NCBI RefSeq assembly: GCF_947623445.1
Contig: NC_135241.1
Location: forward strand, 24,058,501-24,122,500
Direction of reading: 5' to 3'
DNA: 64,000 bases
Source of the DNA: Clavelina lepadiformis
Lineage: Eukaryota; Chordata; Ascidiacea; Aplousobranchia; Clavelinidae
Both the position numbers and the translations under genes were made by a program. Of this stretch, positions 1 to 64,000 are shown piece by piece. Within the stretch, counting starts at the first letter, position 1; every line of letters starts with the position of its first letter. The notes below the pieces were generated by a model. That model worked only from the letters and a program-made list of their open reading frames with translations. It was not told the origin of the DNA and ran no database searches.

Positions 1-299
1 ATCGGTAGGGCAGTTCTGAAATTTTTATAACATGTATTCTGAAATTTGTATTTGTAAAACTACAAGATAAACAAAAATTTGTATAATTTATCTTGAACAG
101 CCGAAAAAAGCTACACAATATTGTAGCCTACTTGTAAGCAATACTGCATGTGCTGTTTAAAAGCCTTTTTCAAAACCATTTCATTTTGTACAAATGAAAA
201 ATCGAATGCATGTCTCATTCCGAATCCGTAGCGATGCGTGTCTGCAAAACATTTTCACATACTGCCTGGCGTGTGTTGTTTTAGAATCAGATGCAAATT

Positions 300-1597
300 A
301 CATCTGGAACCTGGTAACCGAAAGTACAATGAATACAAATAAACGCTTACGAATGCTGTTGTCATGTTTGAAGAACTTCCATCCAGTTGGTGATAGTATT
401 TGCATGAGCTTGTAAGTAAGACTTTCGTTTATGAATTTATACTGGCCGCAGTAGCTCTTGTACCAGCTATCTTCATTCCTTGTTGTCAAAATGACCTTCG
501 TATAAACACAGCTTAATCAAGCTTAATAGCGAAATGACCAAAAATTTATTATGGCGATTTCAATAGTGAATTTTAATAGTTTAGATGATTGGTGTTTTTA
601 GTAAGTGATTGTGTGTTCTCTGGCTAGGAAAAATGTGGCGATGGTGCGGGCTGTATTAATGTTTTTTGATGACATAACGCCAGAGTGTTTAATTGTTACT
701 TTGAGCTACTGTTGTCTATTTAACTTTTTGACTCCGTTGCTTATACTCTTATTGTTTCTTTAAGTCAACATAAAGTCCAAATTCTTATATTCCAAAAAGT
801 AGTTGTAGCCTAATTACATAAAAAGAAATAATTATGTACCATTTCCAAAAACACACTTTCAGAGAGACCTTTTATAAGCCGAGATTCTCAGAAGACATTT
901 TACCAAGAGAACTAAACCAAAATTATTTCCTTTTTTCCATTATCATATATGCTATAGCCAATCAGAGTTAGCCTCCAGTTAAAAATCACATATCGATGTG
1001 TTACAAAATATTGTTTGTTTAAGCACTAACAGTCTGACAACACTTTTACGCCACAGAACGATGTCAATGAGAACACGTCTAACTTCGTAACACTTTAAGT
1101 GTACTGCAAGTACTTGAAAAGCGGGTTACTCTACCAAACGGATCCGTGTCATAGTTAAGCTTGACAGCTAATGTATAGCCACGTAATACAACATGAACAT
1201 ACTTTAAATAACACATTTTCCCTGGTCAGAGAACACACACTCGCTTAGTAAAAGCGCCAATTATGTAAATTATTACAATTCACTATTGAAATCGCCACAT
1301 CATCATGTCATTATGACAAAGTCTCTACTTAACTATTACCTTAGCGTCTGGGTATGCTTGTAATATCTCTTCCCAAAACAAATAACACGGGGAGTCCGTA
1401 ACTGCATCCACTGACTCATACATCTCTTTGAAATCTTCAATGTCTCCACCATTGCCGGCGGAAAGTATCTTGGCCCACTTATCGCCATGATACCAGAAGT
1501 GATCAAGAAAATCATAGACGTTGTAACCCAACTCAGATAAAGCGACAGCCATGGACTTTGTCCCAGTTTTGGCATATCCAGCCACAATAACTTTCAT
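300..1597 (-). CDS. Sulfotransferase-like P-loop protein, first two coding exons (partial)
   Basis: Two exons of a gene that continues past the left edge. Exon 1 is 1597 to 1340: ATG, then MKVIVAGYAKTGTKS, a glycine-rich PAPS-binding-like loop (family GxxKTGTxS), followed by ALSELGYNVYDFLDHFWYH and ending PDAK at a GTAAT donor. Exon 2 starts at 495 after an AG acceptor with VILTTRNEDSWYKSY, the RxEDSW strand-loop typical of the cytosolic sulfotransferase-like family (Sulfotransfer_4 / 'NAD-dependent epimerase'-annotated proteins) that is expanded in tunicates and lancelets. Its 3' end is uncertain; a GTAATT donor near 299 is possible because the frame stops there. Role by family: transfer of sulfate from PAPS, substrate unknown. 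A hAT-like terminus lies only 11 bp upstream of the ATG, so promoter and 5' UTR may be transposon-derived or lie in an unseen upstream exon. Confidence 0.75.
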
Positions 1598-1607
1598 TGT
1601 TTTATAC

Positions 1608-1629
1608 CAGTGGTGTCCAAACGTTTTCG
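1608..1629 (+). repeat. hAT-like terminal inverted repeat, isolated
   Basis: The 22 bases begin CAGTGGTGTCCAAAC, close to the termini of the short hAT elements at 20.5-21.2 kb (CAGGGGT..CCAAAC). No matching opposite end was found nearby, so it is a solo or truncated end. It sits directly upstream of the minus-strand sulfotransferase start codon. Confidence 0.5.
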
Positions 1630-1667
1630 TTGAGAGCTATGAACATAAATGTTAACCGGTAGCCGGT

Positions 1668-2280
1668 GGGATCACGTCAATTAACCGTGAACAAATTAAC
1701 CGGCGACAATTGGTCTTGATCAACTGACCGGCAACAAATTGGCCGGCGACACAAATCAACCGCTATGCATTTTAACCGTACAATTGTATGAAATAAGCAG
1801 TCCAAATTAGCATTGTTGTTTATTCAAATTATATGATTTAAGTGATAATGATTTATATCATTTGTGAACCGTGACCTGCTTGCTAACCATGTGCTTCCAG
1901 TTTCTTTTTGTGCAATAAACTTCCTTATTTGTCAAATAACAGTTTGTGTAAATTTTAGTGCCCTTATTACGTAGTGTCATAGGCTATGCGTTTTGCAGCG
2001 AAGTTGTTTTAATGTATTACTCGTATTTCCGGAAGTCTTTTTGTTTATTTAAATAAATGTTTCAATTTGTATTGAAATAAAAATAAATTTTGTTAAAAAA
2101 AGGAAATAATTACAAACAAATATTTACTTTTCATATAATATACTACCATCAACTTAAACACAATAATTCAGCACTTGCACGGTCAATTTACCTCCCGGTC
2201 AGTTTTGATTCCGGTCAGTTGGTTCTAGGTCAATTTACGTCACGGTCAGTTGTCCCCGGTTAGTTTCCCCAGTCGATCAC
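1668..2280. mobile_element. Foldback DNA element A (non-autonomous)
   Basis: The left arm (about 1668-1790) is a run of imperfect short repeats built on ACCGGCAACAAATTGGCCGG. The right arm (about 2180-2280) carries the reverse complement theme, CGGTCAATTTAC and CGGTCAGTT. The arms therefore form a long imperfect inverted repeat around a 390-bp AT-rich core with no ORF. The end of the core plus the start of the right arm, about 2150-2200, is nearly identical to about 3572-3622 in element B, which shows they are one family. I could not find a clear target-site duplication for this copy. Confidence 0.7.
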
Positions 2281-2819
2281 GGTATCCTAGTCCAACTAGT
2301 AAACCACGGACTGATGCCAAGCCGACCGCGAAAGGCTTAGGAAAAACATTGAACAAATAGGCTTAGAGCAGTTTCAGATGTGTAAGTTTTTGTTTTCCGT
2401 GCAAAGTTGGGCCGATTACCTCCATGAAGTAATCGAGTAACTAGACCTAGATTCAATGCGTTACTTTGACTTTGCTTGATTTTTAATAGGCCTCTGTAGG
2501 CACTGTTTATACGAATTAATAGATATTTTTTACACTCTTTCCTTTGCTTGGGTGATAGTTGTTAAGAGTATTTCCAACTCCAAAACAACTCGTAACATCG
2601 TTGCAAATAATATTCATCTAATTACATTAATCAGGCCTTCCACTCGAAATAACGACCAGTTTCAATATAGAATATAGCCTATCTGTTTTCTGCTGCCTTC
2701 GTTCTAGTGTTTCTTCTGTGTATTATTCGTAAATTCCAGCACTTTGTACCTATACTCATAACATGGGTTTTACAAATTACATGCAAAATGTACTTTGCAA
2801 AACCACTTCACTACCACTT

Positions 2820-3016
2820 AAGCTTGTGATGATAATGTAAGATTGCTTGCAAATCGAATGCCGCATAGAATTCTTGTTTACGGAAATCGGCAAAGCAAAG
2901 CATTGCGTTACGTAATCAATTACTCTCTGTTTATCGTATTAAGTCGTGACAAAAATGTCGTGCATGCCTGCATTGCGTGTGTTGTTATTCATAGTTGTTC
3001 AATGCGTTACAGTCTA
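2820..3016 (+). repeat. Amplified repeat unit, copy 1 left part
   Basis: Starts TGTGATGATAATGTAAGATT and includes CATAGAATTCT, TTGTTTACGGAAATC and a TACGTAATC block. Related sequence recurs at 4775-4990 and 5222-5400. This copy is split from its right part (3763-3930) by foldback element B. Confidence 0.6.
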
Positions 3017-3762
3017 GGGATCACGTGAAGTGACCGTGAACAAATTCACTGGCGACAACTGGTAGTGGACAACTGACCGGCAACAAATTGGCCGGCGATC
3101 AAATTAACCGTGACGTAAATTGGCCGGCGATGAAATTAACCGTCGATAAATTGGCCGGCGATCAAATTAACCGGCGACAAATTGGCCGTCAAAAGGTCAA
3201 AATTCTAATTCACTATCTAGTCGCTATCTAGTCACTATCCAATTTAGTATGTGTATTGCAGTCAAGGTTGCCACTCGTAGAGTGTTTTGGCCCCTTGTAG
3301 GGTGTAGGGTGACCCTACGGGTTTTTCACCTTTATTCATAGATTTCCTATTGTTACATGCATTTTCCCGGTCTAGACGAGTTGTTTGATGAGATTATGAA
3401 ACAATGCGTTGTAGCCTATCTCATGTAGTAACAATGGACTCATTGCAATAACAATGGACACTTTAGTTAAGTAGGCTAAATTGTCAGATTGAAGCTGTAC
3501 GTCAGGACTCCCCTAGTTTTAAGTCTTGGTTATGGTTATACTAATAATTGTAAATTGCAAAAAGAGTTGGAGATCAACTTAAACACAATAATTCAGCACT
3601 TGCACGGTCAATTTACCTCCCGGTGAATTTTCATTCCGGTAAGTCTGTTCCCGGTTAGTTTGTTCGCGGTCAATTTACATCACGGTCAGTTTGTTCGCGG
3701 TCAATTTACGTCACGTTCAGTTGTCCCCGGTGAGTTTGTTCGCGGTCATATGTCATAGAACC
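3017..3762. mobile_element. Foldback DNA element B with 9-bp target-site duplication
   Basis: Bounded by TACAGTCTA on both sides (3008-3016 and 3763-3771), a perfect 9-bp duplication. The ends form an imperfect inverted repeat of about 33 bp, starting GGGATCACGTGAAGTGACCG on the left and, read inward from the right, GGTTCTATGACATATGACCG. Left arm 3018-3190 and right arm 3603-3762 are minisatellite-like arrays of the CCGGCGACAAATTGG / CGGTCAATTTAC theme seen in element A. A 9-bp duplication and modular long arms recall Drosophila FB elements and Mutator-like elements; that class assignment is inference. It interrupts a repeat unit whose uninterrupted form is at 5222-5525. Confidence 0.75.
3353..3571 (+). 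repeat. hAT-MITE-derived segment captured inside foldback element B
   Basis: About 220 bp matching, in reverse orientation, about 20727-20955 inside the hAT MITE at 20536-21028. Shared blocks include CATGCATTTTCCCGGTCTAG and TAGTTTTAAGTCTTGGTTA. Homology stops at AGTTGG (3571), where sequence common to both foldback elements resumes. Confidence 0.65.
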
Positions 3763-3935
3763 TACAGTCTACTAAGTTAACCCTAGAAAATGGTCGACTT
3801 TATTATGTAGCTGTCCCAATGTTCTATCTAAATGTATTCGTTCAATGAAGCTTCAAATATAATCAGAATATAAAGTTGTCGAGGTGTACAATTAATTCCA
3901 AGATCAAGAAAAGCATTACAACTGTTTATGGTGCC
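3763..3935 (+). repeat. Amplified repeat unit, copy 1 right part
   Basis: Contains TTCGTTCAATGAAGCTTCAA, then AAAGTTGTCGAGGTGTACAA and TTAATTCCAAGAT. The block is almost identical to 5425-5520. In both copies the order matches the left part of the unit, so this is the same unit rejoined across foldback element B. It lies just upstream of the small ORF at 4042. Confidence 0.65.
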
Positions 3936-4041
3936 AACGAGCTCGGTGAGAACTACGCTTTTCATTCATCAAGAAACCTATGAACAGTTAAATTTGAGGT
4001 TGAGAAAAGTCTAGTGATCTCAGACTACAAGTTTGGAAGAT

Positions 4042-4230
4042 ATGTCTTATCTACAACTTATGCAACACTCATTGGATCCAGCCGACGGACATCTCGACAA
4101 CATGATTTTCGGACATTTCAACCTCAACGACGGTGATGATGAATCGTCTGGACTACAACCAACTTTGGAAGCAACAATGACCGACAAACAGACCACACTA
4201 AACCATCCACGAGGCGTGGCAAGCCAGTAA
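4042..4230 (+). CDS. Small hypothetical protein, 62 aa
   Basis: ORF starting MSYLQLMQHSLDPADGHL and ending HPRGVASQ, with a polar, acidic middle (NLNDGDDESSG). It has no signal peptide, membrane segment or domain that I recognise. It could be a genuine small protein or the last exon of a larger gene; a TTG-initiated extension of three codons is also open. The sequence 100-250 bp upstream is one copy of the local repeat, and the second repeat copy (5425-5525) is not followed by a related ORF. The composition looks more protein-like than the surrounding AT-rich DNA, but the evidence is weak. Confidence 0.3.
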   Translation: MSYLQLMQHSLDPADGHLDNMIFGHFNLNDGDDESSGLQPTLEATMTDKQTTLNHPRGVASQ

Positions 4231-4774
4231 AGAGACTTTTTCGGTATTTGGACATTCAGTAATGATTTTTTGTTTGTTTATTCTATAATATAGAATAGAA
4301 TCTATATATATCATAGCGTGTTGTTTTGTATTTTACTGTATGTTTTTGGTCAAGCCTATAAAGCATAACTTGAATCTTATGCCTAGAATATTGTCCATTT
4401 GTATCGCTGTCAAATTGTTAATACCTCTCAAAGGTGTATAATGACCCGTGGTAGGAATTTCTGACAATATGATTTTACGTTTATAATAGCGTTATTGTGC
4501 AGTTTACGCTTAATTGATGGTGGCTTAATTGCCATACTCTCTAACGGTTCAACCAAGCCGTGGAGAAATATTTCTTTGTATTATTTTGTTATGCTTTAAA
4601 CATAGCGGTTGTTTTCGAAGGTTAAACAAATACCCGAGGTTAACACCGATAAACTATGTTGAATGTCAATTACAAAACGTATTTGACTAATTTTTTATAT
4701 ATTTTGTAATACGTTTATTTCCAAGTGAAATGTTCACACAGCTATACTGGTAAAACCAGATGCTGAAATATTAT

Positions 4775-4990
4775 TAAATGGTCTTGTGATGATAAGACGA
4801 GATTAAACTATACAGAAGGAATAATGTATAGAGTTTTGTTTACGGAAATCAGCATCACGAAACGTGAGAGGAGTATCTTGCTGACGATTTCCTAATTTTG
4901 CGAATCTGCTCAAAGAAGCTAATGCATTGTGTGTTAAATGACATCCTGTGTTCTGTTTTCTATTTAAAGTCGTGACATTGTTTTGTACAC
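4775..4990 (+). repeat. Amplified repeat unit, copy 2 (partial, diverged)
   Basis: Begins CTTGTGATGATAAGACGAG, contains TTTTGTTTACGGAAATCAGC and ends TTAAAGTCGTGACATTG, matching copy 1 (2820-3016) at several blocks. The right part of the unit is absent. Confidence 0.45.
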
Positions 4991-5221
4991 TAATTTTGCT
5001 TTATGACTTAAAGACAACATGTAACCACCTTTTTGCTAATATATTGCCAATATGAATTGTATTGTAACTATGTTTCAACGTTTATTGTCTTTGATCTATA
5101 CTTAACGTGTTTTATTGACTTTTGTTTTCAACACTTTTCTTTTAATTATTACTTATCGGGAATTTTTTTATCATAATCATAAAATTCCTTTTGTTTCACT
5201 AAAGAAATTTTCTTGTAGAAG

Positions 5222-5525
5222 GTTATGTGATGATACTATGAATTAACATAATATAAGATTGTGTACGACATAGAATTCTCGTCTATCGAATCAGCGAAGC
5301 ATAACAATGCATGACGTAATCGATTGCTTCGTGCTTACTGTGTGTGCATTTTGATTTATTCAGTCTCTTTTTGCTATAACGAACAACGCCGCAACATGTA
5401 GGACTTTATGCTGTAGTTGCTGTAACAATGTTTTATCTTGATGAATTCGTTCAATGAAGCTTCAATATAATTAGAATATAAAGTTGTCGAGGTGTACAAT
5501 TAATTCCAAGATTAAGAAAAGCGAA
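5222..5525 (+). repeat. Amplified repeat unit, copy 3 (uninterrupted)
   Basis: Contiguous version of copy 1: a left block with TGTGATGATA, CATAGAATTCTCG and TGACGTAATCGATTGC, then a right block with TTCGTTCAATGAAGCTTCAA and AAAGTTGTCGAGGTGTACAA. It serves as the empty-site reference for foldback element B. Confidence 0.6.
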
Positions 5526-7338
5526 ACAACGACTTTGAGACTCATTTATCATCGAAGATAACAAATAATTCAACAGACAAACGTTGTAGTGATTTGGTCG
5601 CCCTTACAGGATAAGGAACGATAAACAATCATTTCATTACAAGCTCATCAGAAAAATAAACAAAACCTCATATACCGCAGAACTAGTCTAACTTTTTAGC
5701 TCTGCGACCCCATTTTAGAAAAGAAATTTATATGCGACCCCTTGATGAGTAGCCTACACGTGAATGATACTAAAACAATAAATGACTAATTCCAAATCTC
5801 AAGTAATGAAGATCTCAGAGGGCAAAATCATACAAATGCACACAATCCACCAAAGTACAGTAACAGTAGCCTATACTATACAGTAACAAAAGAACCACGT
5901 AATTGAAACAGTCAAACGAATAAAAAATTATTAAAAAACAATTCAGTTCAAAACTTGAATTTGTTTCACGACCCCAAACGTATATTTCGTAAACCGTTTA
6001 ATAATTCGGTAACCGGTGATAATTCCATCTTTTAAAGTAATAGTCGTAAGGCTAATCGTGTGTCGAATGAGTAATCCCACCGAACGGCTATGGCTGGTCA
6101 CTGTACGGTACGATTGGATGGTTTAGGCTACTGGTGTAGACTACTGAGATCTAGGCGATACCGGTATGTATGGATAAGGTTTGCATAGTGATTGATGCAC
6201 ACCGCATGCCACAGTAATAGATCCGGACTAAAATATGATACAGTTTGATTACTGGCTAGTTTAACAAATAGCATAGGTTTATCTGTGGAATGGCATCGGT
6301 ACTGCAGTTAAAACCGTTGGAATTGCCTTGCACAAACTATAAACGGATCTCACTAAAAATCTGAAAAAGCGGAAATGAATGTAATGTCACCTCATTTTGC
6401 CATTCCATGTAAAAGTGTGTCATGTTATGAGCATCAATGAAAGCATCAATACCAGATTTAAACTAAGCAACAAAATTTCAATCTTTTAATTAAATTCTAT
6501 AAGTCCAGGATCTTATTGTAACCTTTGCTCTGCAAAGAAAAACTTGTCCCAGGTATGTCAAGATCATGAGCGGAAATTCAGGGATAGACTTTGGGGACAT
6601 GTCCCACTCCCACCCAAGACCCAATATATGGCTTTGACCAGGAGAGTTGTAGAGCGTAGGCTTAGAGACAGAGAATTCATAGATTGAGTCAGATTGTTCG
6701 ATAGATAAACGATCAACTCAATTTTAACCAGGTGCAGCAAATTATTTTGAGCATAAATTACCTATAAATACTTTGTTATTTGATTTCTATGCGTACATAA
6801 CAAACAATAGCTACAACTGAAAAATCCCCTAATCTGAAAGCGTAACAGTATTTGTCAATCTTTCTGCAAAGTAAGATTATGCCGATTAATTATCTTACTT
6901 GGATTAAGTTATATGTTTTATTGCTAAGCTTTGCACAGTGCTTGCTATATAGCCCAATCAATCATTTTATTTTTGCTCTAAAACACGGTGGAGACGAAAG
7001 ATCAAGCCAGTTGTAACATATGATATTGGAATGTTTATTGTATGCACACTGCCGGACGTATTACAATAACATCCTTCTACGTCACATGCCATACTGGTTT
7101 CGCTCCCTCGGTCAATGGAGAGGTTTAAACAACATGAGTTGATTCTTTTGTTTTGATACGACGTTACCTGTGCTTAATGATAACTTGTTTAGTTTGGTAA
7201 ATATTGCCTGAGTTTTTATGACTAAGTTTTGTTTTAAACAGTTGCAGGATTTTGCTTTGAACACATAGTTTTGTGTTCAGTTGAATTATTGTTTATTTTA
7301 GTTTAGTTTATATCTGATTTTAACATTAAATTAAAAAG
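5526..7338. other. Intergenic, transposon debris
   Basis: I see no gene. Around 5690-5760, phrases such as TTTTTAGCTCTGCGACCCC and GCGACCCCTTGATG resemble ends of SPIN-type hAT elements. 6013-6257 is a dispersed repeat (listed separately). The last 300 bp before the kelch start codon are AT-rich and may hold its promoter; no TATA box is convincing. Confidence 0.4.
6013..6257 (+). repeat. Dispersed repeat R1, copy 1
   Basis: About 245 bp that reappear as the reverse complement at 16668-16922, 10.4 kb away. Shared blocks include CTTTTAAAGTAATAGTCGTA, GCGATACCGGTATGTATGG and CAGTTTGATTACTGGCTAG. Differences are mostly single bases. I could not place terminal repeats or a target-site duplication, so the class is unknown. 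Confidence 0.75.
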
Positions 7339-10300
7339 ATGGAATACAACAACAACCACGCCACTGAAATACTCAGCAACTTGAACGAGTAAGTTGTTAA
7401 TTTCAAATAGTGCTCATTTGTACAAGTTTTGTGTGAAACATTCAGTTTTAGAAAATGCTGTTTTATATATTTTGATAATTTTCTCATAGAAATGCCATTT
7501 TTACACATCATAATTATGGCTGGTGCAATAAGTAAATATATGTTATGTACATTTTGACAGTAAAGGTTGTAGAATTGCTTGTTGAGAGGTTAATAGTTTA
7601 AGCTTAATTTGACCGGAATACATCTTCACCCTGTCATTCATGGGCACATAAATGACATAGTTGAGTAATAAAGTTGTGTCCTTGAGCTTTGTTTACTTAA
7701 AAGTGATGAAAGCCTTAAACCTTTGTATTCTTTAAGCGACATTTTTTAGCTTTGAATTGTTGAGTTCACAACAAAAAGTTGAGTGCGTGTCATAAACTAA
7801 AACTAACTAGGCATCTTTTTTAGCATAATTCAGCATTTTTGTATCTCAATAAGCAACACAACTGTTGCAAACAATACAATGAACAAATGAATGCCGTGTT
7901 ATGGTGAACATAATTTTATTCTTTGACTTAACAAAGGCTCGATGATATTATTGATCCCTCCTCCCCTAACGCAGGCTGGGTTCCAACGCGGAAAATCAAC
8001 CTTAGTCCAGGTCACTTTTACGACCGAAGACAGCTTCGAGGCTACAAAGAAGCTGGCGTTTTACTTTCAGACATTACAGTTAATTATTACACAGCATGGC
8101 ACTGCAAGCTCCCAATCAGCTCCCTGACAGGCACATTGTCCAAATGATCATGGAGCTTGTTCATAATCGGAGCTTCATCCTCACCACCGGTCACAGATAA
8201 CGGAGTAGGATGCAACCCGTCAAGACAACCCACAAGGATCGATCCTGCCCCCTCACCTTCAACTTGTACACGCATGTGACCTCTTGAACATAATGTCGTC
8301 TACGAGGATGACCTGGCGATTGTGCATTTGGCAAAGAATTGAGAACTAGTGAAGAAGACCATTTGTCTAGACCTAATTACTTCATCAGCTTATCTCCAGG
8401 AATGGGTAGTATAGGTCAGTAAAACCAAGTTGTTGTCACCATCATTGCATCTCAACCACAGGGAAGCAAAGCATGAGCTTAGAGTTAACAAGAACAGCTT
8501 TGTCCGTCTTGTCCTGCTGCATATACCTTGAGGTAATCCTGGACAGATTGCTCACATATCATCAACACTTTGAGTCATACATCCATCCATTACATTACAT
8601 CCAACGACACCTTGATAAGACGACTGGTGGGCTCAGGTTGTGATTTTCACTCTTCATAGTATAATTCTATCTATTCTGTTCCCCACCACCTACTCTGCAC
8701 CTGTGTAGTGTCGCACACAAATCCACCAAATCAACAAGTGTTGTAAACGACATACTATGACTGGATATCTGCATCTCACACCATTGGACAGTCTTCACAT
8801 GTTCTTGGGCTCCTCGATAGAAGCACTCTTACTTTCGTTGGTTAGGCAATGAAGCCATTGCATCTTCCCCACCCAAAACTTTTTGCCCTAGCAAGCAAGT
8901 AAGCCGACGACTAGAATAAGGTCCCTCATTTGTACTGGTCTCACTACAACTGTTAGAACAAACCAAAAACTCAGGCGTCAATGCAACTGGAATGTAATGC
9001 GGAGTGTCAAGAAAGCCGTGCAAGACTCTGCAGCTTCATCATCGACGTCGATCCCACTTCAACGGACTTTTGTTTGCCCAGGATAACTTGGGCATGGTGT
9101 AACCACCTGCCAACCGGTGTCGGACGTTTCCGCTCAAATCTCTATTATTGGGGAATGACAAACTCTGCAGCTTGTGAGTGTGGTGCGGAGTTGCAAACTG
9201 CAGGCCATTCTGTGTACGACTGTTTTATTTGTCATGCTTTCTATGGAATATAAGACCTACGGGTTACAAGCGACAGCACAACTTATAGGCTGGCTCATAG
9301 TCATGTCCTCATTTATGAATTTTTCAGTTTGCTGTTTAAGGACTTAGGCAGATCCAGGATTTTGATCGCTATAGACTGCCTACCATAACGAAGTCTCTAC
9401 TCTAATGTGATGAGATGCTGTTATGTCATTGATTGCGATTATTGTATGGGTTGATATCTGTCACAATTTTGCTAAGTTGATTGCCAAAAGTAAAAGTAGT
9501 TTTCTGTTTCATGATCTATCTGTTATAAAGGGAAAGAACAACTACAAAGGACTTCTGTGATTTCACAATAAAAGCTGGAGGAAAACAATTCCCTGTTCAC
9601 AAATGTGTGGTTGGTTCATTCTCAGAATATTTCAAGAAAATGTTCACTACAAAGGTGGAATATATTAGATATTGTAACTTTCCTTACTCAGTAATATGTA
9701 ACATGCTTTAAGTGTTTGCTATCGCTTTGTTATTTTTAGATGAGAGAAAGTTATTCAAACGAAGGAAGCGTTAAAGAAGTCAGTGGTCCAACAATGGCAT
9801 CGATCATTAACTTCATATACACTTCATGCATAATTCTCACTCATGACAATGTATATGATGTACTGGAAGCAGCAGAATATCTACGCGTTACAAGTAACTG
9901 TTATTACTGCAGCTGATTCTGTGATAGTTGTTGATATAACGCTGTGCATAAAGATTGCTGGTATTGAGTTGCACAGAACATATTTCGATTTTTAAAATAT
10001 GATAAATAATTTCAATGTTTGTGAATGAACTCAATATAATGTGATTCAGGAAACTTCATCGAACATTTTACTTGAATAGGCGGCAACTGTAGATGAATGT
10101 TATATTGTGATTAGGTGATAAGTTTTGTTCTGGGATAACTTGGAAGATATTTTAAGGTTTGAAGGAGTACTGCAGCGAATTTTTCAAAGCATCACTCAAT
10201 GGAGAAAATTGTTTGAAAATTCGATCTTATTCAAACCGATACAACATGGGTGATGTTGTTCAAGCAACTGAAACTTTCATTTCTAAAAACCTGGGAGCAG

Positions 10301-13300
10301 TTTTGAAAAGTTCAGATTTCCTTCAGTTTAATGTTGATGATGCCCTGGCTATGCTTAAGTTGGAATCAGAGCAGGTACAGCATGTTGGTGGTAATCTAGG
10401 TTTTGTTAATTTAGTGAAAAGGCTTCCGCATATTAAACATTTTTCCAGTATATTTAATGACAAATGTAGTCTGTCTTCATTTCTCATCATGAACTTCAAG
10501 CAAAATCTTTCAATTTGTTTCAGGATTCGATCGATGAGGACAAGTACAAGAGTGTGGTTTCTTGGACAAAATATAGTTTAGACGAGAGAAGAAAACATTT
10601 CAATGATTTGTTTCTTCTCGTTCAGCTCAATTCTTTATCAAAGAAATTCTTAAATGAAGTTGTTTATAGAGAAGTAAGCTTACCTAAGTGTTGGCCTTAT
10701 TAAGTGAATGTGTTTATTTTAACTTGCATGGATTCTAATGAACTTTATTGCATCTAAATCCATCATCATTGGATACAAAATTGGATACATTACATGTTAT
10801 TTAGATACATTGGATAAATATAAAAGTCCAGATCTCTGGAACCAGAGTCTTCCCATTTGATTTAGTTCAATATGATGTCCATAACATCAAATTAACTTCA
10901 AAATAATAATTTTTTTGCAGGAACTGGTCAACCAATCAGCTGACTCCATGAACTTGCTCATAACTGCTTTGTTTGCTCGGATACCAGGAATTATTGACAA
11001 CAAAGATAATTGTGAGTCATGTTGGCCTTAAATTTGAAAAGTTTTACTTATATTGAAATTAATCAAAACAACTACCAAAACTTACAACATCGGTTCCAAG
11101 AGCATTAAAATGATTTCCTTAAAACCGAAGTTGTTTCAATGGCTACATCATGTACTTGATTTTCTTATTTTTGACAGGTCAGTCTGATGAGATACTTATC
11201 ATTTGTGGATGGGGTTGTGAACAAAGTGTTGTCAAGTTCAACACCAAGACAGAGCAGTGGAATGACATGCCAGTATGTTTGCTTTATAATGAATTTATTT
11301 AAAAGTGAAAACGTTGATGTGATCGCAAATAGTTTATACCTGTGTCTGACCAGGCCATTTCTAATAATAACACAATATCCAGTGTTTAGTTGATATTGTT
11401 AGTAAATTCACTTCAGATGATGTTGACTTTATGCAATGATGATTCATCATACAGGATACAAACATTGCTCGGAGATATCCATCTGCTGTCAATTACAACC
11501 AAAAATTTTTATTGATGGGTGGTATGCAAGGATTTGATAACACTTATTACAACACTGTTGAGATGTTGGACTTGAATGATGAGAATCCAAAGTGGGATAG
11601 CAACTTGCCTTCTATGGGAGAAAAGCGGTATCACTTTGCATCAGCTTTATTGAACGGTAAGGTATTATGATGTCATAATAGTGCACGTGCAAATGTGAAC
11701 AAATGCGCTTCGTTTATTCTAAACCTCTTCATGTGCGTCATAACGTAGAATATAATCTTGGTAACTCGACAACAATACTGCTTCTATGATGTCATCACTC
11801 ATCACTAAATTTTAAAACTCTGTCGAAATGAAGCAGTAGTTGGTGTCGGATAAGTTGTATCCTGGTGTTAAATTAGTCTCCATCACCAGCTAAAGTGATT
11901 ATCAACAAGATTGTTTTGTTGCGTTCATTTGCGCCGGTGGCCTTCAACCACATTCCGCCATAAAACTTGGGATAGTTTTCAATTAAAATATTTGCCTCGT
12001 CACGCGCTTTCCATGCAATTTACAGACGGTGATGGTTATCGTGATCACTGTTAGACCACGCAGGGAACGCACTTTGAGGTAATTGATCGTATTTTTAGGA
12101 CAAAACAAAACCTACTTGCATAAATATTCACCTGGTTGTGTCGTGTAGGTCTTGTTTATTGTGCTGGTGGTCATAATGGCACTGGTCGTCTATCATCATG
12201 TGAAAGTTACAATCCTGAAGAGAGGAAATGGTCTTCGATAAGAAACATGAATAAAAAGCGATGTGTGCATGCGTTGGTCAGTGCACGAGGTGAGTTTATT
12301 ATCGGATTGTTCAGAGCAAATTTTTACCAAAATTGTTCTGGTCTTGTAGAGAGCATCCCAGTGCACACAAGCAACACACTCGCTCATTCTTCGTATCCGT
12401 TTTGCTGCGATAATTCGAAGCAACCTGCGCGCCTGTTCGTTCAAGATTTCTATTCTCTTCATTTCAGACTGCTTTGCACTCTGCTCTGTAATAGACCGGA
12501 GAATAAGAACCTGGCCACTATCTTGCTTATCACGTGATGTTACAATAGTTCATGGCGCTGCAAGTTTGTCGTTGTGAATGCTCTGTGTGTTTGCGGGTTG
12601 AGATGATAATCTGATAACAGGAATTTTGCGTCAACAGAAGTTAACATCCACCAGTGATAACAGCAGTGTTTGAAATTACTACTTCAAGGTTCGAAATAAA
12701 TTATGCCCGCATCTGCAGTAGAAGCTTCAGCTCCACATTGTTAAAATGGCACCGGCCCGGGGACCGCAGTATAAGTGAAGCAGATACTCGCGTTCTTATT
12801 CGCATATTTTGCTTAAATAATGTTCATTGGCACGTCACAGGCCTAGTTTACAACGCGACAAAGTACACATGGTTGCTGCAGTAGCTTTTACTTGTGTTGA
12901 CTTTTCTTAGTGAAATGTGAGAGTAATCACGCTCAAGTGACGTGTTTGATTGATTGATGGTTTATTTTGAAAGGTTTGCTTTATGCGCTTGGAGGATGGG
13001 ACGGCACTAAAACAAACACAGCAGAATGTTATGATCCACGAAATGGAAAGTGGGAATATATTCCACCGATGAAAACCTACAGATATGGATTAACTGCTGT
13101 TGTATTAAACAACAAAATATACGCGATAGGTGAGTCTTGCTGTAAGTGCAAATATCTTTCAAATGTTTAAGATTTATGACTTGTCATGTTCTTTGAATGA
13201 ATTAAACAGGTGGAGACGACGGTTCAAATCGTCTCTCTTCTGTTGAAAAATACAACCTGGACACGAAATCTTGGATTGATATTCCATCTATGAATGAGAA

Positions 13301-14280
13301 AAGAGTTGGTGGATCAGCTTGTGTAGCGGATGGTCTTATATGGGTGTTTGGGGGGTGAGTTCGATAATCTTGTTCCGCGATCTTGTAGCTTACATGCGGA
13401 AATTGCCTAGACTGTCTATATAAGTTGGTCTCAACCTTTCATGGTTCGTGACCCCCTTGCAGTTACCCTTAAAATTACGTGGCCCCTTACAGTGACCCTC
13501 AAATTACGTGGCCCCTTTACAGTGACCCTCAAATTACGTGACCCCCTTGCAGTTACCCTTAAAATTACGTGGCCCCTTACAGTGACCCTCAAATTACGTG
13601 GCCCCCTTTCAGTGACCCTCAAATTACGTGGCCGCCTTTCAGTGACCCTCAAATTACGTGGCCCCCTTTCAGTGACCCTCAAATTACGTGGCCCCCTTTC
13701 AGTGACCCTCAAATTACGTGGCCCCCTTTCAGTGACCCTCAAATTACGTGGCCGCTTACATTGACCCTCAAATTACGTGGCCTCCTTACAGTGACCCTCA
13801 AATTACGTGGCCCCATTACAGTGACCCTCAAATTACGTGGCCCCTTACAGTGACCCTCAAATTACGTGGCCCCTTACAGTGACCCTCAAATTACGTGGCC
13901 CCATTCAGTGACCAGAGAATGCGACACGACAAAGGAAACAATAATATACGGAATGAGAAACGTAAATAAATATCGTCAATGTGAATGAATGAGTATGAGA
14001 GGCGAATACAATATAACGCACTAATGCACAATGACAAAACAATGAGCGGTTGTTTTGTCATCGTCTATTATGTATTTTTGTTTTAATGAAATTGGGTTTG
14101 ATTAAAAATTGAGCTACAATTTGAGAATGTCTTTGATGTTTGTCGACTAATTTTCTACTTCATATTTTTTATAGGGATGATGCCAAAACAATTGAGTTCT
14201 ATGATCCAGCCACCAACGAATGGCAAGTATCGACCAACATGGACAGAGAACGACAGTGGCTTTGCGTTCTTTCCATCTGA
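7339..14280 (+). CDS. BTB-BACK-kelch protein (KLHL family), 12 exons, 543 aa
   Basis: Exons: 7339-7388, 9531-9654, 9740-9893, 10157-10374, 10524-10673, 10921-11011, 11178-11272, 11455-11656, 12149-12289, 12974-13129, 13210-13354, 14175-14280. All junctions are GT-AG and phases close to a TGA stop. Residues about 18-110 are a BTB domain (DFCDFTIKAGGKQFPVHKC, then SIINFIYTSC and DVLEAAEYLRVT). Residues about 110-265 are a BACK domain starting SLKEYCSEFF. The rest forms six kelch blades with the usual GG turns, such as YCAGGHNGTG, YALGGWDGTK and YAIGGDDGSN, each with a following W. Family role: substrate adaptor of a Cullin-3 ubiquitin ligase, the kelch propeller choosing the substrate. I cannot name the human orthologue. 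Intron 1 (2.1 kb) holds a LINE relic and intron 11 a minisatellite. The protein ends soon after blade six (WLCVLSI), so it has no C-terminal extension. Confidence 0.9.
7960..9290 (+). mobile_element. Degenerate non-LTR retrotransposon (LINE) reverse transcriptase relic
   Basis: Broken reading frames spell the order of a LINE reverse transcriptase. QAGFQRGKSTLVQVTF is near 7970. GYKEAGVLLSDIT...TAWHCKL is near 8040-8110. LPDRHIVQMIMELVHNRSF is near 8120-8190. The catalytic box is YEDDLAIVH (usual YADD) at 8301. LIRRLVGSG is near 8610, and the C-terminal GVGRFRSNLYYWGM...CECGAELQTAGH is near 9115-9200. Several frameshifts and stops make it inactive. It lies in sense orientation in intron 1 of the kelch gene. 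The C-terminal CxCG..QT..H block is typical of a LINE family widespread in marine invertebrates; the exact clade is not resolved by eye. Confidence 0.85.
13434..13915 (+). repeat. Minisatellite, about 16 copies of a 28-30 bp unit
   Basis: The unit reads approximately CAGTGACCCTCAAATTACGT plus GGCCCCCTTT. The best-conserved copies are exactly 30 bp (13591-13750), with 28-29 bp units at both sides. The array begins beside CTCAACCTTTCATGGTTCGT, a phrase resembling a hAT end, so it may have grown from a transposon tip. It lies in kelch intron 11. Because 30 is a multiple of three, long repetitive ORFs appear on both strands; they are artefacts. Confidence 0.9.
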
Positions 14281-15923
14281 AGTTTTTATGGTTATTGCTT
14301 TATTTTGCCGAACACTCGTTTTCATTTTGACGTCACAAAAGCGACCACTTTCGAGATTGATTTTTTGTGTTGGGGAATTCCTTAAATTGGTAATGTCAGC
14401 TTGGGTTGGAATTTCGGAACCAAATTAGAAATCCGGAGAATTGGAAAATCGGGAAAAGTACACAGATAATTCGCATTTATTTCTTATAACTAAGGCGATT
14501 ACTTTTTGACCTAAAAAGTGAAATTTTTGACAAATTTTAACCTAAAAAACTTTTACTTGACAAATTAGGCCACGACTAAAAATCACAAACATACTTGTTA
14601 AGTTACTGTTTTAACGGTACACTACTAGGCTAGGCTTAGCGTAAGCAACCACGAAAACTCGGCTTGAGCTTAGCAATAACATTTATCGTACAATTACACC
14701 AACCGTAAGTTGGCCTTGACTTAGTTAATGCAAAATATTGTTGTTAGATACACTTCATTACGTTTCATTTATCCTCTGTCGATCACACAAAACATTGTAC
14801 AGTAGAATTCGCCTATAGTGACACCTGAAGGGACCGCGGAAAAAGTGTCACTATAGACGAAGTCAAGGTAAAATGGCCGCAGATGACTACAGTAGAACTC
14901 TCATATAACGGACCAGTCGGGACCAGCGAAATTCGTCCGTTATATGCGATATCCGTTATATACGAGGTATTTTACATTGTTTTTCTCAAAGGGCTAGATG
15001 CTAGATCGACAAACTATACAATGACAATCAACCTGGCTTATGCGGAAAAAACTGAGATCACAAGAACAAAAGCCTGGAACTAGCCTAGCAGCCACAGTAG
15101 CCTAATATTGCTCTAGTTTGCAGTTTTAAATATGTAGCCTAGTCCTTGTTTTACAGCAATTTGAATCATTCTACGCACTGGATTTGTTCCGTGTTACCTT
15201 GAGATGTGTGGCCAGCGAAGCATGCGACGTGAACTGCGTGTTTTCTGCAGCGCGTGTAATCAAAGTAATTCAGTTCCTATTTACTGTTCATCTATTTCTT
15301 TAAACTTTGCATAGAATTCAAGACAAATTTCATGCCTAACGCGCCGCAAATACCACGCAAACTTTTACGTCACATGCCACGCTGACTCGTAACGTGACCT
15401 CATGTCTAACAGAACCAATGCGTAGGATTCAAAGCACATCAAAACAATGCAATTTTTTTTGAACGAGCAAAGTCTTTATAAACCGATGCCCAGAACGCAA
15501 TTTTAATAAATTTTAAAAACTCGAAAATTGTGTACAAATAATACCATACTCGATACGATTGTGTACAAAACCGCTGTGAGGTTGTGGAACCATATGCGGT
15601 TACCTAGCAGTTGCAAGCCGAGGTCGAACTTATTTGTTTCATAAAGGGCACAGTACCTTTTGAAGCAAAGACACCTTTGCTCTTCAGATATGGCGAAATT
15701 TGACCCAACGAAGACTGAAAATGGTAGACGTGAATAACCGATACATTTCTCTGAGCTTCAAGGAATTTTAACTGGATTTGGCTCGGAAAGTGAATGTTTA
15801 GATAACGAAGATGAAGATTAAACTAAGTAGTTTCAACCCCTGCCAATGAGCGAGTTATGCCACAAAATTACGATTAAGTAGCTTGTTTTTTTTATACGCA
15901 TTTTGGGTATTACATGTTCATCA
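14281..15923. other. Intergenic with pogo/Tigger-like element ends
   Basis: No gene is seen between the kelch stop and the hAT MITE. 14798 starts TACAGTAGAATTCGCC and 14888 starts TACAGTAGAACTCTCAT. Both are TA plus a CAGTAGAA terminus, and the second is followed by ATAACGGACC and CCGTTATATGCGATATCCG, the pattern of pogo/Tigger-like Tc1-mariner ends. Matching right ends were not found, so these look like nested, truncated copies. The rest is unremarkable AT-rich DNA. Confidence 0.5.
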
Positions 15924-15931
15924 CATATAGG

Positions 15932-16287
15932 CAGGGTTGCCATCAGTCTCAACTCAAAAATAAGGACGACTAGAAAATGAACGAGGAATACCACCTTAAA
16001 CAGTGTACAACAAGAGAAAGTAACCAATGTTCCTAAAAAAAAAAAAAAAAAAAAAAAACAAGACACTATCTGCATGTTCATAATTTTGGTATCTCTTTGG
16101 TACAAAATGGTATCGTAAGGTGACAAAATGCCCAAAATAAGGACAAAAGTGCCCACATCCGCCCTAAAAATAAGGACGAAAGTGAAAATAAGGACATTTC
16201 TTAGAAATAAGGACAAACATATTTTCTAAGACACGGACCTTTAAAATAAGGACAAATTTTATAAATAAGGACGGTATGGCAACCCTG
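15932..16287. mobile_element. hAT-type MITE with perfect 8-bp target-site duplication
   Basis: A 356-bp element with perfect 12-bp terminal inverted repeats CAGGGTTGCCAT, flanked on both sides by CATATAGG (15924-15931 and 16288-16295). A CAGGG terminus with an 8-bp duplication is the hAT superfamily signature. Inside are at least six copies of ATAAGGAC, mainly toward the right end, plausibly transposase-binding subterminal motifs, and an A24 run at 16035-16058. There is no transposase, so it is non-autonomous. Confidence 0.92.
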
Positions 16288-16667
16288 CATATAGGCCTAT
16301 ACGTGTCATATGTTTGTTTTGCCTCAGTAGCTTTTCTCAGGCAGTGATAGGCCTAGTTCCTATGAATTATTTCGAAGAAAGAGTATGATGATTGATTGCC
16401 TGTTGACCTAAATCGTGCAAAGACTTGAACCCTTTGTTGTGCTATACCTATGGAAGGTTAATGACGGCTAACCAACGCAGAAAACGTTAAACGGTAATAC
16501 TGCACTAAAAAACATTTGGGAAAACTTAAAGAACATTCTTATTGCACTTGCCGGAGTTGTTGATACGCACATGGATGGTTAAAATAAAACTCCGCTAAAA
16601 AAAAACAGCATCCCAACGATTAAAACTCCGCTTCTGTGGCCAGAACACGACATCAGGCCCTCTAATG

Positions 16668-16922
16668 CAAACTAGCCAGTAATCAAACTGTACCATATTT
16701 TAGTGCGGATCCATTACTGTGGCATACGGTGTGCATCAATCACTATACAAACCTTATCCATACATACCGGTATCGCCTAGATCTCAGTGATCTACACCAG
16801 TAGCCTAAACCATCCAATCGTACTGTACAGCGATCAGCCATAGCCGTTTGGTTGGATTACTCATTCGACACTCGATTAGCCTTACGACTATTACTTTAAA
16901 AGATGGAATTATTACCGTCAGC
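16668..16922 (-). repeat. Dispersed repeat R1, copy 2 (inverted)
   Basis: Reverse-complement copy of 6013-6257. It ends about 55 bp before the 727-bp MITE at 16977, so the two insertions are adjacent but separate. Confidence 0.75.
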
Positions 16923-16976
16923 TCAAACCAATGCCTAATCCGTGTATTTCTTTTTCCCTTTCCTATGGGTTAATCC

Positions 16977-17703
16977 CATAGATATCTTATATATAATAAC
17001 TAGATATCCAACTACCTTGCGCTTGCGCTTTAAGAAGTGAAGCCAGTATGGGTCCGCCATTTTGTCAACATATGCGACCAGAAATGCTCTGGCGCATATG
17101 TGTTGAATGCAACATATGAAAAGATTATGTGACATTGGAAAATAGTTATGAAATGGAAAGACGTTTTTTGATGCAGACGATGCTAAGCAATATTTCTAAA
17201 GCTCAATTGTATAGTTAAAGGGTGTTTGGCGTTTAAATATGGGCTCAGATACTGGAACGGCCCGTACCGTACCGGTATCATTAGCGAGCAGTTTGTGCGA
17301 ATGGTAGGATGTTTCTGGCAATAAATTGTTGAAAGAAATTATTTATGTATCAATTATTTGCTTTGGATCATGTAACTCTTACTCAAATGAAGGGCGACCA
17401 CATTGCCTTATGCTAGGCCTATACGGTACCGGTAGGCAATTAGCCTAGGCAAGCTTACTCATTGATACAGCTAAAATACAAATATTTACAAAAACAATCG
17501 GTGATAGCGCAGTGCAAACAGCTCGGCTTTTCGAAAAACTCCAATAGAATTAGGCGTATACAGAACGAATTTACAATCGGCTTTTCGCCTTTCTCTCACT
17601 CTCTCCCAAGTTCCCAACGCTTTTGGGCGCAAGTGTCATCGCAGGCTTGCTTCACTTTTCAGCGAGAGTTGGATATCTAGTTATTATATATAAGATATCT
17701 ATG
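16977..17703. mobile_element. 727-bp MITE with 37-bp perfect inverted ends and 8-bp duplication
   Basis: Ends begin CATAGATATCTTATATATAA and are perfect inverted repeats for 37 bp. The element is flanked by GTTAATCC on both sides (16969-16976 and 17704-17711). The 8-bp duplication fits hAT, though the CATAG terminus is not the classic CAGNG. Inside, GCGACCAGAAATGCTCTGGCG near 17068 forms a small hairpin. ORFs on both strands are short and not protein-like, so it is non-autonomous. Confidence 0.92.
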
Positions 17704-17711
17704 GTTAATCC

Positions 17712-18779
17712 TTGACGAATCGGGTGAACATTTCGACACAATTATGCACACAGAGTGTGACTTCAACTTTGAACTGTGAAATTTGAACTTAACGAAGCGT
17801 ATCCGAGCTTTTGGAAGCAGATTGAACCCCATTTTTCAAAAAAGCTGTACATTAGGTTTACATTAAATAAAGTACTTTCGGTCTACATTGAATGTTAAAA
17901 AAATGCAAAAGAACAGGTTAATCTAAACGAGACGCATATTTCTAACATGTTTTTTAAATGACAAGTGATTACTGTACTTTATATTAATGACGTCATTTAT
18001 GTATGTTGAAAGCAACATTTACAAACTCCTGAAAGTGCAGTCAGTCGAGCCCGGTAACCACCTAGCCTAGTGAAGTGATAAGTCGTAGGGATAGGCCTAG
18101 TGTACCTATAGTCGACGATGGATTTAGGCTTAGGCTGTGCAGTTTAGCTTAGGGTTACCATATATGAAAAGGCCAAATTTCCGGCGGTTCCAAGGACCTC
18201 TTTTTGCGGCAGCAAACAAGCGCTATACGGCATTTTACAGTAGCCTATATTCTTATATCTTACCAATCCAAACGCTCATTTTTCCCTCAAGACAGCATCA
18301 CTATCACACAGAGAAAAAAGCATAGAATTTTCACATTTGTTTAGTCCAACAGCTTTCTGTCTTATTAATGATAGACCTTTTTCCACTTAATGAGTGGGCA
18401 GCCCAAACGTTGCATCGTTCTAGTTAAAAACGGTTTGTTTCCGTCAGTTTCCAGACCGGCAAGAATGCTCTCAGCAGTTAGGCCTAGCTATTTGCTGATT
18501 ATTCAGTTAAAGAATATTGGCCGTCATGCATACTGATATAACAACAAAAACATCTAACTTGGCCACGCAAACTCGTCCAGTTAGCTGCGCTTCATGCGCC
18601 TCTCATCTCGTTGATTTAAAGAGACGAACATATGCTCAATTTTCCTATTTTTTGCGATTTTTTTCATTTGCAGGTTTGCATAAAATCAAAGTTTGAAGGC
18701 TCTGACTTAAATGAGAAATTAAACTTCGTTTTTTACCAAAACTTGCATTCCACTTGTACCACCATCAGCCTACAGGAAT
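17712..18779. other. Intergenic, upstream of the death-domain-like gene
   Basis: No gene or element recognised. The TAGGCCTA-type palindrome is frequent here and in the preceding 2 kb (for example 17413, 18091). A candidate splice acceptor, CCTACAG, lies 4 bp before the start codon at 18780 and would fit either a 5' exon or spliced-leader trans-splicing. Confidence 0.35.
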
Positions 18780-19376
18780 ATGAGCCAAGGAAGTAACCAG
18801 CGCATTGGAAGTCCAGATAGTGATGTTAATACCAGAAGTACTGACGAAACCCATACGCCATGCCAACAAATCTATGGCCAACCTCAAGATGATATAAATT
18901 TGTCATCAGAAGACTCATATTATGCAACCCCACGATGTAGCCATAGTATTGGGAATAGAGGAAATACTGAAGTTGTTCATGATTTTGTAGAAGGCACTGG
19001 TGTACGACCACCTAATCAAGCTCAGGGTTTTTATGATTCCGGTTCTGTTGAATATCAAGTTTCAGATCCACAGCCTGTGGATCCCGTACGACTGACTCTA
19101 AATAGACCACTTAAAGATGCTCACATTAATAAAGTTTTAGGTAATGCTGCCAAGGCATTTAATAGTAGTTTGATGCGGGCAGCTAACTTTTCCAGTGAAG
19201 ATAAATCTTATGTGAAAGGATTTACTCATGAAGAAACTTGTCGAAACATCATTGCTTTGTGGAAGTCAAGGCAAGTTGGCCCATTGACAGTGGGTGGATT
19301 GACTTCGTGGCTTGTTGAATCAGGGTGGGATCCAAATGGCCCAATGATCGCTGATATTTCCTATAACCCACCTTAA
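18780..19376 (+). CDS. 198-aa protein with death-domain-like C terminus
   Basis: Uninterrupted ORF from MSQGSNQRIGSPDSD to SYNPP. Residues 1-100 are polar, Ser/Asp/Gln-rich and look disordered. Residues about 105-190 resemble the death-fold superfamily: helical segments INKVLGNAAKAF and SSLMRAANF, then CRNIIALWKSRQVGPLTV followed by GGLTSWLVESGW. The pattern L..WK.R....TV..L...L is that of helices 4-5 in death domains such as FADD. Family role would be homotypic assembly in apoptosis or immune signalling; this is inference from pattern only. There is no signal peptide or membrane segment. The ORF may be the last exon of a longer gene, because an AG acceptor precedes the ATG. It has its own downstream AT-rich region with no obvious hexamer close by. 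Confidence 0.6.
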   Translation: MSQGSNQRIGSPDSDVNTRSTDETHTPCQQIYGQPQDDINLSSEDSYYATPRCSHSIGNRGNTEVVHDFVEGTGVRPPNQAQGFYDSGSVEYQVSDPQPVDPVRLTLNRPLKDAHINKVLGNAAKAFNSSLMRAANFSSEDKSYVKGFTHEETCRNIIALWKSRQVGPLTVGGLTSWLVESGWDPNGPMIADISYNPP

Positions 19377-20535
19377 AACATACAGAATTGAAAAGGAGTT
19401 GTTTCATAAAATTTAGCATGATACGTTCATTTTTGGACACATGGTTAATTTTGTTTTGTTTTGCAAAGTTATGATGGTTTTCATGACATAACTTTATGTC
19501 TAATTTGCTGTTGAAGGTTATATAGTAATATGTAGAATGTGATATCTTTGGACACTCGGAATGATAACAGTTATTAGCGTTGTAAAGTTGAATTTAGTGA
19601 GACGTTAGGTGTTTTCTTAGCAAGCACTGTTAATAATCAGAAAAAACTCAACAACTGACCCATACAGGTGCATAGTTTACTGTAGGAATTTGGGAAAGCT
19701 TTGATTAGAAACAGAATGCTAGTAGGCCTCATTCTGTGTAAATTTAAACGATTTAAGAGCATGTTTGCATCAAAATTAACGCTATTGTTATTCATTTTTT
19801 TATTATTATCATCGATTTATTCTTATTGTCATTTTCCATATATGTATGATATGTTTTGTTTTTTCGTTATTTTAAATCGTAGTATACCAGTATAAGAATT
19901 GCTCTCTGGCATGTTGCCATATGCGCAGTGGAACACTTTGTAATAGGCCAATGTTTTATTCCAGTATATCCCTCCACAGTTGTGGTTACTTTTATTATTG
20001 AAATTTTAACTATTGGCACTATTGTTCAGTTGATCTGGCGACCTTGAAAGATGCTTGTACAGTATAAACTTGTTTATGTTGCCATTTAATCATGCTATTT
20101 GCATTGGAACATGCAAAAAATAAGGATTAGCGAAACAGCATTAGTGTATGTATTTTCCATGCAATGGATGCATGATGTGGTCGCGAAAATTTTTTCTTGT
20201 ACATTACTGCTGTAAAATCTAGCAAGCATTCGCTAATTAGTAAGATAATAGGTTTCATTAATTTTTTTTATTTCTGTTTTTTTCTCCTGCCGCTCTTGTC
20301 ATCTTTATTCATTTATCCTATATCCTAATATGGCACTTGTTCAAAACATGTATATATATATATATATAACTAACTATATATATATATAGTTGAAAGAGAT
20401 GTCTTTGATAACAACACACAAGGTCTAATTTGGTTTGAAGATCTTAAAATTTAAATATATATGTACAGTTAAATACTGTATACAACTATACATGGTAATT
20501 GTGATAATAGTTATACATATATCTATATGATTGCC
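19377..20535. other. Intergenic, AT-rich
   Basis: No gene seen. 20350-20389 is a TA-dinucleotide palindrome: two TA arms around ACTAAC, able to form a cruciform. Short ORFs here are low-complexity. Confidence 0.4.
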
Positions 20536-21028
20536 CAGGGGTTGCCAGACCTGCTTCATTGTCGAGCCGCATATAACAAATTCCAGTTTTAAAAGAGCCA
20601 CAGCACAAACACAATAAAAAACACGAACTTATTCACTCACAACGAAGTGTAGCTATTGATAAACATTAGTGCTGCGTGGTGATACTATGAGTCTCCACCT
20701 GGGCTTCACCAACTGTTTTTGCAATTATTATTATAACCGTAACCAAGACTTAAAACTAGGTCAGCCCTGACGTACAGATTCAATCTGACAGTTTACTTAA
20801 CTACAGTGTACAAGTTAGCACACTTCTGTACAATAATGTACTTTTTGGTGTGTAATTTGATTATTACTAACAATGATTCCATTGTTACTACCTGTGACAG
20901 AACGTATTGTTTCATAATCTGATCAAACAACTCGTCTAGACCGGGAAAATGCATGTCTAATTCAACAATGAAAATTCATTAAAGAGCCGCAATCAAAGGC
21001 TCAAAGAGCCGCAGTTTGGCCACCCCTG
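20536..21028. mobile_element. hAT MITE 1, 493 bp
   Basis: Left end CAGGGGTTGCCAGACCTGC, right end reading inward CAGGGGTGGCCAAACTGC. Flanked by TGATTGCC (20528-20535) and TGATAGCC (21029-21036), an 8-bp duplication with one mismatch. The internal 220 bp are shared with 3353-3571 in reverse orientation. No transposase ORF. Confidence 0.85.
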
Positions 21029-21041
21029 TGATAGCCTATGT

Positions 21042-21184
21042 CAGAGGTATCCAAACTACAGCCTACCACATATTTTTTGTACATTTGTTTTTGCTTGCGG
21101 GGAGGAACAGCATTTTTCTTGGCCCATCCACTGGTTAACGTTTTAGTGTATGGCCCTCAGTGAAAAAAGTTTGGACACCCCCTG
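21042..21184. mobile_element. hAT MITE 2, 143 bp, beside MITE 1
   Basis: Left end CAGAGGTATCCAAACTACAG, right end reading inward CAGGGGGTGTCCAAACTTTT. The flanks GCCTATGT and GCCTATTC agree at six of eight bases. It begins 13 bp after MITE 1, so its left flank overlaps MITE 1's duplication. It lies 400 bp upstream of the KIF6 start codon. Confidence 0.7.
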
Positions 21185-21595
21185 GCCTATTCGGTTATTT
21201 TTAATTATTGTTCGCTCTGAAGAAGGAAAGTAATTTTTTGAAATTATGCAAGTTAAGCATCTATCAATCAATCAAACACACTTCTTGCACTTGTTATTGC
21301 TGTAGCATCATCATCATCATAGTTATCTTCGAAACAATGATGTCGAAATTATGTTTCAGTATTATTTGTATCTTTATGACAAATATTTCTTTTGTATTTT
21401 ACTGTGTATCTTGTTCATAAATGATGTGTCCAAAGCTTCAAAGGCAACTGTCTTTATATTAACTTTTATTGTTTAATTTCTTTTTTGTTTCTTTTTAGAC
21501 TCTGTGTACTGTGCAGTTGTAATAAATAAACCTTTGCACCTTGATATTGATGTGATTCAGCATCTGCGATATGAGAATGCCCTGTGTGCTCTGAG

Positions 21596-24500
21596 ATGGT
21601 GAAACAAACAATTCAAATTTTCTGTCGCGTAAAACCAACCAAACAGAGGACTGGTGTAAGTTATGTATTGATTAGGAAGTTATGTTAGCTGGAAATGTCC
21701 ACTGCTGTGCTAAAATCAGCAACCTTCAACAGATCTACTCAATAGAAGAGGATGAACACGTGACCAAATCAAATGTCGAGTTTGTCATACCAAAGGATAT
21801 ATCCGATGGTTTCATCAACAACAAAAGAGAATCATACAAATTCTCGTGAGTAACTTAATTGGGCAGCGTAATTAGAAAATTGCGGCTGAAAATATTTACA
21901 GCATGTTTAAGAATTATTATTGTTTGTGCATTTCTTCACAGTTAATATTAAAAGATGAAATTATGTTGAGTTTGTGTATTAAGGTTAATTATACACTGAT
22001 GCTTCTGTACAGTCTATATCTGACTGCCATTGTTTTGTTGTTACCCTAAGCCTAAGCATTATGAGTTTGCATATATTTGTAATTGCAGTGGAATTTGCAT
22101 ACGTACTATAGCTTGTAATGCTTTACAAGATACAACATGTTATTGAAAGTGACTGTCTTTGATTATGTTTTGAAGTTGGATTTCATATTTCCATTTTTGT
22201 TAGTTAAGTGTAAAATTTTGTTAATAAATTTATGGTATTTTAGGTTTCAGAAGATTTTTGATCAGTCCATCAAACAAGATGACGTTTTTGATCATGTTGC
22301 GAAAGGAGTGACTGACAAGTAAGTTATTAATTTGTTGCATGGAAATTTTGATTGTGTTGTAGTGTAGTTGCATGTTATTTTACGTTTATCACTCAGTGGT
22401 ATTCCGCTACCCTTAGTTTGTTTGTAATATGGTAATAGTTTAAAACTGCTTTTTACTTGTGCTGTAAATGTTTTTATATATCACAAGCCATATATTTATT
22501 AAGGAATATTGATGTCCAATCATATGTTTGTAAAAACTTTGTAGTGTTCTTGCTGGTTACAATGGAACCATCTTTGCATATGGACAGGTCTGTTTTTTCT
22601 GCTTTAAGTTTTGTTGCACCGAGTTATAATATAGGTTTAGTTCATGGCGTTGTTGTCTTGTACTTGCCCTGCAGCTGGTCTTAAATTTTCTGAAATTTTA
22701 TTTCACAGACCGGCAGTGGCAAAACTTTCACCATCACTGGTGGTGTTGAGAAGTACGCTGACAGAGGGATAATACCTCGCGCACTGTCATATCTTTTTCA
22801 GAAGGTACCACGATCACATACTCATAGACATTCTGGTGTTAATTCTACTGTGCTGTATACATAAGCTTAAGTGCTTGTTCATTGGAATTATGGTTTAACT
22901 ACTTATGCTTCTATTACTGCTCATTTTCCGGCTTACAGCTACGACCGCTAGCATGACGATTTCATATAGCACTTTTTTTCGGAACTTTTATTGCTTACCA
23001 GCATGTAATGGGGGAAAAAAATAATGTTTTCACTAACTCACTTTATTGCATGGCCAGTATGAAGATGACAAAGACCACATTTACACTACCGAAGTTTCTT
23101 ACTTGGAAATTTACAACGAGAGTGGATATGACCTGCTTGATCCAAGACACGAAGCAACTAAGCTTGAAGACTTGCCGTGAGTGAATTGTTCAAACTAATT
23201 TATTAATTCATTGCATGAGCAACAGATGAGGAATATTGTAGAATTAATAGATTCAGAGGTTTCGATTTAGACTATAAAGTTCTTAATGGTGAAATAGGCA
23301 TTGGCAGCATAGAACCACAGAGTAAACAAAATAAAATGCATATTATGTGATAGGCTATACTAAGGCTGCAATATGATTTTACATTAATGTGCATCAGTAA
23401 GCCAACACATGCAATTGTATGTGTGACTGCATGCTTGAGAAGTTTTCACCATATGCAAATTAATGTTAATTATCTTCGATTTGGTTTGCAGAAAAGTGGC
23501 TCTGATGGAGGACACAGATCAGAACATCACGCTTAAGAATCTCTCCATTCTCCCTGCACAGAACGAGGAGGAGGCACTAAACCTCCTCTTCCTCGGAGAC
23601 ACCAACAGGTGATGATCGAGTTTGTTTGTTCTCTGCTTTCGAAGTTTGTTACGAGTACAAAATATTTTTTCAAGTTGTTAATAAAATTTCCTTCCAATTT
23701 AACATTAAAATATCTTGTGTCATGTTGAGTAACATGAACAAAGAAATGAATACAGTGGGCATTTGATAATTCAAACTAGACTAAGCTATTCAAGGTGAGG
23801 ATCGGTCGAGTTTTTTAAAAATCATTAACAAAAGTGATTCACCAGTAAAATCTCTTGACTATCATTAACAAACAAATAAAAACAGTAGATGTTTGTTAAT
23901 TCGAAGCGAAAGGGATTGACAAAATTTCTTTTGTAACGTTTCTAGTTATTCAAAGCTGGTTTATTTTGTTAAACAGGCTCTGGGACTGTTGTCCAGTGAC
24001 TCCGTGTTATGTGAAATTCGATAATTAGTGTGGTAAAGTTACTAGAGCTTCCGTTTTATGTGACAAAACAAACAAAGAAAATGGTTTTCACTTAATTAGA
24101 ATGATTGCCGAGACACCAATGAACCAGGCCTCAACCAGATCCCATTGTATCTTCACCATCCACATCACCAGCAGGGAGCCAGGGTCCGCAACGATTCGTA
24201 GATCAAAGCTCCATCTGGTTGATTTGGCAGGGTTGGTGTCTTGTATTGTATCATTAGTTATGTTGCTATGATTGGTTGCTATGCACGTATAGTTCACATT
24301 TTTAAATGTTCATCAGGCTGATGTGGAAATTAGATTGTAACAAACAAAGCCTTGAGACGATTGTGTTAAAACTAATTTGCTCCTCTGATAGTTTTATTTT
24401 TGATTAGGTCCGAACGAGTCACAAAGAGTCAAGTGGGTGGTCAGCTCCTGACAGAAGCAAAGTACATCAACCTTTCTCTGCATTTCCTTGAACAGGTGTG

Positions 24501-27500
24501 AAAATAATTGCTCCGTGTCTTAGCCATCGCGTAAAGGTATTATCGTTTGCGAAGGTTTTAACACTGATAGACCATTGGTGACTTCATGTCGTTTGTTAGG
24601 TCATAGTAGCGCTAAGTGATAAGAAGAGACAACATATTCCTTATCGCAATTCTATGATGACTTCGGTGTTGAGGGATAGCTTGGGTGGCAACTGCATGAC
24701 CACGATGATCGCTACAGTTTCTGTTGATAAGAAAAATTTTGATGTAAGGAGACATTTATTTGAAATTATTTCAAAACATCTAACACCTTCAAAGAATGAT
24801 TACGTCTGTTTGTATCTATAAATAATAGAATATTATTGTCTCAGCAATGAATCCAAATTTGCCTGATTAATCCCGTTAAAAGAATAAATGTACGTACCTT
24901 TATAGTTACATCAACATGCTTTGGGTCTAATGAACGCTAAAACAATGTAATATTTTCCAATAGATTGTAGCACACTGGAAAAATTTCATATCTCATGTTA
25001 CAAACCTTGTTCATATTTTTCATGTGTTTTGTGTAATTTGTTTCAAAGGAGTCGATCTCGACTTGCAGATTTGCTCAACGAGTCTCCATGATAAAGAATG
25101 AAGCCACACTCAACGAAGAACTTGATCCTAAATTGGTGAGATAAATCATCAGAAACTTTTATTACAATGTAAAATTTTTATTGATGATACTGAATACCAT
25201 CATCCATGCACAGTATTTTATGTCGTTAATGAACAAAAATTCTTCCGTGTAGATGATCCTCAAGCTGAAGAAGGAAGTTCAATCTTTGAAAGATGAGTTG
25301 TCGTTGGTGACGGGAGAGCAACGGACAGATCTGCTCACTGATGAAGAGATTGAAAGGTTCGTTCGTCGATGCTATTTATGTTCAGTATCTCCTGTTTCAT
25401 TGTCAGTTACTGACATTTATCTTGTAAATCTAAAGCAGACGTCGCCAGATTTTTTACATAGGGCCAGATAAGCAAGAAAGCTGACAATCATTTGCCAAAT
25501 ACCCGCTTTGTTCAATAGACTCCAATGCAATAACCTCATTTGTGGCACAGTGAGGCGAGCTAGACAAATTTATTTCGATCATCGTAGTTCATTGACCCCT
25601 TGTCTAAACGATAAAGTGGCTTGTCTTTTTTGATAGGTTGAACAATCTTCTGAGCTCTTATCTTGAAGATGATGACCTGGAGAGCTCTTTGGACGCTGGA
25701 GGAGACATGAGGAAGATTCAGTATTGCTATCGCTTCCTGAAGAAGCGTATCAAGGAACGACCGGACCCTCCCACTAACCAGGAAGACTTAAAGGGAGAAA
25801 AGGATGCGAGTAGCTCTGATGAAATTCCTCCCCAACCAACGCTGAGTCCGGCAGAGATCCAGAGACTTAGAGAAATCCTCCAGCAAAGAGACAACGAAAT
25901 AAGTAGGTTTCAAAATAATGTTGCTTGTCTTTTTCAGAGTAAGTATTTTTACTTGATTCTAATGGTCTGTTACGAATATCACCTGTTTTTCCTGTTTGGA
26001 TGGAGATGTGTTGTGTGCATCATCACATCACATCACCACATCAAAAGCTGAACGTTACTAGTTAGAAGTGGCCATGATTGACAATTGTTGGGAGATAGTT
26101 ACAAGAGATGACAGCATTCATTTTAATCACACCTCCATGGTTGCAGGCATCCTTGTCTCAATGTTAAAGAAGGAAAAGAAACGTGCCATGGATGCTGAGC
26201 ATAGGCTTGCAACAGATGCTCGTGCCACACCATCTAAGCAGGCGTCATCGGAACAGACGTACAACAAAAACAGCTATAAGGACGATGATGAAAATCTTCC
26301 TGAAGATAAGAGCAGAGTAAAAGGTGAAGTGAGATTGTTTGCACTGACATAATACTCCCAATTACTTTGCTAGTGTTGTCTCTTTGCCTTGTTGAAGCAA
26401 GTGTCATCGCTCAGCGTAATTTTTGGCGTTAATTTGTGTCGGTTCTGAGATAATAAGTGATTAAAGCGAGACAATTTAGTTCACTTCCACAATGTTTCTT
26501 ACCAGTGTCCATCTGTGTTTCATAAACAGACTTGAACATGTCAGCTGGCCGGCAGGAGGCTTTTGAAATTTTCAAACGTGATTACGGAACCTCCTCCCAC
26601 ATCCACGAGCAGAAGGAGCTATTGAAACAAAGATATGCTGAAGCAAAGGGCTTGGGTCAAGATGTCAATAAAGCTCGCAATGAAATCAGTGAGTGATGTA
26701 TCCTGGCTTAATTCTGTGCTAGTGGTTACGCAAAGTTTATTGTTTAGTTCTTGTTGGGTGCTGTTACTACTACTTAGTATTCTTGTTGTTGATGATTAAG
26801 TTCAACACCAATAATATTAATTACTGACTTATTATATTATATTATTAACCAATAACTATTAATAACCGATCACTTCAGATCATCTGAAATCCAGTCTTGA
26901 GAGGATACGGAAGCAGATGGCAGTCCAGGCGAGTCTGGATGCAGGAGCTGCTGGGGATGATTCATTTGAAGAGCATGAGAGGGAGCAGCAGATTCTCAGC
27001 TCCATGGAGGAAGCAAAGACAAGGTTTCTTCTTCTCATCAAATACGTTTCATCTGAGCATAAATTGGCATCCTGGAGAAAAGATGTCCCCTGTTCTTGTG
27101 ATCCTATAGATAGCAAGATGACGTCAAAGTTTTCAGAAAAGTTTTGATATTCTAGATCACTTAAGTTTTTGTCGTTAATCAAATTCTTAGAAGCGCTGTC
27201 GTTTCTTGCAAATTTTGCAAAAAGTGTATTCTTTTTTAACTCTAAGATACAAGGAAGCATTCACACGCTTGAAAGCTATGAAAGCTGAAATAGATCACTT
27301 GCATCATCTACTGGACAAAGCAAGAGTGCAGATGCAGCACGAATTTGACACTTGGTGGCAGTCACAAGCACCTGGAGGACAGCAATCAACCCGAAGGTTA
27401 ATGTCATGATAGTTAAAGTACAGCTTCATGTACGACGTCAACTTAGTCTTACACCACTGTACATGTTTTAAACGATTCCACGTTTATTCCATCCACGGAC

Positions 27501-28194
27501 GATTAAACCCAGAATAACCCAACCAACGTGTATAGGCTGAAAAGTTCTGGGCCTTGGGTTGATTTGACCGATCACGTAAACAAATGTACCCTTGTACATA
27601 CACACTTATTTTAAACATGTTTTATCAAGTACCCGGATGTATAGAGTATCGCTACATTATTTCATTGCTTCAATGTGTGGACGAGTTTATCATTTCATAT
27701 TTTATTTTCTTGTTACCAGCACTCATCGTTCTGGCAACCGCCAGTCCAACAGTGGCCGCGCCAGCACCCAAGCCTGGGGCACTCCGCCCGTTTCACCCCA
27801 TAAGAGGGTTGTGGGACAGGGGCCTCACGATACCATTTCGCCTCCTCCTTCAGGACCCATATCGCCCCGTGAATCCTCCCTAACCCACGGCCGCAACGCA
27901 CTCACCGATTTGAGGCTCGTTCCCAATGACGTCACAAACGATTCACTAAACCAGTCATCGCGGGTTCTTCGTCAGCAAAGGGGGGAACTGGCCCCCCGGT
28001 TCAACCCTACTTCAGATCTGAACTCGTACCACGGCTCCCGTCCACCTTCGGCTAACCGCTTGCGCCCCCGGCGGCCACAGAGCGGCGGTCAGCACATCCC
28101 GCTGACTGGCGACAAAGAGACGGATGCTGATATCATGGCGTTTGTGAAAGCGCGCGAAAGTTTAATGCAACGTCAGAAAGGACACACGTCATAG
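21596..28194 (+). CDS. KIF6: Kinesin-like protein KIF6, 18 exons, 849 aa, complete
   Basis: Exons: 21596-21655, 21733-21845, 22244-22318, 22545-22587, 22709-22804, 23058-23176, 23492-23608, 24100-24231, 24408-24495, 24600-24743, 25049-25135, 25253-25356, 25637-25902, 26147-26323, 26530-26688, 26879-27023, 27247-27396, 27720-28194. Phases close in frame. The N-terminal motor (about residues 3-350) has the ATP P-loop GQTGSGKT (split by an intron, near residue 96), switch I NQASTRSH near 216 and switch II DLAGSE near 249. The [16 protein letters not shown] and [15 protein letters not shown] segments match vertebrate KIF6 closely. Coiled-coil segments follow. The C-terminal tail [20 protein letters not shown] is the conserved KIF6 signature. 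Known role: kinesin-9 family motor of motile and ependymal cilia, acting on axonemal microtubules. Length is similar to human KIF6. The last exon encodes a Pro/Ser/Arg-rich linker and is clearly richer in G+C than the rest. Confidence 0.95.
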
Positions 28195-31011
28195 TCACCT
28201 TTACCGCAGTTTATCTGGAATATGCAAATCTTGAGTTTCTTCTAAAAACACTGTAGCTTGAAATATTTGTTATGTTGTAAATTGCTTTGATTTCTCATTA
28301 GCCTCTCTTGCTGTGAACATTTTTTACGTTTCGACTATTTTTGCACTCATTGATTACTCCACACTGTAGAATTTTTATAGACCAAGTGCATAATTCGCAA
28401 TGCTTATTAGGTGCTGGAGTACAATGCATCTTGTACTTAATATGAAGATATTTTTCAATTACACGCTAATTTTATTAAAACCCTCCAAGCTTATATAATA
28501 GAATTTGCGTAACATAGATTGCTCTACGCTGCTTTTCAACGCAAACTTCTGTAAAATCTTTAGTAATGACTCGTAAAGGCATTTGCACATATTTTGTCAA
28601 TCTTGGAAATCTCCAAACTTAGGTGCTTGATTGATATTTGGAGAGAGTATCGGTGAGGTGATCATGGCCTTCAATGGCACATCATATTAAGGAAGAAGTC
28701 GGTAGAAAGAAGTCATCAGTGTTTAAATATGCAACAGCTGTTTTTTCGTATCTTTCACTCTGAGCATGCGAAAAGAGTTGTTCAAAGGTACCAAGCCAGT
28801 GTTGTTACAGCAGCTGCGAACAGAGTATTGCCGCGGCAGATAATTTTTGAACATCATTGCGAGTCGGACCCTCGCCGCTCTGCTGATCAGCAGTCTGCAT
28901 ATTGACGAAATGAAATTTTTGCTTGCTATGGTCTGCGCACAGTTTTGCTTGGTAGGAACATGTTTGAAGCTAGGCTATCACTATGATTATTCAGAACACG
29001 TTTTGTTAATCGCACTAGAGCAACAGATTGATTTCATTCAAAAGAATTTTCCATAAAGGTTGTAAAACTCAAAGCTCTAGTTTTAACATCCAGTTTTATA
29101 TTGTTTAACAGTAAGCCTACATTGGAGTTATATCAATGTACGCTAGAATTGCGGTTAACAACCACTAAAACGGAGTTCGAAAAATCTTCTGTTTTATTGA
29201 AGTGTCGGCCTACTGCATTCCGTTTCACTAACGTGGCCACCCCGCTAACAGTAACACGACCATCCCGTTCCACTGTAACGACAAGTTTTTACAAAGCAGC
29301 TTCATTGCCTTGCAGTTATGCCGTAGTGATAAACTTACTATCGTTTGAAAGTTTAAATCCAATTTATCGATCCAAACAGGTTCGCCTGTATAGCAAATCA
29401 CTCCGATCGCCAAAAATCATTTTCTTCAAACCAGTAAAAATTCGTACGTTACAATACCTTATGTTTGGCTTCACTGAAATTTTATGTTATGGTAAATCAT
29501 GTGCACAACTACAACGTTTTTTGTTTCCTAGTCCGTTACGTATTGCTGTACACAGTGTGCAGTGCAGTCTGAACTGTTAGAATGAACGCGAAAAGAATGT
29601 AAAAAAGTTTTCCATTGTTTAGGAAAGACTGTTAAAGTGTAATGCTATTTGCAAGTTCTGTATTCCGTTCTTCTGCGTAGCTTATTCCGTTTTCTTTACC
29701 ATTTTCCTTTGCTGATTTGGCGAGTTATTGTAGACAAATTTTACTGTACTATCGTCACGGCTGCTGTTTTTTACATGAATGTCAATACGTGCATAAAAAA
29801 TATTAATAAAAATTTATAACGCTTTCCATTTTATATATTTGCTTGATTTTTATGTTTGTAGCCAGACTGTGGCATACATAGATATCTTTTAAATTTAAAG
29901 GTTTTCTGAAATAACAATAAGATAAATAATATAGTATTTGAAAAATATTTGTTATTAATAACACCAAAAAATAATAGCATTTTCTGGTCCTATACTAATC
30001 TTTTCTGTGTAACGTTTTAATGCATGTGTCACTTTAAAAGTTATGCATGTTCAAGTTTGGCAAAGGCTATTTAGCAACCTTGGAACAGGCCTGGAACGGG
30101 ATGAGATAGCTGCATGGTGTAATGTTGGAAAACAACTTGTAACGTATAGGTTTCTTTGTTCGAGTCAGTGTTCTTATGTCTGCATGCAGACCAGGCTTGT
30201 TAATGCCTACAGGCACAAATGTGCCCAGCTAGGATGTGTTATCGTATCGTAGGGTTTGTTATACTAGATCCCAGCTACTCAAATGGTGACGTCATCTGGT
30301 TGTGCACTTCTATAGTGCTGTACAGGACTAATAACAGCTGGCTATATTTCATGTCGCTGTTGACATGGTAAAACGATTGATTGATTTTTCGGTTCTAGTG
30401 TACTGCACAACCACAGGATGCCTTTGTATACTAGATCCCAGCTACTCAAATTGTGACGTCATCTGGTTTTGCACTATTATATTAGACCAGATTGTTTGAA
30501 TTCGTTTGGACAGTCGAAAAACATTCATTAAAGGGTGCATAATACCATCAAACTATAGCCTTACGAAGTAATATAACATATCAGAAGAGTAGCCTTTGTG
30601 CTTATAGCTTTTACGCTGTTGGAAAAATCATTACAGTGTGTTTTAAAATAGGTTATAAATACAATATTGAATTTTTCAATTTCCATATTATTATTATATA
30701 TTTATAGAAAATAAACAAGAGTTAAAGCTCCAGTGCACCCTGAAATTTGCATGTATCTTCATAAAAGCTGCCATAGTCAGATTTAAGCTACTTTTTCAGT
30801 CAGGATGGTCAGTAGTAATTGAGTTATATATTATACATGGTATACTGTATATATATAAATGCATGAATTTGTTATAAAGGTAATATTTGATAACAAAAAA
30901 TGACAGTAACACAGTTTTGCCACTGATTGCTTTCTAACTGCAGAGATGTAGAGTTTTTGACCAATATTTTACAATTTTCAGCCAATGCAGTGAATTGTAC
31001 AGAATCTGGCC
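28195..31011. other. Intergenic between KIF6 and NPRL3
   Basis: No supported gene. A 159-codon ORF at 29101-29580 has no recognisable domain, no clear splice context and an unlikely composition, so I did not call it. 30260-30475 holds a 49-bp direct repeat pair (listed separately). The last 300 bp are very AT-rich. TACAG at about 30999-31003, 8 bp before the NPRL3 ATG, is a possible trans-splice or 5'-exon acceptor. Confidence 0.4.
30260..30475 (+). repeat. 49-bp direct repeat pair containing TGACGTCA
   Basis: 30260-30308 and 30427-30475 share TATACTAGATCCCAGCTACT, then a TGACGTCA palindrome (30287-30294 and 30454-30461), then TCTGGTT and GCACT, with three or so differences. TGACGTCA is the consensus CRE / ATF-CREB site. 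The pair lies 540-750 bp upstream of NPRL3. Confidence 0.6.
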
Positions 31012-32703
31012 ATGGAAAAGGACCCACCCTGGGCCCCACTTGCTATTATGTTGTCTATGTACGGGAGGTCTATAACAAATAAGTTGTTGTTTAAATATCC
31101 GTTTGAAGCTGGAAGACACAGCCAGTCGTCGCTGCGCTCGTACAAACAGTTGACATCATCGACGTACCATCTGAACCAATCCAATTCGACAACAAATGAA
31201 GAAGATGAAGACGAATGCTGTGAAAGTATCAGGGATGAAGCTGAACAATATCTTTCTTTCTCCGACAAACTCCTCGCCCAGGTTACCAGTCCTGCCAACA
31301 CAGTTTGCGGTCAGAAATTTGACGTGAAAATAAATGGGCTACGCTTCGTTGGTTTTCCACTTATGCTGGAACACAGCAATATTGAAACTCAAGATGCGCA
31401 TTTGACAGCTTCACTCGCTGTTCCAGAGCTGTCGGCTCCAGATACAGTGCCCGCACAAATTGAAGATCATAGTGTCAGTAGTGGGATAACAGTGACATCT
31501 TACAACGTTGTATTTGTACTTCGAACCGCTGCAGACTACAGTGTGGTCGAAGCCTATCAACAGCTTGCCACAAAACTTGGTGTTGGATTGAGATTTGAAG
31601 AGAAGCAAATGAATTATGTCACAAGCCAATTCAAACTTATGCTGAGCATCCACGAAGATCCTGATATGTCTGAAGAGCAAGTTTACCAGAAGATCTTGGA
31701 ACAAAGCAGTCTAGCTCAAAATCTACGCTATATTTTTGACTTTGTTGAAAGCACTGGTATACTTGACTTGAGTCTGAATGAAAACCTTCGAATCAGTTTC
31801 TGTCTTTTTCATAAAGTTCTTAACAGTGGTATCAAGAATGAATACGGCGGCATTGTGGATATAAAAAGCATAGAGCAATGTTTAAACCAAATTCAGCCTT
31901 ACCATGGCTTACTCGTCTACGACCACAAAAATGTCTGGGATTCTCTCACGGACTACTGCTCCATGTCCATCGTAAAATTTTTGAATGTCTATAATCCAAC
32001 CAAGTCACTACAGCTAATGTCAACAGATGCCGACATTGCAATGAGACATGTTTTCACCATTGCGCGACACTTGGTGCTGTGGGGTAAAGCTTGTGTTATT
32101 TACCCACTTTGCGAAACAAATGTGTATTTTTTAGCACCTACAGCTTCATTAAACTGCCGCTCCAAATATATAAAACTATTCAGTGACAAATTTAATCTGA
32201 ACTTGACTGAAGTTCTGAATTACTTTTCAACCCCAGTGCGTCTTGGTGATTATCAGTCGCCTACTGGCGCATTTTTCGGAAATGAAAAGAAATTGGTTGA
32301 GATTGTGATATGGATGCTGCAACATAGATTCCTGGTCCAACATCAAACGTACGTTTACTTTCTTCCTGTGCAAGATAGATTTGGTAAACCTGAACAAGAA
32401 CTGAAAAAAGTCTTACTTGAACGACTGAAGACTGTTTCGCCCGGTAAAGTGGAACACCGCCATCTCCCTCATTACTGCAGAGAAGTTTTTCAATCTGTCC
32501 CTGCATCAAGAGACTCTGAAGATTTGACGTTGTTTTTAAGACTTTTGAAATATTTCGATGGGAAGCATCACCTGGAAGAAATGATGTATCGGGAAAACAT
32601 GGTCCGACACGAGCTCGTAACAATTTTGGAAAAATTTCAGTCATTACTGCTGACTTGTGACAGAGAAGACGAAATTGCTGCAGCATTTTGCATGCCTACA
32701 TAG
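31012..32703 (+). CDS. NPRL3: NPRL3, GATOR1 complex subunit, single-exon reading frame, 563 aa
   Basis: One open frame carries the whole protein. The N terminus includes NKLLFKYPFEAG, matching the vertebrate NKLLFRYPF start of the longin-like domain. CGQKFDVKINGLRFVGFPLM and YNVVFVLRTAADYSV follow. The middle has IRPYHALLL-like IQPYHGLLVY, and DADIAMRHVFTIARHLVLWG with IYPLCETNVYFL. The C-terminal winged-helix region ends RLLKYFDGKHHLEEMMYREN, close to human RGRHHLEEIMYNEN. Length is close to the human 569 aa. Known role: with NPRL2 and DEPDC5 it forms GATOR1 on the lysosome, which acts on RagA/B as a GTPase activator and represses mTORC1 when amino acids are scarce. Vertebrate NPRL3 has many introns; here none is seen, so either introns were lost or the copy arose by retroposition. 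AATAAA signals are at 33004 and 33054. Confidence 0.95.
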   Translation: MEKDPPWAPLAIMLSMYGRSITNKLLFKYPFEAGRHSQSSLRSYKQLTSSTYHLNQSNSTTNEEDEDECCESIRDEAEQYLSFSDKLLAQVTSPANTVCGQKFDVKINGLRFVGFPLMLEHSNIETQDAHLTASLAVPELSAPDTVPAQIEDHSVSSGITVTSYNVVFVLRTAADYSVVEAYQQLATKLGVGLRFEEKQMNYVTSQFKLMLSIHEDPDMSEEQVYQKILEQSSLAQNLRYIFDFVESTGILDLSLNENLRISFCLFHKVLNSGIKNEYGGIVDIKSIEQCLNQIQPYHGLLVYDHKNVWDSLTDYCSMSIVKFLNVYNPTKSLQLMSTDADIAMRHVFTIARHLVLWGKACVIYPLCETNVYFLAPTASLNCRSKYIKLFSDKFNLNLTEVLNYFSTPVRLGDYQSPTGAFFGNEKKLVEIVIWMLQHRFLVQHQTYVYFLPVQDRFGKPEQELKKVLLERLKTVSPGKVEHRHLPHYCREVFQSVPASRDSEDLTLFLRLLKYFDGKHHLEEMMYRENMVRHELVTILEKFQSLLLTCDREDEIAAAFCMPT

Positions 32704-33003
32704 CATTTGATCATTGCGTTATTTCCTATCTTTGTGATTCACTTACATATGCAACCATGGCTATTTGCTTTTATCATCCGTTCCAAGTTCTTTTTGAAAT
32801 CACTTTAACGCTGATACTACCTTACGCATATTTCATATTTTGTTGCGAAGATTGCATTATCTGCTAACATTTTGAATACCACTACATCTAATGAACGTTA
32901 TTATTAGGCTTAGGCTATTTGTCGTTCAACTTTTTGTCCCAGCAGAGTTCCTTGCTAGTCATTTTATGTTGCATTTATATTCTTTCTTTGAACGCAGTAT
33001 TAC

Positions 33004-33059
33004 AATAAAAAATCACACCTGAAGAAGTATTTGTAGTTTTTTGAACTGGTGTAAATAAA
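33004..33059 (+). terminator. Polyadenylation signals of NPRL3
   Basis: Two AATAAA hexamers, at 33004-33009 and 33054-33059, 300 to 360 bp after the NPRL3 stop codon. Confidence 0.55.
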
Positions 33060-33582
33060 CACAAAGTTAGTGCGATTAATTGAATTGATCTATTGTCATC
33101 ATTTATAAACTAATTTAACAAGTTGCATTGCCCTTAGGATTAGATATTGACACCAAAGTCAGGTCGCATTGCTTATGAATTGAAACGGACGTTTTTACGA
33201 CAAACAAGTTCAGCAATGTTGGAGGATATTGGCCCTTGTCAGGAACAGGTGTAGTTAAATTTTTCCTATGTATACCGCATAATATACTTAAGGCGAGGCA
33301 AAACGTGTACGCGGTGTAGAACTATCCCCAAAAGCTTATGACACTACAAGTTGTGTTAAATAATACGATTTCTATTTTACCTATGCCGTTGTCGAAAGTG
33401 CATATGCCAGTCAACACTAATTTGCGCAAGTGCTGAAGTCACGCAATTGCCTAAGAGCTCTTTGTCGAAAAAACGTCTATGTTTCCACGGTACTTTCGTT
33501 CTTTGGTAGATTATTGTTTTCCGGCATTTTTTAAGTTAAATCAGCTAGCCACTAGAAATCTTTCAAAATCGTCAAACAAGTT
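33060..33582. other. Spacer between convergent NPRL3 and SSNA1
   Basis: About 520 bp without a coding signal. It probably contains the 3' ends of both convergent transcripts. Confidence 0.4.
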
Positions 33583-33587
33583 TTATT
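33582..33587 (-). terminator. Polyadenylation hexamer overlapping the SSNA1 stop codon
   Basis: TTTATT on the plus strand, i.e. AATAAA on the minus strand, contains the TAA stop (33583-33585). If used, the 3' UTR would be only some 15-30 nt. Confidence 0.45.
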
Positions 33588-34080
33588 TCTTTCCCAGTTC
33601 ATTTGCGACCGCAGCCGCGACTGCCACCCCTTCGTTTTTGGGATCTCGTTCGCGAAGTAAATTGCCGGTCGGTCCCAAGGTCCGGGTGTCCATTGCAGCG
33701 CTTTGAAGAAGTTGCTGTATGTCAACAGTACTGGGGACGTTGGGACCCAGCATTTGGATTTTCGTTTCCTTCACAGACTTGCACAAAACCTGTGAACTTT
33801 CAAGCAATTTTGAATAGGCTGCTTCTGATTCCTTGGTGGTCTTTCTCAATTCGTGCTGGAAGTCCATCTTTTTTGCAATCTGGTAATTTATCTTGGCCAG
33901 TTTATCAGTTAGAAATCGAATATCGTTTTGAAGTTTTCGTTTCTCTGAATCCAAAGTTCGAATTTCGTCCGATAGCCGCCTGTCTTGGTCCTTCATTTGC
34001 CCAATGCATTTCAAAACTTCCAGTGCGTAGTTGTGGGCGTTATCCGCATTTATCAAGTTTTCTTTAGATCCCCCGTCCAT
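33583..34080 (-). CDS. SSNA1: SSNA1 (NA14) microtubule-associated coiled-coil protein, single exon
   Basis: I chose the start [13 protein letters not shown] at 34080; an upstream in-frame ATG at 34119 adds 13 residues but the family start is close to the later Met. Residues about 18-105 align with SSNA1. [20 protein letters not shown] corresponds to human [40 protein letters not shown] and [15 protein letters not shown] match EKQRLQNEVRQLTEKLARV and TEAAYLKILESSQTL. The whole is a single long coiled coil. Known role: self-assembling fibril protein at centrosomes, basal bodies and cilia that remodels and protects microtubules and binds spastin. The protein is about 165 aa against about 119 in human, the difference being a C-terminal tail ([16 protein letters not shown] onward, ending AVANELGKK). 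The AATAAA hexamer overlaps the stop codon. Confidence 0.92.
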   Translation of the reverse strand: [165 protein letters not shown]

Positions 34081-34119
34081 TCTGAAGAAGGTTGGCCGAC
34101 TAAAAATATTCTGTTTCAC

Positions 34120-37085
34120 ATCAGGCTTACGTTGTGTAAACTTACTAAATAACTAAAACTGCTGATAAGTTTTTAAATTTAGTAAATTTCAACTATGAAA
34201 CAGATTATTTTGTCTTTGTTACGTCATAGGGCTACCTTTTTCCAGTGTAAAAATACATATTTACTAATGACCTCGTGACTATCTGGACCGGAAAGAACTT
34301 TATAAGCGAAGTTCAAATCCAGCATGCAGCATTTTCTAGTGATATTGTCTGCAAGTTGAACTTGAGTGAACATTTTAACATCATTATGCTGTAACTGTAT
34401 GCATAAAGACCATACTTTTGTTTTCTGATATTCATTAACAGAGATATTTCTATCACATTCTGTGTTATTTCAAAGTTCTTTTGCAATAATAAACCGCACT
34501 TTATAGCATCGAGTTAAACTTGACCACAGCTGTCTTCTTCCCTTAGGACGGTATTAAGCGCCCACGTTCATTTCATCAAACGAGTAAAATAAAAATTTCC
34601 ACAAAATCAAAATTAGTAGAAAGGTCACCAAGAGATGACATAACACCAAGTCCCCGTATAGTTATGTGAAGAAAATACGAGAAATTTTTGCTGAGATCTG
34701 TCTATGCGTGATGAAATGGGATCTTCACTTATCCATTTACGAATTATAGCCTACCGTACTTCTTTTATTACATTCACACACATTGGGCTATCTTTATTTT
34801 TTAACAAATATGTTTGTGTATATAGGCTGCTTTCGGTAATAATTTCAGCAAGAATAGACATCATGTTAACAAAAGCAGGTACTCCATTTTATTTTTTTGT
34901 CTCTATAAGTATAATTTAACATAAGTAATTCAATGTTTTTAATATTACCATAGGTAAATCTTTATCCCGTAACCTATTTTAAAATTTTCATAATTTTCGA
35001 TCAAAAACTTAATGTATTTCTGACTCTAAATTGGTGAACGTTATGCAAAGATTATTTGTGAGTGTTTTATTAGAATTAGAACATAATATTCCAAGTTATG
35101 TGATCGATAGTCTACAGCAAATTTTGAATTAAAACATATACTGCTGAAATTGGCTAAAACATTCATGGGTTTGTTTTTGAACGAAAGGTTTTTTCCAGCT
35201 TTGGTTTTCTTGCAGAATGTCCAATGTTAGATCAAGATGTTAGTAGAAGTCTGAACAAAATCGATCATGAAAATGTAAACATTTACTTGACACACATTTA
35301 TTAGCTTAATAAAAGACAATCAAAGTCAAAATATTAAATGACGTAACAAATCAATTCACAGCAAACATGTTACTGTAATATAAACATGTAATTAAAAGGT
35401 GCATCACAAAATTTAAAGCGACTTTATCAAACATTTGGGAAAACCCCGATGTGGCAAGTGAAGGCAAGGACAAAATAGAACTGGTTTCCATCCGAAGGTA
35501 AATAGCTGAAACAACGATCGTGTTTTTAAACCGCAAAAGACTACTCATTACGTGGTGGAGTGTTTTCACAATGTATGCTCAGCCGTTTAAAGTTAAACAT
35601 GGAAGGCCATCAAACGACCTATATCCATTCAAATATCTTAAGGATCACGTGCTTGGTCTGTATCTCAACAACTTTAGTACCCATTAATCACTTAAACAAT
35701 TTAAGTACCAAAGTAAAAAGCAGCTTAACATTAGGAAAGTCTTACAGTTTGACTTGGTGTGGAACTGAAGTCAGTTTTAACTTATTTTAAAGTTCTTGGT
35801 AAAACCGTGCATGTTTACAAAATCCTGCGAAAAGGGATGTGACGTTACTATGGTGTTTAAGCACATTCAGTTATTAACCAATTGCGAAGCATACCTGTTG
35901 GAAAATTTGTTAATATGAAATTTGTGAGCGTTTATATTCAAATAAGTGTGGTAAGTACCGGCACGGTTGCTTTAGATTTAGACCTACATAGGTAGACTAG
36001 ATGTAGGTAGGAACTTGAGTAGGAACTTGAACTTGATTTATTTCCAGGTTTATCTTTCAATAAATTCCAAAAACGCAAACACATAGAGCCTAGAAAAATT
36101 GTTAATACGTTGTTTAAAAGTAGCCTATAGTCTTTATTAAGTGTTTATGTTACATGTTTTACGTTTAACCCTATTTACACTAGGTGTGACTTCTCCTGCA
36201 CACAGTCACAGCAAAACGTGGCGTAAAGTTGCATTGTTTGCTGTAGAAACATGAAACTTGGTGACTTTTCCTAAAAAATGTTCAGCTACCTGTCCATGTT
36301 TGCTCCATAAAGTTGGATTTTTTAATTTTGAGATATTGTCATATTTTCATAATTTTGCTCGATCGTTTAATCATTTACGCACCAGTAACTCGACTAACTA
36401 TTCTCTTGTGTTCTCTTCTCGCGGTCAGCTTGTTTTCCGCACGCCGCTTCGCGGTGTAACAAGAAAAACTTCCAGAAATGTATCACTTGTAGAAATACTA
36501 ATTTAATTAACACTAAATGCACTTTCTTTAGTTTTACAATTATGATGTATACATGAAGCCAGATGTTTTTGCTACTAACCTGTAAAAATCCGATCAGTTT
36601 ACGACGTATAGTTTTCTAGTAATTAACAATTGAAAATTTGTGTGCAGTGTCGGCCACACCTAGTTAAAATAGTAATGTTGCCAGTCCGGTTTGGATAGGG
36701 TTAAATGGTTGCGTTATTTATGTTGATAATGTAAACTCATAAAAAGTAAAACTAAATACGACAACAAAATTTATAATAGGCTACTATAACAACTTCTCAA
36801 ACAACTTGAAGTCTACTACTGTGAAGTCATCTAAGTTACAAAGGAAACGGTTTTGTCAATAACTCGTTATCAAATTACCAACATTTGGTTCTTTTTTTGG
36901 AACAAGAATATTTTTATCCATATTTAAACCAACTAACTAATTTGAAATATGCTGATTACACAGCTCTGTTAGAAGAAAGCAAAGAGAAAATTTAAAAATA
37001 ATTCTTAAAGTTGTAACTAACACTATAAAAATTATAGTATGACATGAAAACGAATATTAAAAAGGAAAGAATATGCCAATTCTAG
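34120..37085. other. Intergenic, no gene recognised
   Basis: About 3 kb of AT-rich DNA upstream of SSNA1. Short ORFs (for example 35560-35790, 36258-36506) have no domain, splice context or conservation that I can recognise. Confidence 0.4.
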
Positions 37086-37695
37086 AATAGAGCAAAAAAC
37101 CTTAAAAGTCAAGATACAGGAGATGGTGAAGTTATAAAACAAGTAAAAGATTTTGTGTGATTTGGCCAAACAGCTGTAGATGATGGAAAATATGACCAGG
37201 GAATTTCTAAGAGCATTTAACAATGTGAGAAAGATTTTATTATGAAGCAGCATTAGCTTTGAAACCAAAAAGAATAATCAAATGTTACACAATAGCATGC
37301 ACTATTATGTGGGCTTTAGAATGTAAATTTAAGAAATTATTGGCTGTTGAGCTACTTGTAGAAAAACGTTGAATAATTTTATGGACACAGATAATTAAAA
37401 ATGAACAATTGCAAAAAAGTTGAATTGAAAGACAAATATAGTTCCAGCAATTTAGAACACTATGCAGGAAACCGTAACCGTTTTAACGTATAATAAGGAA
37501 AGAAAGCATAAATGAGTCTATAAGAGGTAATAGTTTAATAAAATGACAAGGAAATAGAAAACGCAGATCAAAGGCTTGATGGACTGATGATGAGAAGGAC
37601 TGCACTGGAACATTCAAACACGACGAAGTGAATAGCACCACACAGAGCGGACATGTATAGAAGACTTTAAATAATCGACCTTGAATGTAAAGCCG
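37086..37695 (+). mobile_element. Degenerate LINE reverse transcriptase 3' relic
   Basis: Broken frames spell the C-terminal part of a non-LTR retrotransposon ORF2. VIKQVKDF near 37132 is followed by DDGKYDQ near 37180, SKSI/NNVRKIL near 37210 and KPKRIIKCYT near 37265. SIRGNSLIK, then KRRSKA, WTDDEKDCTG and FKHDEVNSTTQ, follow at 37520-37640. This is the order of the familiar VK.F.YLG..V..DGK...EI..RI ... KKRIIK....SV..YG ... GKR.RGRP...W.DDIK.WTG region. Many frameshifts and stops. It ends about 290 bp before the plus-strand TRPC start codon. Confidence 0.7.
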
Positions 37696-37983
37696 GTACT
37701 AAATAATGAGGATAAAAAATGATTTTTTTTTTATCAGAAATAAATTGAAATGACATCGGTTCACTTTTAGTCGCTAAACTCTAACGCAAACGTTGTAAGC
37801 TTTTTTATCTCTTTGTTGTTTTCATTAAGATTTAACAAAAGTCATGAATACATCACTAGGCGATTACCTCATGGCTGTAGCAACAAAGCAATACGTCATT
37901 TTGTGGATGTGACGCTGCAAAGATTGCTCGCGTGGATACAAAGAGGGTAATCGAGATAAGATTGAAATAAAGAAACAAACAAC

Positions 37984-40900
37984 ATGAGTGACAACGGCAC
38001 AGGATGTGACAATATTGGTAAATGAAACGTTATCTTTTTAATTTATTTCATTTGCTTAAGAGCGGGTCTACTTGTTGACAATGAAATTAATACAATGGTG
38101 TAATATATAAATCAAAGAAATTGATTCGAAAGGCATAATGAACGAATTGACACAATGCCAATATAAATCAATCAGCTTATAGGTTAGCGTTGATTAATGT
38201 TGCTCTTATAAAATTAATGCGACTTCTGAAGCTGACTTAGACCTATAATCTTACAATATATGCTAGATTAAATATTTGTAAAGGATGATACTTGTTATGC
38301 GAACACAAAGTTTATTGGCTTAAAAATGTTCGATAAATATTTGTATGTCTGTTGGTTTTGTGCAACTAATATTGCCAATAATCATGTGATGTGTGTCTTA
38401 CAATTTTACCACAAATGCGCAACATACTTTAGAAGATTGCTGCGCAAATGACAACAACAATCGAAAGGAAACAGTAGCAGTAGAGAGTTCCAGTAACAAC
38501 AACACGGAACTCTCCGAATTGATTAAGTAAAATTGCCTATTTTTTATTTATTTTGTTCTTTTAATAACGTGATGGCGTGATGAAGTGAAATATAAACGTG
38601 GTATGTTTTAACGAGGCTTATTTTGCAAGAGGTCTGGACATATCTTGCTAAGATCTAAATTACATGTTTGACCATTTGACCATTGTTTGACCATGTTTGA
38701 CATGTTTGACCATTCTGTGTTTTGCGTGTCTGAAAACAGGCACAAAACTTATGATATGTAAAAACACTTATGTAAAAAGTAAATATTTGTCCTAAGTAAT
38801 TTACATAAATGCCATTAAAATTAATCAAAAAATTAAATAATTAAAAAAACAAAAGAATAAACGCATTTTGCAAAGGAACCTCCGGGATGAAATCTCAAAC
38901 GGAGACAAAACAAAGTGTGAAGAATTGCTCTCGAAAGAAGTAAGTCCCAGTTTAAAAAAGTTCCTACTTTAGTGCCCCAGTATATTCCAAAGTATCCTAC
39001 ATACCGGTCACCACATTGATGATTATGACGTTTATCTTTGTCCTTGCAGGTGCAACTCAGCGTTCATTCGTTTCGCAAGATGTCCAAAGACGAAAACAAC
39101 CGAGATAAACAACATCACAGAATGATATTCGAAACTCAGCCGGATGCAACAAACGGTTTTCATGTATTAAAGTTGTATATTGTGCGAGAGAGCGCACAGG
39201 AAACGTCGTTTAATGCACAGCGATATTCTATAAATCCTAACTTCAATAGAATTTATTATAACATTAACAACTTGCGACATGTTAAGTTGATTTTCGTCGA
39301 TTTCAGGAAAAAACTTATTTCCCTTTTCCGGATATTGATCAAGACTTGTTGGACCAACTGGAAAACATATTTAGAAATGACGACTTGACAAAAGAAATTC
39401 AAAATCCAAATACATTCACTATAGGCACCGCAGTAATGGTGATGGCTGCAACATTGGAAAAACATAATTTGTTGGAAAAACTTTATGCCAATGGACACAG
39501 ATTACAAGTATGATTGCTGCACTTAATTTTGTAAAAATAAAAACTTGAAAAAAAACAGAAAGAACATTCCCGTGCAGATATTTCAGAATGATGTGACTTA
39601 AAGTGAAGCATATAAAGGATTTTTTACAAGAGTTGAAAGAGATTGTTGTCCATTTATATCTACAGGAAGCCAACCTGCGAGGAATGGAAACAGTTTGGGA
39701 ATATGCTAACATTTGGAAAGCAGTTTGGATAGTAAAAACAAGCCCTGCTTACATCAGAATGATAAGCAAGGTAAGGTTAATATGGGCCTATACGAGAAAC
39801 TTTAACGCAAATAATTTCTCTGCATCTGGATCTGTGAATGGTTTTTATTAGAGTTACTAAATTAAAAAAATACTGTTTACTGTGTTTACAAAAAGCTTTT
39901 TTTATTTGCCCTGTTGAAAATAAGAAACATTTTGCTTATACAGTGGAATACTGCCGTTAGAAAAGCAGGACACGGTCGTTCAATCATAAAGTCCAAAAAC
40001 ATTTCTATTCTAAATTTGTCAAAAAAACTAAGCATAATTTTGTTTTAGAAGCAAGGTAATCTTGAACTGCAGGTCTGCATGGATCAAATCAAAAATTTGA
40101 GAAAAAATGCCAAACTCAGACATGAATTCAGTGACTTTTGCAAATTAATGGAAAAACAATTGGAAGACTACATGTGTTCTTTACTAGATAGGGTACAAAC
40201 TACTTGACATAAATTGTGAATATAATGTCATTATAAGATTTATTGATATAACATAAAAATATATTAAGCTCTTCGTAAAAAGATCTAACTAACTATCTAA
40301 TGTCATTTATATTTAAGATAGAACTTTTTTTGTTATCATTTTTTTGTCCTTTGCAACTAAATTTCAACAAGTAAATATGCTACCTTCGGACACTGCAGAT
40401 CCAATCAACAAAACAACTTGCAGAGTTGTTCGGGTTTTCCGTCGCATTAGAAACAGCAAAAGTAAGAAGTCAAGCAACAAACGACGAAAACCCCAAAGCA
40501 AATTGGATTCAACCACCTTTAACTAGAAATTACTTTCCCACCAAATTAGAACTCCTTGAGGAGGCGTGCGAACTGCATTTGGTGGACATCGTGACACATC
40601 ACAATACGCAGGTAAATTAAAACAATATTCTAACTCTAAAATATTTATCGCCCGAGTGATGTCTGTTATTTTTCAACTGTAGCTGGCTTTGGGATATATT
40701 AGATATCGTAATTTTCCGAGACTTTGGGCGTCGAAGGTTCATGGAAAACCACTCGGATGGAAACTAATCGGATTACTTTTTCCAGTGTTGTCACTTTTCT
40801 ACATCATTGCTCCACAAACAAACATTGGAGGTTTGTTTGTGTTTGTTTGTTTATTTATCTATTTTTTTGTCTTTTTGAACTTCTTCTAAAAAGTATAACA

Positions 40901-42819
40901 ATATATTTAAGTACAAGAGTTTTTAGCCGTTGCTATGTATCATATTATTCTCCACATCATTTACATTTATTTTTACAACAATTTTCGTTTATTAAAGGGA
41001 TTATCAGCCAGCCGAATGTGTTGTACGAGTGCCATCTGGCGTCTGATGTTACATTTATTGGAATTTTGGTCACAAATGTTGTCACAAAATCAGCAGCCTT
41101 TGAATACTTAGGTACATTCAAAATCGATTTTAGATGTGCTTTGCATATAACTGTTACAATTTTTTTTCAAATATCACCTCTTTGCTTGTACAAAATCAAT
41201 GTGTTTGTGTGTTTATTGTTAGTTTCAATAGAAAACGCCGTGAAAGGAATTATTTAATCAATCACTTCCCCACCCCAGCCAGTCGATCTATATACAGGCT
41301 ACTTTAATCTCTACCCATTATAGTCCTCTGATTAAATTTACACTAAAGTATATAATGCGGCTGCAATTTTAGTGACAAGAACATGTCAATCGATTTGCAA
41401 ACGCCAACCTATATTCTTACATTATTGATCATTCGAAGTGCATGTTTTGCTGTATTTTCTAAGTATGCGTTATTACATTATTACCACACCACTTTTCAAA
41501 CACTCTATTTAGTAAATAAACCATTCAAATTTGTTGCACAAAACATTTCATACTTCAATGAAAAAGGGGATCTTTACAAAACAAGTAACTTGCATTTACT
41601 TTTATTTTGGATTTTAAGCTCACATTGAAGTGATACCATTTTATGGCAGGTGCTTCACCGACTTTGTGGGAGTGGCTCGCATTGTCTTGGATTGTTGGAA
41701 AATGGGTTCAGGAAATTGAAGAATTCTTTAAACGCGGTCCGAGAAGGTATTTTGGTGATTGGTGGAACTACAATGATCTACTGCAACTGGTATTCTTCAC
41801 TATATGCATTATATTGAGGTAATATTTACCGAGCAGAGCATTGCAAAGGTAAATATCGATCACTGGTTCAATATCCAGCCATAGCAACGTAAGATGCTGT
41901 TAAGCAAGACAAATAAATCCTTTCAGCAAACTAAAAATATAATTCACATACAAATATCCTTAAGGCAAACATATCAATATGCATTTTGCATTTCATCAGG
42001 GTAATTGATTACGTGAAGTATGGCAATGTACCGGCAGATGAAAGAATCTTTCGACCCGGTTGGAGCGCATCTGAACCAAGACTAATCTCATCAGGGATAA
42101 TGGCTTGCGTTTATGTTTTCGTGTCGCTCAGGTTACTCGGCCTGATCAAAATCCATCGAGTCCTCGGTCCACTTCAGGTTTCCTTGGCTCGGATGTTGAT
42201 CGATGTCATCCAGTTTCTACTCATCTTTGCTCTGGTCATCTTTCCATTTAGTCTCGGGATGACCGAAATTTTCTGGTATCATGAAACCCCTCAATGGAAG
42301 GATACCTTCTGTGGACAAACTGAGAACGGCACATCCTGCAGCAGTGACGTCTATTTCGGAAATTTGCCAAAATCGCTTTTGGATCTTTTCTGGACGCTTT
42401 TTGGCTACGTCGACCCCTACCAAATTGCCTTGGAGCAGCAAACTTTTGTCCAAGTGGTTGGAATTGCTCTCCTGGCCATTTACCACGTGATCGCCATCAT
42501 CATTATACTCAACATGCTCATTGCGATGATGAGTAAGTCGTACGAGGACACCAGCGAGAAGGAGGAAAAGGAATGGAAGTTTTCTCGGACTGTTACCTGG
42601 ATCCACTTCATACGACGGGATGTCACTCGTCCGCCCCCCATGAATCTTATCCCTTCGCCTTGGTTAGTTGCAAAATATGCAAAAAAAATTCGTGAACGTT
42701 TTCAAAAAGATACTAATAATAGAAATATTAATGATAATAGCAACGAAATTCAAAACCCAAATGAAAGTGTAGCAGGCAGCAAAACAAAGGAAGACCAACA
42801 TGAGAGCTCTCCTTGTTGA
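37984..42819 (+). CDS. TRPC-type cation channel, 12 exons, about 739 aa
   Basis: Exons: 37984-38017, 38433-38526, 38876-38939, 39050-39163 (3' end uncertain), 39307-39507, 39666-39770, 40049-40192, 40399-40611, 40683-40830, 40998-41111, 41650-41818, 42000-42819. The N terminus is poly-Asn/Ser, then ankyrin-like segments (FTIGTAVMVMAATLEKHNLL), a linker with SPAYIRM, and six membrane segments. The S4-S5 region is IHRVLGPLQVSLARM, the pore LFWTLFGYVDPYQ, S6 AIIIILNMLIAMMSKSYE, followed by the TRP box EWKFSR and the RPPPMNLIPSPW motif of TRPC channels. Family role: non-selective calcium-permeable channel gated downstream of phospholipase C. The ankyrin exons 3-4 are much less similar to the minus-strand paralogue than the rest. 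Two AATAAA hexamers are at 42915 and 43027. Confidence 0.9.
38661..38716 (+). repeat. Local tandem repeat in TRPC intron 2
   Basis: Five or so imperfect units of TGTTTGACCAT, some shortened to TTTGACAT or TTTGACCAT. Confidence 0.7.
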
Positions 42820-42914
42820 GAAATTAATTGTTCCAATTTATAGAAATTGTCTGATTTAAACATCCTTTTGTACAGAATATATAATTATTAAATTATTTTT
42901 AATTATCCAATAAT

Positions 42915-43032
42915 AATAAATACCATTTGAATTGTATAACTATAAGTGATGATGATATGTTTTATGACGTAATGTAGTACAGTAGATGTGATTAGAAAAT
43001 GCGTTATTTAATTCCAACAAAGGTTAAATAAA
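42915..43032 (+). terminator. Polyadenylation signals of plus-strand TRPC
   Basis: AATAAA at 42915-42920 and 43027-43032, about 95 and 210 bp after the stop codon. Confidence 0.5.
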
Positions 43033-45430
43033 AATTGGCCAAAGATCACTAAATTTGTTCAAGTCATTGTTTTGTGTTATTAAATTCTATTAATTTGTAT
43101 AAACATTGTGTTATCACTTTTACTTTTGAATCGAATACGTTTTGTAGCATAATTGTCGCGTTGCTGTTGCACAAACGCTATCTTTCATACCGTAGTGTTG
43201 CCCGCTTGTGAGTATTCCAATGTTTTTCGTGTGTTCTCCAATGGAATGTGTAGATAGCTTTACACAAACATAATCCCACTTCAGAAGGATTGCCAGCAAA
43301 ATTAAGTCTTAATCAGCAACGTTGGGATAATTTTGTGATATTGTGCGTTTGGAAAGTACAGTAGTGTTGAATAAATTTTCTTTATTATTCGAAGCTTTGA
43401 TTATTCTGTTGTTGGGATTAAGCAAGCATTTGGGCACCAAATTAAGCCAAGATTATCCTGAAACGAGCGAAAATATCACATCAGCATATATCAGCATACA
43501 AATAAAATTGACCTTTATGCGTTCCGTTTGAGTAGGTTATTTGCATATAACATTGCATGAACTATAGTGATGATGACTATTGAGTTATTACCAGTTAATA
43601 TAATTGACTGGATTCACTTTACAAGTTTACAAGATGAAAGTTCATTCGGCCGCTGTCAAAGAACCTCGACACTGCTCCCTGCAAATATGTAAAAAGGTTT
43701 GTCTTGGCAAGAATCGATCCGAAACGGACGGAAAGAAAATCAAAATAAAAAGTAAGCAACGAAATGGCCAACGACGTAAGAGCTTCCATTCAAATATGAA
43801 ATATTCCATCAAATATGAAAACCTTCCATTCAAAATAACATGACCAAATTAGTGGAAATTGTCAGACGTAAGGATTGCTGCGCACATAATGCTAGTGATT
43901 TATAGTGATAACTGATAAGTTTATAGTTTCTGTTTGTTGGGTATGTTTTCGTGCATTTCATACATTGTGAAAATACAATTTCTATGTCCAAAGGGTGTTA
44001 AGTGACGCAACTGAGAGGCATTGTCTTCCAGCTATTGTTTGCGTGTGCGCGCGCACTATAGCTAGCGCATGGCATAAGCATAATACAGATTGAGTTTGCT
44101 GCGATATTTCTGATTATTCAACACAGATCTTCTTTTAGTAATTCCAGGTGATAATGTGTTTAGAGTGTAGACGTTGCCTGGATTAGACGTAGTTAAAACA
44201 ACTTTCAATCAAGGAAAAGGACATAGAGGAAAAGAACAGCAGTTATAACAACTGCCACCAATTGTGTTAAAACTGGGATCTATCAAAGACTTTTTTAGCC
44301 AATGCGTGAGTGTACGATTTCAAGTTGACAGCATTTATAAGGCATGTTGCCTAACAACGCTTGTATTAAATGCGTATTCCGCATTTCGTATGAACAACAG
44401 GATCGCGAAAACACGTGCTATAGCTTTTGTGTGCATTTTTGACGTCATGCTTTAGTGTGAGACCCGCTAACACGATCCTTGGACAACTCACTACTGCGTC
44501 ATGCATCATGTTGTTATCTTATTATAAACAAATTGATACGAAGGTTAAGCGAAACGGCGTATATGCAAATCACGTTGGAAGATAACTTTCAAAAACGTTG
44601 TAGCATTTAAAATAAATGTGTATTGAAGTTATCCTTTACAAAATTATAGAATAAATACACAATTCAAACCTTCAATTACTATGCAACAACTTTTCTATCG
44701 CTATTGGGATCACGTAATTACAGTGTTTTACTAAAATCACGTACAGTATTTCCGTAGAAACAGCAGTGATTTCAAATATACTAAATCAAAACGTTAGACA
44801 TCACAGCATGATTTTCAGCGTGAGTTTGCGGAAGTTGATGTCATTTTGGCTGACCGTTCATACGTAGTTGCCAAAGACCGAGTTATGGCCAATGGTAAGT
44901 GCTATGCTTTTAATCTAGTTGTAATCATGGGTAAGTTGTTAAGTATGGACGACTAGGCACTGCATAGTCAGAGGAAAGTAAGTGATTACATTTATCAACC
45001 GAGTATTGAGCATAGTAAATTTTTGAATCAGTAAAAGTTAGATTTTTATGATTGTTTGCAAGAAGCTGAACAACTGAAGTGCATAAAAGTAATCAAAATT
45101 GCAAATGACGACAAAGAATATTTATTTCGTTTCTAATGAACAAGAATTAAACACAAGAGTAAAAAAGAATGTTGAAAGCTTTGCATCATTATTCTCTCCA
45201 TGTAAAGTGGTGCTTATTGAAAAAATTTATTCTACTTGACTTATTGTGAATTAGTTGGTCGACTCGGTGTATTGTTAAGAATTCCGATTAGGTTAAATTC
45301 AGAGTTAACTATAAGAAAATTGAGAACGTAGAAGTGAAAGTAAAACGATGCTTTATTGGGAATTTTTTAATGTACAGATGATTCAGTTTTATGACATGAA
45401 TACGAACTTGCAATTCCTGCAAAAATTATA
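43033..45430. other. Intergenic between TRPC and the TIR cluster
   Basis: No supported gene. 44047-44057 has a short GTGTGCGCGCGC alternating purine-pyrimidine run. One possible stray exon at 44783-44893 is discussed under rejected items. The promoter of TIR gene 1 must lie in the right part, with no clear TATA box. Confidence 0.4.
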
Positions 45431-47713
45431 ATGGCTTCAAAAGAAGCAAAATCTCGTCAAACTTTTGAATTCGTGTTTCTACCTCGTCAAGAAACGTCAA
45501 CATCCGTTCCAACTGATCTTGATCCAGACGCCTCTGATGGCAAAAGCACTGCAGTCCACTGTAAATATTTAGAATACAAAATACAAATTAAAATAAATTT
45601 AAAGTTTTTTATGTTATAATTTATAAGTAAGCACAATATAGGTTTACAGAAATTTTTTCAAAGATAACATTTTTTAAACATAATATTACTTTAAGAAAAC
45701 TTTTCACAACAAAATGATCCTTTTCATATCGTAGCCTGAAGTGGCATAACATAGAAACTTATATAATTTGTATAATTAATAGTTATAATTTTTTTAAACA
45801 GATGAAAATATTTTTCCCAACTTTATTGTCGAGCATTCACCAAAACAAGTAGACGTAAATAAAGATGATGAGGAAAAAGATTTATTGTTGGTTTTAAAGG
45901 TTAGTGGATTAGCATGTGCACAACCATCATACGCTATACATGTACATTATATACAGTACGTAAGAGGAAATCGAAATCATTTTTGCCCTGCTCGCAAATG
46001 TAAATAAAAATGTGAACACTCTCTTGTGCTTTATAGAGTAAGCTTGAAGACTTGTACGAGCTTCCAAGACCTTGGGAAAACGAAGGACAAAGGATTCTTA
46101 ATCTCTTATACGAAGTAAAATTATTATAGCGGATTTAATTTTATTTGTATGCGCACCTTAGGCTTGTCTTGCATCCTTACATCAAGTTAATTGTAGCTTA
46201 AAGAGGTTTTGTGTGCTTTTAACATGTTTTCAAATAGCATCATCGTAAATAGTTTGTCTGAATCACCCCATATACTGTAACTCAAATAACGCATGTTCAT
46301 GAAATAGGTCGATTTAAAGTATACTGACCAGGAAATTATGTTCATTGGGGAGACCATAGTGGAATGTAAATTTATTGAAGTTTGCAATCGTATCTGGGAC
46401 TTCTGTCACAGCACAAAGGATAAAGAATTTAACTTTTTGACATGTAAAGCATACCAACTGGTAGGTGCAGTGAAAATTACTTGGTTAATTATCTTATATA
46501 TAGGTTATACATTTTATTTACAGATTCATCCATGATTTACTTTGTGATTTTTGTTTAACCTACTTTGCAAAATAAATAAATGATCTTAATTCTCTTGGAC
46601 TTGTGTGTAAATATACAACCCTTGACCAACAATTTTGAGTTAGATGTAATTACATTTTTGTGCTCTTTTGCAACAATTAATAAAGTTTAGACTTATTTTG
46701 TTTCAGATGAAATCAGTTCTATTCAGCTTTTCAGATAAGTATCCCAGCTTGGCGAAAGCAGCTTACCAGAACAAAACTTTGATTGAACGCTTCATGAGTG
46801 AATTTGACTTACCAGAGCTCAGTGTTGATAATTTAACAGATGACAACCACATTGAAGCAGTGGAGGTACTAGAAGCATGGTGTAGTAGCCCGTTTAAGTT
46901 ATTAAAATGTTTTAAGGGTTAATATTTTTCCTAAGTGCACCATGTGTGTATTGCTGAACATGGCAAGAAACTTTCACCTTATCATTTCTCTAATACGACG
47001 CGATGGAGGATTGAATAAGATTCTTAACTATTATCAACATGAAGATTTAGAATCGATTATTGATGGGATCATTGCTATTGATCTCCGTATTGCTGAAGAG
47101 GAAAAGGAAATGAGATTGGCAGGTGTGCGACTAAAGGTTATGCGAAAAATAATTGCTTGTTTAATGTTAACAATTTGTAGTTAACTAAATATTATCAAGC
47201 TACTGCTCTAAATCTTATACGTAAATTCGCCTTAAGTGATTTTTTATTTTATCCTATAATTGTTTCAAGCACACCGCTCGCTATATCAGTACGTCTTGAA
47301 CATTGATCCATCCAGAATGTTATGCAGTGATGGCACTTTGAACTAAGTGCATAAGACTTATAAAAGCTCGCCAAAATCTATAAATGGCAATCTTATCCAA
47401 TTTATTATATTAATAATGGAAATAATCAAAACACGTCGGTTCCTTTTTGTATTTTACACATTAAAAAACAGTGGTATAGAAAAACGTTACATTTGGTGCA
47501 TAGCAAGGGCTTGCATTAAAACAGGATTAAAACATTAATTAGAAATTGGACAGGTCCAGCGTTTTAGACACACAAACTGATGTAATATTAACAGGTGGGA
47601 GTCATTCTGGTGATGATGAAACTAAAAGTGAATATGGAAGCGAAGATGCAAAGTTGATAAAGAAAATCAAGGAATCTATTTATTTGCAGTTTGATCACAA
47701 TATTTTTAAATAA
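45431..47713 (+). CDS. TIR-cluster gene 1, first ARM block (gene 1a), 7 exons
   Basis: Exons: 45431-45560, 45802-45899, 46037-46114, 46308-46460, 46707-46865, 46936-47122, 47595-47713. Read alone they give a 307-aa protein ending at TAA 47711. After a variable N terminus the exons match, one to one, the ARM/HEAT-like exons of gene 2: LEDLYELPRPWENEGQRIL, FIEVCNRIWDFCHSTKDKEF, PSLAKAAYQNKTLIERFMSE, and LIRRDGGLNKILNYYQ. Exon 7 is an acidic linker (HSGDDETKSEYGSEDAKL) equivalent to the acidic segment that precedes the first ARM exon in the other copies. Its expected phase-0 donor, after KKIK at 47671, reads AAG-GAATCT rather than AAG-GT. So either gene 1a ends here as an ARM-only protein, or it continues into 1b through an unusual junction. 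Exon 2 shows the same acidic feature (VNKDDEEKDL). Confidence 0.7.
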
Positions 47714-47818
47714 TCATGTCTTATGACTTTGTGACTTTTGATATAACACCAAAGCTGTTCAAACACACAGCATAAACTATATTTAATTATTACTTGCCAA
47801 TTTTGTATTTAATAACAG

Positions 47819-50800
47819 GATTTACTACAAAATCTGAACGCTCTTTCCGAACCTTGGGGTAGTACTGGGGAAAATAGTTTGTATGTTCTGTTCCAGGTAA
47901 AGTGAATTTATCAAACTTCGCTTAATTCTGTAATGTTTATTGTTTATTATTTCTTGTTAACTGTAACTTAGTATTAAAATGTTAGAATTTTGGTTAATTT
48001 CATGACTTAGCCTTTCCCCAAGTATCTAATAAGAATTTATGTTTCGAAAAACCTGAATCTCTTAATTGTAAATCTATAAAGTGCTTGTACAAAATTATCG
48101 TTGTTATGAGATTGAACCTTTAATGTCCATACCTTTATTTTATTTACCGATTTTATACATACTGTATATTGATGTATTACCAGTTGAAAGGAAATAAATT
48201 ACCCGTAATTATTTCTATTGGTGAGTTGATGGTGGAGCATAAATTTATCGATGTCTGTGTTCGTATCTGGGATTTCTGTCACAACACAAAGAACAAAGAA
48301 TTTATGTTTCTCTCTTGCGAAGCATACAGATATGTAACATATGGCTTATAACGTTTTAGTTTTATTTTTAGTTTAATTTAATTTTGTAATTACAGTTTTA
48401 TATGTGAAACTAAAAACGCAGTAAATCTAAGCAAAGCATTATTTCTTTTCTGTATTTAAGCAATATCTGTTTAATTTGTGGTATATTTGTTACCCGGCGC
48501 AAGTCATAACTGTTTATTCATTTAACTTGTCCTTCAAAACAGGGTTCATTTTATTATGCTGGTCTGTTTTGCTCTTTGATGTATCGCTTTTTTGATGATT
48601 GCTCCAACGATGTTAATTTGATACATTTATTTAATTTTTTTGTATTGGAATCTTTCTTAAACATTGGATAAATTTAGATTTATTTTGTTTCAGATGAAAT
48701 CGGTTTTATTGGTATTTTCTGATAAATGTCCCAATTTAGCCAAAGCAGCATATGAGAACAAAATCTTCATTGAGCGCTGCATGAGTGAATTTGACTCATC
48801 AAAGCTGTCAGTCAACCAGTTAACAAATAACAAGCACATTGAAGCACTTCATGTAAAATCAGCAAAACATTGTTATTTTTAAAACTTTGTAATTTAGTTT
48901 AAATGCATTAATATTTTCTACAAGGTAACCCTGTCCATTCTGCTCAATATGCTGAGACATTTGCATGCTGTAAGTTACCTAATACGGTGCAATGGAGGAT
49001 TGGCGAAGTTTCTTAAGTATTATGAACATGACAACCTGCTGCTGAAAACTTCTGTCATCATCACTGTAGCACATTGCATTAATGACGAAGAAAGTGATAA
49101 AATTTTGGCAGGTACACGATCAGACTACTTGTGACAAATCTGATACTATAAAAGTGATTTTTGGCTTTAGTTATTATTATTATTATATTTTTACTTATTA
49201 CTTTTACGTTTGTTACTGGAGAATGTAAAAGTATTAAGGTATTGGCACGTTTGTTAAAAAACAAATTTAAACGTGTGCGTTTGAACATTAAACGTAATCA
49301 CAATGCTTAATAAGGAACTGATGTGATTGCTTTTATTGCTGAGCAATTTAAGTCTATCTTGGATCATCCCTTGCATCAATATTCTAACCTGGATACAAAG
49401 TTTTATACTTCTGCGATAGAGTTGGTCATAGGTTTAGACAAACTGGCCGCTAATGAAAATAACAAAGTGAGTTATGCATCATAGATTGCATGTGTGTTTA
49501 TATGAGGAAGTATTGTGATTTTATAACCAGTAATAATAAGACTCTGACATTGTACACACTATTTTCGTATTCTTAGAAAACAATTGTTGACTTGAATGTT
49601 CTTCCGTTGCTGAAAAGGATGCTTGCAACGTTAAAATCTGACCAAATGCGGGCAGCTTCTCATTGTATCTGGACCCTCTCCTTTCTTCCAGCTAACAAAG
49701 ACAACATACGAGAGGTCAGGTTTAGTTTCAAATAGACCTACAATTACCAATGGTTTTCGTGGGTTGTGATAAAACTAAACTTTTCGTTTTTGAGTTTTAC
49801 TGTTTAATTTCATTGATCTATGTGGATTGGTATTTACAATGTCGAGTTGTATTGTTTTATCCATCTTCATTTTGCTTCATATTTTTTTGTTTTTTTACAC
49901 TTCAACAAATTGCTTTGTAACTTGCTATGGTAAAGGTACTTCATTACAAATAAGGCAAGACCAATTTCTTATTAGGCTGATGGTACAATTGAAAATTTCG
50001 CAAATGTCTATAAGTAGTAAACAAGTTTTATTAGTTATGTTTTTATAGTTTCATAAGTTTGATAGGAATAAGTTTTTAATGGTTTTAGTTTAAATAAGTA
50101 TTTTAGCGTTTTAGTGATTTCTAGGCTATTGCTTTTGAAGTCTTAACCTTCTTGCTAACACGTAAGATGCAAAACGCAAAAATATAAAACCCATAGATTA
50201 GAATTTATTGCTATTTTCATGAATAAGTTTGTCTTTCAAAAATATTTTACTTTGTACCGGAGTCATTCTAAAACCGAATTACTATTTTTCACCTGCTTGT
50301 CTCGTAGGAACCAAACCTTCTTGAAGTTGTGCATCATATTTTATCGAATTCAGAAGTAGATTCTGACACAAAGCGTTCTTGTGATGGAATTATCTTCAAC
50401 ATTGAAAAAGCCCCACAGGTTTTAGAAGAAATAGAAAGAACAACCGGGAAAGACAACCACATCATGATAAGTTATCAGTGGAATAAACAACCAACAATGC
50501 TCAAGGTAGGTTTGATCTATTGGGTATGTTTGATAACATCAATTTGTCTAAGTTATAACTTACACCTCCTTAATACTTAAAGTTAGACTATAACATCTCA
50601 ATATGATTTTGATGGAATCTTTTATGATATAGTGTTACGGTGCTAAGTCCACGTATTCGTGAACAATATCAATAAATTATACCAGTCTGATTACATATGA
50701 TTTACGTAACGAAAAAAACATCAAGGTATCTCGAAAGCGAAGCTTTGTTTTATAAAATGTAGAAAGCTAACAAACTTTCAAGTTATTAAGAGGAATTGGA

Positions 50801-52799
50801 ATGTAAATCATTTTCATTTTTTTATAGTTGCGGGATTGCTTAAATATCAATGGATTTAAAACCTGGGTTGACGTTGATAAAATGCAAGGCTCTATCCTGG
50901 AAGAGATGGCACACGCAGTAGAAGATGCTGGTGTGATTGTGATTGCCATGACTGAAGATTATAAGAAGAGCAACGCATGCAGAACTGGTAGGTTGCTTAT
51001 TGTGCTTTTTTCGTGTTTGTGGATCAAAGTTAAATTAACGACAAATAGATGAAAATAATTTTTGTCATTTTTAGTCCGCTTTTACCGTTTTGTTGTTATT
51101 AGTCTTGTCAGTCTCTAATTAGCATTTAGATTTCAAATTTACAGATTTATTTTTGCTTTTGCAGAAGCTGAGTACGCGTACAAACTGAAAAAGCCGATCA
51201 TTCCTCTGCTTCTAGAGTCAGGTTATAATCCGGATGGATGGTTGGGTGCATTGCTTGGTACAAAGCTGTATGTTGATTTAAGCAATGAATATGATTGCCT
51301 AGGGAAATTCCCTGATGTGATAAAGATGATACAGACACAAATAAGCAAAGAGCAAAGCTTGTACAAAATTCCAGTTTCTTTAACTGGTAAGTTGTATTAT
51401 GACATGAATTAATTATGGAAGTAACGTGCGAAAACTTGTGAAAAATGCACGTTAGTTAGTATACAGTTATACACCAACAATTTCTTCCTGGGTAGAATTT
51501 GGTGTTTTAAGTGTAGTTATTATCACTTTTCCAAACGTTGTTTAGCATAACTTTCTCTAAAATAAATTTTAATTTTGACTTCTATGTCACATTTTTAGTG
51601 ATAAATGCGCCCAAAACCAAAACGTCCGACGACCAATCACAGAACGCTAAACCCCTCAAGTCGTGGAAGTCATATGACGTCAAAATTTGGGCGGAGAAAA
51701 ACAAAATGGGTTCGTAATTTTGTTTATTGTTAGCCAGAAAGATGTTAAGCCGCAAAAAGTTCAAACGCACAAGAAACATCATCTCAATGTGTAGCCCGAT
51801 ACCGTCGTGACAAGATATTTGTCGCTATCGCAATAACTTTTTTTCTGCTTAGTTTTGCGGTTGTTATGCAGTAGTGCCATCCACGCACTAGGTTTATGAT
51901 TGCTTGTTGTTTGTTGCGTGTTATCATCACATTTTTAGCAATCTCGCTACCCCCTTCCTCGGGCTATAGCTTCTTTGTGAGCATTTGTTTTAACTACGCG
52001 CTGATGATGTAGTTTTGTCAAGCTAGGAAATATGGGTAAAGTTAGTTCGACTTTTGTGTGTAGAAGACGTCCTCTATGCTTTATCGATCTGCCCGTGGTT
52101 CAAGTTCTTTTTTTAATGCTGAGTAGTAATATTTTGTTGCGGCTTTTAATATTGATCCTAATTTTTTTAACGGTCGAGTGTGAGGTATAAAAGGAAGCAG
52201 CATCGGTCAAGCGGTCATTATATTGAAAAAAAAAAGCTGGCAGTATTGGCGGCAAGGAACGTTCGATTACACTGTTAGGGTACAAGGCAAGGAAAGTTAT
52301 TCGGGTTTATGAGAAGTCGAAATTCATCATAAACATCACTATTTCTTAGCGTGGTTGATTAATACATAACTTAGGTAACGTGTGTTCAGTATCGCTTGTG
52401 GTAGTATTTGCGTTAGTCTAAATTGTCCATTCTGGTAGCAATTAGCAAGACTTAGCATTTTTAAACTACCGAAGTAAAACTATTTTGCCTTCTTATTCCA
52501 GCGATGATAGAATTTTACTGCTTGCAAAACATTTTCAATCAATTAATTACCTGTGAGCTCAAATATTAACTATTTTTAGTTAATATTTCAAGTCTTCAAA
52601 AACTTTCATTTTGCTTTGATATTCAGCCGACATTGAAATTCTCGTTTCTGGCTTCGACGGAGTTGGACTTTTGCAACTTTATCAGCTACTGAAGAGATGC
52701 CCTGAGATTTATTACACCGCTCTTAGAAACGATTACCGTCTGGAATGGTTGCAAGTATTTCATCTAACCGAAGCACTGGAGACTTTAAACAGGTCATAA
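47819..52799 (+). CDS. TIR-cluster gene 1b: ARM repeats, TIR domain, SAM-like domain
   Basis: Exons: 47819-47896, 48184-48333, 48694-48852, 48925-49111, 49315-49466, 49577-49714, 50308-50505, 50828-50987, 51165-51386, 51599-51709, 52627-52799; 575 codons from the first listed base, all phases closing. No start codon of its own is evident, so it is probably the downstream part of a transcript with gene 1a or an unseen 5' exon. ARM repeats end AASHCIWTLSFLPANKDN. The TIR domain begins HIMISYQWNKQPTMLKLRD and runs through WVDVDKMQGSILEEM, VIVIAMTEDYKKSNACRTEA and KPIIPLLLESGY. The Glu after CRT sits where plant TIR NADases have their catalytic Glu. The C terminus (WKSYDVKIWAEKNKM...GVGLLQLYQLLKRCPE) is SAM-like. 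Family inference: NAD-consuming or signalling TIR adaptor in innate immunity. Confidence 0.85.
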
Positions 52800-53156
52800 T
52801 TTTGATGCTCTTGCCACTCTTTTTACGTGATGTTTTGGCAAATGCATTTCAACCTTAGACTTGATGAAATTTACGAGATGCAGTCGATGTATTTACGTCA
52901 CTCGTGATTGTGTTGTCTTGGACTTCGGCGATAAATTTGAAAATTCGTGTTCAGCTATTTTTAGCTTTCATCCACAAGCAATTTGTGTTCTGTTTTCGTT
53001 TGATTGCATAAGTTGCGGAATTTATGCGTTGTGTTATTCTACATTAATTGCATGAAACATCATAGGCTCATGTCATGATAACTTTCACAACTGGCTTGAC
53101 AATATATTTGATACCATGTTTTTTGATAGTTTCTTGGTTATAGTTAAAAAATGGTT

Positions 53157-53565
53157 TGTAGTTGCAAGATTATTCGAACAAAAATTAATGTGATGTCTGA
53201 AGTTATGCTAGATTGAAAGTTCTATGCTGGGAGATATGGCACAGGGAATTGGAGTTGCTTGTGTAATTGTAATTGCGATGTCAAAATGATATCTACTCAT
53301 ATAGGACTAGTACATCTGTTTTTGTCTGATAGACACATTTGTGGGTTGAAATGTTTGAATTAACTTGAACAAGAATGCTTACTGATGAAGAGTTATACTT
53401 GGCTTGAGTTGTCAATACCATTTTTGCATAACTGTTCCTGCAAATGATACAAACAACAGGTTTTAAGATAATATAACTAATCTTGGTATTTTGAAGTATT
53501 TATCTTTAGTATTACCGAAGTTGAGTACGCTTACAAGTTTCAAAAACCGTTTTCATATGATTAAA
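53157..53565 (+). pseudogene. TIR-exon pseudogene between the two TIR genes
   Basis: 53157-53300 matches the second TIR exon of genes 1 and 2 at DNA level. It keeps an acceptor-like TTTGTAG, then GTTGCAAGATTATTCGAAC, then GGGAGATATGGCACAGG coding MLGDMAQGIGVACVIVIAM before a stop. Part of the WxDVDKM region is scrambled. 53512-53562 matches the next exon: EVEYAYKFQKPFS then a stop. ARM and SAM exons are not recognisable. It is a remnant of a third gene copy, or of a partial duplication. Confidence 0.85.
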
Positions 53566-54328
53566 GCAGTAAACTATGCCAGTCACAAAACGTTCATTAA
53601 TACATCAACTTGCCACTACAGTTTCAACTCTGTAGTTATTGCTGGTTTTACTCAACCGTACAATTGAACATATTTTTGATTATCGAAATAAATTAGAAGC
53701 GGTGTTGAAACATTTGTAAGACGAATCATTTATCTTAAAAATGATATTCATTAAGACATGTCCAAAGCAGTGGTACAACGAACATTAGGAAATAACTTGT
53801 AAACAAATCACATGCTGTAAGACGTATCTGCAGGTGATTCAGTTGTGTGTGTTGTTATACGTAACAGGCTCGACGTGCTTTGCAAATCGGAAACAGGGTT
53901 AAGTGAATTTGAAGCAGAATGTACAGTACAGTAAGCGTGCACTCCTAAAGTAACGGTAATTTAGCTTAATTTTTGTAATATCAGAAAAAAAGATATTTTA
54001 TTTCGGTGTGGAAAAAGCTTAGGGTGTGCTTGGTGAATATTTGCTGCATCAGAATCTCAGCAAAAACGTTAGCGGAAAGATTAAACGGATTGCTGCGTGG
54101 TGACAGTTAGATCCATTGTTCCAATGTAGTTTCCGTCCAAATCAAAATGCAGAAGTTTTGATCGAGTAACGCAGTGAAACGTTAACGAATGTGATAAAAT
54201 ACTTTTTTTATCCAACTCCCAGTAGCTAATAACACTCAAAAGATTCAGATGAGCGCCAACGGTTACTGAAAATACTAAAAATAACAAGAAACTTTTAGGT
54301 CAGCTCAAAGTCACTGGAATAATTGAAA

Positions 54329-57300
54329 ATGCTAAAAACAGGCCATAAAACCGCAAGTGAAAGAAATAAAGTTTGGATGGCTGCACTGCGGCAATTTAGA
54401 AGTAAGAATTGCTTTACTATGGAAGCCTCAGAAATCTTTTTATCCGCTCAGTTCATCAGTTATATTGATCAAGTAATGAATTGTCTTGCAGATGACGACG
54501 AAGTTGGAAGTGAAAATGAAAAACAGATTTTGAACATGGTGAAGGTGAATTATCGCTATGTTGTGAACTATACTGTAGATTAATCTTATCCTCGGAGTAA
54601 AGAGTCTCTTAGCGATTTAATCAACGACAAAGGTTTCTGCCTGCTTACCGACAATTTGTACAGAAAGTCGTGTTGAGATGGGCCCATTTTGTTTATTTTT
54701 AATTTTTTATTATTATTTTTTTGTCTTTATTAAATTTAAAACTTCTAACCATTTGTCGATAAAAACTATCTTGCAAAGAAAATGTTATAATTTGTAGTAA
54801 ACATTCTCTCGATCTACATTTTTTATTGCAGACCGAATTACAAGAATTTTATGAATTGGAATCACCTTGGAATGATACTGGAAAAACCATTTTGAATATT
54901 TTTAAACTCGTAAAACCTTTTAATTTATTCTTGTTTTTCTTTGTACATTTTATACCGATAGTGCATTTAAAGACAAATAACTAGTAATGTTAATTATGGT
55001 GAACTTATGATATACACCCATAGATTATATTAAACAATCAGTGTTATGTTTAACAGATTCTCAGAAAGTTGGCAAAGAAAAATATAATTAATCTCATTGG
55101 GGAGCTAATGGTGGAATATAAATTTTTGGAAGTTTGCGATCGTGTCTGGGATTTTTGTCATACCACAAAAGATAAACAGTTTATGTTTCTCACATGCAGA
55201 GCATACAGTTCGGTAAGCGCTAAACTTCTGTACTACATGTTCAAAAATATAAAGTTATTGTAAAATATTAACAACACTTTTACTGCGTTTTGATCAAAAA
55301 CCAATTTTTTTCATCGATGTTTATGTCTCATTTGCCTTATTCAATATAGTTATTCAGTATTGAGCAAATATTATTTTCATAAAAATAGTATTTTGTTGAC
55401 TAGTAGAGTTGTTTTGTTTCATTTTAGGTTAAACTAGTACTTTGGAACTATTCTAATGAATGTCCCAGCTTAGCCGAAGCAGCTTATCAAAATAAAAGCT
55501 TTCTTGTGCGTTGCATCAGTGAATTGGACTTACCTGAGCTTAGTGTAAACAATCTCATTGACTACAAGAGCTTAATGGCAGTCAAGGTACAATCATTAAC
55601 TATTAAGTCTGTTTTAAAAGTTTAATCATAGCGACTTTCAGTTTATTTTTTTATTTCCACTTTTCATTCCATATTTTTTGCAAAGGCAACAATATCAATA
55701 TTAATGAATATGACAAGGCACTTTCAATCCATAAGTTCACTGATACGATGCAATGGTGGATTGGAGAAGATATTAAAGTATTACAAACATGATGATATTG
55801 GCTTGAAAACGTCGGTTATCATCACGGTCGCACATTGTATCACTGAAAAAGAAAATGACAAAATAATAGCAGGTAATTTATGATTGTACTGCGTGTTACT
55901 GGAAAAACTTTTATATCCAGAACTTGATATGGTATAGTAAGTCCCCAAGATCCGGGATCTGCAAGATTTGTGAGATGTGACCGGATTTTGGTAAAAACAA
56001 ACCAGATTGAGTTGAACAATAACTTTGCCCATCCCTATTAAGTTGCTCACTATGTCTGGTTATTTTTGTTTGTAGTTTGTTGATAAATCGGACAATTATC
56101 ATTTTACACATTTAATACAATTTCAATTCTATGAAGGATCAGACGTGATCCTATTCATTACCGAACAACTCAGAAGAGCTTTGCAGTCTCCTTCGTACCA
56201 GTGCTACTCTGCAATCGAGTTGGTAACGGGTCTAGACAAACTGGCTGCCAACGAATCTAACAAGGTTTGTTGTACTGTTTATAACATTCGTACGGTATTT
56301 GAAACCAATTGATGAAAACTTTTATTTTCTTGCTTCTTTTGTGTCAACATATTAGTTGGCAGTAAGTTCCAAAGTTTGAAAGCAATAGGAATTCCAGCAA
56401 CAAATTTACCCAATGCATGTTTCAGTTTATTTACATATTCTATATTTTGAATCATATACGTCTGGAGAAACTGACTAAGACATGCTTTTTAAGGTCGACG
56501 TAGCTAACATTTAAGCCATTGACAGAGTTCATTGAACGATAAAATGATAAACTGATAAGTAATCAATTTGAAGGACGTTAGCGCCACATTAAGCACCATA
56601 ATGTGCGTAGATAATGTTAAATATGAGGCTAAATGGATTTTCAAAGTTAAGCATAATGCTCGATAAGGTAAGAATAAATAAGGCTTAATCTATAAACCAC
56701 TGTTATCATCATTACTTTTCTTTTCTTTGTAGAAATCCATTGTTGACTTAAATGTACTTCCATTGTTAAAAAAAATGCTTAATCCCTCCTCTTCATCGGA
56801 CAGAGTCCAAGCAGCATCAAGTTGCATTTGGACTCTCTCATTTCTTGAAGACAATAAGAACAAAATATCTCAGGTCAACAGGCTATTTCTACAATAATAA
56901 TATTTTTCATATCAAGGTTGTTAAGTTTTCTTGTTAGGTAACCTTGATTTCATCAATGTGAATAACTTTTTGAATTACTTTTAAAGAAAGTCTTCTTTAA
57001 AAGTTTTATAACGAAATGTAGAAATTAAATCTCACAATTACCTTTCATAAATTGATCATATCCACAATCCATCAAAACTCGTGATTCGGACATTTTATAG
57101 GAACGAGGCCTTCTCGAAGCTGTTCATCGTATTTTGTCGGATTCAAAAATAAAATTTAAGACTAGAAGCTTTTGTGAAGGAATTACCTTTAACATTGAAA
57201 GAGCACAGCCAATTTCAGAAGAAATTCAAAGTAAAACGGGAAAGGACAAACACATCATGATAAGTTATCAATGGAACAACCAACCAATAATATTAAAGGT

Positions 57301-59201
57301 AAATACGATTTATTACTTTAAATATTTCTACGGAGTTTTGTTTTTTTATTTATCTTAAAGATTTTTGTAAAACTCTTTTATGCAAAAAAGCAGGAAAAAA
57401 ACTATCAAGAAAAAAAATATTTTAGCATGTAAGACGATAAAATCAAAAACTTAGATACTTTTTAGGTTTAAAGTAAACAAGAATTAAACTTACTTTTAGC
57501 TGCGAGATTATTTGAATCAAAATGGGCTTAAGACTTGGATAGACGTTGACAAAATGCAAGGCTCTATCCTGGAGGATATGGCACACGCAGTAGAAGATGC
57601 TGGTGTGATTGTGATTGCCATGACTGAAGATTATAAGAATAGCAACTCATGCAGAACTGGTAGAAACTTGTGCTTAATGAAACAAACGGTTTAACACTTA
57701 CAAGGCGAAATGTGTGTAAGACCACGTTGCTATTAGAATGTGGCATTATTTATCAGATAAACATTAAAGAAACCATTACTTTTTCGAAAGTGTTCAGAAC
57801 ATACTTTTAAATGATAATAATCTGCACTAGCTGAACGTTTTTGTATGCAACGCGTCAAACGTCAAACGCGTCAAAGTCAACGTCAAAAGCGTCTTGTGCT
57901 CACACTCGACAGTTATCTGATAATAATAATAATGGACCTGCCTTGAACAGGGTTTACTTTGTACAAGAACGTTATGTTTGAATGAAACTTTCAGTGTTCA
58001 TGCAAGAATAAAATATTTTTTTTTTATGATAACCGAAATAAGATAATTGCGATATGGATATACGATTCCTTTTGCAGTGTTCACTTTTATTTTACAGAAG
58101 CTGAGTATGCTTACAAACTTCAGAAGCCGATCATTCCTCTGCTTCTAGAGCCTGGCTACGAGCCAGATGGGTGGTTGGGTGCATTGGTTGGAACACAATT
58201 ATATGTGGATTTGAGCTTAAAACATAGTTTCGAAGCAAAATTCCCTGATGTGTTAAAAATGATCAGGACAAAAATGTTAAAACAAAGGAGTTTGTCTGAA
58301 ATTACTGTAAAAGGTTGGTTGTTTTGCTTGTGTAATTTTTTTGAATGCAAACAGAATGTTTTTGTGTGAAACCTATGCAGCATGCAGTACAACGGTACAA
58401 ACGGTTGCGGTGCTGCATATGCAACGGCGTATAGATATCCAAAAGATAGGTGTACAAATAGTCACTATATGTTATTTGAAACAAGTCACTTTGTCGTGGC
58501 AAACAAATTATTTGGTCGCTTTTGCTGAGTATTACCATTTTTCACATATTTTACAACAACACTAACTTGTGAACGCAATACTCATTAATAGTTAATTGCA
58601 GCCTATAGCTTAAAATTGTAGCAGATAATTTTTAAACAAAGTATGAAAGTAATCTTAAATCTATATCAAGTAAACCTTTTCAGATGTTGATGGGCCCCAA
58701 ACCTGTCCTAATGATGGCAAACCTCAGAATATTGTGTCTTTCAAATCCTGGACCGTACACGAAGTCAAGGAATGGGCAGAGAAGAATGAAATTGGTTTGT
58801 TATTTTATTTTTTTCATTAGGACATTATATCATGTACAATCAAATTAAGTTTTCTGAAACAACTTCCGTTAGGTTTCCCTGTATGTCACACAAACGTGAA
58901 GCTGGTTACTATGAAAACAAAATTTTGAAATATTTTAATGGAATTACCTTGAAAGTTTTAATAAAGTTTTCGAAAGCTCTATTGTTTTCATTTAATCTGA
59001 TCAGAACTAATTTTGTTTTGATGTTCAGTTAACCTTGAAATATTTTCGTCTGGTTTCAATGGTGTGGGACTGTATCAATTCTCGCAATTGTTGAAACGAT
59101 GCCCGGAGATATATTACAACGCTCTTAGAAGTGATTATCATCTAGAATGGTTGGAAATTTTTCTCGTCACCGAAGCTTTGGAGAACTTAAACAATTCATA
59201 A
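54329..59201 (+). CDS. TIR-cluster gene 2: ARM-TIR-SAM protein, 12 exons, 640 aa
   Basis: Exons: 54329-54544, 54832-54909, 55057-55212, 55428-55586, 55686-55872, 56137-56264, 56733-56873, 57101-57298, 57500-57659, 58098-58313, 58684-58794, 59029-59201. Phases close exactly. Residues 1-72: charged N terminus ending in an acidic stretch. About 73-400: ARM/HEAT-like repeats (LIRCNGGLEKILKYYKHDD, IELVTGLDKLAANESNK, AASSCIWTLSFLEDNKN). About 405-530: TIR, with HIMISYQW near 406, WIDVDKMQGSILEDM, and Glu near residue 475 in SCRTEAEYAYKL. About 560-636: SAM-like domain, WTVHEVKEWAEKNEI then GVGLYQFSQLLKRCPE. No signal peptide or membrane segment, so probably cytosolic. Domain types match SARM1 but the order differs (SARM1 is ARM-SAM-SAM-TIR). 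NADase activity is inference. An alternative is a scaffold role without catalysis. Confidence 0.92.
57848..57893 (+). repeat. Short tandem repeat GCGTCAAACGTCAA
   Basis: About four imperfect copies of a CGTCAAA-containing unit in the intron between the two TIR core exons of gene 2. Confidence 0.6.
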
Positions 59202-60272
59202 GTTCTTTCAAACTTGTGCAAATCATGAAACATCGACAGATACGTTTTATGGTGAATCAATATCACCAGGTGACTGTAATAACTGCCAACTTACGTAGTT
59301 TGATTGGTTAAATAGTTACAAAAAGCAGATGACACAATAGCTACAAACTTATTGTTAACTGATTATTATCCGACAATTGCCAATTATTCCAAGTAACTTT
59401 TTGTTTTATCAATTCGTCTTTACCAATGACACTTAAGGCAAAGCAATATTTGAATAGAACAAAACAAACTCAGAGTAAATTGATCAAAAGTATGTGTTCT
59501 TGTATCTTAAAATAAATAAATTTGTCAATGAAAAACATTGAATTCTTTAACAATATTGTCATGACGGGTCTTATAAATGATTGACAAGCCCAACTGACGT
59601 AGGATCTGATGCAAAAACTGCAAAGTGTAGTATACATTTTAACGCTATTTTTAGTACTAAGCTTATATTTTGCCTGAGTTATGCTAAAAATCAAGGACAA
59701 CATCACCATTTGTTGTGTGTCGTGCTGTTTCAATAAACGTGAATAGAACGACTTTTCATGATGCCTTTAAAATACTCACAAAGGTTTTAGATATCATGAA
59801 CAGTAATTTTAAAAGATTTTGGAGAAGATATAAGAGAATTGGAAGAGATCTGGAACTTGGTCGAACCCTCTCACTGGAATTTATATGGTTCAGATGCATT
59901 TATTCGGTAACACTCTTAATGCTTTTTCGATTGTTGATTGTGTAAAACAAGCGAGTGTCTAGATTCTTTTCAATGTTTACTGTTTTCGCCTAAAATTTTT
60001 CTCAAGTTATTCTGGGTCGTGATGAAGGACAGTATAATAGTTGTTTACAGGAAGACTCATTACAATTTCCATTATACAACTTTACAATCTATCTAACCAA
60101 ATAGATTAAAAAGCGATATTTACAGAGCATTAAAAAAGTTACCCGGTCTGCAAATATACTTTTAAATAAAAAACGCAGAAAAGAGACATTTTGTTTTTCA
60201 TTCCTGTTGAATGTAGTACACATACATATCTGAAATACAATAAAATAAAATTAACTACAAAATTGTTTGAAA
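59202..60272. other. Spacer between TIR gene 2 and minus-strand TRPC (convergent)
   Basis: No gene supported. A 76-codon ORF at 59715-59945 is Arg- and Phe-rich without a recognisable domain. The spacer should contain the 3' ends of both genes. Confidence 0.4.
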
Positions 60273-63200
60273 CTAATTTTCAACCAAGCGATTGTTCAAT
60301 AATTCTTTGAACTTGTATCGACGAATCAGGAAACGAGTTAAATCGAAAGACGTTTTCTGGCGCTTTAACACAGATTGAAGTTTTTCTTTGACTAAACTTT
60401 TGTCTTGGGTGAGGTGTGGTTGCCTTGTGCCATCTACTTCGTCCAGGCCACGACCCTGGCTGTTGCCATTGATGAAAAGAGGTTTAAGTCGAAAACACTT
60501 TTTGCAAATTTTCCACAGCAACCACGGATTAGGGATTAGGTTCATTGGCGGAGGTCGAATAAACTCGCGACGGAAAAAGCGGATCCATGTTGTTGTCCGG
60601 TGAAATTTCCATTCCACTTCCTCATTCTCGCTGGTGACTTCGTAGGATTTTGACATCATCGCGATAAGCATGTTGAGCATGATGATGATGGCGACCAAAT
60701 GGTAAACAGCAAGAAGTGCACTTCCGGTCACTTGAGTGAAAGTTTGACTTTTGCTTGAGAGCAGCTGGTACGGATCGATGTACCCGAACAGCGCCCAGAA
60801 CAAGTCGGTAAGTGTTTTCCCCAATCCGCCAAATAGAATAGTCCCACACCCTTCGTCGGTTGTCGTGTTCCTGCTGCATAACATTGCAGCTCCTTCCACG
60901 GTCCCGTGGTGCCAGAACATCTCGCTGAGCCCAAGCCCGAATGCAAATATGACCAGACAGAATATGAAGAGAAATTGAATGACATTGACCGTCATTCTGA
61001 ACAGAGAAACTTGCAAAGGCCCAATAATTCGGTGGATTTTAATCGAACCCAACACTCTCAGAAAGACAAAAATATATGCCCACGCTAGGAGTCCGGAAGA
61101 AACAAGCCTAGGTTCTGTAGTACCCCAGTGAGGTCGCGTTATTCTATCTTCTATTGGCACATGACCACCTCTGCCATGTTCCATGTAATCCACAACCCTG
61201 CAGGAATCATCATAAGGTTCAGGTAAATACAACGTACATGAGATATCTATTTATTCTTTTTGATACGTTCTAGTGGTTTTTATTCTCAACAGTAACGACT
61301 TATGTGAAACATATTAATCATACGTAATAAGCGAATTCTTATTGTGACGTAGGAGCCTGTGCTGTGACTCACAAGTTGATTCTGTCCTTAATCAATAACA
61401 GTACTTCGGTGATCGTCACATTAAAGTCTTTAAGGCAATCAGTATATTTCCCTCTTGGTCCTCGTCTGTTACTGTTTTATTATTAAAAACTTACCTCAAA
61501 ACGATGCATGACGTGAAGAGAGAAAGCTGCAGTACATCGTTGTGATTCCACATATCGCCGATGTAGCTTTTGAAGCCACGATTATAGCATTCCTGACATT
61601 CTTGGACCCATCTACCGAGCACCCAAAGCAGTGCCAGCCATTCAAGTAGAATAGGAGGTGAACCTTTAAAGGAAAAATTTTATCACAATTTCGGAAAAGT
61701 TATAAAATGGTTTTAATCTTCAACAATCAGAATTAAAGAAAGTGATTAAATAGATCTAATTATGATCAGTCCCAAGCAACAATCAGCAGATAACTAAACT
61801 TACCGAGATATTCTGTTGACGTCGATTTAGTGACGATGTTTCCGATTAAAATTCCGATGAACGTAAGATCGGACACAAGATGACACTCGTACAACACAGT
61901 AGGCAATGTGATAAGCACTGAAATATCCAAAAACATGAGCTTGTGAACACCATCATGATAATCAAATTAAATTTGTGGATACAAAAAAAGATACAAACTT
62001 CCAATTCGCGATTTCGGAGCAACAAGATAAAAGAGAGAAAGGAGAGGATATAGGAGACCAATAAACGTTCCGAAGATAGTTCTTTTGAAAAGATTTTCAT
62101 CTCGAAGTGCGGAGAAGTATCTGTATCTTATATAACTCAAGGCAAGCTGAAAGTCATACAAACAATGTAGTCTGATATAAACGACATATTTTGAAATATT
62201 TGGCAGTGTATTTCAGCAATATGCTCAAAGATAAATGTTACAAAGTTATCCTTTATTTACCTGCGAGTGGGGATGAGTTACAAAATTTACTAAACGTAGC
62301 TTGCTAGCGCGCTCTAGCAGTTCCAAGCGAGCGCTCACAACTTTCCTCGAAGTTGGCTCATTTGCAAGTGCCTTAATTGCTGATCGAGCGTCATCAAAAC
62401 ACACGTGATCGTACTCAAACAAAGTGGCGAGCTCTTTCGACGATTGTATCTAAGAAAAGAAAAGTGTTTGTAGTTCGAGAGTGACTATTTCACCGAATGT
62501 AGGTCAAGCAGCCCGTTGGTTGAGGTGGTTAAGAGAATTAGCATGCAAGAAGCTGATTTAAGTTGTATAGGGTTTAATTGAAGTTAGAGGATGATAGGAG
62601 AAAGGGAGAAAGATTTGGATTAGGTTTAGGTGACTATGTTATAACATTAACTTTAGGTTAACAAAAACTGTGAAATAGAACTTCGAACGCACAATTTTTT
62701 CAGGTGCAATAGGAACAGCTTGTTAGTTTCTCCTTTCATTAGTTTGCTAATTCCACCTTTTACAAGCACAGCGATTAAAATCATCAATAAACCAAATTAT
62801 GACTTACTTGGTCGAGCAGTGAGCACATATACTTCTCCACTTGAGCTTCGAGTTTGTGGTAGAAATCACTGTTTTCCTTTTCACGATCAGCATTTTTTTG
62901 TAAAGTTTTAATCTGTTTTACGCAAAACGTCATCGGATTTTGGTGATTTACCTAATTAATACATAAATTGATAATTGCTATTAATAGCTCAAAATTGGAA
63001 GTAGAACGTTGTCGAAAAAAAAGAAAGTTGTAAAATCAAAAGGTAACGCAGAGCTAGTTAAGAAACCTCTAAGCTTAGTCTTTCGTTATATTATTGAAAC
63101 AATTTGTTATATGTTCATTCCAACAAAAGTTTAGAAACCAAATACCTCGCACATCAAAGTAATGTAGGCAGGGCTCGCTTTTGCTTTGCACATCATTTTT

Positions 63201-64000
63201 CGTTTATTGGCGGATTCCCAGTAAGCCGTGTGTATTCCTTCACACCAGCTAATGGATTCCTAAAATTGTTTGTGAAACAAATTTTACTAAAAATAGTGGG
63301 AAATGTGAAATTAATCTTGTGTCTTGCTTGACTTCACGATGGGTTGTTGGTTGTTACACCTATCTCGAGTCTGCTCTCACCTATCTGCGTTCAATAATTA
63401 AAGCTAGCACAAAACACAATTTTTTATTCCACACCTGGTGATAATAAGATATGACCTTCAGTATAACACAAATTATAGAAAGTCCCACAAATAGCGTGCA
63501 AAATACCGTTAATCTGTGCCCATATCTGTGTAACATTTTCAATGCGTCGTAGTTGTTTTTGATCGCTGCAAGTATCATAGGCGTAGTACCGACATTGAAG
63601 TTGGGATTTTCGCAGTCAACTTCGACCTTTTCGCTGCTTTCATGTTTCAGAATAACTTCTACTCCGGCTAAGAAATCGCGGTTGATAGCGTGCAAAAGAC
63701 AATCGCCAACTTTTACCTGACAAGCAACCCCAAGGATGTAACAAAATGAATATTTCTATCCATACATGTCGTTAGAAATGTCGACCGAGGTTGCACTTGG
63801 CACAACAATTTCGCTCACCTCATGAACCAGCAATGCTTGGCACATTTCAACATCTTCATTTTCTATGGCGATTCTGAGGGCAGTTTTTTCGTGCTGATTG
63901 AGAGAGTTTGGCTGAAATTTAATGCTTTTGTCTATCTTGGAAAGCGAAAATAGTGCTTTGACGTCGCGAACATCGCCCGATGCCACCTTTTCAAGATAAT
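60273..64000 (-). CDS. TRPC-type cation channel, minus strand, cut by the right edge
   Basis: Exons from 5' to 3': 64000(edge)-63819, 63716-63507, 63259-63146, 62951-62808, 62449-62261, 62146-61999, 61917-61804, 61663-61495, 61197-60273. The first visible exon reads YLEKVASGDVRDVK, the TRPC ankyrin start, then KTALRIAIENEDVEMCQALL. VGDCLLHAINRDFLAGVEVI and VGTTPMILAAIKNNYDAL follow as further ankyrin repeats. Linker SPAYITLM, membrane segments, S4-S5 IHRIIGPLQVSLFRM, pore LFWALFGYIDPYQ, S6 IIIMLNMLIAMMSKSYE, TRP box EWKFHR, then RPPPMNLIPNPW. Four consecutive-type exons have exactly the lengths of the plus-strand gene (144, 148, 114, 169 nt). The C-terminal tail is longer and basic (LKRQKTSFDLTRFLIRRYKF). 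The ankyrin part here is well conserved, so this copy looks fully functional as far as it is visible. Confidence 0.92.

What the first reader, a model, noticed from the sequence alone, without database searches (positions are those of the whole stretch)
45431..59201. Tandem ARM-TIR-SAM cluster with a conserved putative catalytic Glu
Two large genes encode ARM repeats, a TIR domain and a C-terminal SAM-like domain. These are the domain types of SARM1, but with TIR in the middle. Both keep Glu in the motif CRTEAEYAYKL, three residues after Cys. This is the spacing of the plant TIR NADase box (WCLxEL), although the Trp is replaced by Ala or Ser. The ARM and SAM parts could regulate and oligomerise the TIR, as in SARM1. 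The cluster therefore may encode a TIR NADase immune or cell-death system of a different architecture. Seen: domains, Glu, tandem copies. Inferred: activity and role.
Basis: partly seen in the sequence, partly recalled or inferred. Interest (0 to 1): 0.8.

Follow-up and report, generated by a model that had tools for sequence, protein, structure and literature searches.

The report
Sea squirt ARM-TIR gene family
The window holds two neighbouring sea squirt genes of a small family that joins armadillo repeats to a TIR domain with a conserved glutamate, a set-up that could work as a switchable NAD-cutting alarm enzyme but is untested and lacks a tryptophan recalled from known enzymes of this kind.

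Summary
The observation largely holds. The window is chromosome 2 of the ascidian Clavelina lepadiformis (chromosome lengths). Gene 1 has an extra ARM cassette and reads as 869 aa if fused (one odd splice donor). TIR and ARM are confirmed; the C-terminal segment is only SAM-like, under every threshold. Seven ARM-to-tail members lie at six places in the genome, without stops, with pairwise dN/dS of 0.14-0.42 where computable. With a 21-TIR profile the best TIR structures are Cat1 and plant TIRs; Glu475 falls on their Glu. Against a simple NADase reading: the motif also occurs in a TLR-like gene of this genome, the Trp four residues before Glu is absent in 21 of 21 aligned TIRs, and the scaffold-type Hydra TRR-2 also matches. 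Best reading: an ARM-gated, assembly-activated enzymatic TIR, expanded in a tunicate; main rival, a scaffold adaptor. Not filed as SARM1 (order, single tail, no specific similarity). ARM-TIR and TIR-SAM proteins are already named in molluscs and amphioxus: a new variant of a known kind.

The parts
45431..52799 (+). Gene 1, 18 exons, 869 aa if fused: ARM cassette 1 - ARM cassette 2 - TIR - C-terminal segment
   Evidence: spliced by hand, phases consistent, one GA donor after 47671
46037..47122 (+). ARM cassette 1 of gene 1 (4 exons), enters in phase 0 and leaves in phase 1
   Evidence: aligned to the cassette of gene 2 without stops
47595..47671 (+). linker exon of gene 1 (phase-1 acceptor, no in-frame ATG by reading); donor reads GA
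47819..50460 (+). ARM cassette 2 and following ARM exons of gene 1
50461..51289 (+). TIR domain of gene 1 (aa 634-743, two introns inside)
   Evidence: TIR_2 E 3.6e-19; coordinates computed from the exons
50987..51166 (+). split codon of the conserved Glu in gene 1 (G at 50987, AA at 51165-51166)
51599..52799 (+). C-terminal SAM-like segment of gene 1 (2 exons)
   Evidence: SAM not confirmed
54329..59201 (+). Gene 2, 12 exons, 640 aa: ARM - TIR - C-terminal segment
54832..57253 (+). ARM region of gene 2
   Evidence: family profile against Vac8 2.3e-9 and beta-catenin 2.7e-7
57254..58243 (+). TIR domain of gene 2 (aa 407-523, two introns inside)
   Evidence: TIR_2 E 1.3e-20; coordinates computed from the exons
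57659..58099 (+). split codon of Glu475 (G at 57659, AA at 58098-58099)
58684..59201 (+). C-terminal SAM-like segment of gene 2 (2 exons)
   Evidence: SAM not confirmed
53216..53549 (+). relic of a third TIR between the genes (two fragments, 53216-53280 and 53498-53549)
   Evidence: repeat families D7 and D8, sequence read

Best explanation
The two genes belong to a tunicate family of ARM-TIR proteins with a SAM-like tail, probably cytosolic. The most likely mechanism is that the ARM solenoid holds the TIR inactive, an unknown ligand or partner releases it, the tail and TIR contacts assemble several copies, and the assembled TIR cleaves NAD+ (or makes an NAD-derived signal) with Glu475 as catalytic residue, in innate defence or cell death. 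Shown here: gene structure, ARM and TIR domains, Glu position, family size, purifying selection. Inferred: cytosolic place, autoinhibition, assembly, catalysis, product and biological role.
For: TIR_2 matches 7 of 7 members at E <= 1, best 4.6e-22; over the cut-off shown for the two window proteins. Glu at C+3 in 7 of 7, whereas Glu at C+5 is in 6 of 7. C+3 Glu in 21 of 21 aligned TIRs, one of 6 invariant among 74 gap-free columns, and in 39 of 39 ORF matches of other held loci, 33 of them distinct. PDB ranking with the 21-TIR profile: Cat1 4.1e-7, RPS4 3.6e-6, RPP1 1.3e-4, a plant ADP-ribosyl cyclase/hydrolase TIR (7xoz) 2.1e-4; SARM1 0.4; TLR and MyD88 chains 0.19-0.97. Best PADLOC match of the TIR is SAVED5 SAVED_TIR, E 7.7e-8, then ThsB 2.8e-5. 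Members show no stops or frameshifts in the aligned part; dN/dS 0.14-0.42 in 11 of 21 ARM pairs and 0.14-0.30 in 10 of 21 TIR-tail pairs, the rest having no computable dS.
Against: Trp at E-4 is absent in 21 of 21 TIRs and in 39 of 39 ORF matches; it is present in the Cat1, RPS4 and RPP1 chains shown and, as I recall, lies at the active site of SARM1 and AbTIR. C-x-x-E also occurs in a TLR-like TIR of this genome. With the family alone, Hydra TRR-2 is the second TIR after Cat1 and no plant TIR passes E 1 in the seven-member search (0.025; single sequence 0.0089); its crystal packing is of the scaffold kind (PMC8635717, passage). In one search a designed repeat protein (8eoz, 2.0e-5) ranks fourth, so E-values there are not clean, and SARM1 and some plant TIRs lie among the TLRs. 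No structure, expression or activity data. The tail is not a confirmed SAM, so assembly by it is a guess.
Confidence: 0.45

Rival explanations
1. Scaffold adaptor: the TIR is not an enzyme; the ARM part binds a partner and TIR contacts recruit TLR/MyD88-type signalling proteins. Glu475 is kept for the fold or an interface.
For: Missing Trp at E-4 in 21 of 21; C-x-x-E also in a TLR-like gene; TLR4 and MyD88 reported without NADase activity (PMC7282519, passage); Hydra TRR-2 among the matches; the TLR-type model PF01582 matches 5 of 7 members at E <= 1, best 4.2e-5.
Against: With the 21-TIR profile the best TIR chains are enzymes and TLR/MyD88 chains come at 0.19-0.97; PF01582 is below its cut-off in gene 2 (15.9 against 21.3 bits) and not listed for gene 1 at E <= 1.
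Confidence: 0.35
2. 2',3'-cNMP synthetase / nucleic-acid-cleaving TIR of the kind described for plants, using the Cys-Glu pair of helix alpha C.
For: The Cys three residues before Glu is invariant in 7 of 7, in 20 of 21 TIRs and in 37 of 39 ORF matches; PMC9153377 (passages) names this Cys and Glu for the cNMP activity.
Against: The same Cys is in RPS4 and Cat1, so it does not discriminate; nucleic acid binding was not looked for.
Confidence: 0.1
3. A rearranged true SARM1 (same gene, domains reshuffled).
For: Same domain types if the tail is a SAM.
Against: Order differs; one tail segment instead of two SAMs; family profile finds no SARM1 chain at E <= 1; TIR match to SARM1 only E 0.4-1.5. 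PMC13142454 (section 5 read) places SARM1 TIRs in a mainly bacterial clade apart from all other animal TIRs.
Confidence: 0.03

Closest known systems
ARM-TIR proteins of molluscs (oyster PMC4346834; Aplysia PMC9334734, Table 5 count 11; passages)
   Same: armadillo fold plus TIR, function unknown
   Different: only the category is named in the passages I saw; no sequence compared, no C-terminal segment mentioned; here a chordate, with tail
TIR-SAM hybrid of amphioxus (model Brafl1_131196, PMC2575513, passages)
   Same: TIR joined to a SAM in a non-vertebrate chordate, cDNA recovered
   Different: no ARM mentioned in the passages; sequence not compared
SARM1
   Same: ARM, TIR and (perhaps) SAM in one protein
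   Different: SARM1 is ARM-SAM-SAM-TIR (PMC8635717, passage); TIR here is central and only weakly similar
Plant TIRs (RPS4, RPP1) and Cat1
   Same: profile similarity and the aligned Glu
   Different: Trp at E-4 missing here; other partner domains
Uncharacterised eukaryotic TIR clades 3 and 9-13 of the 2026 TIR atlas (PMC13142454, section 5 read)
   Same: uncharacterised TIRs of non-model animals
   Different: membership not tested; no clade sequences were available to me

Membership tests
TIR domain (TIR_2) | score over Pfam cut-off | tested here: met
   74.5 and 69.9 bits against 28 for the window proteins; 7 of 7 members match at E <= 1
Armadillo-repeat proteins | repeat similarity to solved ARM folds | tested here: met
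   profile A1: Vac8 2.3e-9, beta-catenin 2.7e-7; single window proteins stay under the Arm cut-off
SAM domain | score over Pfam cut-off or clear PDB match | tested here: not met
   best SAM_2 0.06 in 1 of 8 tails; 2d8c, a SAM by recall, 0.66 and 0.89, behind chance matches; ETV6 chains (SAM by recall) 0.016 for one tail but by an 11-residue stretch; shuffles not beaten
SARM1 | order ARM-SAM-SAM-TIR | tested here: not met
   ARM - TIR - single tail
SARM1 | TIR closest to SARM1 TIR | tested here: not met
   SARM1 E 0.4 behind Cat1 and plant TIRs
SARM1 | NMN/NAD allosteric site in ARM | not tested
   no SARM1 ARM sequence was aligned
TIR NADases | catalytic Glu in helix alpha C | tested here: met
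   alignment with RPS4 and Cat1; sequence only, no structure; that the Cat1 Glu is catalytic is recalled
TIR NADases | Trp four residues before Glu (a feature recalled; present in the Cat1, RPS4 and RPP1 chains) | tested here: not met
   0 of 21, 0 of 39
TIR NADases | Glu-dependent NAD+ cleavage | not testable with these tools
   bench assay needed
ARM-TIR proteins (molluscs) | ARM plus TIR in one protein | tested here: met
   as a category, common descent not tested

The most novel reading that the evidence does not exclude
A tunicate-expanded, Trp-less enzymatic TIR class with its own chemistry, in which some loci carry two ARM sensor cassettes before one TIR. At two loci (gene 1, and C8b/C8a on chromosome 8) the upstream cassette leaves in phase 1, which fits the linker exon and, by phase, also the shared exon 6, so splicing could swap or double the sensor half; and gene conversion between the tandem genes renews the stretch from the BB-loop region to the Cys before the catalytic Glu.
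Probability: 0.12. Interest if true: 0.7.

Novelty: new variant of a known kind. Interest (0 to 1): 0.45.

Why it matters
A 2026 atlas (PMC13142454, section 5 read) says that whole eukaryotic TIR clades, common in non-model animals, have no characterised member. This family, in a relative of vertebrates, gives compact test objects with a clear candidate residue, and would show whether regulated enzymatic TIRs other than SARM1 operate in chordates. If the Trp-less site is active, it widens what counts as a TIR enzyme; if not, it warns against reading C-x-x-E as NADase.

Tried and rejected
SAM confirmation by Pfam, PDB profile, single-member PDB searches (two tails) and profile comparison with four SAM stretches of the same genome: all below threshold. 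The tandem SAM on chromosome 5 (20.16 Mb) that I suspected as SARM1 lies in an ORF followed by long proline-rich ORFs, with no listed TIR_2 match near: rejected by inspection. A SARM1 orthologue in this genome was not found, but no SARM1 query was used, so its absence is not shown. Bacterial relatives: one scan of genome contigs with the gene 2 TIR matched 15 stretches, none a relative at E <= 1e-3; single-protein patterns reach close relatives only. ARM-cassette tree: 1 of 6 inner branches is well supported, and the order among the seven cassettes other than the two most divergent is unresolved. Paper searches: in the listings and the passages that I opened I saw no ARM-TIR-SAM protein in that order; the library lacks most subscription journals.
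Full report
Identity of the window. The assembly has 209,060,895 bases in 95 contigs and the window is C2:24058501-24122500. Lengths of C2 (26.53), C4 (25.07), C5 (24.62), C6 (20.77), C7 (20.45), C8 (19.51), C9 (15.73), C1 (28.78) and C3 (25.73 Mb) agree with Table 2 of the Clavelina lepadiformis genome paper (PMC10884593, one passage seen) to 0.01 Mb. For Ascidia mentula, another nine-chromosome ascidian (PMC11109543, listing), none of five of these values is in the text.

Gene structure. Gene 2 was spliced by reading the DNA; 12 exons with GT-AG introns give 640 aa from an ATG at 54329 to a TAA ending at 59201. Gene 1 starts at 45431 and runs to 52799 in 18 exons. Its parts share the phases of gene 2, except that it holds a second ARM cassette (46037-47122) and that the donor after 47671 reads GA. 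If that donor is not used, the linker exon runs into a stop, so gene 1 may also be two genes or partly broken. The linker exon at 47595 follows a phase-1 acceptor and has no in-frame ATG by reading. On chromosome 8 the homologous exon of C8a can be read with the same phase-1 acceptor (the alignment script began it further upstream), with no in-frame ATG between the preceding stop and that exon start, and an ARM-only cassette (C8b) with a phase-1 donor lies upstream. The C8b cassette itself has no stop; a longer alignment past its end ran into one. Two loci thus have the same arrangement, which supports a double-ARM gene, but no transcript was seen.

The Glu codon. Glu475 of gene 2 is split by a phase-1 intron (G at 57659, AA at 58098-58099); in gene 1 likewise (50987, 51165-51166).

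The family. A search of the own genome and a spliced-alignment script gave relatives from ARM to tail on C6 (6.70 Mb), C5 (13.24), C8 (1.29), C2 (21.02) and C2 (16.10), besides the window pair: seven in all, without stops or frameshifts in the aligned part. First exons were mostly not recovered, one extra 14-base exon in C8a is probably an artefact of the script, and the last exon of C2:16.10 touches the edge of the fetched piece. C4 (9.77) gave only a C-terminal segment. Identity to gene 2 is 40-63%. dN/dS was 0.14-0.42 in the 11 of 21 ARM pairs and 0.14-0.30 in the 10 of 21 TIR-tail pairs for which dS could be computed; the others are saturated, all of them pairs with one or both of the two most divergent members. 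In a tree of 21 TIRs of this genome the seven form one side of a branch (support 100/98).

Domains. TIR_2 matches 7 of 7 and Arm 6 of 7 at E <= 1. Against the PDB the seven-member profile finds Vac8, beta-catenin, plakoglobin and other armadillo chains, then Cat1 (4.9e-4) and Hydra TRR-2 (0.025); no SARM1 and no SAM chain is among the 42 sequences at E <= 1. The tail alone gives weak SAM hints: 2d8c, the SMS1 SAM by recall (E 0.66, behind nanobodies at 0.54; 0.89, behind Timeless at 0.84), SAM_2 at 0.06 for one of eight tails, and ETV6 chains at 0.016 for one tail but through an 11-residue match. A comparison with four SAM stretches of this genome scored 12.4 against shuffles reaching 17.3. 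I therefore call it SAM-like, unconfirmed.

Is it an enzyme? For: the best TIR chains are Cat1, RPS4, RPP1 and 7xoz, and the Glu aligns with that of Cat1, RPS4 and RPP1; Glu is invariant in 21 of 21 TIRs and one of six invariant columns, and in 39 of 39 ORF matches. PMC9153377 and PMC7282519 (passages) state the role of that Glu in plant TIRs. Against: the residue at E-4 is N, A, S, H, P or Y in 21 of 21, never Trp; the Trp's importance in SARM1 and AbTIR is recalled, and my look in PMC8635717 and PMC10675840 (passages) found no text on it. A TLR-like TIR of the genome has WCQYE (TIR 4.2e-16), so spacing alone proves nothing. In one search Hydra TRR-2 (0.0012) comes before several plant enzymes, a TLR chain (7ylf, 0.19) before SARM1 (0.4), and a designed repeat protein (8eoz, 2.0e-5) fourth; the profile holds 14 TIRs from outside the family. 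With the family alone TRR-2 is the second TIR. I give the enzyme reading 0.45, plus 0.1 for a cNMP-type enzyme, against 0.35 for a scaffold.

Gene conversion. Between genes 1 and 2, in the 37-residue block VDKMQ..SNSCR, 32 of 34 codons for shared residues are identical, against 126 of 211 in the rest of the TIR and tail part (Fisher p 3.1e-5). The block was chosen after seeing the sliding window, so the p value is optimistic, and the block also exceeds the rest in 18 of the 20 other pairs (0.38-0.79), so codon constraint may add to it. The identity stops at the intron border.

What is known. The paper searches (ten, listed under Tried and rejected) led to ARM-TIR as a named class in oyster (PMC4346834, passages) and Aplysia (PMC9334734, passages), and to TIR-SAM and TIR-NACHT hybrids in amphioxus (PMC2575513, passages), whose Table 1 gives only 4 TIR proteins for Ciona. 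The TIR atlas PMC13142454 (abstract and outline, section 5, passages) reports uncharacterised eukaryotic TIR clades. So the kind is known; the order ARM-TIR-tail, the tunicate expansion and the Trp-less motif make it a variant.

Noticed in passing
genome C4:0.70-3.42 Mb and C5:22.49-23.93 Mb; L046: Clustered TIR_2 expansions: 29 and 18 of the 77 exon matches. At L046 the TIR exon (- strand) is followed by a NACHT-like ORF (NACHT 30.9 bits, cut-off 26.7), which suggests TIR-NACHT (NLR-like) genes; one locus checked, same-gene status not shown.
   Followed up: partly
53216-53280 and 53498-53549: Fragments of a third TIR between the two genes, a decayed copy by look.
   Followed up: partly
50868-50988 and 57540-57660: Near-identical stretch of TIR exon 9 in genes 1 and 2, stopping at the intron: likely gene conversion.
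   Followed up: yes
41935-42819 (+) and 60273-61250 (-): Ion_trans channel ORFs (TRP-like by look) lie on both sides of the ARM-TIR cluster.
   Followed up: partly
30994-32703 (+): NPRL3, a GATOR1 subunit: NPR3 4.5e-36 and HTH_NPRL3 1.1e-17.
   Followed up: yes
genome C8:1300457-1301348 (- strand), 5' of the C8a gene: An ARM-only cassette without stops upstream of a full ARM-TIR gene, the same arrangement as gene 1.
   Followed up: partly
L049, L050 (C2:0.53-0.55 Mb): TIR exons near ORFs sharing the motif QWDCGIIGHDD (one variant QWDYGIIGHDN); no Pfam match for the one tested.
   Followed up: partly
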